Virus record (IMG/VR): IMGVR_UViG_3300013285_000989
Location: 1 to 41,992 of that record
DNA: 41,992 nucleotides
Strand: one strand, 5' to 3'
DNA from: a virus
Positions within the stretch are counted from its first letter, which is position 1, and every line of letters starts with the position of its first letter. The translations under genes were made by a program, and so were the position numbers. Below the pieces are notes generated by a model. The model saw only the letters and a program-made list of their open reading frames with translations. It was not told where the DNA came from and searched no databases. Shown here one piece after another: positions 1-41,992 of the stretch.

Positions 1-1
1 A

Positions 2-64
2 GACAATTATGTGAGCTGTGACGTTGGCGAGTGCTTTATTAATACTTTTATGCAGGTGGTCTAA
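2..64 (+). CDS. possible C-terminal end of a gene entering from the left
   Basis: Frame 2 is open from the window edge to a TAA at 62-64 and encodes 20 residues ending CFINTFMQVV. It is followed 40 nt later by the next + strand gene. The piece is too short to identify and could be a chance open frame. Confidence 0.3.
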   Translation, partial: DNYVSCDVGECFINTFMQVV

Positions 65-103
65 TTAATACACACCGACACTAACACGAGGAAAACACAC
101 AAT

Positions 104-370
104 ATGTACCTACACATCATGTCCGAACAGGAACAAGAACAAGTGGTCCGTGCTCTTAGAGGATGGCAATTCATGCGACACCGGCATGGTAGCCTCTACG
201 ATCGCGGCAGATCAGACTCATACTATGGCCGCAGAGCAGATCCACACTCGGGCGGAGTAGGTGGCGATAGTGGAGAACGAGTAGATGCTCAAACTGCTCA
301 AGAAGTCAACGAGTATCTCGCGGGATATGAATACAATGAACAACATGGTGATCGAAAGGCGTGGCGATGA
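104..370 (+). CDS. small hypothetical phage protein, Tyr/Arg-rich
   Basis: Encodes 88 residues, or 83 if the in-frame ATG at 119 is used. The middle part (HGSLYDRGRSDSYYGRRADPH) and the acidic tail (EVNEYLAGYEYNE) match a type of small phage protein with GSxYDRG and YYGR motifs that I have seen in T4-like and other large phages, with no known function. A GAGG at 89-92 gives a Shine-Dalgarno-like site upstream of ATG 104. There is no membrane segment or signal peptide. It overlaps the next gene as ATGA (367-370), so the two are probably translationally coupled. The function is unknown. Confidence 0.75.
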   Translation: MYLHIMSEQEQEQVVRALRGWQFMRHRHGSLYDRGRSDSYYGRRADPHSGGVGGDSGERVDAQTAQEVNEYLAGYEYNEQHGDRKAWR

Positions 371-552
371 CACACTACAGTTTGACTATATATAAGCGAG
401 ATGGCCGTACTAAGTCTGGATATCGTCGAGTGGGAGTATATCCATATCGTCGCCGTGACCATGCCTCGATGGTGAGAGAAGTCAATGAACTTCGTCCACT
501 ATATCCAGAACGTCTAGGTTACCATATGGAGATTGCCACTGGTAGTCGTTAA
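367..552 (+). CDS. small basic hypothetical protein
   Basis: Encodes 61 residues beginning MTHYSLTIYKRDG. I chose ATG 367 because it overlaps the stop of the previous gene (ATGA); a GTG at 361 would add two residues. The protein is rich in Arg and Tyr (YRRVGVYPYRRRDH), which suggests a compact basic protein, perhaps nucleic-acid binding, but no family is recognised. It ends 20 nt before the 3' end of the oppositely oriented tRNA gene. Confidence 0.65.
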   Translation: MTHYSLTIYKRDGRTKSGYRRVGVYPYRRRDHASMVREVNELRPLYPERLGYHMEIATGSR

Positions 553-571
553 TGTCGATGCATAGTAGTAT

Positions 572-649
572 TGGTGGGCCGTCTTGGAGTCGAACCAAGC
601 ACCAATGGATTATGAGTCCACTGCTCTAACCAACATGAGCTAACGGCCC
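572..649 (-). tRNA. tRNA with CAU anticodon (Ile2 or elongator Met), CCA encoded
   Basis: The minus strand folds into a full cloverleaf. Acceptor stem is GGGCCGT/ACGGCCC, D arm GCTC/GAGC, anticodon arm GTGGA-CTCATAA-TCCAT with anticodon CAT at 612-614, T arm CTTGG-TTCGACT-CCAAG, discriminator A, and a genomically encoded CCA at 572-574. A CAU anticodon fits elongator Met or Ile2, where C34 is changed to lysidine to read AUA. The 5-nt variable loop TGGTG and acceptor stem resemble bacterial tRNA-Ile2, which I favour slightly. T4-like phages often carry an Ile2 tRNA because AT-rich genomes use AUA. It is probably expressed from the minus-strand promoter at 746-774. Confidence 0.95.
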
Positions 650-697
650 TACTAGATCTACTATATCTACTATCGAGTGTATATACATGCGCGATGC

Positions 698-719
698 CCC
701 CACACTACAGCGGGGTTTT
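698..719 (+). terminator. possible rho-independent terminator on + strand
   Basis: CCCCAC (698-703), a 6-nt loop, GCGGGG (710-715) with one A/C mismatch, then TTTT. It could end transcription of the two small + strand genes. The stem is short. Two other copies of the same core (1006-1028 and 1109-1124) lack a good left arm, so termination may not be the main role of the sequence. Confidence 0.4.
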
Positions 720-721
720 CA
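699..721. repeat. three-copy repeat, copy 1
   Basis: 23 nt identical to copy 2 at 1006-1028; the 16-nt core ACTACAGCGGGGTTTT also occurs in copy 3. Read on the minus strand the core encodes KTPL followed by TAG. Confidence 0.85.
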
Positions 722-737
722 CAGTCGACATCAACAT
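705..737 (-). CDS. possible 10-residue leader peptide MLMSTVKTPL
   Basis: ATG at 737 lies 8 nt after the -10 box of the minus-strand promoter at 746-774, so the transcript would start almost at the ATG. The frame ends at TAG 705-707 inside the repeat. It could be a leader peptide ahead of the tRNA or simply chance. Evidence is limited to position and to the shared KTPL-stop ending seen at three sites. Confidence 0.2.
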   Translation of the reverse strand: MLMSTVKTPL

Positions 738-745
738 GAGTACTT

Positions 746-774
746 ATTATACTGTCAAACTGGCTCAAAGTCAA
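746..774 (-). promoter_or_regulatory. sigma70-type promoter reading toward the tRNA
   Basis: On the minus strand TTGACT (774-769), a 17-nt spacer and a perfect TATAAT (751-746). The expected start is near 739. The first stable RNA downstream is the tRNA at 649-572. Confidence 0.75.
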
Positions 775-1108
775 TTGGAAAAGCCCTAGAATGAGTTAGA
801 AAAGCTCTTGATTTGGGTAGAATTGAGCCTGATTTTGGGTGTGAAAAGGTGCAAAAAAGTGTTGAAAAGTGCAGGCCCTGGTGACCTAAGGTGTGGATCA
901 CTGGGCTAAACCTAGAGCTAGAGTAGAAAGATTGGGTGGACGCACGGGAGGCTATCGTAGAATGGTCTAACCTTCTTTCAACCCGTCACCACCTGCTCAA
1001 CCGGGCCCACACTACAGCGGGGTTTTCAGGGGAGTGTGCTTATATCTTCTATCTTCTATATTTGCTGTACAGTGCATATAGTATATAAGGCGTCACCAAT
1101 CCACTCTT
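775..1108. other. non-coding stretch with repeat copies
   Basis: No convincing gene is seen here. It holds repeat copy 2 and imperfect local repeats such as gaaaaggtgca/gaaaagtgcag near 841-873. On the minus strand a 21-codon frame from an ATG at about 1078 down to about 1014 ends with KTPL-TAG inside repeat copy 2. It may be a spacer or regulatory region. Confidence 0.4.
1006..1028. repeat. three-copy repeat, copy 2
   Basis: Identical over 23 nt to 699-721. The upstream arm of the potential hairpin is reduced to CCC, so it makes a weaker terminator than copy 1. Confidence 0.85.
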
Positions 1109-1124
1109 ACTACAGCGGGGTTTT
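1109..1124. repeat. three-copy repeat, copy 3
   Basis: The 16-nt core ACTACAGCGGGGTTTT. Here it forms the 3' end of the minus-strand gene at 1110-1334, whose last codons read KTPL-TAG. Confidence 0.8.
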
Positions 1125-1334
1125 TGGGGGTATACGATCCAGTGCCTGTATGAACGCTCGCCAATTGACGGAGTCACGCAGTATGCACTGTGCCAATTGA
1201 GCTCTAAGTACTCCTGTTTCATATAGCCAGTGTTCTTTCGTCGCCTTGGGGTATGGATTAACTTGATCCATGTGTGCCTCTATACGTTGGTGAGTTTGAG
1301 TTATTAAGTCTTTGCTCATAATCATTGTGCTCAT
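1110..1334 (-). CDS. small hypothetical phage protein
   Basis: Encodes 74 residues. The central part (NPYPKATKEHWLYETGVL, then RAQLAQCILRDSVNWRAF) looks like a folded helical protein and resembles small phage proteins with an ATKEHxLYExGxL pattern. No function is known. The start ATG at 1334 lacks a Shine-Dalgarno sequence; ATGs at codons 4 and 6 are alternatives. A TAAATAC late-promoter-like motif lies 20 nt upstream (1361-1355, minus). The last codons lie within repeat copy 3. Confidence 0.65.
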   Translation of the reverse strand: MSTMIMSKDLITQTHQRIEAHMDQVNPYPKATKEHWLYETGVLRAQLAQCILRDSVNWRAFIQALDRIPPKTPL

Positions 1335-1354
1335 GTGTTGTTAGTGTTATACTT

Positions 1355-1361
1355 GTATTTA
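1355..1361 (-). promoter_or_regulatory. late-promoter-like TAAATAC motif
   Basis: The minus strand reads AGTAAATAC, 20 nt before the ATG at 1334. It is the same motif found upstream of many genes here and resembles the T4 late promoter TATAAATA. Confidence 0.4.
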
Positions 1362-1451
1362 CTGTGGTGCAGAGTTGATGTGAGTAGCTGAGATATTAGT
1401 ATCGTTTGGCACTTATACATGTCAACAGATAGTGTCAGTAATGCGTTATAT

Positions 1452-1592
1452 ATGTATATGAACTTAAATCCTTTGATGCTACGCAATATACGTGAATACT
1501 ATGATCGATACAACGATTGCTCTATAGTCAGCCGCAAGTTGGCTTTGGATATATCAGTTGTTAGAGCCTGTGTTGCTCAATTATCATTGTAG
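1452..1592 (+). CDS. 46-residue protein, possible helix-turn-helix
   Basis: Encodes MYMNLNPLMLRNIREYYDR continuing to RACVAQLSL. The second half (SIVSRKLALDISVVRACVAQL) has the spacing of a helix-turn-helix, with two short helices around a D-I/S turn, like small phage DNA-binding proteins. ATG 1452 or 1458 are possible starts; neither has a clear Shine-Dalgarno site. It stands alone between two minus-strand genes. It was identified from composition and the HTH-like pattern only, so the role is unproven. Confidence 0.5.
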   Translation: MYMNLNPLMLRNIREYYDRYNDCSIVSRKLALDISVVRACVAQLSL

Positions 1593-1616
1593 ATAATAGT
1601 TTAAAAATACCCTTGG

Positions 1617-1638
1617 AAAAAAGGCGCTTCGCGTCTTT
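1617..1638 (-). terminator. rho-independent terminator of the amidohydrolase operon
   Basis: The minus strand reads AAAGACGC-GAA-GCGCCTTTTTT, an 8-bp stem with one mismatch and then a U run. It begins within the stop codon of the 1637-2653 gene. The + strand version also pairs (with a G-U), so it may act in both directions. Confidence 0.65.
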
Positions 1639-2653
1639 ACGCGTCTTTAGGTATTACGGCAGGTCCGAACAGGGTTTCTGCTGTGCGAAAGGCTATGCGT
1701 TCAGCCGCGTCTTCGGGTAACTCGCCCAGGATCATACGAAAGTTCTTCACAGCATCTTCATAGTACGACCAACGCACCATCTTGTGTGCATCTATAGCAA
1801 ACATGACACGGTTGGGAAATCTACGCAGTAAATACCACCATTCAGCCTTGATGTCACCGTTGAGCTTGAGCATTGAACTGCCCAGTTGATCCTGCCACTC
1901 CAAGTTGGCCAAGCCATAACTGCCCACATCTTCACCTCTATACGTGCGCCACTTGTGATCAAAGTAGTACATGTCACGCTTGCTGATGGTGATGTAGACG
2001 TTGCGATGACGTAGCATGACTTCATTGATATATTGGGGCTTTGCATAGCCTCCATGGGGCCATACAAATATAGTATCAGGATTCTCACCAAACAGACGGT
2101 CAAAGTGGGGCCAATCTCGCGCCCAATTATAGGCTTCCCAGTGTACATATATGGGCTTGCCTGTACAGGCCATCTTACGGGCCAACCGCATCATGTTGGG
2201 AGCATCGGCCTGTACCCAACGCTCACCCCTGAGTGTGCGTTCATTGCCCCATTCTGGGGGCCATTTATCTGCATGGGTCAACTGTAGTTCACCGATGAAT
2301 TGATACTGGGGTTTCTTCATCCTCTTGACTAGATCCCGAACAAAGTCATCACGTAGATCTTCTCTCGAATCAAAACGCTTGGGTGCGCCCATGACAATCT
2401 TATGGGGTATGTTCTTCTGTATCTCTTCCACATGCAGAGTAGCATCGTGGGGGTCTTGTTGACGTGCAAATAGGCACATGCGATATACGCCGGCCCGCTC
2501 CATGGTTGACTCAATCATCTCCTGGGTACAGCGTGTGTTGATTTGGTGCATGGCATCAAACAAGGGGCCCTGGTAAGGGCGTGTCTTTTTAAAATAATTC
2601 AGCTTTAAACGTGCCATGACTAGGCAGTCTCTAATCCATCTCTTTAATCTCAT
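1637..2653 (-). CDS. amidohydrolase family protein (TIM-barrel, ACMSD/amidohydrolase_2-like)
   Basis: Encodes 338 residues. The second half has the order of features expected of the amidohydrolase_2 (PF04909-type) TIM barrel: PIYVHWEAYN (strand with metal-ligand His), FVWPHGGYAKP, RVMFAIDAHKM (strand ending in the catalytic Asp region) and a C-terminal helix pattern LPEDAAERIAFRTAETLFG typical of the family. Such enzymes hydrolyse or decarboxylate small amides and lactones; the substrate is unknown. Its ATG overlaps the stop of the upstream radical SAM gene by 4 nt, so the two are probably coupled and act together. A canonical N-terminal HxH motif is not obvious, so catalysis cannot be assumed. 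A terminator follows directly. Confidence 0.75.
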   Translation of the reverse strand: MRLKRWIRDCLVMARLKLNYFKKTRPYQGPLFDAMHQINTRCTQEMIESTMERAGVYRMCLFARQQDPHDATLHVEEIQKNIPHKIVMGAPKRFDSREDLRDDFVRDLVKRMKKPQYQFIGELQLTHADKWPPEWGNERTLRGERWVQADAPNMMRLARKMACTGKPIYVHWEAYNWARDWPHFDRLFGENPDTIFVWPHGGYAKPQYINEVMLRHRNVYITISKRDMYYFDHKWRTYRGEDVGSYGLANLEWQDQLGSSMLKLNGDIKAEWWYLLRRFPNRVMFAIDAHKMVRWSYYEDAVKNFRMILGELPEDAAERIAFRTAETLFGPAVIPKDA

Positions 2654-4218
2654 CGTTGGTCCCTTTTGAATATCAATTGTTTATAGGCCTGGATCATACC
2701 ATCCACATGGGGCCCAAAGTCATACTTTTTAAATATCTCCATTTGGGTCATGGTCAATAGATCCTCTCGGCTAGCACCCATGTTGAGCAGTGTGGGCATG
2801 TTGAATCCACTCACTAGGTTCATGGAGTTGCGTATTCCGTTGTATTGTCTGGCCAAGCGTTCCACACCCCTATAGTCTAGATTCTGTGGGGGTAAGCGCC
2901 AGTGGGTAGCAGTCTCTTCGGCAAATTCATAGCCGTAGATCTCGGGGTTAAGACTAAACTCACTGGAGTACTTGTCCCACTCGGGCTTGCGACGATGGTA
3001 ATGGTACATGGCCAAGGGTGAGAAGCTGATACACTGTAGAGGGTTGTCAGGTTCAGTTGACCATTTGATTAGATCGTAAAAATATTCGGGAGTGTCATAG
3101 GGTAGGCCTAGGATCATGCCCGATTCCATGTTGACATGCCCCCGCCACTGCTCACGTAGCCAATAGAGTCTGTCTTTAACTCGGTTAGGTGCCAAACCCT
3201 TGCCTATGGCAGTGCCTGACTTTTGATTAAGTGTTTCGATACCAAAGAACGTGCCCACTAGGCCCATTTCCTTCAGTAGTTCAGCTTGGTGTGGGTACTT
3301 GTTTATGAGGTCAATGCGTAGGTAACAGCTGAACTGGATCTTGAAGGGCAAGCTGGTAAAGAGCCCGTGTAGATCCTCAATCTTGTCATTGTCATCGTTG
3401 AATGTATCATCTGTGATCCAATAGTTCACGGTGCCCGTCTCTTCATAGATCTTCATCATCTCATCACGCACTTGAACGTTGTCTCTGAGATAAGTGCCCT
3501 TTTTCTTGCCCAAGAGATGAAAACTACAGAACTTGCATTTGAATATACAGCCCCGAGCCATTTCCATGGGTAGGCTTTCCCCAGGCAGCACATTGAACTC
3601 AGGACGCCACCAGTGTGTGCTGATATTGTCTATACGGGGTTCGGGGTAGTCAGTTGAATCAATGGCCAACCCCCGACCTCTTGACGTACTGCTGAAGTGA
3701 TCCTCCAGCTCTATTTCCTGTAGGTGTTGGATGTGATCCGTACGCCCTGCTAGATAGTTGGTTAGATCCACTATGGCCACTTCAGCATTACCAAACACGT
3801 AATAGTCCACTTGAGGGTCTATGGTAAAGAATGGGCTACGTGCGCCCCCAAATACTATCTTGGCTTGGCTGTTGGCCCTAACATAATCGTATAGGCGTAC
3901 CATGTCATCATAGGGGTGATGGTACATGGTTTGCAGTCCATAGTCCCTAGTACGTGCATTGCTCAAATCCATCTTGTCAGGGTCTTGGGGGAACACAAAT
4001 GTACTGCTGTACCCTACCCATAGAGTATTGGGAGTTAGGTACAGTTTCAGTGCTTCAATCATTTCATCTACTGTAAAGTAGTTGATGTGGTCGATGACCT
4101 GACATGAATAGCCCTCGTCTATTAGACTGCTGGCAATCCTATAAGCCCCTAGGGTTCTGTTGAACACTCGTCTCTGTATGGTACTGCCCCCACCACTGAA
4201 TATAATACAATCTGCCAT
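2650..4218 (-). CDS. radical SAM protein with N-terminal B12-binding-like region
   Basis: Encodes 522 residues. The [4Fe-4S] motif CxxxCxxC is C224-IFK-C228-KF-C231, preceded by the usual MARGC. The first ~180 residues (GGARSPFFTI, VDYYVFGNAEVAIVDL) have the look of the cobalamin-binding-like Rossmann domain that precedes many such enzymes, although no DxHxxG cobalamin motif is clear. Later motifs WITDDTF, GTFFGIETLNQ and ESGMILGLPYDT fit the radical SAM barrel. It would cleave S-adenosylmethionine to start radical chemistry; the substrate is unknown. It is the first gene of a two-gene operon with an amidohydrolase. A TAAATAC motif (4250-4244, minus) lies 25 nt upstream of ATG 4218. Confidence 0.88.
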   Translation of the reverse strand: MADCIIFSGGGSTIQRRVFNRTLGAYRIASSLIDEGYSCQVIDHINYFTVDEMIEALKLYLTPNTLWVGYSSTFVFPQDPDKMDLSNARTRDYGLQTMYHHPYDDMVRLYDYVRANSQAKIVFGGARSPFFTIDPQVDYYVFGNAEVAIVDLTNYLAGRTDHIQHLQEIELEDHFSSTSRGRGLAIDSTDYPEPRIDNISTHWWRPEFNVLPGESLPMEMARGCIFKCKFCSFHLLGKKKGTYLRDNVQVRDEMMKIYEETGTVNYWITDDTFNDDNDKIEDLHGLFTSLPFKIQFSCYLRIDLINKYPHQAELLKEMGLVGTFFGIETLNQKSGTAIGKGLAPNRVKDRLYWLREQWRGHVNMESGMILGLPYDTPEYFYDLIKWSTEPDNPLQCISFSPLAMYHYHRRKPEWDKYSSEFSLNPEIYGYEFAEETATHWRLPPQNLDYRGVERLARQYNGIRNSMNLVSGFNMPTLLNMGASREDLLTMTQMEIFKKYDFGPHVDGMIQAYKQLIFKRDQR

Positions 4219-4243
4219 TAATATCGCTCAATAAAGTTATGTG

Positions 4244-4263
4244 GTATTTAACTGGATAAATAC
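4244..4263. promoter_or_regulatory. divergent late-promoter-like element GTATTTA-N6-TAAATAC
   Basis: Two TAAATAC motifs face outward, separated by 6 nt. The right motif (4257-4263) lies 3 nt before ATG 4267 and the left one 25 nt before the minus ATG at 4218. The geometry is identical to that at 20264-20283. It resembles back-to-back T4-type late promoters. Confidence 0.65.
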
Positions 4264-4266
4264 CTG

Positions 4267-4932
4267 ATGTTAACAAATTACCAACAGCTGATCCTAAGTC
4301 TTGCACCATTTGCTCCTGCACTCAACCGATGTGACCCTTCACTACTGACAGGGTATACCATACCCCCACGTGTACAGTTGATCAAGACTGCTGAGGGTAA
4401 TAAGATTAGAGTCATGGTTACCCCAGACTACCTAACACAGTTTCTAAACAACTACGGGGTATACACTATAAGTGATCAGTTGAGAATGGTGTTGACAGCA
4501 TCACCCAACACGCTGATAGATTTAGACAGCATTGACACAGGTGTAATTGACGTATTGGTCACGGGCAGATGTCCGCAGTTGGAAGCTCTATGTCCCATGA
4601 AGACTGACATAGTATGTTATGATCCTGCACACGAACATCTACAGATGTTGATCAGTGTAGACACAGCACAGGATCGCATAGTAGGATACTATTATTACAG
4701 TCGTAATTTTAACGAAGACTTCTGTGTGAACAATGTTTACCACTATGGTGCCGAACAGCAACTACAAGGTATTAGTACAGAAACATGGTATGATGGAGCC
4801 AGTAGCTATCACCATTTTAATTTAAAAGGTGTTAACGTCTATAAGTCACGCATGACCGGCAGTCATAGAGATGACCTCAGTCGCATTTATTTGAATATTA
4901 TTCCGCCAGCAGATGCTGTGCCAGCTGAGTAG
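4267..4932 (+). CDS. hypothetical protein
   Basis: Encodes 221 residues with no recognised family, signal peptide or membrane segment. The N-terminal half is helical (NYQQLILSLAPFAPALN); the C-terminal half is rich in aromatic residues and His (YYYYSRNF, YHYGAEQQ, SYHHFNLKGVNVYKSR), suggesting a beta-rich structural domain. There is no Shine-Dalgarno site: the ATG is 3 nt after the TAAATAC motif. The last 35 nt overlap the 3' end of the convergent gene at 4898-5830. By position it could be a late structural or accessory protein, but this is a guess. Confidence 0.75.
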   Translation: MLTNYQQLILSLAPFAPALNRCDPSLLTGYTIPPRVQLIKTAEGNKIRVMVTPDYLTQFLNNYGVYTISDQLRMVLTASPNTLIDLDSIDTGVIDVLVTGRCPQLEALCPMKTDIVCYDPAHEHLQMLISVDTAQDRIVGYYYYSRNFNEDFCVNNVYHYGAEQQLQGISTETWYDGASSYHHFNLKGVNVYKSRMTGSHRDDLSRIYLNIIPPADAVPAE

Positions 4933-5830
4933 TAGAGCAGTGCTGTCTGAACTCCTTGTTCAGTTGTTCTTCCCACGCACAATACTCATTCCAACCTAGA
5001 GCCCCTGGCATATAGTACTCGAGGCTATTGGCATCTACTTCACGTTTGATATGTAACAGGAGATCCTTGTTCATAGTCAGCATGATATTCTTGGGACAAA
5101 GTTCAATATCCACAAAATAAGGTACACACCGATTGGCTAGTATCTCATAGTGTCGCATACAATCCCACCCAGACTTTTTGCGTGTTACGGCAAATAAACT
5201 ATGTGCATAGTCATCATAGTATTCAGATTCTATTTTAAACACATAGGTCTCGGGACGGAAAGGAATTACTGTGCCCAACACTTTGGTTTTTTCTGCACGT
5301 GGATGACACATCTTACTTTCTGCAATGGCAAAGCTGATGGTGCGCATAAACTCTGATGGGTCACTATCTAGTTCACGTTTGAAATAAGTTGTACGGCCAG
5401 CTAAGTTATGATCGATGGCATACTCATCTCTACCATCCAGTGCTAAAATATCCTTACGGTCATAGTGCTGATAGATATCATCCATGTAACTGGGTATGTA
5501 GTCTGGACGTCCAATGACAATCTTATCGTAGTAGTGCGAACGGATGCGTTCAACAATTAAAAGCCTGTCTCTTTGAATAGACAAGTCTTCATCTAGTGTT
5601 GCGGCATAACTGAACCCGCCACCATAAAGAGGACTACCATGATAGTGTCCCTCATCCAATTTATATCTGCCACCCCATGGTTTGAATTCCGAACGATATA
5701 GATACCAAGCTCTACCATCGTCAGTTACTTCATGACCTAGACTGTGCAATCCGTGGAACACTTGATCACACAGATACTCCTGTGGAAATACATTATGCCA
5801 ATCACTATGCCGTGCTACTAAGATCTTCAT
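4898..5830 (-). CDS. glycosyltransferase-like protein (GT-B, CgeB-type C-terminus)
   Basis: Encodes 310 residues. The N-terminus MKILVARHSDWHNVFPQEYL resembles the first Rossmann strand and turn of GT-B enzymes. The C-terminal segment KKSGWDCMRHYEILANRCVPYFVDIELCP matches the region of CgeB/GT-B enzymes that contacts the donor sugar nucleotide (a conserved R/E-A-xxxGxxP pattern; here E-x-LANRCVPYF). The acceptor and sugar are unknown. It overlaps the upstream gene by 4 nt (ATG at 5830) in the minus cluster 7488 to 4898, and overlaps 35 nt tail to tail with the gene at 4267-4932. Confidence 0.7.
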   Translation of the reverse strand: MKILVARHSDWHNVFPQEYLCDQVFHGLHSLGHEVTDDGRAWYLYRSEFKPWGGRYKLDEGHYHGSPLYGGGFSYAATLDEDLSIQRDRLLIVERIRSHYYDKIVIGRPDYIPSYMDDIYQHYDRKDILALDGRDEYAIDHNLAGRTTYFKRELDSDPSEFMRTISFAIAESKMCHPRAEKTKVLGTVIPFRPETYVFKIESEYYDDYAHSLFAVTRKKSGWDCMRHYEILANRCVPYFVDIELCPKNIMLTMNKDLLLHIKREVDANSLEYYMPGALGWNEYCAWEEQLNKEFRQHCSTTQLAQHLLAE

Positions 5831-6594
5831 GTTGCACCAAAAATTGTTGTACGTTTTTTAACTTCATCACTGGCCTCCATAATGGTCCAGTCCTGTCCCA
5901 ACACTGGGGTCAACTGAATATGGCTACGCGGGATAAAATATCTATCGGTACCAATGGCCATTTGATCAACCATGTTAGATATCACACTGTCTACACAGAT
6001 GATGGACTCTGCACGTTCTAGGATAGGAATCCAATTGAACACACTGGGAGTCATGTTTTCTTTGATTTCAATAACTTGCCAATCTTCTGGGATCATATCG
6101 TAATTGAGCTCTGCTTGAAAGTCACTGCCTGCCAAATGCACAACAGCATAAGGTTCTGGAGTGCCTACTAGATCAATCAGTGCTTGTTCGGCTACTGGAT
6201 CTCTAGTGATGCAGTCAGCCAAGGTCCACTTCTTAACGAACGGAACTCCTGCCACTGAATATTTGAATTGATCAAACTTCATGTATTGAAACTCTGGGCG
6301 ACCAGCAAACTCTGGATGTCCAGTCAATGCATTGTACAGGGGTAAGAACTCATCACACTTGAAGTTCTTAAGACGTTTCATTGGCTCGTCGTAAAAGAAA
6401 CTGCCTGTATCTACTGGGATTGGAATCCATTTGACCCAAGGTACATGATTGACCACATTGTCCATAAACACATCGGCAATGGGCCAATAAATTTCCCACC
6501 CCTCGTCATGATAGTGTCGAGCAATGGGCAAAGTGATAATAATGTCACCAATACCTCTTGATTGTATAATACCTAGTCTTTTAGTTTTAGCCAT
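5827..6594 (-). CDS. heptosyltransferase-like glycosyltransferase (GT9 fold)
   Basis: Encodes 255 residues. SRGIGDIIITLP at residues 12-23 corresponds to the GT9 N-terminal motif (R-x-x-x-GD-x-x-x-x-x-P) that contacts the acceptor. PYAVVHLAGSDFQAE and ERAESIICVDSVISNMVDQM correspond to the ADP-heptose-binding region, where GT9 enzymes have a D-S/T-x-x-x-H pattern; here the His position is Asn or Met, so donor use may differ. It is shorter than chromosomal GT9 enzymes (about 320-350). It lies between the 38-residue membrane protein and the GT-B gene in one minus-strand operon. Confidence 0.75.
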   Translation of the reverse strand: MAKTKRLGIIQSRGIGDIIITLPIARHYHDEGWEIYWPIADVFMDNVVNHVPWVKWIPIPVDTGSFFYDEPMKRLKNFKCDEFLPLYNALTGHPEFAGRPEFQYMKFDQFKYSVAGVPFVKKWTLADCITRDPVAEQALIDLVGTPEPYAVVHLAGSDFQAELNYDMIPEDWQVIEIKENMTPSVFNWIPILERAESIICVDSVISNMVDQMAIGTDRYFIPRSHIQLTPVLGQDWTIMEASDEVKKRTTIFGAT

Positions 6595-6597
6595 TAA

Positions 6598-6714
6598 TTA
6601 ACCCCAGTAGTGCAGTATAAAACCGATTATAAACACAATTCCAAATATTATACTGGCTCGTTGTGCAATTAACATTTCCCTCTTGACATATTTGTCGTCT
6701 ATATCATAATCCAT
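6598..6714 (-). CDS. 38-residue single-pass membrane protein
   Basis: ATG at plus-strand 6712-6714, TAA at 6598-6600. The N-terminal third is charged (DYDIDDKYVKRE); residues 16-36 are a hydrophobic helix (QRASIIFGIVFIIGFILHYWG). A weak GAG Shine-Dalgarno site precedes it. It fits between two GT9-like genes with 12 nt before and 3 nt after, so it belongs to the operon. The function is unknown; it could anchor a glycosyltransferase at the membrane. Confidence 0.6.
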   Translation of the reverse strand: MDYDIDDKYVKREMLIAQRASIIFGIVFIIGFILHYWG

Positions 6715-6726
6715 TATTTTCTCGAT

Positions 6727-7488
6727 TTAATTAAAGTATTCTATTCTTTCCAAATTGGGAAAGTAACATTCGTTACGCTCAATTGGTAAATCAACACGAT
6801 ATTCACAAGCAACATCAACACCCAGTCCAATGGCCAAGGCCAGTGCTTGACTTTGATTACCAATAAAATTATCACAACCAGCAATAACTTCTGCCAGTTC
6901 TAACATGGTTTTTGTTTCTTGGTAAGGCAAGTCCCATCCAGTGTCCTGTTTAAACTTTTTGTATTCGTTTGGCAATCCCACAAACACAGCTTCCTTGTAC
7001 ATTTCCATTTCAGTCCATGTGGCCCACTGTGGACCCAACTGTGGTGGTATCCAGCGTTCTGTACGATTGATAACAATAGGCCGTCCTGCAATAGGTTTGG
7101 GAGTAGGCACTGTGAGCCATGGAGTGTTTCTCAATGGCGTGCTGTCTTCGATCCTAAATTCGTCTGCATAAATGTCCACATAGTTTCCAGGATGATTAAC
7201 AAAATGTGGACGAAACCGATCCAAATTGTGCGAGATCTCCGTTTGCGGAGTCATAACTGTGAATTTGGTAATATATTCTTGTGCTTCCATGAAAGACTTC
7301 ATGTATTCAAAGTCTTGAGCAGTTAATCTACCTTGATGGAATGGATTTGGAGCACTACCATAATAATATTGCCCTATCCAATCAATTTGATTTAGGTGTA
7401 GGTAAAACTCGCCCCCACCAAAATGTTTTACAACGGGTAAACTATAAATTAAATCGCCAAAGGCGCCACTGTGTTTGAATTTGTTCAT
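6727..7488 (-). CDS. GT9-like glycosyltransferase
   Basis: Encodes 253 residues from the ATG at 7488 (MNKFKHSGAFGDLIYSLPVV). Upstream in-frame extension to 7539 is unlikely, because the family motif starts here and a promoter lies at 7495-7523. HSGAFGDLIYSLP is the GT9-like acceptor motif; LAEVIAGCDNFIGNQSQALALAIGLG matches the donor-binding region (C/V-D-x-x-I-x-x-x-S/Q-A/G), with Gln where typical GT9 enzymes have His. It is related in fold to the gene at 5827-6594, which suggests an old duplication. It is the first gene of the leftward glycosyltransferase operon and probably transfers a sugar to a surface glycan. Confidence 0.75.
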   Translation of the reverse strand: MNKFKHSGAFGDLIYSLPVVKHFGGGEFYLHLNQIDWIGQYYYGSAPNPFHQGRLTAQDFEYMKSFMEAQEYITKFTVMTPQTEISHNLDRFRPHFVNHPGNYVDIYADEFRIEDSTPLRNTPWLTVPTPKPIAGRPIVINRTERWIPPQLGPQWATWTEMEMYKEAVFVGLPNEYKKFKQDTGWDLPYQETKTMLELAEVIAGCDNFIGNQSQALALAIGLGVDVACEYRVDLPIERNECYFPNLERIEYFN

Positions 7489-7494
7489 TTGTTT

Positions 7495-7523
7495 ATTATA
7501 TATGTGTTTAATGTTATTTACAA
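7495..7523 (-). promoter_or_regulatory. sigma70-type promoter of the minus glycosyltransferase operon
   Basis: Minus strand: TTGTAA (7523-7518), a 17-nt spacer, TATAAT (7500-7495). The ATG at 7488 begins 6 nt later, where transcription would be expected to start. The mRNA would be leaderless. Confidence 0.6.
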
Positions 7524-7551
7524 GCCGGCGCCATCGCAAATTATTTTTTAG

Positions 7552-7558
7552 GTAAATA
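7552..7558 (+). promoter_or_regulatory. late-promoter-like GTAAATA motif of the large fibre gene
   Basis: AGGTAAATATT lies 25 nt upstream of ATG 7584, a normal leader length. It resembles the T4 late consensus. Confidence 0.45.
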
Positions 7559-7583
7559 TTGTTCTGAGAAGATCAAACTACAT

Positions 7584-10500
7584 ATGTCATTAAACCTAAA
7601 CATCACAGCAGATCCAATTTATGGTATTGTTGCCTCAATATCATCTACGGTTCTAACAGAAATAACAGTCAATGCAACTGGTACTAACATTGCGTTAGGG
7701 CAGTTGATTACTAACGCTCAGCCATATACAACTTACAACGCAAATTGGAATAATCAAGGTGGTTTCGCTGGATTGTTTTTACCAGGAAATACCTATGCGG
7801 TATATGCGGCTGATACTCAAGGTAACTCGGTCAGCGGATCAATAACACTAGCCAATCCTACATTAACTATAGGATTTACCACAGGTACTGCATACGCAAG
7901 TGTTAGTGTAGCTGCCTTAAATTCTATTTTAGGTACCACATACGGATCTTTAACTAGAACATGGGACGCAGTTAATCAAACAAATATCTATGTTTTAAGC
8001 ACAACTACTACGCTCAGCCAAAATATTAGGAATAGTGCATTTTTAGGTAACAACCCTGGTTACATTAAGTACATCAAAGATTACGGAACTGTAGCTACAA
8101 TTGGCAACTCAGCCTTTGCTGGTGCCAACCAATTAACATCTGTAGTGTTCCCGTGGACCACACAAATTGGTAATAACGTATTTGAAAACGGTGTTGCTAT
8201 TAGCAATATTAATTTTGCATCATTAACCAGTGTTGGGACCGCGGCTTTTGCCAACTTAGATATCGCGCTGTCGACCATTGTTATGCGTGGATCAACATCT
8301 ACACAATTACTATTTGGTTATGTACCTACAGCCAGATATATTCCAACATATGTAATTAACACAGACACATTCCCGTCATTGACTCTAAATGTAGATCGAA
8401 ATGTGGCCACTACCGGTACATCAATACTGGTACAATCATCAGCTACTAATATAATGGATGGCTTTGTAGTTACAGCATCCATTTATAGCTCATTGTTAAA
8501 GAGTTTTTATAATACCACTACATTTACTAAAATAAGTTCTGGTATATCAGGCGGAACAATAGTAGTTCCAGATAATTTAGCCAATACTGATACTATCTAT
8601 GTTGTCTACGATTATTCAAGATCAGCATTTCCACTATACAACGTAAACTTTGACGCTAAAGCTAATCTATATCTAAATGCTCCTATATCGCAAGCTGTAC
8701 AACTTATTCCTAAAATAATTGCATATGCAACGCCAGTAACAGCAGACACATATTACACGGTCAACGAAGGATCTTCGTCGATGCCTGTTCCTATTAGTGT
8801 AACAGGTTATTATAATACTTCTAATATTATAACCACGCTGGCCAGTGCATCCGGATTACACCCAGGTACACTGAACGTTGGTGGTAATGGTTATACAATT
8901 TACTATCAACCTGATCCTATATTCAATGGACAAGATAGTTTCACATTCAATGTTGTCGGACGTAATGGTGTAACATCAAATATTTCAACAGCATACATTA
9001 CAGTATCTCCAAAAACTGTTGTGCTGTCAACAACTAGTGACTATACACCAAAATCTAATGCTGGTAATAAATTTAAAGAAACATTTACGGCCAGTGGTGG
9101 TATTAGTCCGTATAGATTTTCTATAGGTGGAAATTTTCCAAGTGGACTTGTTTTATCTTCGTCGTCAGTTGCGACAGCAATATTAACTGGAACAACCACT
9201 AGCACAGTTGGCACTTATAATTTCTTTATTAAAGCCAATGATAGTAGCTACCCAACAACTAGTACAACCAATTACTATACGCTACAGGTATTTCCGTCAG
9301 CACCCGTTGCAAATCCTACATTATTTACTGTAAGTGAAAATAGTCCGGCTACAGTGGTACCGTTGAATTTTACTGGTACCCCAGCCACAATATCAACTGT
9401 TACCAATGCGCAACATGGCACTACTATAGTATCTAACACACAGGTTACATATCAACCTTATCAAGGGTTCAGTGGTGCTGATACATTTACATTCCGCGGT
9501 ACAAATATTAGCGGAGTTGGTAATGTCAGTACCGTTACAGTTACAGTATCCCCAAGCACTATTGTTTTTAGTTTGCCTGTTGGCAGGTTTGTACCACCCC
9601 CAGCTCCTATTGTTAAACAATATTATCAATCACCTAGAATAACTGCGAGTGGTGGCTACGGAACCTATGTGTTCAGTGCAACCGGTTTGCCACCAGGTAT
9701 TTCATTATTATACAATCAAATATCAACACTAAACCCTGCATCGTTATCTAGTGGTACTGGTTACACTACTGCAACTAACGTGGCTACTAGTGCTATTAGT
9801 GGTAGCGGCAGTGGATTAACAGTTGATATCACTTCAAATCTTGCTGGCAATGTAATAACAGTAACAGTTAATCAAGCAGGCCGAAATTATGCAATTAGTG
9901 ATGTAGTTTCTATTGTGCAAGGAGTACACACCAACGCCACGATATCAGTGTACAGTTTAAAATTAGGATTTACATTTGCTGGTACTCCAACTTCTATTGG
10001 ATTATACAATCCAATAATTACTGTTCATGATAATGGTACTCCTAATTTATATTCCACAACGACATACGTATTGAATGTTGCATCAGGTCCAACAACAATA
10101 GGATCTGGAAATTATAATTTAATGGAGCAGGCACCATTAGGCATTGCCCAAGTATTGTATAATCAATATAATACAATCCCTTACAGTAGTCCTGTGGTTA
10201 CTGGACAATTAATACAAGCAATTGACTGGACTAATTTGTATGATGATATACAGAGATGCTATGTTCATCAGCATGGCCCAGGTGCTGTTGATGATCGAAC
10301 AGCATTGATTAAAGGAAAATTAATTGAGGCCGCAACTACAGCATCAATCATGCCTAAAATTGCATCTTTGATTAGTAACTACACATCAGTAGCTCCCGGA
10401 CAACTGACTACATATTCTGTGTCGTTGTCCACTGCAACAACCACCAGTACCATAGGTGGATATAGTTTTAGTTGGCCAGATGATGCCAGTGCTCAAGCAT

Positions 10501-13500
10501 TCTTTAACTTGGGTGGATATATTGAAAGTGATTTTGATAATAGTGTATTCACACTAACCAATTACAGCAAAACAATTTTTACTGTAATTACAGGAACAAT
10601 ATCAACTATTGCTGGAGGAAGCCAACAAGTTTTTATTGAAGGTAACGGCAGTAATATTAACTTTATTGTGGATATTGTATCTAATGATCAAGTTACAAAA
10701 GTATCAACCTCTAATGCTATTAGATATAAGGCAAGCAATGCAGATACTGGTGGGGTCGCAGCCACATTGCCCTATGTTCAATTGATAACTAGTTCACTTG
10801 GCCCTCTGTTTAGTCCACCAGCACTTTTACAAATTTACGGTAACGATGTAACAACATCTTCTATTTTCATAGCTAACCAAGGTGTATTGCCAGTAAACAT
10901 TATAAATGTACAACCAATACATGATACCAATTATGCTGGTGAACCATTAACCCTTAATGTTATATCATATCCTTGGGGAGGAACATTGGGTGCATTTGGC
11001 CAGAGTAGTGCAAAAGGTCCTTTGGTATTTTCTTGGCAGAACAACAATGAGAATGGCGGAAGAGGATTTTATGTTAACGCAGTAAGTATTACATATTCGC
11101 AAGGATTACAAACACAAACTGTTATAATCCCAACAGCAGTGCAAACACACTTTGGTATTAAGGCAATACCAGGAGTTCCATTAATTGCCACTGCTACTAC
11201 TGATTATTATATTCCCTATACTTTCAAAGGTTATGGTGGAGTGCTAGATACTGATTACGGTATTACCCCCAGAGTAGCAACATGGGCCAGAGGATTTAAT
11301 ATTTCATCATTTGGGCCTACATACTATGTACCAGATGCACCACCAATAACAGTTAAGTTAAACACAAATGTAGTACCAAATAGAACTACCAGTACTGTTG
11401 CTTACTTCTCTGGTAGAGATACGTATAACGAATATGTAACAACCTCTACAAACATTAGGTTAACCGTCAACTCAAAAGATCAACACATAAATTCCTGGTT
11501 CAGCGCACAAAATGCCAACACTGGTGTAATTGGTATGAGCTATGATATTATTAACGGCCAGCGATGTCTAACCATAGGGTTTGGTATGGGCGGCGGCTAT
11601 TCAAATCAATTAGTGGTTGATGCAAATGGATCAGGGTATAGCACATACAGTGGAGATGGTTTCCATAAGTCTATTAGACAACTGCAATCTAAATATTTAG
11701 GAATCCCAGCAAACTATACTAGATACAGCGGAACAGCGACTAATCAAATGACACCATTCTTAACAGATTATGGTGTTTGGAACCCACAAGCATTTGTAAC
11801 AGACAACAACACATCGTTTAGCAAATCATATACATTCATGGTAAGAAATTCTTATTCATACCGGTATCAGTTTGATTGCACATCACCTGCCACGTTCATA
11901 ATAACTGGAAATAATAACGGAATAGCCTACTCAAGTGGAGTGATAACAGCTAACGCTGGAAATAACCCATATGGTAATACAATATCTGGATCTCTTGGGC
12001 CGTTGCAGTCTGGATATTATACTATAACATTGAACTGTCCATCAATGACCGCAGCCAAATACGGAATTGGATTTAGACTATATGATTCAAATCTTCCCGC
12101 ACAGAATCCTACGCCAAGAATATACAGTGAAGGGTCAACAGTTTGGTCAACACTGGACACTATCCTTCCTGTATGGGCTGATATATCTAGAGTATATCTA
12201 ACAATGGATGGGGTTCCAAAAACATATTATCCTTCTACATATATTATTAGTACTGGACTTGCATCTGGTCAACCATATGGTAGTTATTTTTCTAATAATA
12301 GTATGTTTACTGTTGATCATGACGGTGTTGGCGGATTGGCAATTAGTATAAATGCCGTAGACCATGTTACTGGGCAAGCGGTAACTGATCAAACGTTAAT
12401 CAACGCCGCCTTCTTGTTTTATTATCAATCTAACTATGAAAGCAGTGCTGGATTTAATACAAGGTATAATCAATTGCCAGGAGGCACTAATGAATATACT
12501 CCATATTTCAAAGGATTTGATCCAGCTGGCAATGTGCTTACAACTACGTTGCCAACTCCGCAAGCTCTAGCACAAGGGCAATCATCCGACCCTAACTTAA
12601 TGTTTGCCGCAACTATTGTTTTAGAAACAATTGCATTGATAAGATCGATACAAGCTGGACAAACAATTAATCAAACCTTACAAGTCTCTGGACAGATTCT
12701 TGGAGTAAATTCAGCTGAAACTTTCTATGGAGGAGTCACTGGCGAAAATAATATTGCGTTGGTTGGAGAAAGTGTCGGCTCTCTACCGTATGCATATGTA
12801 GATGCAGCCGCATTGGCTATAACAGTATTACAAGCACTTGGTGTAAATAGTCCTGCATTAAAAGCATTAAGCGATGCTTACATGGCCGTCAGTGCTGTGG
12901 GTGTTGCGGCTACATTATTATCAAGCGTTGGTATTGGACTTGTCGCCACTGCTGAAGGTGTAAGTTTCTTTGCGATTGGTATTGAAGTAATATTTGGTAC
13001 AGGATTCTTCTGTTTCAACGAAGATACTGAAATCAGTATGGCAGATGGAACTACGAAAAATATATCTGATGTTGTGGTTGGTGATTACGTGTTTAATCAT
13101 GACAAGAGTCAGACTAGCAAAGTTACGTTTATTGTTGATTCCTCATACACAGGTAAATTATATTCACCAACCGAAAATATTAAAGCATTTGGTTCATGGG
13201 AACATCCTTTAATTATTGATGGCAAGTTATCTAGTTATGATACTGAATATACTGAAAATAACTACAACTGGCTAGGAAAGTCAGAACAGATTGTGCCAGC
13301 TAACACAGTCGAAGTTGAAAATGCTAAAATGTATAATTTGCTTGTGGACGGTGACGGCACATATCAAGTGAATGGCATTGGTACAACATCAGTAATTGGT
13401 GATGGTGGGGCAATAGTAAAACTACATGATCAAGGATTGATGACTAGAGAAAAGGTTATTTCAACAATCAAAGGTTATCACGACAAAGGCGGACACGCTT

Positions 13501-13547
13501 TAAAATTATGGTATTTGGGAAATATACTATTTGGTAAACAACTATAA
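7584..13547 (+). CDS. giant tail-fibre/adhesin with LRR, Ig/cadherin-like repeats and C-terminal Hint domain
   Basis: Encodes 1987 residues. Order of regions: beta-rich N-terminus; BspA-type leucine-rich repeats around 160-225 (TIGNSAFAGANQLTSVVFP, TSVGTAAFANL); tandem cadherin-like and He_PIG-type Ig modules at about 390-840 (YQPDPIFNGQDSFTF and YQPYQGFSGADTFTF are the same repeat unit); a segment with QAIDWTNLYDDIQRCYVHQH at about 880; long beta-rich body; hydrophobic Ala-rich helices at about 1730-1808; then a Hint module from C1810 (CFNEDTEISMADGTTKNISD, GDYVFN, GSWEHPL, YNLLVDGDGTYQVNGIG) and a helical tail. Probably a receptor-binding or virion-surface protein. Hint modules cleave the chain at their first Cys, here C1810. 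The composition is Ser/Thr/Asn-rich, as usual for fibres. Confidence 0.85.
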   Translation: MSLNLNITADPIYGIVASISSTVLTEITVNATGTNIALGQLITNAQPYTTYNANWNNQGGFAGLFLPGNTYAVYAADTQGNSVSGSITLANPTLTIGFTTGTAYASVSVAALNSILGTTYGSLTRTWDAVNQTNIYVLSTTTTLSQNIRNSAFLGNNPGYIKYIKDYGTVATIGNSAFAGANQLTSVVFPWTTQIGNNVFENGVAISNINFASLTSVGTAAFANLDIALSTIVMRGSTSTQLLFGYVPTARYIPTYVINTDTFPSLTLNVDRNVATTGTSILVQSSATNIMDGFVVTASIYSSLLKSFYNTTTFTKISSGISGGTIVVPDNLANTDTIYVVYDYSRSAFPLYNVNFDAKANLYLNAPISQAVQLIPKIIAYATPVTADTYYTVNEGSSSMPVPISVTGYYNTSNIITTLASASGLHPGTLNVGGNGYTIYYQPDPIFNGQDSFTFNVVGRNGVTSNISTAYITVSPKTVVLSTTSDYTPKSNAGNKFKETFTASGGISPYRFSIGGNFPSGLVLSSSSVATAILTGTTTSTVGTYNFFIKANDSSYPTTSTTNYYTLQVFPSAPVANPTLFTVSENSPATVVPLNFTGTPATISTVTNAQHGTTIVSNTQVTYQPYQGFSGADTFTFRGTNISGVGNVSTVTVTVSPSTIVFSLPVGRFVPPPAPIVKQYYQSPRITASGGYGTYVFSATGLPPGISLLYNQISTLNPASLSSGTGYTTATNVATSAISGSGSGLTVDITSNLAGNVITVTVNQAGRNYAISDVVSIVQGVHTNATISVYSLKLGFTFAGTPTSIGLYNPIITVHDNGTPNLYSTTTYVLNVASGPTTIGSGNYNLMEQAPLGIAQVLYNQYNTIPYSSPVVTGQLIQAIDWTNLYDDIQRCYVHQHGPGAVDDRTALIKGKLIEAATTASIMPKIASLISNYTSVAPGQLTTYSVSLSTATTTSTIGGYSFSWPDDASAQAFFNLGGYIESDFDNSVFTLTNYSKTIFTVITGTISTIAGGSQQVFIEGNGSNINFIVDIVSNDQVTKVSTSNAIRYKASNADTGGVAATLPYVQLITSSLGPLFSPPALLQIYGNDVTTSSIFIANQGVLPVNIINVQPIHDTNYAGEPLTLNVISYPWGGTLGAFGQSSAKGPLVFSWQNNNENGGRGFYVNAVSITYSQGLQTQTVIIPTAVQTHFGIKAIPGVPLIATATTDYYIPYTFKGYGGVLDTDYGITPRVATWARGFNISSFGPTYYVPDAPPITVKLNTNVVPNRTTSTVAYFSGRDTYNEYVTTSTNIRLTVNSKDQHINSWFSAQNANTGVIGMSYDIINGQRCLTIGFGMGGGYSNQLVVDANGSGYSTYSGDGFHKSIRQLQSKYLGIPANYTRYSGTATNQMTPFLTDYGVWNPQAFVTDNNTSFSKSYTFMVRNSYSYRYQFDCTSPATFIITGNNNGIAYSSGVITANAGNNPYGNTISGSLGPLQSGYYTITLNCPSMTAAKYGIGFRLYDSNLPAQNPTPRIYSEGSTVWSTLDTILPVWADISRVYLTMDGVPKTYYPSTYIISTGLASGQPYGSYFSNNSMFTVDHDGVGGLAISINAVDHVTGQAVTDQTLINAAFLFYYQSNYESSAGFNTRYNQLPGGTNEYTPYFKGFDPAGNVLTTTLPTPQALAQGQSSDPNLMFAATIVLETIALIRSIQAGQTINQTLQVSGQILGVNSAETFYGGVTGENNIALVGESVGSLPYAYVDAAALAITVLQALGVNSPALKALSDAYMAVSAVGVAATLLSSVGIGLVATAEGVSFFAIGIEVIFGTGFFCFNEDTEISMADGTTKNISDVVVGDYVFNHDKSQTSKVTFIVDSSYTGKLYSPTENIKAFGSWEHPLIIDGKLSSYDTEYTENNYNWLGKSEQIVPANTVEVENAKMYNLLVDGDGTYQVNGIGTTSVIGDGGAIVKLHDQGLMTREKVISTIKGYHDKGGHALKLWYLGNILFGKQL

Positions 13548-13555
13548 TCAATCCT

Positions 13556-13584
13556 TTGACTTCAGTAGCATATGCTAGTATAAT
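13556..13584 (+). promoter_or_regulatory. sigma70-type promoter with internal palindrome
   Basis: TTGACT (13556-13561), 17 nt, TATAAT (13579-13584). The spacer contains the perfect palindrome TAGCATATGCTA (13566-13577), a plausible operator. ATG 13593 is 8 nt after the -10 box, so the mRNA would have almost no leader. Confidence 0.75.
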
Positions 13585-13592
13585 TACAGCAT

Positions 13593-15179
13593 ATGTCTAA
13601 GATTAATAGAGTAGATTTAGAAGTAGCCAAAGAAGTTGAATGGGAGGGCGACAGCACCCAATTTGACTTGGCATTGCAACGACTATCCGATGAATCAGAG
13701 TTCCTAGTAGTCAATCCTTGGCATGATGACCATGCGCTTCAATATTATATAGAAGATATTCCAAAGACAGACAAGTGCGTGGTGTGGCACAATAACGGCA
13801 AATGGTTGGCCAAATATTTCCGCAAAACTTGGACTCCTGCTGAAGGTTATCAGTTAATTGAATTTAACAGACCTAAACTGCTTTGGCGTAAAAATCCAGA
13901 CTTAGATAAGACCATGGACTTCCAAGAGAATCCCTATGATGTCTATACTCCGGATCCTTATGAAAGCAAGTGTGAACTGATATGGTACATTGACACTAGG
14001 TTTACTCCCAATCAAGAAAAAATTTGGGCATTTAAATGTACTCCGTTGGACACTAAACCAGTTGGACAAAAACATATGTGGGAACTGACTCCCTGCATCG
14101 ATTATGAGATCAACCCAGAGCTACCAGACTTTAACTTGGACATAGACAAACTATGTCCTCCATATTTTAATCTAGCACATGAGTGTTATTACAAATTAGA
14201 CAAACGTTATACCAAAGATGCTAAAGAACAATGGGTGCTAAAGTTTTTCCCGTTGTATAGAAAACCATTGACCCCTATCTGCTTGGACACATTCACTCCT
14301 GACTTACACATCACATATAATCCAGCACTGCCTAGATTAGACTACGATATTGATGACTTTGGTATTACCTGGGAATACCTAAACTATGAACATGTTTGGT
14401 TACTAGACAGATCCTTTACCCCTAAAGATACAGATGACATCTGGACGTTTAAAGTTCGTGTGACTGATGACGTTAAAAAGGAAATGGTTGTAGATTATGT
14501 CAAACCTAAACTAGATCCGTTAGACGTTGTGTTTATCAGTTACAACGAAGTTAATGCAGAAGAAAACTGGCAACGTCTAGTAGAGTTAGTGCCAAGAGCT
14601 AACCGAGTAGACGGAGTCAAAGGTATATTTGAAGCACACAAGGCCGCGGCAGAGCTGGCTGAAGGCGACATGTTCTTTGTAGTGGATGGTGATGCGTATG
14701 TTGAAGATGCCGCAGTATTTGACACACAGCCCAGCGTGTTTGATAGATTTTGTACATTCATTTGGCACAGTCGTAATCCCATAAACGATTTAGAATATGG
14801 CTATGGTGGCGTTAAACTATTCCCACGCAATGTTGTATTAAATGCTCGCAGTTGGAAGACATTGGACTTTTCCACAACAGTCAATCGTAGAATTAAAGTT
14901 ATTGACTCCATAAGCAATACTAATCAGTTTAATGTAGATGCAGTCAGTACATGGCGTGCCGCATTTAGGGAATGTGTAAAACTGTATGCATCTAAGACCA
15001 AAGAGAATACTGCACGTTTGGAAGTTTGGAAAACTGTAGGCAAAGATAAGCCATACGGCGAGTATGCGATAAAAGCGGCCCAGCAAGCTGTAGAGTTTGT
15101 CAACAACAGTCCCAAAGACCTGTTGAAGATTAATGACCGTGAATGGTTAGATAATCATTTTAAAGAATTAAATGTCTAA
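13593..15179 (+). CDS. glycosyltransferase-like protein with N-terminal repeats
   Basis: Encodes 528 residues. Residues about 310-470 look like a GT-A (family 2-type) domain: LDVVFISYNEVNAEENWQRL, then AAAELAEGDMFFVVDGDAYV with a DxD-type motif D365-G-D367 for metal and nucleotide-sugar binding. The N-terminal 300 residues carry at least three copies of a unit with W-x-x-D-x-x-F/Y-T and a following W-x-F/L-K (near 130-150, 207-226 and 267-287), function unknown. There is no signal peptide. It is the first gene of a + operon running to 18408 and overlaps the next gene by 8 nt. The sugar and acceptor are unknown. Confidence 0.7.
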   Translation: MSKINRVDLEVAKEVEWEGDSTQFDLALQRLSDESEFLVVNPWHDDHALQYYIEDIPKTDKCVVWHNNGKWLAKYFRKTWTPAEGYQLIEFNRPKLLWRKNPDLDKTMDFQENPYDVYTPDPYESKCELIWYIDTRFTPNQEKIWAFKCTPLDTKPVGQKHMWELTPCIDYEINPELPDFNLDIDKLCPPYFNLAHECYYKLDKRYTKDAKEQWVLKFFPLYRKPLTPICLDTFTPDLHITYNPALPRLDYDIDDFGITWEYLNYEHVWLLDRSFTPKDTDDIWTFKVRVTDDVKKEMVVDYVKPKLDPLDVVFISYNEVNAEENWQRLVELVPRANRVDGVKGIFEAHKAAAELAEGDMFFVVDGDAYVEDAAVFDTQPSVFDRFCTFIWHSRNPINDLEYGYGGVKLFPRNVVLNARSWKTLDFSTTVNRRIKVIDSISNTNQFNVDAVSTWRAAFRECVKLYASKTKENTARLEVWKTVGKDKPYGEYAIKAAQQAVEFVNNSPKDLLKINDREWLDNHFKELNV

Positions 15180-16527
15180 CATAAATTTTAAATTTGAAAA
15201 GTTCAATGTAAATCCCAACTTAACGTTCATGCAGAATGTCTACAGTGGAACTAACGGCATTGGTAACTGCTTGGATCATAATAATATTAGCTCGGCTGGC
15301 AAAAATGATAGATTTAAATTTTCTCAAGTTGCAGACAGTATTTTTAGATTTGCTCATTTGAACCCAAATGATCAGTATGCACATACACCCATGCATATGG
15401 ATGTATTGGCCGATCATTACATTATTTCAGTAGGTGTTTCAGACAGCCCGCAAGATTGGACTGGCATGAGCCACGATGGTATAGAGGTAGTCACCCCATC
15501 CATATTTGAAGCACTGAATCACATATACATTGACGATCTACGTAATCACAAAGCACTACTAATGATTGATCAAAGTTTAGAAGGTTATCACAAAATTTGG
15601 TTATGGGACTGGTTCCATAAAAAATGTGATGAGTATAGAATACCGCCTAACGCGGTAATATATACTACTGGTGACCAAACGTGTGCGATACAATATAACA
15701 GATGGTATCACGATGCTTTTAGACTGCATAAGAAAATAAAAGTTATCCCTTCTATTGCGTTGTCCATCCATATCTGTGATTTTTACAAGACACACAACTT
15801 TAATATAACATTTGATGATGTATTAGAATATAAATCCAACAATGATATCATGTTGTATGATTGTACTAATTTAAAGTTTCGTCCACACAGATTAATTAAT
15901 TTCTTGCATCTGTTTAGTTCAGGACTTTTAGACTACGGCAAAGTCAGCATGGACAGTTACAGCAAATGGCCAAAATTACAAGAAGATGTTCTAACTGCTT
16001 TCAATTTACCAGATGATACTTTGAAATTAGTATCACAAGATGGTATAACACCTAGATGGGTATCGGGTACTCCTGACACTGTGAGTGGCGGGTATGCCAT
16101 GTTCATTACTCGCATAATGAAAGATATGTATTTGAATACATGGGTATCATTAGTCACAGAGTCAACGTTCTTTGAGTATGAACATAGTGTATTCATTAGC
16201 GAGAAGACATTTAAACCAATAGCATGCCTGCAGCCATTTATTATTGTAGGAACTAAAGGTACACTGAAGTATCTGCGTAAACTTGGTTACAGAACCTTTG
16301 ATGGATTCATTGACGAGTCATACGATGAGTGTGAGGACTCTGATAGATTCTCTGCAATTATGGATACTATTAAAAAAATACAAGCCATACCAGACAAAGC
16401 CGCATGGTATGAATCCATGCGTGATATACTAGAACACAATCAACGGCTCTTATTAGAGATTGGAACTAAAAAATCAATTGAGCACGAAGAACTAATTAAA
16501 TATTACTCTAATTACTTTAAGGAATAG
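15172..16527 (+). CDS. putative glycosyltransferase, member 1 of a three-copy phage family
   Basis: Encodes 451 residues. The diagnostic C-terminal block (residues about 325-395) reads TWVSLVTES, FISEKTFKPIACLQPFIIVG, LKYLRKLGYRTFDGFIDESY. This E-K-x-x-K-P-I-x-x-x-x-P-F-I-I pattern recalls the donor-binding segment of GT-B enzymes such as fucosyltransferases (GT10, EKxxxxxxxGxxPIxxG). The same block occurs in the genes at 19106-20260 and 21084-22412. The N-terminal half (VADSIFRFAHLNPND, LLMIDQSLEGYHKIWLWDWFH) would bind the acceptor. Start ATG 15172 overlaps the previous stop by 8 nt. The activity is inferred from the fold pattern only. Confidence 0.65.
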   Translation: MSNINFKFEKFNVNPNLTFMQNVYSGTNGIGNCLDHNNISSAGKNDRFKFSQVADSIFRFAHLNPNDQYAHTPMHMDVLADHYIISVGVSDSPQDWTGMSHDGIEVVTPSIFEALNHIYIDDLRNHKALLMIDQSLEGYHKIWLWDWFHKKCDEYRIPPNAVIYTTGDQTCAIQYNRWYHDAFRLHKKIKVIPSIALSIHICDFYKTHNFNITFDDVLEYKSNNDIMLYDCTNLKFRPHRLINFLHLFSSGLLDYGKVSMDSYSKWPKLQEDVLTAFNLPDDTLKLVSQDGITPRWVSGTPDTVSGGYAMFITRIMKDMYLNTWVSLVTESTFFEYEHSVFISEKTFKPIACLQPFIIVGTKGTLKYLRKLGYRTFDGFIDESYDECEDSDRFSAIMDTIKKIQAIPDKAAWYESMRDILEHNQRLLLEIGTKKSIEHEELIKYYSNYFKE

Positions 16528-16528
16528 A

Positions 16529-17410
16529 ATGTACAAAGGCCATTGCGATAAAATTAATCCAGGCGATAACGTTATCGTAGCGTTAGGTGATAGTTTCACA
16601 CAGGGTATAGGAGCCTACAGTTTAGAATCTTGGGAGAACTGTAAAAAGTGGGGGCCAGCACATTTGTTTAATTTGTCGGGTGATAGGTATATGCATGAAC
16701 AGGCCAAATACAACTGGGCGGCACAAATTAGAGACAACCACTTGCCAAACTACAAAATTTGGAACTTAGGCATTAACGGCGCTGGCAATCGTGGCGCAGT
16801 TAAAGAACTATATCTTAATCCTCTACCAGAAAATTTAGGTAATGTCGTAGTGATATTGATGTCAACTGGTATTGATCGTTTTGACTTTCTAAAAAATGAT
16901 TACAATACCTCCGGTGAAAACAATCATCAAAAGTGGCAGACAATTTGGCCTATTGTGGGTGATCGTGGACCTATATCAGTAATTGAAAAAGTGTACGCAG
17001 AGTTGCTTCATTCGTTTAGAGTCACTACTACCGAATACTTGCTCAATGTTGCCGATGCACAGAATTTTTGTCGTGCCCGAGGATACAAGTTTTTATTCAC
17101 ATCTGCATTTGATACTCATATTAGCAAAAGCGTAATGGCTAAAGACTTGGATAGGAATCCTGAGTACATTGACATTGTTGACTGGGATGACTATGTCACA
17201 TTAGACGATGGCAATATTACCTACATGGATATGATTGCTAAATTAGAAAACAATCCGCAATGCCAAACATTCCATCAGATGCATGCCTACTGCTCAAAAT
17301 TTACCATGCCCTTAGAATACATTACACCATGTGCTCACTGGACAATTAAAGGGCAGGGCATTGTGGCAGCAGATTTATACAAACAAATGATTAAGCACAA
17401 CCTACTATGA
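16529..17410 (+). CDS. SGNH/GDSL hydrolase
   Basis: Encodes 293 residues. The block I motif GDSFTQG (residues 20-26, nucleophile S22) follows the hydrophobic strand NVIVALG. LGINGAGNRG (Gly/Asn oxyanion-hole region) and a C-terminal CAHWTIKGQG with H270 as likely catalytic His complete the SGNH pattern; the Asp that normally precedes the His by three residues is replaced by T/P here. Family members are esterases or acetyl-transfer/removal enzymes acting on carbohydrates and lipids. Together with the glycosyltransferases it may trim or deacetylate a surface polysaccharide. One nt separates it from the previous gene; it overlaps the next gene by 4 nt (ATGA). Confidence 0.82.
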   Translation: MYKGHCDKINPGDNVIVALGDSFTQGIGAYSLESWENCKKWGPAHLFNLSGDRYMHEQAKYNWAAQIRDNHLPNYKIWNLGINGAGNRGAVKELYLNPLPENLGNVVVILMSTGIDRFDFLKNDYNTSGENNHQKWQTIWPIVGDRGPISVIEKVYAELLHSFRVTTTEYLLNVADAQNFCRARGYKFLFTSAFDTHISKSVMAKDLDRNPEYIDIVDWDDYVTLDDGNITYMDMIAKLENNPQCQTFHQMHAYCSKFTMPLEYITPCAHWTIKGQGIVAADLYKQMIKHNLL

Positions 17411-18408
17411 GAATATTTGTAACAGGAGTTGCTGGCTTTTTAGGTAGTCATATTGCAGACAGAATGATTGCATTAGGGCATACTGTGGCGGGCAACGATA
17501 ATCTAATAGGTGGATACATGGAACATGTAACCCCACAAGTAGAGTTTCACAATGTTGATTGTTGTGATTGGACAGCCATGTCTACAATAATGCAAGGCAG
17601 TGATGTTGTTATACATTGTGCCGCCACTGCACACGAAGGATTGAGTATGTTCAGTCCTAGTTTTATCACACGCAACATATATGAAGCTAGTATTAGTACA
17701 ATCAGCGCGGCAATTGGATGCGGAGTAAAAAGATTCTTATTTTGTAGTAGCATGGCTAGGTATGGTGTGCAAGCTCCTCCATTTGTTGAGGACATGTTAA
17801 TACGTCCAGTAGATCCATATGGCATTGCCAAAGAAGCTGTTGAGAAAACTTTACGTTTGTTGGCCAAGACACACGGCATGGAATGGAACATTGCGGTACC
17901 GCACAACATTATTGGCCCTAGACAAAAATATGATGATCCATTCCGTAATGTCATGAGCATTATGATCAATCGTAATTTGCAAGGCAAACCTGCAATAGTC
18001 TACGGAGATGGTAGTCAAACACGTTGCTTCAGTTATGTAGATGACTGCATCAGTTGCTTAGAAAAAATGGCACTGGATCCTAGCATTGTAAATCAGTTGA
18101 TTAACATTGGTCCAGATGAAGGCGTAGTTACAATTAAAACACTGGCCGATATGGTAGCAGAGGAATGTAGGTACACGGGTGAAGTAGAGTATATGCCAGA
18201 TCGTCCACAAGAAGTCAAATATGCTTATTGTAGTTCGGACAAAGCTCGCGAGTTGTTAGGTTACAAAACAACTGTGGATTTGGCAACAGCTATCAAACAT
18301 ACAGCAGATTATATCCGTGCATCAGGAGTACGCCCTTTTGATTATTCCTATCCTTTAGAAATTGTAAATGATCTAACACCTAAGACTTGGTCTAACAAAT
18401 TAATCTAA
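17407..18408 (+). CDS. NAD-dependent nucleotide-sugar epimerase/dehydratase (extended SDR)
   Basis: Encodes 333 residues. The Rossmann NAD motif GVAGFLGS (G7xxGFLG13) starts the protein. The active site has CSSMARYG (Ser/Thr region ~114-120) and Y138-GIA-K142 (YxxxK) after PVDPYG. PHNIIGPRQKYDDPFRNVM and YGDGSQTRCFSYVDDC are the substrate-binding segments of UDP-sugar epimerases and dehydratases. It most likely interconverts or dehydrates a UDP/GDP/dTDP-sugar used by the neighbouring transferases. The exact substrate (UDP-GlcNAc, UDP-Glc or other) cannot be fixed from sequence. It is the last gene of the operon that starts at 13593. Confidence 0.9.
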   Translation: MRIFVTGVAGFLGSHIADRMIALGHTVAGNDNLIGGYMEHVTPQVEFHNVDCCDWTAMSTIMQGSDVVIHCAATAHEGLSMFSPSFITRNIYEASISTISAAIGCGVKRFLFCSSMARYGVQAPPFVEDMLIRPVDPYGIAKEAVEKTLRLLAKTHGMEWNIAVPHNIIGPRQKYDDPFRNVMSIMINRNLQGKPAIVYGDGSQTRCFSYVDDCISCLEKMALDPSIVNQLINIGPDEGVVTIKTLADMVAEECRYTGEVEYMPDRPQEVKYAYCSSDKARELLGYKTTVDLATAIKHTADYIRASGVRPFDYSYPLEIVNDLTPKTWSNKLI

Positions 18409-18410
18409 AA

Positions 18411-18417
18411 TAAATAT
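18411..18417 (+). promoter_or_regulatory. late-promoter-like TAAATAT motif
   Basis: AAAATAAATATTTTC lies 4 nt before ATG 18422, in the 13-nt gap after the epimerase stop. There is no Shine-Dalgarno site in this gap. Confidence 0.45.
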
Positions 18418-18421
18418 TTTC

Positions 18422-19126
18422 ATGTCTGATAAACCACATTTACTTTTACACTGGATACTTGATATCCCAAAACAACAACTAGTCTGCAAAATTAATGATG
18501 AGTTGACCTATATTGCACTCAATGGGGGACACGACGGGTTTATTAAAAAGTACAGAGGTGTTGACATTGAGCTTACACTGGCAGATTGGGTACCACATGA
18601 AAAGCTATGGCTCAGCGAAGTGTTTGGTGAACACGTTGGGTATTACCAACCAGACTCAGACAGAGTTGTGTATCATCCTATAACTGGTCATGTTCAATAT
18701 TGTGTAAACGGAGTTGGTCCAGACGGACAGTATTTGGATCATTTACAACGTATGCAGATCTTAATGGAAGGTAAGGATCAAATTGAAATCTGGGGAAATG
18801 GATTTGGGTTACCGCCTGGACCGCGCAATCTATATACTACTCCTGATAAGGGATTGACTGTATATAAGCGCACACCTGCTCAAGGTGTTAGGTATCCTGA
18901 AGCACACACTAATCCAGACCTATGGTGGTTTGATCATCCACAGCCTTGTGCTCAACAACCATACAGTAAAAGTTATAAACTAAGCTCACATGCTGAGTTA
19001 CTAGAAGCCGGCTGTCCAAAAAATATTGTTGACCAATGTAAGGCCGGACAATGGGCTAGTCCTGAACATCCAGAACTACAAGCACACTACATCTATCCAA
19101 AAACTTTAGACCAGAACCCCAAGTAA
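18422..19126 (+). CDS. hypothetical protein, Pro/Trp/His-rich
   Basis: Encodes 234 residues. No family is recognised. It is rich in aromatic residues and Pro (LTLADWVPHEKLWLSEVFG, NLYTTPDKGLTVYKRTP, NPDLWWFDHPQP), typical of globular phage structural or carbohydrate-binding proteins. The last 21 nt overlap the convergent gene at 19106-20260. The start is only 4 nt after a TAAATAT motif, so it may be transcribed separately from the operon to its left. Confidence 0.7.
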   Translation: MSDKPHLLLHWILDIPKQQLVCKINDELTYIALNGGHDGFIKKYRGVDIELTLADWVPHEKLWLSEVFGEHVGYYQPDSDRVVYHPITGHVQYCVNGVGPDGQYLDHLQRMQILMEGKDQIEIWGNGFGLPPGPRNLYTTPDKGLTVYKRTPAQGVRYPEAHTNPDLWWFDHPQPCAQQPYSKSYKLSSHAELLEAGCPKNIVDQCKAGQWASPEHPELQAHYIYPKTLDQNPK

Positions 19127-20260
19127 CTCCACAAACTTTAGGTATTGTTGCTTAGAGTGGGTCATCTGTTGGAACTGTTGGAAATTGTGCTCCAACGTCA
19201 TCCATCCTTTGTAACGCCATTCAATTTGTTGTGCCCTAGTCAACGTTGATAATTGGGCAACTGTATCTTTGATACTGAACAACAACTTCTTATATCTTAG
19301 AACATCATCCTGTTCATCATCAAACGACAAATCAAAGTAAGAGTCGTACGTCTTGTAACCCAGCATGGTAAGTTTTTTATTCACTCCAGGCTGTCCATAC
19401 ATAACAAATGGTTGAAAGTTCAGCACAGGCTTTAGGAACTTCTCACTGAAGAACAAACTAGTATCTTGTACATTGTCTGCCAATGTTTCATTTGCTATAC
19501 TGAACAGTGTCTTACTGTGTAGTTCTGGTAATGCATAAAACGGCTCATTGATGTCAAACTTATCTTCATCCGCTATAAGCGGCAACCGTTGTCCAAATGT
19601 AACGTAGTCAGCAGGAGTTAATTCCATTTTATCATACACATAACCGTGGAATGGATCTGTTGTACTAACACGATCCTGACTGATAATAGTATGTTGACAC
19701 AGTTCGCTGTTGTACAGCATCAAGTGCGCCATAACCCTATGCGGCCTATTTCTTCTAGACAAACTTAATATAAACTTTTGATAGTTCTGCTCACATAGTT
19801 TTTTAGATTCAACTAAAGTTTTAATTTTAGTGTCTCTCCAATGCTGGCAAGCATCCAATATAAACAAAGGTACTACATTTATAGCGACGTCGACTTCCTT
19901 TAAGTTGCCCGTAAACAAGAATACTTTTTTAGGATTGATGTTATTTTTAATACAACTATATTCCAATGCCTGTGCTATGGGCATTTGCAGATGACTATAA
20001 CCTTCAAAGGTACAATCAAACATCAATATAGTTTTAGGTTCTTTTAACCTGTCAATATACTTTTGAGTTAGGTATTGGAACAAATCAATGTTGGTCCATG
20101 TGGGAGCACCGTACCCTAGTAAAAAACTAAAATATGATATATCATCGTGTGTATTGCCAAACTCTAAGCCTAGATTGGCAAAGCGAACATTTAGTGTAGT
20201 TTGACTACCACTAGACGTATAGTAAAGGTTATCAGTGACAGTTGCGGGAATATATTTCAC
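19106..20260 (-). CDS. putative glycosyltransferase, member 2 of the three-copy family
   Basis: Encodes 384 residues from a GTG start at 20260. The GTG lies 3 nt after a TAAATAC motif on this strand, and no better ATG exists near the start. The C-terminal block (FSIANETLAD, FFSEKFLKPVLNFQPFVMYG, LTMLGYKTYDSYFDLSFDDE) matches that of the genes at 15172-16527 and 21084-22412. The N-terminal half includes TILMFDCTFEGYSH and FILSLSRRNRPHRVMAHLML; the latter recalls the LSLNRLWHDHRLLMVSLM region of member 3. A GT-B type transferase is likely; the substrate is unknown. Orientation is opposite to its two paralogues. Confidence 0.65.
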   Translation of the reverse strand: MKYIPATVTDNLYYTSSGSQTTLNVRFANLGLEFGNTHDDISYFSFLLGYGAPTWTNIDLFQYLTQKYIDRLKEPKTILMFDCTFEGYSHLQMPIAQALEYSCIKNNINPKKVFLFTGNLKEVDVAINVVPLFILDACQHWRDTKIKTLVESKKLCEQNYQKFILSLSRRNRPHRVMAHLMLYNSELCQHTIISQDRVSTTDPFHGYVYDKMELTPADYVTFGQRLPLIADEDKFDINEPFYALPELHSKTLFSIANETLADNVQDTSLFFSEKFLKPVLNFQPFVMYGQPGVNKKLTMLGYKTYDSYFDLSFDDEQDDVLRYKKLLFSIKDTVAQLSTLTRAQQIEWRYKGWMTLEHNFQQFQQMTHSKQQYLKFVELLGVLV

Positions 20261-20263
20261 AGA

Positions 20264-20283
20264 GTATTTATTGCAATAAATAC
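20264..20283. promoter_or_regulatory. divergent late-promoter-like palindrome
   Basis: GTATTTATTGCAATAAATAC is a perfect 20-bp palindrome and thus two TAAATAC motifs facing outward with a 6-nt centre. The left motif is 3 nt before GTG 20260 (minus), the right one 7 nt before ATG 20291 (plus). Confidence 0.7.
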
Positions 20284-20290
20284 GTACATA

Positions 20291-21091
20291 ATGAATTTCA
20301 AAAAGTATAAACGATTCTTTGCCTTTGGTTGTAGTTTTACAGACTACTACTGGCCAACTTGGGCCAACATTATTTCAAAAGAAATTCCTGACTCCTATAT
20401 CTATGCCAAAAATGGCGCCGGCAATTTTTACATATACCAAGCACTAATGGAAGCAATCATACATCATAAGATTGATAAAGACGATTTGGTAATGATAATG
20501 TTTTCTAACGTCACTAGGGAAGATAGATTTACTAGAAGTCGAGGATGGATAACCACTGGTAATTTATATCATCAAAATGAATACGATCAAACGTTTTTGG
20601 ACAAGTACCTGTGTGATCATGGCTACTTAATGCGAGATTTGAATTTGGTACAAGGTTGTAGGCTATCTTTAGACTCAATTGGCTGCGACTATGAACTTAT
20701 GAGCATGGTACCATTTGACAGCAAGCGCAGTGACAGTTATAATATGACTGAAGTAGACTATCTATTGAAGTTCTATGAAGGAACAATAAACAAAGTCCAT
20801 CCTAGTGTATTAGATACTGTATTTAGGGGTGACTGGAATAGTCGAAAGAAACGTCCCAAATATAAATGTCATTGGTCCACTGAACTGTATGTAGACAATC
20901 ATCCGACTCCTGCCGAACATTTGGAGTATTTGAAATTGACGTTTACTGACATGCAACTCAGTCAGTCTACTTTAAGTTTTGTTGACAAATATACCGCGAG
21001 AGTTATGCATACAAATTATAGCATTTATGATACACCTGACTTTGATAAGAAGATTCAGCCTAGACTAGGGGAGAGTAGTCAGTATGAATGA
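20291..21091 (+). CDS. SGNH-hydrolase-like protein
   Basis: Encodes 266 residues from ATG 20291 (MNFKKYKRFFAFGCSFTDYY). Longer frames upstream would run through the divergent promoter. FAFGCSFTD (S15) is the SGNH block I variant G-C-S-F/H-T seen in many phage and polysaccharide-cluster proteins. KNGAGNFY supplies the block II Gly/Asn, and DNHPTPAEHLEYL the late D-x-H with a following helix. It is distinct in sequence from the SGNH gene at 16529-17410. It begins an eight-gene overlapping operon to 27316 and overlaps the next gene by 8 nt. An esterase or acyltransferase role on a glycan is inferred. Confidence 0.75.
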   Translation: MNFKKYKRFFAFGCSFTDYYWPTWANIISKEIPDSYIYAKNGAGNFYIYQALMEAIIHHKIDKDDLVMIMFSNVTREDRFTRSRGWITTGNLYHQNEYDQTFLDKYLCDHGYLMRDLNLVQGCRLSLDSIGCDYELMSMVPFDSKRSDSYNMTEVDYLLKFYEGTINKVHPSVLDTVFRGDWNSRKKRPKYKCHWSTELYVDNHPTPAEHLEYLKLTFTDMQLSQSTLSFVDKYTARVMHTNYSIYDTPDFDKKIQPRLGESSQYE

Positions 21092-22412
21092 AATAACTGT
21101 TGAGTCTATACTGGTACAACAGTGGTTTGAAATGAGTGACTTAGATGCGTTCCGTAAGAATCTCTACATATTAAACAACAACTCTACCACGTTTGATAAA
21201 AACTTGTTTAACTTGACTACTGTTAATAGGGACGGTGATCCCTATTGGGCAGAGTTTATGATTGAACATTTCCAAGAGATTGACCTTGGTATTAAAATTG
21301 TAGATTTGAATAAGATTAACTTAGATAAGAAATGGATCATTAGTTTAGACATATCTTATATGGAGTGGCGCAAACACCCCGGTGACTTGTTTGAATCATT
21401 TGATAAAAAGATATTACGCGAGCTTAATCATGGCAATGCGTATCTAGTATTAAATCATCAATGTGAAAGTTTTACTAACATATTCTTCCATACACTGTAT
21501 CAAAAACTAGAACTACATCCGTCTGTACCACACAACAAGATTATCTATATGGTAGCTGCCGCAGACATTGAAGATGTATACAGTAAATTTGTAGAGGATT
21601 ATAATATTCCTCCTGAGAAGCGTATACAGGTCATGTATACGCATCATGTGTACAAACGTTTTAGGTATCTAGGGAACGGCATTAAAGAGTTTGACTATGA
21701 TAACACGGTACCAAAGGAGCGTAAGTTCTTAAGTCTCAATAGACTATGGCACGATCATAGATTGTTAATGGTTAGCTTAATGGCTGAACGTGATCTACTT
21801 AACCACGGCTATGTTAGTTTGGGAGTAATGGACTTTCAAAAAGAACATGCCCAGGACAAGATTGATAACATCTATAGTGTAGACTACGGCTTGGGTAGAG
21901 AAATTGCTAGCGGCTATGCCAAGATTAAGCCTAACTTGCCATTGCAGATTGATGACATTGATCTGTTTCAAAATCAGTTCTCAATGAACAGCTTGCCTGC
22001 TGACTTTTACCAAAAGACCTACTTTAGTTTAGTGTCCAGTACAAACGGTATGCAGTCGCAAGAGCAAAGTGTAGGCTTTACAGAGAAAGAAGTCAAGCCT
22101 ATAATGTATAAGCATCCGTTCATTATATACAACTTGCCCGGAGCATTGGCACATTTAAAGAGCATGGGGTTCCTAACATTTGAGCCATGGTTTGATGAGA
22201 GTTACGATAAAGAAACAAACGATTTCAAAAGACTAGACAAGATTCTAAAAGAAGTTAAGAGGCTTAGTGAGTTGACTTTTGAACAATGGGATCTTATAAT
22301 TAAAGAGATGGAACCTGTACTGGCCCATAACTACAATCGAATGATAAATTATACATCAGAACATTGTTATTTTAACAGCGACTTAAAAAAATTCTTATAC
22401 TATGTCTCGTAA
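21084..22412 (+). CDS. putative glycosyltransferase, member 3 of the three-copy family
   Basis: Encodes 442 residues. The C-terminal block has SLVSSTNGM, GFTEKEVKPIMYKHPFIIYN, LAHLKSMGFLTFEPWFDESY, followed by a helical region ending in AHNYNRM. Members 1 and 2 share the E-K-x-x-K-P and F-x-T-F/Y-D-x-x-x-D-x-S-Y/F patterns. The middle has KFLSLNRLWHDHRLLMVSLM, again echoed in member 2. The family is a probable GT-B transferase of unknown donor. It lies within the operon, overlapping both neighbours by 8 and 11 nt. Confidence 0.65.
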   Translation: MNEITVESILVQQWFEMSDLDAFRKNLYILNNNSTTFDKNLFNLTTVNRDGDPYWAEFMIEHFQEIDLGIKIVDLNKINLDKKWIISLDISYMEWRKHPGDLFESFDKKILRELNHGNAYLVLNHQCESFTNIFFHTLYQKLELHPSVPHNKIIYMVAAADIEDVYSKFVEDYNIPPEKRIQVMYTHHVYKRFRYLGNGIKEFDYDNTVPKERKFLSLNRLWHDHRLLMVSLMAERDLLNHGYVSLGVMDFQKEHAQDKIDNIYSVDYGLGREIASGYAKIKPNLPLQIDDIDLFQNQFSMNSLPADFYQKTYFSLVSSTNGMQSQEQSVGFTEKEVKPIMYKHPFIIYNLPGALAHLKSMGFLTFEPWFDESYDKETNDFKRLDKILKEVKRLSELTFEQWDLIIKEMEPVLAHNYNRMINYTSEHCYFNSDLKKFLYYVS

Positions 22413-24330
22413 ACTGATTAGCCTAGTACAGCCAAACTTTCAACAAGGTCCCAAGGAGTTTAATGCTCATTACCTGCCTTATAGTGTAGGAGTCTTGTGG
22501 GCATATGTTAATCAGTTTGAATCAGTAAGCACACAATACCAATTAGAAGATTTAATTTGGCGTAGGGATAATATTGAAGACACTGTGGCTAAATTGGCAC
22601 AGTGTGACATTGTGGGGTTCAGCACATATGTATGGAACAAGAATTACAATTATGCGTTAGCACGTAAAGTCAAAGAAGCTAACCCCGGCTGTATCATATT
22701 CTTTGGTGGACCTGAAATGCCCATCACCAAAAAAGATATCTTTAAAAAATTGCCCTTCATTGATGTAGTTATTAAATCAGAAGGTGAGATAATTCTACGA
22801 CAGTTACTTGATGCAATATCAAACAACACATCTTGGTTTGATATCAAGGGATTGTTAGTTAATAGAGATAACATTCCTGTAGACACTGGCAACGGTGATC
22901 GTATCAATAACTTAGAAGATTTGCCTAGTCCTTATCTAACTGGTGTGTTTGATAAGATCATGAGTGAAGTTAATGATGTGGAATGGAATGCCACAGTAGA
23001 AACTAATCGAGGTTGTCCTTATGCCTGTACGTTTTGTGACTGGGGTAGTCTAACATATAACAAAGTTAAGAAGTTTAATCTACAAAAAGTATTTGATGAA
23101 CTAGAGTGGATTGGTAAAAATAACTGTGGATTTGTTACAATTACAGATGCTAACTTTGGTATGTTCGTTGAGCGTGATAATGCCATTGCTGACAAGCTGA
23201 TTGAAGTACAGGAAAAATACGGATGTCCTAATAGCTTTAGCATGAGTTGGGCCAAAGATCAAAAGCCTGAAGTATTTGACATTGTATTCAAATTGATTAA
23301 GAATCCTAAGTTTAATCAAGGTCTAACTGTTAGTGTGCAGAGTATGGACTTGGATGTGCTAGAGAATATCAAACGTAAGAACTTATCACAGCACAAGATT
23401 GAAAACATATTTGCTCTGTGTGATAAGAACAATGTACCTGTATACACAGAGATTATACTAGGCCTGCCGGGGGAAACTGTAACAAGCTGGCGTGAAGGGT
23501 TCTACAAGATATTCCGTGCAGGTAATCATACTGGCATTAATATCCTACAGGCACAGATGTTAGAAAACGCAGAGATGAATCTCTTGCAAGAAAGACTGTT
23601 TAAATTAACCAGCGTGCCTGTTTATGATTACATGAGCGGCAGTTACAACTACAACGAATTAAAAGAATGTGTAAGTGTAGTTACCAGTACCAAAGATATG
23701 AACATGGAAGAAATGTTAGACAGCCAAATATTCAGTTGGTTCATGCAGACATTTCATATTAACGGACTTACTACATACATCAGTAGATTCTTTGCCAAAC
23801 AGGGAATCGACTATTCAGTATTCTATGACAAACTATGGAATCATTTAATTAATGACCCTTGGTTTATATCTGAGCGGGACAAGGTTAGACAGTATTATCG
23901 CAATTGGATGACTGACGGTGAGATTAATCACCCAAACATATCTAACATTGAGATACACGGATGGAACATCATACACCGTTCAACATTACATATGCACATG
24001 GATCGACAGTACGATCACGTATTTGGATTAATTGACGAGTTTGTAACTAGTACATTTGATTTAGATGCCGAATGTTTAAAGCAATTACTAGAATTTCAAA
24101 AACGATATGTAATCAATTATGACGATATTGCACAGTTTCCATATAATGTAACCTACGACTACGACTTTTTGGGCTACTTACTGGATGACACAGCATTGGT
24201 TAATAGTGTACAATACAACTATCAATTTCACGAAAGTAAAGACATTAGTCTAGATAGATTTTTAGAAAACATCTATTTTGGAAGAAAACGTAATTTCGGA
24301 AAAGCATTAATAACAAAGGAACAACAATGA
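22402..24330 (+). CDS. B12-binding-type radical SAM enzyme
   Basis: Encodes 642 residues. The N-terminal ~190 residues form a cobalamin-binding-like domain (AHYLPYSVGVLWAYVNQ, CDIVGFSTYVWNKNYNYALA, IIFFGGPEMP, DVVIKSEGE). The radical SAM cluster motif is C205-PYA-C209-TF-C212-DWG. TITDANFGMF, SVQSMDLDVLENIKR and TEIILGLPGET are the following barrel motifs. This layout is that of class B radical SAM enzymes, which act as methyltransferases, cyclases or other radical enzymes. The Asp-His of a B12 lower-ligand motif is not apparent, so cobalamin binding is uncertain. It is embedded in the sugar operon and may modify a sugar or lipid. Confidence 0.88.
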   Translation: MSRKLISLVQPNFQQGPKEFNAHYLPYSVGVLWAYVNQFESVSTQYQLEDLIWRRDNIEDTVAKLAQCDIVGFSTYVWNKNYNYALARKVKEANPGCIIFFGGPEMPITKKDIFKKLPFIDVVIKSEGEIILRQLLDAISNNTSWFDIKGLLVNRDNIPVDTGNGDRINNLEDLPSPYLTGVFDKIMSEVNDVEWNATVETNRGCPYACTFCDWGSLTYNKVKKFNLQKVFDELEWIGKNNCGFVTITDANFGMFVERDNAIADKLIEVQEKYGCPNSFSMSWAKDQKPEVFDIVFKLIKNPKFNQGLTVSVQSMDLDVLENIKRKNLSQHKIENIFALCDKNNVPVYTEIILGLPGETVTSWREGFYKIFRAGNHTGINILQAQMLENAEMNLLQERLFKLTSVPVYDYMSGSYNYNELKECVSVVTSTKDMNMEEMLDSQIFSWFMQTFHINGLTTYISRFFAKQGIDYSVFYDKLWNHLINDPWFISERDKVRQYYRNWMTDGEINHPNISNIEIHGWNIIHRSTLHMHMDRQYDHVFGLIDEFVTSTFDLDAECLKQLLEFQKRYVINYDDIAQFPYNVTYDYDFLGYLLDDTALVNSVQYNYQFHESKDISLDRFLENIYFGRKRNFGKALITKEQQ

Positions 24331-25550
24331 ATATTGGATTTATAGGGGTAGGCAAATTGGGAATGCCATGCGCCGAAGCAATAGCACAAAAGGGACACAG
24401 TGTCACAGGCTACGATGTCGAACACAGAAATAGTGATCATGTTAAAATGGTTAGATCTATTCAATTGTGTGTTGCTGGTAAAGATATTGTTTTTGTTGCA
24501 GTCCCCACTCCACATGATCCTGCTTATGATGGTAGAGAGCCAACAGCCCATCTAACTCCAAAAGATTTTAATTACGACATTGTAAAGAGTTGTTTAGCAG
24601 AAGCCAACAAACACATGAATAAGGACCAGTTGTTAGTCCTTATATCCACTGTACTTCCGGGAACAACTCGTAATCAGTTTATGCAATCAGTCAACAACAC
24701 ACGTTTCATTTACAATCCTTATTTGATTGCCATGGGCAGTGTTGCATGGGACATGGTTAATCCAGAAATGATTATGATAGGCACTGAAGACGGCAGTGTA
24801 ACTGGTGACGCTGAACAGCTTATTGATTTTTATAAAACTATTATGGAAAATGACCCACGATATGAAGTGGGTACATGGGATGAGTGTGAGTGTATCAAAG
24901 TATTTTACAACACATTTATCAGTGCCAAGATTGGTCTAGTAAACATGATACAAGATGTTGCTATTAAACAAGGAAACATAAATGTTGATGTGGTGACCAA
25001 CGCACTGGCCAAGAGCACAATGCGCATCATGGGACCACAGTATATGAAGGCAGGTATGGGTGATGGCGGTGCATGTCATCCTAGAGATAATATAGCACTT
25101 CGATATATGGCCGAACATCTAGATTTGGGATATGATCTGTTTGACTCTATAATGAACGCTAGAGAAATACAGGCCAAAAACGTAGCCCAGACATTGGTTA
25201 ACTTGGCTGATAAAAATAAAATGAGTATTTTTATACACGGCAAAGCATACAAACCAGATGTGGATTATTTAGATGGCAGTTACAGTTTGCTAATTGGTCA
25301 TTACTGTGAACTGTTGGGCTATCCTCCCACTTATGTAGATCCGTTAACTGGTGACGATATGGAATCAGTATGGGGTGTTGTGTTATTGGCACACAATAGA
25401 AGGATTACTTATGAGTATAGAGGATTCCAAGAGGTTCAAGGATTTTATTGTAAGATAGAAAGTGGATCAATTATTGTGGATCCTTGGAGAACAACTCCCA
25501 ACATTGAAGGATGCACAGTTATACATTATGGAAACACTAGGTTTCAATAA
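24327..25550 (+). CDS. UDP-glucose/GDP-mannose 6-dehydrogenase family protein
   Basis: Encodes 407 residues. NAD-binding GVGKLGMPCAEA starts the protein; VFVAVPTPHD, STVLPGTT and NPYLIAMGS are family motifs of nucleotide-sugar dehydrogenases. The catalytic loop reads GMGDGGACHPRDN with Cys C250, where the family has G-G-x-C-F/L-P-K-D, so Lys is replaced by Arg. The C-terminal third has FIHGKAYKPDVDYLDGS, equivalent to the family G-x-A-F/Y-K-P-x-x-x-D-x-R-x-S motif, with Gly in place of Arg. It oxidises a UDP- or GDP-hexose to the uronic acid. Overlaps: 4 nt upstream, 23 nt downstream. The altered residues leave activity open. Confidence 0.87.
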   Translation: MNIGFIGVGKLGMPCAEAIAQKGHSVTGYDVEHRNSDHVKMVRSIQLCVAGKDIVFVAVPTPHDPAYDGREPTAHLTPKDFNYDIVKSCLAEANKHMNKDQLLVLISTVLPGTTRNQFMQSVNNTRFIYNPYLIAMGSVAWDMVNPEMIMIGTEDGSVTGDAEQLIDFYKTIMENDPRYEVGTWDECECIKVFYNTFISAKIGLVNMIQDVAIKQGNINVDVVTNALAKSTMRIMGPQYMKAGMGDGGACHPRDNIALRYMAEHLDLGYDLFDSIMNAREIQAKNVAQTLVNLADKNKMSIFIHGKAYKPDVDYLDGSYSLLIGHYCELLGYPPTYVDPLTGDDMESVWGVVLLAHNRRITYEYRGFQEVQGFYCKIESGSIIVDPWRTTPNIEGCTVIHYGNTRFQ

Positions 25551-26088
25551 AGATGCTTTTAGCAGTGGCCAAATAGGTAGTAAAATTTGGCTATGTGAGG
25601 AAATGGAAAGATTGTATAGCCAAATTAATCTGTTGGCTATCTACGGAGGTTGGTATGGTGTTACTGCATTTTTGTTAAAGGCCAGGGGCAACATTCAAAT
25701 AGATAAGATTGTAAGTTTGGACGTAGATCCTGATTGTCAACCCATTGCAGATGCTATTAATGAATATTGGGTTTGGCAGGACTGGCAAGTCAAAGCCTAC
25801 ACAGAGGATTGTAATAAAAGCTGGCCGTTGTTAAGGCGTGCTGATGTTATTATAAACACCAGCACTGAGCATTTTGAAACCATGGACTGGTGGGACAATA
25901 TTCCCAAGGATACAGTAGTTGTATTACAGGGAAATGATATGCCACACGAAGATCATCATGTCCACAGCAGTTGCCTACACGATTTTTTGGCAATGTATCC
26001 AGTTAGCGAATTAGAATACAGTGGTGAGAAAGAATTTATATACCCCGATTGGCGGTTTAAACGATTTATGTTGATAGGAACAAAATGA
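25528..26088 (+). CDS. class I SAM-dependent methyltransferase-like protein
   Basis: Encodes 186 residues from ATG 25528 (METLGFNKDAFSSGQIGSK). This start overlaps the dehydrogenase by 23 nt; a longer frame from TTG 25462 would lie far inside that gene. LLAIYGGWYGVTAFLL with GGWYG at 40-44 is the SAM-binding glycine loop, IVSLDVDPDCQ carries the acidic residue that binds the ribose, and RADVIINTSTEHFETMDWW corresponds to motif IV. The acceptor could be a sugar of the cluster. It overlaps the following PRTase by 4 nt. Confidence 0.72.
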   Translation: METLGFNKDAFSSGQIGSKIWLCEEMERLYSQINLLAIYGGWYGVTAFLLKARGNIQIDKIVSLDVDPDCQPIADAINEYWVWQDWQVKAYTEDCNKSWPLLRRADVIINTSTEHFETMDWWDNIPKDTVVVLQGNDMPHEDHHVHSSCLHDFLAMYPVSELEYSGEKEFIYPDWRFKRFMLIGTK

Positions 26089-26582
26089 ACAAACGAATTA
26101 TAGATTTTGCAGAATATAAAAATTTAGTCAGTAACATATGTAGAACTATTACACATAGCAATTGGCGCCCGGACTATATAGTGGGCCTTACTCGAGGTGG
26201 ACTCCTACCAGCAGTAATGATTAGTCAATGGTTTGATGTTAAAATGAACAGTTTAGATATTAGTCTACGTGATGGTGGAGATACCGTTAGTAATTTAGGC
26301 ATGGCTGAAGATGCGTTTGAAGGCAAAAACATTCTTATTGTAGATGACATCAATGATACTGGTGCAACGCTTAATTGGATCATGGAAGACTGGCCAAGTG
26401 GATGTTTTCCTGATGATGACAAGTGGCCAACTGTATGGAATAATAATGTAAGATTTGCAGTTATTGTTGATAACTTAGCCAGTAAGTGTAACGCCAAAAT
26501 GGATTACACAGGTATGGAAGTTAACAAGGCCGAACAAGATGTGTGGATTGAATTCCCGTATGAAGAATGGTGGTCAAAATGA
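26085..26582 (+). CDS. phosphoribosyltransferase (type I PRTase fold)
   Basis: Encodes 165 residues. The PRPP-binding motif is ILIVDDINDTGATL (VDDINDTGAT at 86-95), preceded by YIVGLTRGGLLPAVMIS, the usual first strand and loop. The C-terminal part VWIEFPYEEWW is a typical ending for hypoxanthine/xanthine-guanine PRTases such as Gpt. It would salvage a purine base or act on another base using PRPP. Presence in a sugar-nucleotide operon could mean nucleotide supply. Overlaps: 4 nt on both sides (ATGA at 26579). Confidence 0.85.
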   Translation: MNKRIIDFAEYKNLVSNICRTITHSNWRPDYIVGLTRGGLLPAVMISQWFDVKMNSLDISLRDGGDTVSNLGMAEDAFEGKNILIVDDINDTGATLNWIMEDWPSGCFPDDDKWPTVWNNNVRFAVIVDNLASKCNAKMDYTGMEVNKAEQDVWIEFPYEEWWSK

Positions 26583-27316
26583 AAATAGTTGTAGTATCAG
26601 GTGGATTTGATCCAGTTCATTCGGGGCATATAGATTACCTATACGCCGCCAAACAATTAGGCGATATGCTAGTAGTTGGTGTGAATAGTGATACTTGGCT
26701 GGAACGTAAAAAAGGCCGATCGTTCATGCCTGTCAATGAACGTTTCAGTATTATTAATTCATTAAAGCCAGTGGATCATACTATGGTGTTTAATGACGAT
26801 GATGGATCGGCTATTGATCTATTGAAACAGGTCAAACGTGTTCATCCTGATGATGAAATTATATTTGCCAATGGTGGAGATAGAACAGCAGTAAACATTC
26901 CTGAGATGACAGTTACCGACGTTGTCTTTAAATTTGGAGTTGGCGGTGAACACAAAGCTAACAGTAGCAGTTGGATCTTACAAGAATGGAAGGCTCCAAA
27001 AACTGAACGCCCTTGGGGTTACTATCGAGTACTGCACGAAGTTCCAGGAATGAAAGTTAAAGAACTTACTGTTAATCCTGGATGCAGTCTAAGTGTACAA
27101 CGGCATGAACATCGTAATGAATTTTGGATTGTCAGTGAAGGTAAAGGTGCAGTAAATTGGGATCCTGGCCAAACCAAATTAAAACTGCATTCCACAGAAA
27201 AGATTACAAAACGGGAGTGGCATCAACTGACTAATCCCTACGACTATCCATTCAAAGTTGTTGAAATTCAATATGGTTCTTTGTGCGATGAAGCCGATAT
27301 TGAGCGAAAACCATAA
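26579..27316 (+). CDS. fusion of a cytidylyltransferase-like domain and a mannose-6-P isomerase-type cupin
   Basis: Encodes 245 residues from ATG 26579 (ATGA overlap with the PRTase). Residues 1-130 are a nucleotidyltransferase of the RfaE/glycerol-3-P cytidylyltransferase type: VVVSGGFDPVHSGH with HSGH at 14-17, then VNSDTWLERKKGRSFMP and NERFSIINSL. From about 140, ERPWGYYRVL, SLSVQRHEHRNEFWIVSEG and TKREWHQLTNPYDYPFKVVEIQYG are the cupin of type II mannose-6-phosphate isomerase/GDP-mannose pyrophosphorylase proteins, with metal-ligand His residues in QRHEHRNE. A single chain could activate a sugar phosphate and isomerise it. The usual partner domain of this cupin, the GDP-Man pyrophosphorylase, is replaced. 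It is the last gene of the operon. Confidence 0.87.
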   Translation: MKIVVVSGGFDPVHSGHIDYLYAAKQLGDMLVVGVNSDTWLERKKGRSFMPVNERFSIINSLKPVDHTMVFNDDDGSAIDLLKQVKRVHPDDEIIFANGGDRTAVNIPEMTVTDVVFKFGVGGEHKANSSSWILQEWKAPKTERPWGYYRVLHEVPGMKVKELTVNPGCSLSVQRHEHRNEFWIVSEGKGAVNWDPGQTKLKLHSTEKITKREWHQLTNPYDYPFKVVEIQYGSLCDEADIERKP

Positions 27317-27322
27317 AAATCA

Positions 27323-27351
27323 TTGACTTTCGACCCACTTTCTGCTATACT
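27323..27351 (+). promoter_or_regulatory. sigma70-type promoter of the lysis genes with inverted repeat
   Basis: TTGACT (27323-27328), 17 nt, TATACT (27346-27351). The inverted repeat CTATAC-N5-GTATAG (27345-27361) overlaps the -10 box and the expected start near 27358, so a repressor could bind there. Confidence 0.75.
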
Positions 27352-27404
27352 TATAGTATAGTTGCATAACTATTCTTACCAACTAACGAAAAAGGAGGTC
27401 TTAT

Positions 27405-27980
27405 ATGACTGAGTTAACGCTAGATCAGGAACAGTTAGAATGCCAGCCTTCACGCACTGCCGTGAAGATAGCCAAGGCACTAACAATGATTTTATCATTA
27501 TCATGTTCTTTATTTCTATTACAATGGGCTGTGGGTGATCAGCTAGCCAAACATAAACCGGGCTACACAGAAATCACAACAGCAATGAGAGAACAACAAT
27601 TAGGGTGTCTCTCCAAAAATATTTACTATGAGGCAGGTGGTGAACCTTTTGAAGGAAAGGTTGCAGTGGCACAAGTAACAATGAATCGAGTTGAAAGCGG
27701 GCAATTCCCCGCTGATGTTTGTAAAACTATCTATCAAAAAAATGTAGTTTACGAACGGGTTATTTGCCAATTTAGCTGGGCATGTGACAGAAACACAGGA
27801 TCCCGTCCTCCTAATAATGCAAATTATCGGGAAAGCGAGGAAGTAGCTAAAAAGGTATTACTAGAAGAATTCCGTTTACCAGCCCTAAAGGAGGCAATGT
27901 ACTATCATGCAGACTATATCAATCCGGGGTGGCGCCGTGAAAAAGTTGCTAAAATTGGTCATCACATTTTTTACAAGTAA
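27405..27980 (+). CDS. cell-wall hydrolase (SleB-type endolysin) with N-terminal membrane anchor
   Basis: Encodes 191 residues. A hydrophobic segment at about 22-45 (AKALTMILSLSCSLFLLQWAVG) can act as an uncleaved signal-anchor. From 66 on, LGCLSKNIYYEAGGEPFEGK, VAVAQVTMNRVESGQFP and CQFSWACD are the hallmarks of the Hydrolase_2/SleB family of peptidoglycan lytic transglycosylase-like enzymes; E76 in YYEA is the expected catalytic Glu. It degrades peptidoglycan during lysis. The start has a perfect AGGAGGT Shine-Dalgarno (27393-27399), unlike most other genes here. A holin-like gene follows after 10 nt. Confidence 0.9.
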   Translation: MTELTLDQEQLECQPSRTAVKIAKALTMILSLSCSLFLLQWAVGDQLAKHKPGYTEITTAMREQQLGCLSKNIYYEAGGEPFEGKVAVAQVTMNRVESGQFPADVCKTIYQKNVVYERVICQFSWACDRNTGSRPPNNANYRESEEVAKKVLLEEFRLPALKEAMYYHADYINPGWRREKVAKIGHHIFYK

Positions 27981-27990
27981 GGAGATCCTA

Positions 27991-28317
27991 ATGAAACTGT
28001 CACCAGTTACTCTTGCCGCACAGGCCTATGATTTTGTAGTATTATTTGTGAAGGAACATTTGGGGCATATCAGTGCTCATACGCTAGGATGGATCAGTAT
28101 TATACTGCTACACTTTGCGGCCATGCCCACACTGATTTCTGTGTTGCTTGCCCAAAATGACAAGTTGCCCCCAGTAGATCTTATGATATTCATTTGGGCC
28201 GCCCTAACTACATTATTCTTTAAGAGTTTGATTGAAAAGAATGTGTTGTACATTGCAACAATTTGCATGGGATTCCTAGCACAAACGGTATTAATGGGTT
28301 TGATTTTATTTAAATAA
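27991..28317 (+). CDS. membrane protein, holin candidate
   Basis: Encodes 108 residues from ATG 27991, preceded by GGAG at 27981-27984. Three hydrophobic helices: about 33-54 (GWISIILLHFAAMPTLISVLL), 60-77 (VDLMIFIWAALTTLFF) and 84-106 (NVLYIATICMGFLAQTVLMG, then LILF). Size, topology and position directly after the endolysin fit a class I-like holin, which makes the membrane lesions that trigger lysis. The sequence shows no specific holin family, so the call rests on context. Its stop codon lies within the next late-promoter-like motif. Confidence 0.65.
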   Translation: MKLSPVTLAAQAYDFVVLFVKEHLGHISAHTLGWISIILLHFAAMPTLISVLLAQNDKLPPVDLMIFIWAALTTLFFKSLIEKNVLYIATICMGFLAQTVLMGLILFK

Positions 28318-28321
28318 ATAC
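28315..28321 (+). promoter_or_regulatory. late-promoter-like TAAATAC motif
   Basis: AAATAAATACTTG, with ATG 28325 beginning 3 nt after the motif. It overlaps the stop codon of the holin candidate. Confidence 0.5.
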
Positions 28322-28324
28322 TTG

Positions 28325-28582
28325 ATGCGAATCATAGAACTATTATCCGAAAAGAAACTTGCGGCCCCTACACAGTCACAATGTGATGTACGGGCCAGTA
28401 GGCTTTCAAATGTAAGATATTCACAATGTGTTGGAATGGGTATGCGCCCACACGATAGCGATCATACTGATGGCACTGGTAAACAAGGTGTCAAAGGTAG
28501 CGGCAAAAGCCAAAAGGGTCGAAAAATCAAAAGCGCCAAATATGGCGGACCAAATACATATTGGAAAGGCAGTAGAAACTAA
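28325..28582 (+). CDS. small basic hypothetical protein
   Basis: Encodes 85 residues from ATG 28325 (MRIIELLSEKKLAAP). A TTG 3 nt upstream is an unlikely start. The N-terminus is a short helix; the rest is Gly/Lys/Ser-rich and basic (GTGKQGVKGSGKSQKGRKIKS) and likely disordered or nucleic-acid binding. Two Cys residues (RYSQC, SQCDV) are not in a recognisable metal motif. The stop TAA is immediately followed by the iscU-like ATG, so it heads that operon. The function is unknown. Confidence 0.65.
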   Translation: MRIIELLSEKKLAAPTQSQCDVRASRLSNVRYSQCVGMGMRPHDSDHTDGTGKQGVKGSGKSQKGRKIKSAKYGGPNTYWKGSRN

Positions 28583-28984
28583 ATGGCATATTCAGACAAA
28601 GTTATTGATCATTATGAAAATCCCCGCAATGTGGGATCCTTTCAAAAAGATGATCCTGATGTTGGGACTGGCATGGTCGGTGCTCCTGCTTGCGGTGATG
28701 TTATGAAACTGCAAATTAAAGTAGAAGAAGGAATTATCGTAGATGCAAGATTTAAAACATACGGGTGTGGATCAGCAATTGCCAGTTCAAGTCTCGTCAC
28801 AGAGTGGGTCAAGGGAAAAACGCTTGACGAAGCACGAACGATTTCTAATAGCACAATTGCTGAAGAACTTGCCCTTCCACCGGTTAAAATACATTGTTCA
28901 ATACTTGCAGAAGATGCTATCAAAGCGGCCGTAGATGATTACCGTAACCGACACAGCCAAGAAACAAATACAGCGACTGCTTAA
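28583..28984 (+). CDS. iscU: IscU-like Fe-S cluster scaffold protein
   Basis: Encodes 133 residues, full length for the family. All three cluster ligands are present: C37 in GAPACGD, C62 in YGCGSAIASSS and C105 in VKIHCS, plus D39. The chaperone-recognition motif LPPVK is at 98-102, so it could still be handled by host HscA/HscB. The protein assembles [2Fe-2S]/[4Fe-4S] clusters from iron and persulfide delivered by a cysteine desulfurase (IscS); no desulfurase is encoded here, so host IscS would be needed. The ATG follows directly after the preceding stop; the 3' end overlaps the A-type carrier gene by 50 nt. Confidence 0.95.
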   Translation: MAYSDKVIDHYENPRNVGSFQKDDPDVGTGMVGAPACGDVMKLQIKVEEGIIVDARFKTYGCGSAIASSSLVTEWVKGKTLDEARTISNSTIAEELALPPVKIHCSILAEDAIKAAVDDYRNRHSQETNTATA

Positions 28985-29261
28985 TCGTCGCGGTAAGGGC
29001 GTTGGCATTAGACTGGGTGTAAAAACTACAGGATGTAGTGGGTTAGCATACACCATCGAGTATGTAGATAACTATGAAATTGAAGCAGGTGTTACTAACT
29101 TCGCACACAACGAATTCGCTGTATTAATTGATGCCAAAAGCCTAGCTTATATGAATGGCATGACTATAGATTGGGTCCGCAATGGACTCAACGAAGGATT
29201 TGATTTTCAAAATCCTAACGAACGTGACCGATGTGGATGTGGGGAAAGTTTTAGGGTATAA
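28935..29261 (+). CDS. iscA: A-type Fe-S carrier (IscA-like)
   Basis: Encodes 108 residues. The three invariant Cys residues are present: C34 in TTGCSGLAY, C100 and C102 in DRCGCGESF. The family signature GCSGLAYTIEY is intact. A-type proteins accept clusters from IscU and deliver them to apoenzymes, especially [4Fe-4S] proteins. It overlaps iscU by 50 nt in a different frame, an unusually deep overlap that implies co-translation. A second A-type protein is encoded at 35051-35377. Confidence 0.94.
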   Translation: MITVTDTAKKQIQRLLNRRGKGVGIRLGVKTTGCSGLAYTIEYVDNYEIEAGVTNFAHNEFAVLIDAKSLAYMNGMTIDWVRNGLNEGFDFQNPNERDRCGCGESFRV

Positions 29262-29263
29262 CA

Positions 29264-29881
29264 ATGTCAGCAGTATCGCTATGTAATGACCATAACATAA
29301 CGTTTGTACAAATTCCAAAAAATGCTGGTACCAGTATTGGCTCATGGCTTAGAGAAAATAAAAACAAATCCAAATGTACTGAGTGGTACAATCATCCGAG
29401 ACATAGTGAAATTCAATCCAAAAACTTTAGTTTTGCAGTAGTTAGGAATCCATGGGATCGAGCAGTGAGTATGTACTTCTTTTTAAAGCACTGGTCAAGT
29501 CCAATACCAACAGTGTCTACATCTGAACAAATAAGAGCAGAGCTGTATAGGATTAACAGATATCAACAGTTTCCAGAGTTTGAAGATTGGTTGGAAAATA
29601 TTAAACATTTTAAAATGTTACCTTGGATTAAATGGCAAGCGTCAAACTGCCAAACTGATTGGCTGGATATCCCAGTTGATTACATTATCAAATACGAGTC
29701 TTTGGAAAAAGATTTCCACCAGGTACAACAGATGATAAATTGTTATAATCCTCTGCCTAAACTGTTAGTAACCAAAGATATATATAGAACCGACTACAAA
29801 GATTACTATAATAACAACACCATAAGTATGGTAGCAGAGTATTTTAAAAAGGATATCGAACGATGGCAATACGAATTTTAA
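29264..29881 (+). CDS. sulfotransferase family protein
   Basis: Encodes 205 residues. FVQIPKNAGTSIGSWL (about 14-29) is the PAPS 5'-phosphosulfate loop of the Sulfotransfer_2 type (K-N/T-A-G-T-S). FAVVRNPWDRAVSMYFF (R61 and surrounding) is the 3'-phosphate-binding motif R-N/D-P-x-x-R-x-x-S. Such enzymes move sulfate from PAPS to a sugar or other hydroxyl. The next gene encodes an APS kinase, which makes PAPS, so the pair probably forms one sulfation module. It overlaps that gene by 19 nt. Confidence 0.85.
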   Translation: MSAVSLCNDHNITFVQIPKNAGTSIGSWLRENKNKSKCTEWYNHPRHSEIQSKNFSFAVVRNPWDRAVSMYFFLKHWSSPIPTVSTSEQIRAELYRINRYQQFPEFEDWLENIKHFKMLPWIKWQASNCQTDWLDIPVDYIIKYESLEKDFHQVQQMINCYNPLPKLLVTKDIYRTDYKDYYNNNTISMVAEYFKKDIERWQYEF

Positions 29882-30654
29882 TTATGGGACTTCCAGGCGC
29901 TGGAAAGACTTACCTAGCAACTGAATTAAAAAAACTATTAGAACAGAATGGTAAAACTATAACTTGGTTTAATGCCGATGAAGTTCGTAAACAGTTTGAT
30001 GATTGGGATTTTAGTGAAGCGGGCCGCATACGCCAAAGTAAACGTATGCATGACCTAGCAGAGACTTGTGGAACAGACTACGCACTATGCGATTTTGTTG
30101 CACCGCTTGCTGAAATGCGTCACAACTTCAAAGCTGACTGGACAGTCTGGATGGATACTATTCGCGAAGGTAGATATGCTGATACCAATGCCATGTTTAT
30201 CGAACCAACTGAATATGATTTTAGAATTACTGAACAAAATGCAGAGAAATGGGCAGAATTTATTGTTTCACACATTCATGATAACCGTAGGCGCCCAACA
30301 TTTGACTGGCAACAAGAAACAGTACAGATGCTGGGTCGTTGGCAACCTTGGCATGATGGTCACCGTGCGCTGTTTGATCGTGCTATTGCCAAAACAGGCC
30401 AAGTGTGTATTATGATTCGCGACTGTCAAGGATGGCAAGGCAGCAATCCATTTGAAATCGAAAAGGTAAAGAAATTTATTCAAAGAGATCTTGACATGTT
30501 GTATCAAGGTCAGTATAATATACAAGTTGTTCCTAATATTGTGAATATCACTTATGGACGAGATGTAGGTTATCAAATTGAACAAGAAGTATTTAATGAT
30601 GCTGTCCACAATATCAGTGCTACTAAAATTAGAAAGAGTTTGGGAATTGAGTAA
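29863..30654 (+). CDS. APS kinase-like domain fused to a HxGH nucleotidyltransferase
   Basis: Encodes 263 residues. Residues 1-145 look like adenylylsulfate kinase: P-loop GLPGAGKT at 9-16, WFNADEVRKQFDDWDFS and GRIRQSKRM (equivalent to the CysC D-G-D-N-x-R and F-S and R motifs), CDFVAPLAEMR. Residues about 150-263 are a cytidylyl/adenylyltransferase fold: LGRWQPWHDGH (HxGH), YGRDVGY and ISATKIRKSL. This half is much shorter than a normal ATP sulfurylase and also resembles NadM-type adenylyltransferases. If it makes APS, the protein would be a minimal PAPS synthase; otherwise it activates a different substrate. It follows the sulfotransferase. Confidence 0.82.
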   Translation: MAIRILIMGLPGAGKTYLATELKKLLEQNGKTITWFNADEVRKQFDDWDFSEAGRIRQSKRMHDLAETCGTDYALCDFVAPLAEMRHNFKADWTVWMDTIREGRYADTNAMFIEPTEYDFRITEQNAEKWAEFIVSHIHDNRRRPTFDWQQETVQMLGRWQPWHDGHRALFDRAIAKTGQVCIMIRDCQGWQGSNPFEIEKVKKFIQRDLDMLYQGQYNIQVVPNIVNITYGRDVGYQIEQEVFNDAVHNISATKIRKSLGIE

Positions 30655-30823
30655 AACATTATGGAAAACATTGACCTGGCGCCTAGTTGGGTCAACTAGC
30701 ACATTCTTAATAAGTTATCTAGTTACGGGGCAATTTTTTATTGCTACCAGTATTGCCGTCGCACAGATGATTGCCAATACTATCCTATACTACATACACG
30801 AAGTTATTTGGAATAAGGTATAA
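30647..30823 (+). CDS. DUF2061-like small membrane protein
   Basis: Encodes 58 residues from TTG 30647 (MSKTLWKTLTWRLVGSTSTF). KTLTWRLVGSTSTFLISYLV and YYIHEVIWNKV match the DUF2061 pattern (W-R-x-x-x-x-x-x-T, YYxHExxW). Two membrane helices are predicted at about 15-30 and 35-50. Upstream AGAAAGAG is a possible Shine-Dalgarno site. A start further upstream, inside the previous gene, is less likely. Its stop overlaps the TctA start (TAATG). It is not a TctB, which would be about 150 residues with four helices. Confidence 0.68.
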   Translation: MSKTLWKTLTWRLVGSTSTFLISYLVTGQFFIATSIAVAQMIANTILYYIHEVIWNKV

Positions 30824-32280
30824 TGGAATTTTTAATACACTATGGCCCTTGGCTACTGCTAGGTGTGCTATACGGATTTATATTTGGGATTATTCCCATC
30901 GCTGGGGCAGGTACTGCTCTACTGACTGTCTACAGTTTTATTCATGTGTTCAAAGGCGACCCATATAGCCTAGTGGTTTTTACTACGGCTATTGTAGTCT
31001 CTGCCAGCATTGGTGATTTGTTTGCCAGTGTGGTATTAAACATTCCAGGCGGGGGAGGTAGTGCCGCTACAATGGTTGATGGCTACCCCATGGCCAAACG
31101 TGGAGAAGCCGCAAGAGCTATGTCAGCTAGTTTGTTCAGTGCCACAGCACAAGGTACATTTTGGGGTATACTCACTATCTTCTTCCTACCCTATTATGCC
31201 ACTGTAGTACTAGCATTTGGCATTCCAGAAATATGGAGTTTCCTATTCCTAGCAGTGGCCTGTGTTTGCTTCTTGAGCAGTGAGCTTTGGGTACGCAGTC
31301 TATTTGGTCTAATGCTGGGAGCGTTTGTGGGATTGATTGGTTCTGATCCCGTAACACTGGCACCGCGTTGGACTAGTGGATGGTTTTATCTAGCTGATGG
31401 CATACAGTTTGCTCCTTTAATGGCAGGTGTGATGGCATTACCAGAGATACTGACTGCCATGTGGACCAAGACTGAATACTTAAAGTCCCCTAACAATAAT
31501 TGGCATCAAATCAAACAAGGCTGGAGCGACTTTTGGACCAACAAGTGGTTGAGTTTTAGAAGCGGCATCATTGGCGGATTCATTGGCATGCTACCAGGTA
31601 TTGGTGGAGCCATTGTAGAATGGTTAAGTTATGGACAAACTGTGGCCACAAACAAAAATGAAAAAGTGCCGTTTGGTGAGGGCAATGTCAAAGGTGTAAT
31701 TGGGCCTGAGGGCGCAAACTTAGCACAGAAAGCCACAGCGTATGTTCCTACAGTGCTGTTTGGAGTCCCGGCTGCACCGTTTGAAGTAATGGTTATGATG
31801 TTGCTAACCGCGGTGGGTATGGATTTAGGCAGTCGTAGAGTTCTAACAGACCACTTATTTTATGACACACTGACATTTGGCTTTATGGCCAGTTTATTTC
31901 TTACTTTCTTTATAGCTGTTTGGTTTATCAAATATGCCACACTGATAACTCGTGTACCAATTAGATTTTGGGTAACTCCAGTCATTGCTCTTATTGTATG
32001 GAGTTGTGTACAATATACAGGAGGATGGGAAGATTATGTTATTCTAATTCTAGCTACCGCATTGGGCTTGTCACTTAAATACTTGAAGATTAGCAGAATT
32101 AGTTTTGTTATCGGATTTGTGTTAAGTCTAAAGATTGAATCAATGTCAACACAATTCTTTACGTTGTACAAACTACAAGACCTGTTGCATCATCCAATCA
32201 GTTTAGGTTTAATAGGATTTGCCATGGCGGTCATGGTATATGGGGTATTTTTTAATCGTACCAAAATAAATTATCATTAA
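30823..32280 (+). CDS. TctA-type large membrane subunit of a tripartite tricarboxylate transporter
   Basis: Encodes 485 residues with about 11-12 hydrophobic helices. The TctA family signature is present: VLNIPGGGGSAATMVDGYPMAKRG at about 71-94 (family L-N-I-P-G-x-x-x-x-x-A-T-x-x-D-G-Y-P-x-A), a second symmetric block GMLPGIGGAIVEWLSYGQ near 256, and GVPAAPFEVMVMMLL later. TctA with a small TctB membrane protein and a periplasmic TctC imports citrate and related carboxylates using the ion gradient. Here TctC-like genes follow directly, but no TctB is seen. The length matches the family. It is a likely captured host gene; the substrate is unknown. Confidence 0.92.
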   Translation: MEFLIHYGPWLLLGVLYGFIFGIIPIAGAGTALLTVYSFIHVFKGDPYSLVVFTTAIVVSASIGDLFASVVLNIPGGGGSAATMVDGYPMAKRGEAARAMSASLFSATAQGTFWGILTIFFLPYYATVVLAFGIPEIWSFLFLAVACVCFLSSELWVRSLFGLMLGAFVGLIGSDPVTLAPRWTSGWFYLADGIQFAPLMAGVMALPEILTAMWTKTEYLKSPNNNWHQIKQGWSDFWTNKWLSFRSGIIGGFIGMLPGIGGAIVEWLSYGQTVATNKNEKVPFGEGNVKGVIGPEGANLAQKATAYVPTVLFGVPAAPFEVMVMMLLTAVGMDLGSRRVLTDHLFYDTLTFGFMASLFLTFFIAVWFIKYATLITRVPIRFWVTPVIALIVWSCVQYTGGWEDYVILILATALGLSLKYLKISRISFVIGFVLSLKIESMSTQFFTLYKLQDLLHHPISLGLIGFAMAVMVYGVFFNRTKINYH

Positions 32281-32292
32281 AAAGGAAAAAAA

Positions 32293-33339
32293 ATGAAAAA
32301 GTTTCTAGCAGGTTTAATGTTGGCAGTGTGCGGATTTGCACAAGCTGACATGAACATCGTTGTGCCAGGCAACGGTGGTTGGTGGGCAGTGGTTATTCCA
32401 GAAGTGGAAGCCAAATTGGGCGAGAAAATTGTCCCAGAAATTATCTCAGGTGCTCGTGATATTCCAGCGGGTAACAAGTGGCATGAGAAATTCCGTTTTG
32501 ACAACAACTATATGTTGTTCAGTAACGGCGGTCAAGCAGAAGCATATTTGCTTGAAGATGTCAAATTTGACTTTAAAGATTACGAGCCAATCTTTGCTCA
32601 GAACCAAACTATTATAGTTGGTTACAATAAGACACAAGACCCTTACAAGAACGTGGTCAAATTTGGTGCAGGCTCTGGTATGAATCCAGACGCAATGGCC
32701 ATTACCATGATGGTGTGTGGCCCAAAGCCAGACATGAAAGCATATCTTGCCTGCTACAAAGAAAAGATGATCTATGTCAAGGGCATGAAGAATCCAGAGA
32801 TTGCCCTAGCATACACACGTCAAGAGTTAAATGCTATCCGTGATAACCCAGTTGTTTACAATCGTGATTATTTGCCAGTAGATTGGAATGTTACTTGGTT
32901 CTCAGCAGGATTGTTTGACATCAAGACATCTAAGATTATTCCAGATACAAACTACCCAGTGGGTGTTCGTAGCTTCCCAGAAGCATACAAGGCCAAGTGG
33001 GGCAAAGAGCCCAGCGGTGAGTTTTATGATGCTTGGGTACTAGTCAAGAACTATCGTGATGTGCTACAAAAAGTTGTATGGGTTAACAAAGGTAATCCAA
33101 ACAAAGACCGTTTGATCAAAGCTGTTCGCGAAATGATTGCCGACCCAGAAGCACAAAAACGTATCTCTGATAAGGTTGGTGTATATCCATGGTGGGTAGC
33201 TGGTGAAGTTACTCAAGCACAGAAAGCTTTGGAAAAACAATTGACCAAAAAAGCCTTGACTAACTTAGTTTGGTGGACCAAAGAAGCATATCAAATTGAC
33301 GCCATCTTCAAGCCAGAGATTGTTAGTAAGGCCAAATAA
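32293..33339 (+). CDS. divergent TctC-like periplasmic solute-binding protein
   Basis: Encodes 348 residues with a signal peptide (MKKFLAGLMLAVCGFAQA, cleavage likely before D20). NIVVPGNGGWWAVVIPEVEAKLGEKIVPE matches the TctC N-terminal strand and G-G loop, and VKFGAGSGMNPDAMAI corresponds to the ligand-loop region. It is longer and more divergent than classic Bug/TctC proteins (about 300 mature residues). The start has AAGGAA at 32281-32286. It lies between TctA and the second TctC, overlapping the latter by 1 nt, so all three are probably co-expressed. Ligand unknown. Confidence 0.78.
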   Translation: MKKFLAGLMLAVCGFAQADMNIVVPGNGGWWAVVIPEVEAKLGEKIVPEIISGARDIPAGNKWHEKFRFDNNYMLFSNGGQAEAYLLEDVKFDFKDYEPIFAQNQTIIVGYNKTQDPYKNVVKFGAGSGMNPDAMAITMMVCGPKPDMKAYLACYKEKMIYVKGMKNPEIALAYTRQELNAIRDNPVVYNRDYLPVDWNVTWFSAGLFDIKTSKIIPDTNYPVGVRSFPEAYKAKWGKEPSGEFYDAWVLVKNYRDVLQKVVWVNKGNPNKDRLIKAVREMIADPEAQKRISDKVGVYPWWVAGEVTQAQKALEKQLTKKALTNLVWWTKEAYQIDAIFKPEIVSKAK

Positions 33340-34289
33340 TGAAAAAATTTCTAATTACCCTAGCATTGTTGCCAGCATTAGCATTTGCCTGGCAACCAAC
33401 TAAACCAATCGAAGCAGTAGTAGGCTTTACGCCCGGTAGTGCTAACGAAGTATTGTTCAGAGCCGCGGCATTAGAAGTAACCAAGAACACTGGTGCTACC
33501 TTTGTAGTTGTAAACAAAGGTGGTGCCGGTGGGGTTATCGGTACTGAATATTTTAACAAGATGCCGGCAGATGGGTATAGCGTATTAGCTATGAGCCTAA
33601 CTGGTGCTTATGCGATGGATAAAGTTGCTGTTCCTACAGGACGTAGCTATACTGTAGAAAGTTTTACCTACCCTACATACCTAGCAAGTAATCCTTTTTC
33701 AATTATTGCCAACGTAAGCGACCCTGTGTCAACACCTAAGCAATTAATTGAATCTCTAAAGAATGAAAAAAGTTCTTTTAGTGCTAGCGGTGGCGCTCGA
33801 CTAGTATTTGAAAGCATCGAATCGCGCATTCATTTCCCTCTAGGCGAAAAAGGTGTTGTACGTGTCGACCACAAAGGTCCTAAGGATGCGTTAATGGATG
33901 TAATGGGCGGGCACGTTCGCTATGCTGTTATCCCATTAAGCGTTAGTATTGAGATGTACAAGGCCGGCAAGGTTAAGATTGTGGCACTAAGTGCTAAGTC
34001 TCCGCAATTGCCAGAGCTTCGTACTCTAGGTGAAGTATTACCCGGGCTCGATGTAGCCGCACATTGGGGACTAGCCCTACAGAAAGATGTTCCGACTGAC
34101 GTACTAGAATGGTACAACAAGGAATTTACCAAGGCGCTAAACAGTGACTCCGTTAAAGATTTGTACAAGGCTCAATTGTTCTCATTAGATCCTGCGTTGG
34201 AAACTCCTAGTGCTATGTTTAAATGGATGAAGGCTAACGATACAAAGTATCAACCTCTAATTGATAACATCTTAAAAAGTACTCAATGA
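33339..34289 (+). CDS. TctC/Bug-type periplasmic solute-binding protein
   Basis: Encodes 316 residues with a signal peptide (MKKFLITLALLPALAFA, cleavage before W18). The Bug family order is clear: KPIEAVVGFTPGSANEVLFRAAA (P-G-G/S-x-x-D/E), VVNKGGAGGVIGTEYFNKMPADGYS, SFSASGGARL (in place of GS-x-G), MGGHVRYAVIPLS, KVKIVALSAKSPQLPELRTLGE. It captures a carboxylate in the periplasm for TctA. It is closer to the family consensus than the gene before it. Its 3' end overlaps the next gene by 4 nt. Confidence 0.92.
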   Translation: MKKFLITLALLPALAFAWQPTKPIEAVVGFTPGSANEVLFRAAALEVTKNTGATFVVVNKGGAGGVIGTEYFNKMPADGYSVLAMSLTGAYAMDKVAVPTGRSYTVESFTYPTYLASNPFSIIANVSDPVSTPKQLIESLKNEKSSFSASGGARLVFESIESRIHFPLGEKGVVRVDHKGPKDALMDVMGGHVRYAVIPLSVSIEMYKAGKVKIVALSAKSPQLPELRTLGEVLPGLDVAAHWGLALQKDVPTDVLEWYNKEFTKALNSDSVKDLYKAQLFSLDPALETPSAMFKWMKANDTKYQPLIDNILKSTQ

Positions 34290-35011
34290 AGTATGTATTC
34301 ATTTCTGGTGTTCCTGGCAGTTGCTGGGGCTGGCCGCAAACTTATGCTAAGTTAGCTACGCCATTAGTTGACGACTCTAACAACCATCCTTGGCGAATTA
34401 ATAACAATCGACCTTGTGCCGCAACACACGAGACTAGTGTGTTTGCCGGCCCATATAATGAAATCGGTGAAGGGTTTGATCAGTTAAGTTTATATGATAG
34501 CAAAGAACAAATCTTTGCTGAGATAGACAAAGCGTTTGAACCAACTGATAAACATTTAATTCGATTTGTACAATGCCACTGGTTTGCTTACCAGCTAGAT
34601 TGGATTGCTGAGAACTTACCGGAGGTGGATATATTAATGTCACTGAGAAATCAGGAGATGTCCTACCAAGCCTGGCACGATAGTGGTGGGTGGGATATCC
34701 AATACCCTAGTTACAAATGGTACAACAACAGTCAGAATATGTGGCGTCAAGGTGTAATCGAACACAAACTAATGAAGAAATTTGTTCGAGAAAATAAAGT
34801 GAACGTTATAGCAGGCTGGCACGAGGATTGGTTCGACTGGCATTGGCCAGAAATGGCTACGCACATTGACAAGACTAAGTTCCCTGGAAATATTAGTGCC
34901 GCCAAGGGCAGAAATGGTATGACTGGAATTGTTACAGGCTGGGACAGCTTATGCTGGGGTTTGTATACGGGCAAAGAAAGTGCTCCTATTATTTTAAATA
35001 AAAAGAAATGA
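34286..35011 (+). CDS. P-loop/sulfotransferase-like hypothetical protein
   Basis: Encodes 241 residues. The start YVFISGVPGSCWGW resembles the first strand and loop of sulfotransferase-like NTPases (F-I-x-G-x-P-x-S), and LMSLRNQEMSYQAWHDSG fits the S-x-R-N-P/Q segment that binds the 3' phosphate. The end WHEDWFDWHWPEM is rich in Trp. It is a possible second sulfotransferase in the same operon as the APS kinase, but without the K-x-G-T-S/T loop the assignment is weak. Overlaps the TctC stop by 4 nt (ATGA). Confidence 0.6.
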   Translation: MKYVFISGVPGSCWGWPQTYAKLATPLVDDSNNHPWRINNNRPCAATHETSVFAGPYNEIGEGFDQLSLYDSKEQIFAEIDKAFEPTDKHLIRFVQCHWFAYQLDWIAENLPEVDILMSLRNQEMSYQAWHDSGGWDIQYPSYKWYNNSQNMWRQGVIEHKLMKKFVRENKVNVIAGWHEDWFDWHWPEMATHIDKTKFPGNISAAKGRNGMTGIVTGWDSLCWGLYTGKESAPIILNKKK

Positions 35012-35039
35012 AACAACTTTTGATTGTTAGTAAAGTCAC

Positions 35040-35046
35040 TAAATAA
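35040..35046 (+). promoter_or_regulatory. late-promoter-like CTAAATAA motif
   Basis: CACTAAATAATCTT lies 4 nt before ATG 35051; no Shine-Dalgarno site is visible. Confidence 0.4.
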
Positions 35047-35050
35047 TCTT

Positions 35051-35377
35051 ATGCAAATAGAAATTACTGAATCCGCAAAAGAAAAGATCAACGATATTCT
35101 TTCCGAAGAGAATAATCCGTCAGCTTGCCTACGTACTTTTGTACAGGGCGGCGGATGCAGTGGTTTTCAATATGGATTTACCATAGACGAAGAACAAAAC
35201 GAAGATGATTTTGTTTTGGAAACGGGTAAGTTCAAAGTTTTGGTAGACAGTATGAGCTATCAATACCTGTCTGGATCCGTAATTGATTACAAAGATGACA
35301 TCATGGGATCCAGTTTCACTATCAAAAATCCACAGGCTGTATCCACATGCGGCTGTGGCAGTTCGTTCAGTGTTTAA
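35051..35377 (+). CDS. erpA: second A-type Fe-S carrier (ErpA-like)
   Basis: Encodes 108 residues from ATG 35051 ([20 protein letters not shown]). An in-frame TTG at 35024 is upstream of the motif and unlikely. Cys ligands are C36 in [12 protein letters not shown]100 and C102 in [11 protein letters not shown]. The [11 protein letters not shown] block and the SF-V ending are characteristic of ErpA/IscA2-type proteins, which insert [4Fe-4S] clusters into target enzymes. This is different from the IscA-like gene at 28935-29261 (GCSGLAYTIEY). The two copies may serve different targets. Confidence 0.92.
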
Positions 35378-35381
35378 CCGG

Positions 35382-35410
35382 TTGACATTCTCCCCAAACT
35401 CCTGTATAAT
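35382..35410 (+). promoter_or_regulatory. consensus sigma70 promoter of the ligase gene
   Basis: TTGACA (35382-35387), 17 nt, TATAAT (35405-35410): both boxes match consensus. The start is expected near 35417, giving a leader of about 26 nt with AGGA at 35431-35434. Confidence 0.85.
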
Positions 35411-35442
35411 GTAAGTATTAGCACACATACAGGACTTCAAAT

Positions 35443-36759
35443 ATGAGCAATTGCGATAACATAATCCGAATCATTCGTGACCACAGTAGCCGACTGAACA
35501 AGGAAGGCATTATCCTAGCAGAAGCAGAAGCAAATAATGTAGAGTTGTTTGAAGGATTGCGTCTAGCATTTGATCCCATGATTACGTTTGGTGTTAAGAA
35601 GGTTCCCAGCTTTAGTGGACCAGACGGACAAGGACTTCCTTGGGAGGCCTTTAAAGAATTGGCTAACTTACTGGCCACACGCAAACTTACAGGACATGAT
35701 GCTCGTGATGCAATTGAACTGGCCTTGTCCGCCTCAACTAAAAATCAATGGAATGATTGGTATCGTTTGATACTAATCAAAGACATGCGAGCCGGCTTTG
35801 GCGAAACAACTGTTAACAAGATGGTTGGTAAAGCAGGACATCCTGAATTTGAAATCCCTCTATTTGAATGTATGTTGGCACATGACGGAGCCAAACATGA
35901 AAAGAAAATCACAGGCAAGAAACTGCTTGAACCTAAACTAGACGGTGTGCGTGTTATTACAGTAATCAATGCTGTCAATAAGACAGCTACAATGTACAGC
36001 CGTAATGGTAAGTTACTAGAAAACTTTAGCCACATTACTTCAGCAATTGAAGCTAACATCGAATTATTTGAACGCAGTATGGTACTAGACGGCGAGATGG
36101 TATCTAGCTCATTCCAAGCACTTATGAAACAGGTACATCGTAAGAGCGATGTGCAAAGCGATGACGCACGTCTAATGCTATTTGACATCCTTCCATTAAG
36201 CGAGTTCCAAGCGGGCATTAGTTCACTGGGACAAAGATGTCGTACCAACTTGCTTAAGAGCATGAAGGATGTGTTTGATAAGATTGGTAGTATTGACATC
36301 ATTCCACAGATTGAAGTAGATTTAGATTCATATGTGGGCGAGCTACAGTTTAAGCAATACAACAAAGACGCCATTGCGGCTGGCTTTGAAGGCATTATGA
36401 TTAAAGACATCAATGCTGTGTATGAAGCCAAACGCAGTGCTAGTTGGCTTAAGATGAAACCTTTTATTGAAGTATCATTGGAGATCAAAAATGTTGAAGA
36501 AGGTACGGGCAAAAATGAAGGACGCCTTGGAGCATTTGTACTGGAAGGTGTCGATGATGGACAGACCATTGGGGTCAACTGTGGTAGTGGTTTTAGCGAT
36601 GATGATCGAATTAAGTTTTGGGGCGATCGTGATAGCCTCATTGGTCAAGTTGTTGAAGTAAGAGCAGATGCTGTTACTCAAAACCAGGATGGGACGTACT
36701 CGTTACGCTTTCCGCGCTTTTTGAGATTCCGCGGATTTGTAGCAGGCGAAAAATTATAA
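35443..36759 (+). CDS. ATP-dependent DNA ligase
   Basis: Encodes 438 residues. Motif I is KLDGVR with the adenylated lysine K165. Other nucleotidyltransferase motifs follow in order: RNGKLLENF (III-like), VLDGEMV (IIIa-like), FEGIMIKD (IV) and SWLKMKPF (V). The C-terminal OB-fold region ([27 protein letters not shown] with R-F-P) carries motif VI. Length and layout match T4 gp30-like phage ligases. It seals nicks during phage DNA replication and repair. It has its own strong promoter, consistent with early expression; the IF-1 gene follows 19 nt later. Confidence 0.95.
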
Positions 36760-36778
36760 AAAGGAAAGTAGCAATAAA

Positions 36779-36997
36779 GTGTCAAAAGAAGATTTGATTG
36801 AAATGATGGGCGTAGTAGAGGAAGCCCTACCCAATTCAATGTTCCGTGTTAAGCTAGAAAACGATATGGTTGTGTTAGGACATATCAGCGGTAGAATCCG
36901 CCAAAATAAAATCCAAATCCTACTTGGTGACAGAGTTCGCACAGAACTTAGTCCATACGACTTAACCAAATGTCGTATTACTTTCCGTGAAAAATAA
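36779..36997 (+). CDS. infA: translation initiation factor IF-1
   Basis: Encodes 72 residues, the same length as bacterial IF-1, from a GTG start. The alignment to bacterial IF-1 is almost continuous: [60 protein letters not shown], and LTKCRITFR. It is an OB-fold protein that binds the 30S A site and helps IF-2 and IF-3 choose the start codon. The usual K/R-rich RNA face is present (R in GRIRQNK, and FRxK at the end). AAGGA at 36762-36766 is spaced 12 nt from GTG, longer than usual. It shares the ligase transcript and ends before a strong terminator. Confidence 0.95.
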
Positions 36998-37004
36998 CCA
37001 TTAA

Positions 37005-37026
37005 AAAAGCCCCTTACGGGGCTTTT
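37005..37026. terminator. bidirectional rho-independent terminator
   Basis: AAAAGCCCC (37005-37013), loop TTAC, GGGGCTTTT (37018-37026): a perfect 9-bp stem flanked by A-runs on the left and T-runs on the right. It serves the + strand IF-1 transcript and the convergent HNH gene. Confidence 0.9.
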
Positions 37027-37028
37027 CT

Positions 37029-37538
37029 TTATCCTAAATACGCTTCCCAACTTGGGTGAGGCAGTACCCATTCCAACTTCTTTCGCTTGTCAGCTAATTG
37101 AAAGTAAGTAGGCTTGAATGGCTTGCTCTTTGGAACAATTTTCTTGTTGTTACCCTTACTAGAGTTGCAATCAGAACAGGCGCAAACTGTATTTTCAAAA
37201 GTAGTTTTACCGCCGTGACTAGTTGGCAACACGTGATCCAGTGTGGCAGTTTTGCGGCTAACATCAGCACCACAGTATTGGCATTCATATCCGTCACGTA
37301 AAAATACGTTAAATTTAGAAAATCGCACTGCGGTCTTCTTTTTTTGGTATTCTTTTAGGATCATGACAGCAGGAACCTTTGTTTCCCACTTTTCGCTGTG
37401 TACGACCCAGTCTTCATACCATTCTAGCACAATGGCTTTGTCGGAAACTAGGTAACGGATTGATTCCTCCCACGAGACTGTGCTCAAAGGAAGAAGGCTT
37501 ACTGGGCTTGCGTCAGCATTTAGTATTAGGCAAGTCAT
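37029..37538 (-). CDS. HNH endonuclease
   Basis: Encodes 169 residues. The zinc and HNH motif order is C86-x-x-C89 (YECQYCG), D101-H102-V-L-P, H108 (TSHGG), N116 and C121-x-x-C124 (ACSDCN), which is the HNH_5-type arrangement. It cuts DNA, and in phages it may be a free-standing homing endonuclease or a packaging/repair helper. The N-terminal ~75 residues (LILNADASPVSLLPLSTVSW) are typical of this subfamily. The ATG at 37538 is overlapped by the stop of a 6-codon micro-ORF. The 3' end is 3 nt from the terminator. Confidence 0.9.
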   Translation of the reverse strand: MTCLILNADASPVSLLPLSTVSWEESIRYLVSDKAIVLEWYEDWVVHSEKWETKVPAVMILKEYQKKKTAVRFSKFNVFLRDGYECQYCGADVSRKTATLDHVLPTSHGGKTTFENTVCACSDCNSSKGNNKKIVPKSKPFKPTYFQLADKRKKLEWVLPHPSWEAYLG

Positions 37539-37555
37539 ATTGTACTTTCATTCAT
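37535..37555 (-). CDS. 6-residue micro-ORF coupled to the HNH gene
   Basis: Minus strand ATG 37555 begins 5 nt after a perfect TATAAATA late-promoter motif (37568-37561) and reads MNESTI-stop. The TGA overlaps the HNH start as ATGA (37538-37535). It could be a leader that delivers ribosomes to the HNH gene. Very short and not proven. Confidence 0.25.
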   Translation of the reverse strand: MNESTI

Positions 37556-37560
37556 AACTC

Positions 37561-37568
37561 TATTTATA
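37561..37568 (-). promoter_or_regulatory. T4-type late promoter motif TATAAATA of the HNH gene
   Basis: The minus strand reads CATATAAATAGAG, an exact match to the T4 late consensus, 22 nt upstream of the HNH ATG and 5 nt before the micro-ORF ATG. Confidence 0.6.
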
Positions 37569-37616
37569 TGTGCAGTTTGCACCATTTATTATAACATAGC
37601 TTTGTTCAAAGAGCAA

Positions 37617-37624
37617 CTAAATAC
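37617..37624 (+). promoter_or_regulatory. late-promoter-like CTAAATAC motif of the fibre gene
   Basis: AACTAAATACTGG lies 35 nt upstream of ATG 37660 and 3 nt before the micro-ORF ATG at 37628. Confidence 0.5.
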
Positions 37625-37627
37625 TGG

Positions 37628-37663
37628 ATGCATTGTAGCCAAACCCAAGGATTTCAAAGATGA
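37628..37663 (+). CDS. 11-residue micro-ORF coupled to the fibre gene
   Basis: ATG 37628 reads MHCSQTQGFQR-stop; its TGA (37661-37663) overlaps ATG 37660 of the fibre gene as ATGA. The same arrangement exists on the opposite strand for the HNH gene. It may be a leader peptide; it could also be chance. Confidence 0.25.
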   Translation: MHCSQTQGFQR

Positions 37664-40632
37664 GTATATTGTTTATTAATACCGGAACCGCGCCAAATGC
37701 GGGCAACGGCGACACTTTAAGAACCGCGTTTAATAAAATAAACCAGAATTTCCTCCAATTATATTATGGTGGAGAAGTAATTCAGAGTGACCGTCCACCG
37801 ACAATAGCTTCAACATCGACTCTTTGGTATGATACAGTAACCGGCAGAACATACGTTTACTATAATGGCGCATGGGTTGATGCCAGCCCGGCTAGTGAAT
37901 CTGCCAATGCTACATTCTTGACCAGCTCTACTGTTAAAGATTATTCAGGGTATATTCAAACAGTTAGTTTGTATGATTCATTATCTGGTACATATACCAA
38001 CACGGTTAACAACATCACTCATTTAAACTTTGACACTGAATCGGCTTTCTCTGTCACAGATCAAGGCAGCGGCGCGGTACTGATTGGAATGAACAGTACA
38101 TTTAAGTACATTAATATTGCCGGACAGCCAGGACTAACTGCGGTTGGATTAGATACACTTACGTTTGTTGCTGGTACAGGAACTCAGTTGACTACAGACG
38201 CCACTCCTGGTAGTCAAAAAATTAGAATATCTGTAACAAACACACTGCCAACAACTACAACTTCTGGAATACTTTACAACGACGGTACTAATCAGTTTTC
38301 TTGGGTAAGTCCTACATACAGCACACTACAAAACGGCACTGCTACATTTAGTTTAACAACTGCCGGCAACGTTGTTTTTAATGATGGGTCAGTTCAAACC
38401 AGTGCTTACATTCCGCCAGTAACTAACGGAGACAACAGCACACAACGTATTGTATTTGTATCCTCAACCGGAACACTACAGTCTGCCAGCTCAGTGGGAA
38501 TGAACCCACAAATGGGACAGGTAACTCTAAACAGCATTGTCATCGGTTCAAACATCACTACTGGTCCAGTTATTGGATCGTTGCAAGTGGTAAGAACTGG
38601 AACCAATTATGTTTTAACCGCAACTAGTACCAGCACTTTGGGCGGAACAGGCGTGGGCTTGACTGTAAGTTGGGTCAACACCAGCTCGCCTTCATCAGTT
38701 AATATTGCTAATCCAGGTACAGGATACACAGTGGGTGATATTATTTGGATTACAGGCGGCTACACACAAATTAACGGTGCTGGCCGCAGAATCAATAACA
38801 TTCTAACAGACTATTTAGGCAACACCGCAACAGGACAAACATTAGGTGGGACTGTGATCAGTGTAGGTAACACTGCTACTATGCAGGCCTATGTCAACGT
38901 TAATTCAGGCACAGGTGGCATATATCAATTGCGCACACCAATCCAACTGACCTATGCTGATAATACTACACAAGTTTTTAACTCAGTTGGCCTAACAGAT
39001 ACATCTAGCTTTTACCTAAACTTCTTAGCATCAGCTGGACATTTTTTCCCAATTAATTTGAAAACTACAAATTATGTACAGGGGTCTAACAGTGCTACAT
39101 TCCAAATTACATCAGTTAATGCTCCTGGATTGCAGGGCTATGCTATTTGGCCAGATGGTACACAGCAAACAACTGCCTATACTGGAACAGTTCAGTTCAG
39201 TAATATTACTGGTACTCCAAACTATCTAACAGTGACAGCATTTAATACTGTACTGACTACAACAAACATATCTACGTTTGTAAACAATATAAATTATGTA
39301 ACACAGGCTAGTTTAACCACTACCAACGTTTCTACGTTTGTAAACAACACAGGTTATTTGACATCAAGCACAGTCAATCAATATGTTCAAACAACTAATG
39401 CTGCCGGAAACTTTGTATTAAAAGGTGCATTGATTGTTAACAACACATCAACTGCAACTATTACAATTACTGGAACTAACAACGGTGGGTTGATTGCAAG
39501 CAATTTAAGTGCTAAACCAATTTATGTATCAACATTCAATACTACTACAAACTATACTTGGCAGTTTAATCCTGACGGTAGTATTACTTGGCCTGATGGT
39601 AGTGTACAGGCCAGCGCCACAACTGCTACACTGGCCGCAAGTAGCTTAACTAACAAGATATTCAACGGCACTTGGACATTCTCTGTATTGTCAAGCGGTA
39701 CAGTTCAATACCCAGACGGCTCAATACAACGAACTGCTTATACTGGAACAACATTTACTGGACTTGCCAATTACGCAACAACTAGTACAAATGCATCTAC
39801 ATCATCTTATGCTACAACAGCCAGCTTTGCACGTAGTTTGTTGAATACAAATGGCACAACTGCATTACGTATTGTACCACCACCTGCGACACAGATTGGT
39901 CAAACAGGAGATCTAACAGGTGACATTGCCTATGATGGAACAAATTTATATGTTTGTACTCAAAATTATGTACAGACAAATTTCAATGCAGTAGCGGCCT
40001 CAACACAGACCAATGTGCAGTTTATTGAAATTTTACAAGCTGGAGTTCCAGTTCCAGGTGTAGGATGGCAGATTCATGACCCAATCGGTGGGCCAATAAT
40101 GACCATCACGCAAGTGACCAGCGTATTGACTGGACCTACTAATACTCCTGCTTGGAGATTAAGTGAAACAACATTTGCTAATTCATACTTTCCAGGATTG
40201 ACTTACATATTGGTCAACCCAGCAGGAACTACGGCCGTTTGGGGTAAGGTAGGATTAAGTCTAGCATCCAATACATCCACAGCAGTAACCAAACTGTCTA
40301 ACTTTGTTACATTGGATGCTCCTGTAAGTTTGGGCAATGTATATGCAGTATGGCACGGCCCAGGAAACAATTTAAAAATTGGTGGGGTTAACAATTCATT
40401 TGTAGGCTCATACAATTTACAAGCATATTACAACAACGTACCAGTGGGCAGTCAGGGCGCAGGGATTACTTTCTCAACTACTGGAACAGTAGTCGGTGGC
40501 CAATCATTAACAGCAGCCGACAGAGCAGACTTGATATTAACAATTCCATCTACTGGCAATGCTTATAGAATTATTGCTATAACAGGTGCATCGTTTAATG
40601 ACAATTTCATCAGTATAGAACAACTAGCGTAA
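37660..40632 (+). CDS. tail fibre/baseplate protein with DG-x-Q-x-TAYTG repeats
   Basis: Encodes 990 residues. The N-terminus (MSILFINTGTAPNAGNGDTL, RTAFNKINQNFLQLY) matches the start of structural fibre or baseplate proteins in T4-like phages of aquatic bacteria. The rest is a Ser/Thr/Gly/Asn-rich beta-structure with repeats such as FNDGSVQTSAYI (about residue 240), WPDGTQQTTAYTG, WPDGSVQASATT and YPDGSIQRTAYTG. Such repeats form trimeric fibre shafts. It is a probable virion protein. The following gene shares the same repeat, so the two are related or parts of a fibre set. Confidence 0.85.
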   Translation: MSILFINTGTAPNAGNGDTLRTAFNKINQNFLQLYYGGEVIQSDRPPTIASTSTLWYDTVTGRTYVYYNGAWVDASPASESANATFLTSSTVKDYSGYIQTVSLYDSLSGTYTNTVNNITHLNFDTESAFSVTDQGSGAVLIGMNSTFKYINIAGQPGLTAVGLDTLTFVAGTGTQLTTDATPGSQKIRISVTNTLPTTTTSGILYNDGTNQFSWVSPTYSTLQNGTATFSLTTAGNVVFNDGSVQTSAYIPPVTNGDNSTQRIVFVSSTGTLQSASSVGMNPQMGQVTLNSIVIGSNITTGPVIGSLQVVRTGTNYVLTATSTSTLGGTGVGLTVSWVNTSSPSSVNIANPGTGYTVGDIIWITGGYTQINGAGRRINNILTDYLGNTATGQTLGGTVISVGNTATMQAYVNVNSGTGGIYQLRTPIQLTYADNTTQVFNSVGLTDTSSFYLNFLASAGHFFPINLKTTNYVQGSNSATFQITSVNAPGLQGYAIWPDGTQQTTAYTGTVQFSNITGTPNYLTVTAFNTVLTTTNISTFVNNINYVTQASLTTTNVSTFVNNTGYLTSSTVNQYVQTTNAAGNFVLKGALIVNNTSTATITITGTNNGGLIASNLSAKPIYVSTFNTTTNYTWQFNPDGSITWPDGSVQASATTATLAASSLTNKIFNGTWTFSVLSSGTVQYPDGSIQRTAYTGTTFTGLANYATTSTNASTSSYATTASFARSLLNTNGTTALRIVPPPATQIGQTGDLTGDIAYDGTNLYVCTQNYVQTNFNAVAASTQTNVQFIEILQAGVPVPGVGWQIHDPIGGPIMTITQVTSVLTGPTNTPAWRLSETTFANSYFPGLTYILVNPAGTTAVWGKVGLSLASNTSTAVTKLSNFVTLDAPVSLGNVYAVWHGPGNNLKIGGVNNSFVGSYNLQAYYNNVPVGSQGAGITFSTTGTVVGGQSLTAADRADLILTIPSTGNAYRIIAITGASFNDNFISIEQLA

Positions 40633-40646
40633 AATAGGAACACTAC

Positions 40647-41992
40647 ATGTCAGCAATTAAATTTCCAAGTAATCCAGTTAACGGGCAACAATACAGTGCG
40701 CCAAATGGCATTGTATATACTTTTGATAGTATAAAGTGGGTGGGTGCAGTAGTTGGCAGTACTATCAACAGTATTGGTTACGGCACCTACACTATATACA
40801 TTAACACAGCTGGAAATTTAGTTATACCAAACAATTCAGTCATTACACAACAAAGCGGAAATCCAGTGGCATCAACGGCGCTTTCCCTGCTCAATGCTGG
40901 CAAAATTTTAGCATTAACTACCAGTGGCACAGTGATATTTCCAGACGGTACTGTACAGGTAACAGCATATACAGGTACAATATCCTACAGTCAGTTAATT
41001 AATATTCCTGTAGACAACGACCCTTATACAACAACTGCCACAGTTAACACACTAATTGCTAATAGTTTAACAAACTATATTCAAGGAACTACTGCCACTC
41101 TAATGGCCAACGCTGTTAATGCCGGCACTGCTAACTATGCTAACTCTTTCAATACCAATACATTAGTTACGACTGCGGTAACACTAACACCTGGTGCTAA
41201 TCTTTCGTTGAGCGGATTATCAGTTAGTGGCGGCGCCACATTTAATGGCCCAGTAACATTTAGTAATACATCAACTTATGTATCAAGTACTAACACTGTG
41301 TATACTGACAACATGATTGAACTACATGCTCCTACTGGTGGCATTAACGGAACATGGGCTAGCAACGATGGTACAGACATTGGTATTCGCATGCATTATT
41401 TCTCCACTGCAACTGGCGATAGCAACGCAGCCTTGGTGCTGGCACAAGACACTGGTAATTTGGAATGGTATCAGTATGGTGCTGAAACTAACGGAGTGTT
41501 TAGTGGATCTTACGGTATAATCAAAACAGGCGGCATAGTCCTAACCAACGCATTTGCTCCTATTAGATTCCAAGATGGTACATTCCAAAATACTGCATTT
41601 ACTGGCACAGGTACTCAGGTAACTAGCGCAGTAACAGCAAACTATGCCACTACATTCAATACTGGCACAATGGTAGCCAATGCTGTTCAAGCTGGTATTG
41701 CTACACGTTTACAGACTGGGGGTGGCACTCAAACTGTTTATATTAGTTCTGGTAGATTCTATGTTAATCCTATTAGATATAATGGCACTATAGTTACTCC
41801 TGGCGGAATAATGATTTGGAATACTGTCACACAGGAAGTGACGTACGGTCCATTACCGTTTGCCACAACTTCTACAATGGGCATGGTAGTTGTTGATGGC
41901 GTAACAATTCCAATTAACAGCACTACAGGTGTTATATCAGTCAATACAGCAACATTAATGTCTAATGCTGTGGCAGCAGGATTTGCTACCAA
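40647..41992 (+). CDS. tail fibre protein, truncated by window end
   Basis: Starts at ATG 40647 (MSAIKFPSNPVNGQQYSAPN), 14 nt after the previous stop, with AGGA at 40636-40639. It is open for at least 448 codons to the window edge. N-terminal NPVNGQQYSAPNGIVYTFDS is typical of phage fibre and collar proteins. Repeats FPDGTVQVTAYTG and FQDGTFQNTAFTG match those of the previous gene; segments such as LMANAVNAGTANYA and MVANAVQAGIATRL recur. The C-terminus is missing here. Confidence 0.85.
   Translation, partial: MSAIKFPSNPVNGQQYSAPNGIVYTFDSIKWVGAVVGSTINSIGYGTYTIYINTAGNLVIPNNSVITQQSGNPVASTALSLLNAGKILALTTSGTVIFPDGTVQVTAYTGTISYSQLINIPVDNDPYTTTATVNTLIANSLTNYIQGTTATLMANAVNAGTANYANSFNTNTLVTTAVTLTPGANLSLSGLSVSGGATFNGPVTFSNTSTYVSSTNTVYTDNMIELHAPTGGINGTWASNDGTDIGIRMHYFSTATGDSNAALVLAQDTGNLEWYQYGAETNGVFSGSYGIIKTGGIVLTNAFAPIRFQDGTFQNTAFTGTGTQVTSAVTANYATTFNTGTMVANAVQAGIATRLQTGGGTQTVYISSGRFYVNPIRYNGTIVTPGGIMIWNTVTQEVTYGPLPFATTSTMGMVVVDGVTIPINSTTGVISVNTATLMSNAVAAGFAT

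Follow-up and report, generated by a model that had tools for sequence, protein, structure and literature searches.

A Proposed Miniature PAPS Synthase Encoded Beside Sulfotransferase Genes in a Phage Operon

Results

The window is the whole stretch of viral DNA that was analysed, 41,992 nucleotides of the IMG/VR record IMGVR_UViG_3300013285_000989. The genes and domains of interest are collected in Table 1. From 28583 to 36759 every gene lies on the plus strand in tight packing; the original prediction assigned the open reading frame at 34286 to the same operon as the first sulfotransferase. Sugar-nucleotide genes are abundant in this operon. The 19 nt overlap claimed between the first sulfotransferase gene and its neighbor was confirmed, since the TAA stop codon of the former (29879–29881) lies past the ATG at 29863, which opens, in a different frame, the gene of a 263 aa kinase–nucleotidyltransferase fusion (29863–30654).

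Table 1. Features of the proposed sulfation locus in the window.
Feature	Position	Strand	Basis
Sulfotransferase, Sulfotransfer_2 type, 205 aa	29264..29881	+	PF03567, PHROG 3347
APS-kinase-like domain, residues 1–140 of the 263 aa fusion	29863..30282	+	Pfam APS_kinase, Foldseek, hhalign
HxGH nucleotidyltransferase domain, residues 152–263 of the fusion	30316..30654	+	NadM ATP-half profile, AF2 fold, stand-alone orthologues
DUF2061 small membrane protein	30647..30823	+	Pfam PF09834 4.7e-18
TctA, tripartite tricarboxylate transporter large membrane subunit	30823..32280	+	Pfam PF01970 3e-78
348 aa protein, N-terminus resembling a signal peptide	32293..33339	+	ORF call; no family match
TctC solute-binding protein	33339..34289	+	Pfam PF03401 4e-20
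Divergent sulfotransferase-like protein, 241 aa (GVPGSCW... SLRNQEMS)	34286..35011	+	Homologue in L031; no own Pfam match

The first sulfotransferase matches Pfam Sulfotransfer_2 with 2e-9 (38.4 bits, cut-off 22) and PHROG 3347 with 1e-16. Both phosphate motifs are readable as the original prediction had stated, the 5' motif PKNAGTS at 29315–29335 and the 3' motif RNPWDRAVS at 29444–29470, so that the frame shows the domain and the motifs expected of a PAPS-dependent sulfotransferase. For the second protein no Pfam, PHROG or NCBIfam family was matched. Its homologue in the locus L031 (4084–4713, 25.9 % identity, E 7e-11) lies above the Sulfotransfer_3 (PF13469) cut-off with 29.5 versus 27, and the designation as a possible sulfotransferase is therefore a fair one. 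The gene order TctC followed by the sulfotransferase-like gene is repeated in L031, L032 and L035, and TctC homologues are found near kinase–nucleotidyltransferase genes in these three as well as in L023 and L046. A search of PDB sequences gave no match for either protein. A pattern scan of IMG/VR revealed no close relatives of the two. Distant ones were encountered separately beside kinase–nucleotidyltransferase genes; homologues of the first adjoin such genes in the phage loci L028, L030 and L034.

The description of the second gene as an APS-kinase-like domain fused to a short HxGH nucleotidyltransferase also proved correct. Residues 3–91 match Pfam APS_kinase (PF01583) with 4e-10 (40.3 bits, cut-off 21.1), while the score of 30.3 against the equivalog TIGR00455 stays below its cut-off of 138.7. 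The P-loop GLPGAGKT is located at 29887–29910. With a pLDDT of 90 for the AF2 model of the domain, the top Foldseek matches are exclusively APS kinases (4rfv, TMt 0.81, rmsd 2.0), and hhalign against canonical CysC gives 98.4 %. Of the APS-kinase positions D39, R42, F50, R55, R61 and FVxP (here FVAP) are kept, and the asparagine of RxEN, an APS-contact position, is Q58. The lid of APS kinases (RDxKGLYKKAR, FTGI) is absent and GR(F/Y)xDTNxxF stands in its place, a replacement that we weighed against a PAPS synthase.

The nucleotidyltransferase domain comprises about 110 aa and gives a weak CTP_transf_like match on residues 158–186 of the fusion. HxGH is found at residues 164–167 (HDGH, 30352–30363), GR at 30556–30561 and ISATKIR at residues 251–257 (30613–30633). 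The AF2 model (pLDDT 88.6) is predicted to have a NadM/PPAT-like fold. The ATP half matches NadM (hmmsearch 3e-10 to 2qjt), with motifs of the type GRFxPxHxGH and ISxTxxR found, and NMN and phosphopantetheine adenylyltransferases are the nearest relatives of the domain. The original prediction had named a NadM-like substrate pocket as its refutation. Examined by sequence and fold, this refutation did not apply, as the likeness to NadM is confined to the ATP-binding half: the NMN half falls short by about 25 residues, with 20 profile positions (78 to 98) versus 45 in MJ0541 (65 to 110), the features of an NMN-binding half were not recovered, and no NadM equivalog cut-off is reached. Assignment to Sat was also considered. 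The domain has no PF01747 match, reaches 15 % against the Sat profile in hhalign, carries GRWQPWHDGH and not QxRNPxHxxH, and keeps only GR of the Sat motif GRDHAG; with neither homology nor motifs of Sat, it was not filed as Sat. This lack of detectable Sat homology and the identity of the nearest relatives were likewise weighed against a PAPS synthase.

The kinase–nucleotidyltransferase family is common in phages and marine bacteria. The fusion matches PHROG 10255 ("kinase") over its full length with 5e-50. Relatives occur in at least 234 IMG/VR stretches with up to 79 % identity, which shows that the family is not a product of chance, and at least 356 matches were obtained in genome contigs (SAR11, SAR116, Rhizobium). 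In SAR86 kinase and nucleotidyltransferase are two separate genes. The original prediction considered sulfation an unusual trait for a phage; this did not hold, because environmental phage contigs frequently encode the family. A literature search, made mainly in freely accessible papers, yielded no report of the fusion.

Genes of the family are linked to sulfotransferases in several ways. In Rhizobium sp. BK376 sulfotransferase, kinase and nucleotidyltransferase form a single frame of 555 aa. A sulfotransferase lies directly upstream in a Pelagibacteraceae contig (L099), separated only by the stop and three codons, and directly downstream in SAR116 (L097, PF00685 2e-25) and in L195. TPR-sulfotransferases adjoin the kinase or nucleotidyltransferase genes in L193, L100 and L196. 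Among bacterial contigs, nine of 71 PF00685 matches are located within 6 kb of family genes, where 0.6 would be expected. In 50 phage records, nine of the ten sulfotransferases above threshold are found within this distance of kinase–nucleotidyltransferase genes compared to about 20 % expected (five of six after grouping of relatives). In the Stenotrophomonas phage Suzuki a sulfotransferase-like gene lies two genes upstream of the fusion. Most phage records with the fusion contain no Pfam-detectable sulfotransferase, which was counted against a PAPS synthase.

The DUF2061 gene, which has a TTG start and overlaps the stop of the fusion gene, was considered as a general partner in sulfate activation. 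It lies immediately 3' of the kinase–nucleotidyltransferase gene in 16 phage loci and adjoins in only one of 46 bacterial genomes, so that a general partnership is not supported in bacteria and the gene counts as a phage neighbor only.

The presence of sulfate-activation genes was also compared across genomes. Canonical CysC occurs in all seven genomes that have the nucleotidyltransferase without the kinase, compared to three of 39 with both (Fisher 2e-6, with kinship ignored and the seven representing about three lineages). Six of the seven possess neither Sat nor CysD, and in four Bacteroidetes among them cysC is followed by cysQ. Overall, both known ATP sulfurylases are missing from 38 of 46 genomes, some of which are incomplete, so that the absences are soft. 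The whole genome of SAR86A contains the kinase, the nucleotidyltransferase, CysQ and three sulfotransferases, and Sat, CysC and CysD are all missing from it. In SAR116 (L142) the nucleotidyltransferase directly precedes aprMBA (AprA 951 bits, AprB 190), with cysC 4 kb further; since sat would be expected at this place, we count the arrangement as support for an APS-making role. In the near-identical sister genome G046 the nucleotidyltransferase is also near cysC. As a general rule the apr linkage was rejected: the adjacency was read in L142, and AprA exceeds its cut-off in only three of 42 genomes.

Discussion

Taking together the sequence and its domains, the modeled folds, the linkage of the genes and their co-occurrence across genomes, we infer both catalytic activities of the fusion, and with a probability of roughly two in three we take the 263 aa protein to be a miniature, independently assembled bifunctional PAPS synthase feeding the phage sulfotransferases. 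The original prediction had made such a very small enzyme conditional on the second domain producing APS; gene fusion, neighborhoods and genome-wide presence patterns make this the best-supported reading. The C-terminal domain, which we propose as a minimal ATP sulfurylase, would adenylylate sulfate (ATP + SO4 → APS + PPi), and the N-terminal domain would convert APS to PAPS by phosphorylating its 3'-OH. PAPS would then be spent on the sulfation of an acceptor by the sulfotransferase of the overlapping gene and probably also by the protein encoded at 34286. Since the operon lies among sugar-nucleotide genes, our guess for the acceptor is most likely a glycan. As an ATP sulfurylase, the nucleotidyltransferase would represent a type apart from Sat and CysD, derived from NadM/PPAT-like adenylyltransferases by shortening of the second-substrate half.

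The main rival is an NAD salvage similar to that of NadR with the domain order reversed, in which the kinase would phosphorylate nicotinamide riboside and the nucleotidyltransferase would join NMN to AMP, restoring NAD during infection. Phages do carry NadM, NadR and NadV for NAD restoration (PMC9503650), and the ATP half is closest to NadM. SAR86 genomes, which have both genes, lack a recognised NadD, a search of SAR86A for a NadE motif gave nothing, and in phage Suzuki the fusion gene is overlapped by one for NADAR; the missing NadD and the NADAR overlap leave room for an NAD role. We nevertheless consider this explanation unlikely. The NMN half is shorter than that of NadM, the kinase matches APS kinases and not the ribosylnicotinamide-kinase family, and outside SAR86 most genomes that encode the nucleotidyltransferase possess NadD. 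Moreover, salvage leaves the strict pairing of the kinase-less nucleotidyltransferase with CysC, the fusion and linkage to sulfotransferases and the apr operon unexplained.

CysC-like kinases with other substrates exist, such as Cj1415 of Campylobacter, which acts in O-methyl phosphoramidate synthesis. The fusion might make another 3'-phosphonucleotide donor, and the sulfotransferase-like proteins would then attach some group different from sulfate to a glycan. The wealth of sugar-nucleotide genes and the absence of homology to ATP sulfurylases are in accordance with this. However, canonical CysC, which uses APS, replaces the kinase wherever the nucleotidyltransferase stands alone, cysC is followed by cysQ in the four Bacteroidetes, and the apr operon of L142 points to APS itself, so that we rate this donor as slightly less probable still. 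That the kinase alone serves sulfation by topping up PAPS from host APS, with a separate or regulatory role of the nucleotidyltransferase, would fit the stronger evidence for the kinase and the few genomes with Sat or CysD alongside the fusion, but appears the most improbable, as the nucleotidyltransferase is the more widely kept partner, retained without the kinase in the seven genomes with CysC, and the 38 genomes without known ATP sulfurylases would offer no APS to phosphorylate.

Beyond the single PAPS synthase, we lean towards an additional class of ATP sulfurylases, the third and of independent origin (about 110–130 aa, from NadM/PPAT-like adenylyltransferases), in SAR11, SAR86, SAR116, marine Bacteroidetes and many phages. 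In one chain with a shortened APS kinase, this class would constitute a PAPS synthase whose APS-making half has no kinship with animal PAPSS and which phages would use for their own sulfation. The abundant marine bacteria SAR86 and SAR11 have sulfotransferases without recognised sulfate-activating enzymes, a gap that the family would close. If true, a PAPS synthase of 263 aa would moreover be of practical use in the production of sulfated compounds.

Comparison with Known Systems

PHROG 10255 represents the same protein family, with an annotation that stops at "kinase". With CysC (PF01583, TIGR00455) the kinase shares the fold, the P-loop, the catalytic Asp/Arg, the Phe and Arg positions and F(I/V)xP, and differs in its score far under the TIGR00455 cut-off, the exchange of N for Q at one APS contact and the replaced lid and C-terminal region. 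Similar to NadM and archaeal NMN adenylyltransferase, the second domain exhibits GRxQPxHxGH, NPF, ISxTxIR and a Rossmann-like fold of the ATP half, whereas the segment from there to ISxTxIR is the one shortened, with an invariant GRxVGY motif instead and no Nudix domain. NadR also combines a kinase and an HxGH adenylyltransferase in one chain, but in the opposite order, with a different kinase family and with a repressor domain that the fusion lacks. Animal PAPSS1/2 and bacterial Sat–CysC fusions (for example the Aquifex SAT/APS kinase, 2gks) likewise unite an APS-kinase domain and an adenylyltransferase, here the proposed APS maker, and work with sulfotransferases as proposed for the fusion. 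With about 550–630 aa they are considerably larger than the phage protein, in which a NadM/PPAT-like domain of about 110 aa takes the place of the Sat part and the kinase lid is shortened.

Results and Discussion

The window is an unclosed IMG/VR virus record of 41,992 bases whose phage character is backed by genes for an endolysin, a DNA ligase and an HNH endonuclease. The reading frames named in the original prediction are real. The sulfotransferase scores above the cut-off of Pfam Sulfotransfer_2 (PF03567), both phosphate-binding motifs are readable, and its stop codon lies inside the fusion gene, 19 nt from the latter's ATG, as had been claimed. The fusion protein likewise combines the two parts described, an APS_kinase match at residues 3-91 (Pfam, 40 bits against a cut-off of 21) and an HxGH nucleotidyltransferase beyond residue 150; PHROG 10255, named only "kinase", spans it entirely (5e-50). 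Upstream of the module lie genes for an NAD-dependent epimerase, a GDSL protein, a B12 radical SAM protein, a UDP-glucose dehydrogenase-like protein and a cytidylyltransferase-cupin fusion. Judged by these sugar-type genes, a glycan would be the likely acceptor of the predicted sulfation. Downstream of the fusion follow DUF2061, TctA, a protein without family, TctC and a second sulfotransferase-like gene, and iron-sulfur assembly genes stand on both sides of the module. DUF2061 immediately 3' of the kinase-nucleotidyltransferase gene recurs in 16 phage loci (e.g. L003-L006, L012, L019, L028, L030, L034) and hardly ever in bacteria; TctC homologues recur near kinase-nucleotidyltransferase and sulfotransferase-like genes in five other phage loci (L023, L031, L032, L035, L046).

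Coordinates of the features discussed
Feature	Position	Record
HldE-like cytidylyltransferase domain fused to mannose-6-phosphate isomerase-type cupin	26567-27316	window
Endolysin	27405	window
Iron-sulfur assembly genes (IscU, IscA, ErpA-like)	28583-29261, 35024-35377	window
Sulfotransferase	29264-29881	window
Kinase-nucleotidyltransferase fusion, 263 aa	29863-30654 (+)	window
DUF2061 small membrane protein	30647-30823	window
TctA + TctC transporter pair within phage operon	30823-34289	window
Divergent sulfotransferase-like protein, 241 aa	34286-35011 (+)	window
DNA ligase	35443	window
HNH endonuclease	37029	window
Region with NADAR-domain gene overlapping kinase-nucleotidyltransferase gene	4565-5738	L001, Stenotrophomonas phage Suzuki
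Region with classical Sat gene adjoining pyruvate kinase-like gene	7403-10202	L199, SAR11
Region with classical Sat gene adjoining pyruvate kinase-like gene	2156-4660	L209, SAR116
CinA-C-like/NadD-like protein, 369 aa	C1:309566-310675	G027, SAR86A

The AlphaFold2 model of the full protein has a pLDDT of 90, and the top Foldseek matches of the kinase domain are APS kinases. In profile comparison with CysC, the canonical APS kinase, the catalytic Asp, the Arg/Phe/Arg contacts and the F(I/V)xP motif align, while one contact Asn is exchanged for Gln and the lid is replaced; we take the aligned Arg, Phe, Arg and Asn positions to be APS contacts, as in fungal and human structures. In many phage members an insert of 15-25 residues separates the first helix of this domain from its second strand (e.g. 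L032, L049, L076). The nucleotidyltransferase domain (pLDDT 88.6) resembles NadM and phosphopantetheine adenylyltransferases over only about 77 residues. The original prediction had proposed a check for a NadM-like substrate pocket; by profile and fold, only the ATP half is common to NadM (3e-10), and some 25 residues fewer lie between it and ISxTxIR (20 positions versus 45 in MJ0541). In NadM the corresponding stretch contains the NMN site, which makes an NMN role improbable on anatomical grounds. The shortened half holds an invariant GRxVGY motif, whose GR recalls the GRDHAG of ATP sulfurylases, which may be coincidence. Profile comparison detected no relation to the ATP sulfurylase Sat, and membership of that family was therefore rejected.

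Relatives of the fusion are encoded by at least 234 IMG/VR stretches (identity up to 79%) and, in one scan of genome contigs, by 356; the adjoining window genes are much less conserved. Isolated phages with the family infect Stenotrophomonas, Xanthomonas and Clavibacter. The domains are fused as in the window in Pelagibacteraceae and some SAR116, and form two overlapping genes (about 136 and 130 aa) in SAR86; the nucleotidyltransferase occurs without the kinase in marine Bacteroidetes, one Woeseiaceae genome and two SAR116 genomes. This natural splitting permits a functional test: if the nucleotidyltransferase makes APS, genomes with it but without its kinase should hold another APS kinase. 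Canonical CysC was found in all seven such genomes versus 3 of 39 with both domains (Fisher 2e-6, kinship ignored, the seven representing about three lineages), and the known ATP sulfurylases, Sat and CysD, are both missing from six of the seven. In the four Bacteroidetes of this set cysC is followed by cysQ (identified by sequence reading), which encodes the PAP phosphatase required by sulfotransferases. In SAR116 locus L142 the nucleotidyltransferase gene lies directly 5' of an AprM-like gene, aprB and aprA, where sat is expected, with cysC 4 kb further; because this genome has Sat elsewhere, the example is suggestive only. At the classical Sat gene of L199, a 152-aa CysC-like kinase is present in addition to the pyruvate kinase-like gene. 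The SAR86A genome, read whole (1.25 Mb), encodes kinase, nucleotidyltransferase, a CysQ orthologue and three sulfotransferases, and no Sat, CysC or CysD.

The family is also linked to sulfotransferases. On a Rhizobium chromosome, a single 555-aa frame holds the sulfotransferase, the kinase and the nucleotidyltransferase, and the same order, interrupted by one stop, is seen in Pelagibacteraceae (L099). In SAR116, a Sulfotransfer_1 (PF00685) or Sulfotransfer_2 protein stands immediately 3' of the family gene (L097 and L195, respectively), and TPR-sulfotransferases adjoin it in L193, L100 and L196. Of 46 genomes with the family, 38 encode an above-cut-off Sulfotransfer_1 protein; of 14 control genomes, two do. 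In the 46 genomes, 9 of 71 Sulfotransfer_1 matches fall no further than 6 kb from the family (0.6 expected); in 50 phage records, so do nine of ten above-cut-off sulfotransferases (about 2 expected), or five of six with related records grouped. Three phage loci (L031, L032, L035) share the order TctC, homologue of the divergent window protein, one gene, a protein with a P-loop-like start, and kinase-nucleotidyltransferase; the L031 homologue scores above the Sulfotransfer_3 (PF13469) cut-off.

The main rival to the proposed mini PAPS synthase is NAD salvage by the fusion. Phages do carry NadM, NadR and NadV (PMC9503650), no recognised NadD was found in the SAR86 genomes G024-G028 and G036-G042, and SAR86A, which encodes a CinA-C-like/NadD-like protein, shows no NadE motif. 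In phage Suzuki a NADAR gene overlaps the fusion gene; a Sulfotransfer_4-like gene lies just upstream of the NADAR gene. However, most other genomes with the family have NadD, the kinase belongs to the APS-kinase type, and NAD salvage accounts for neither the sulfotransferase linkage nor the CysC complementation pattern. The Campylobacter phosphoramidate pathway offers an analogy for a further possible reading, in which a different activated donor is made.

Viral "cysC" was reported earlier and assigned to assimilatory sulfate reduction (PMC9529941); what phage sulfotransferases do was termed unclear in PMC10580990. A paper on the kinase-nucleotidyltransferase fusion was not found in the mainly open-access literature searched. 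PAPS synthases as such are already known; new, if the assignment is true, would be an APS-making half of separate origin in a protein under half the usual size.
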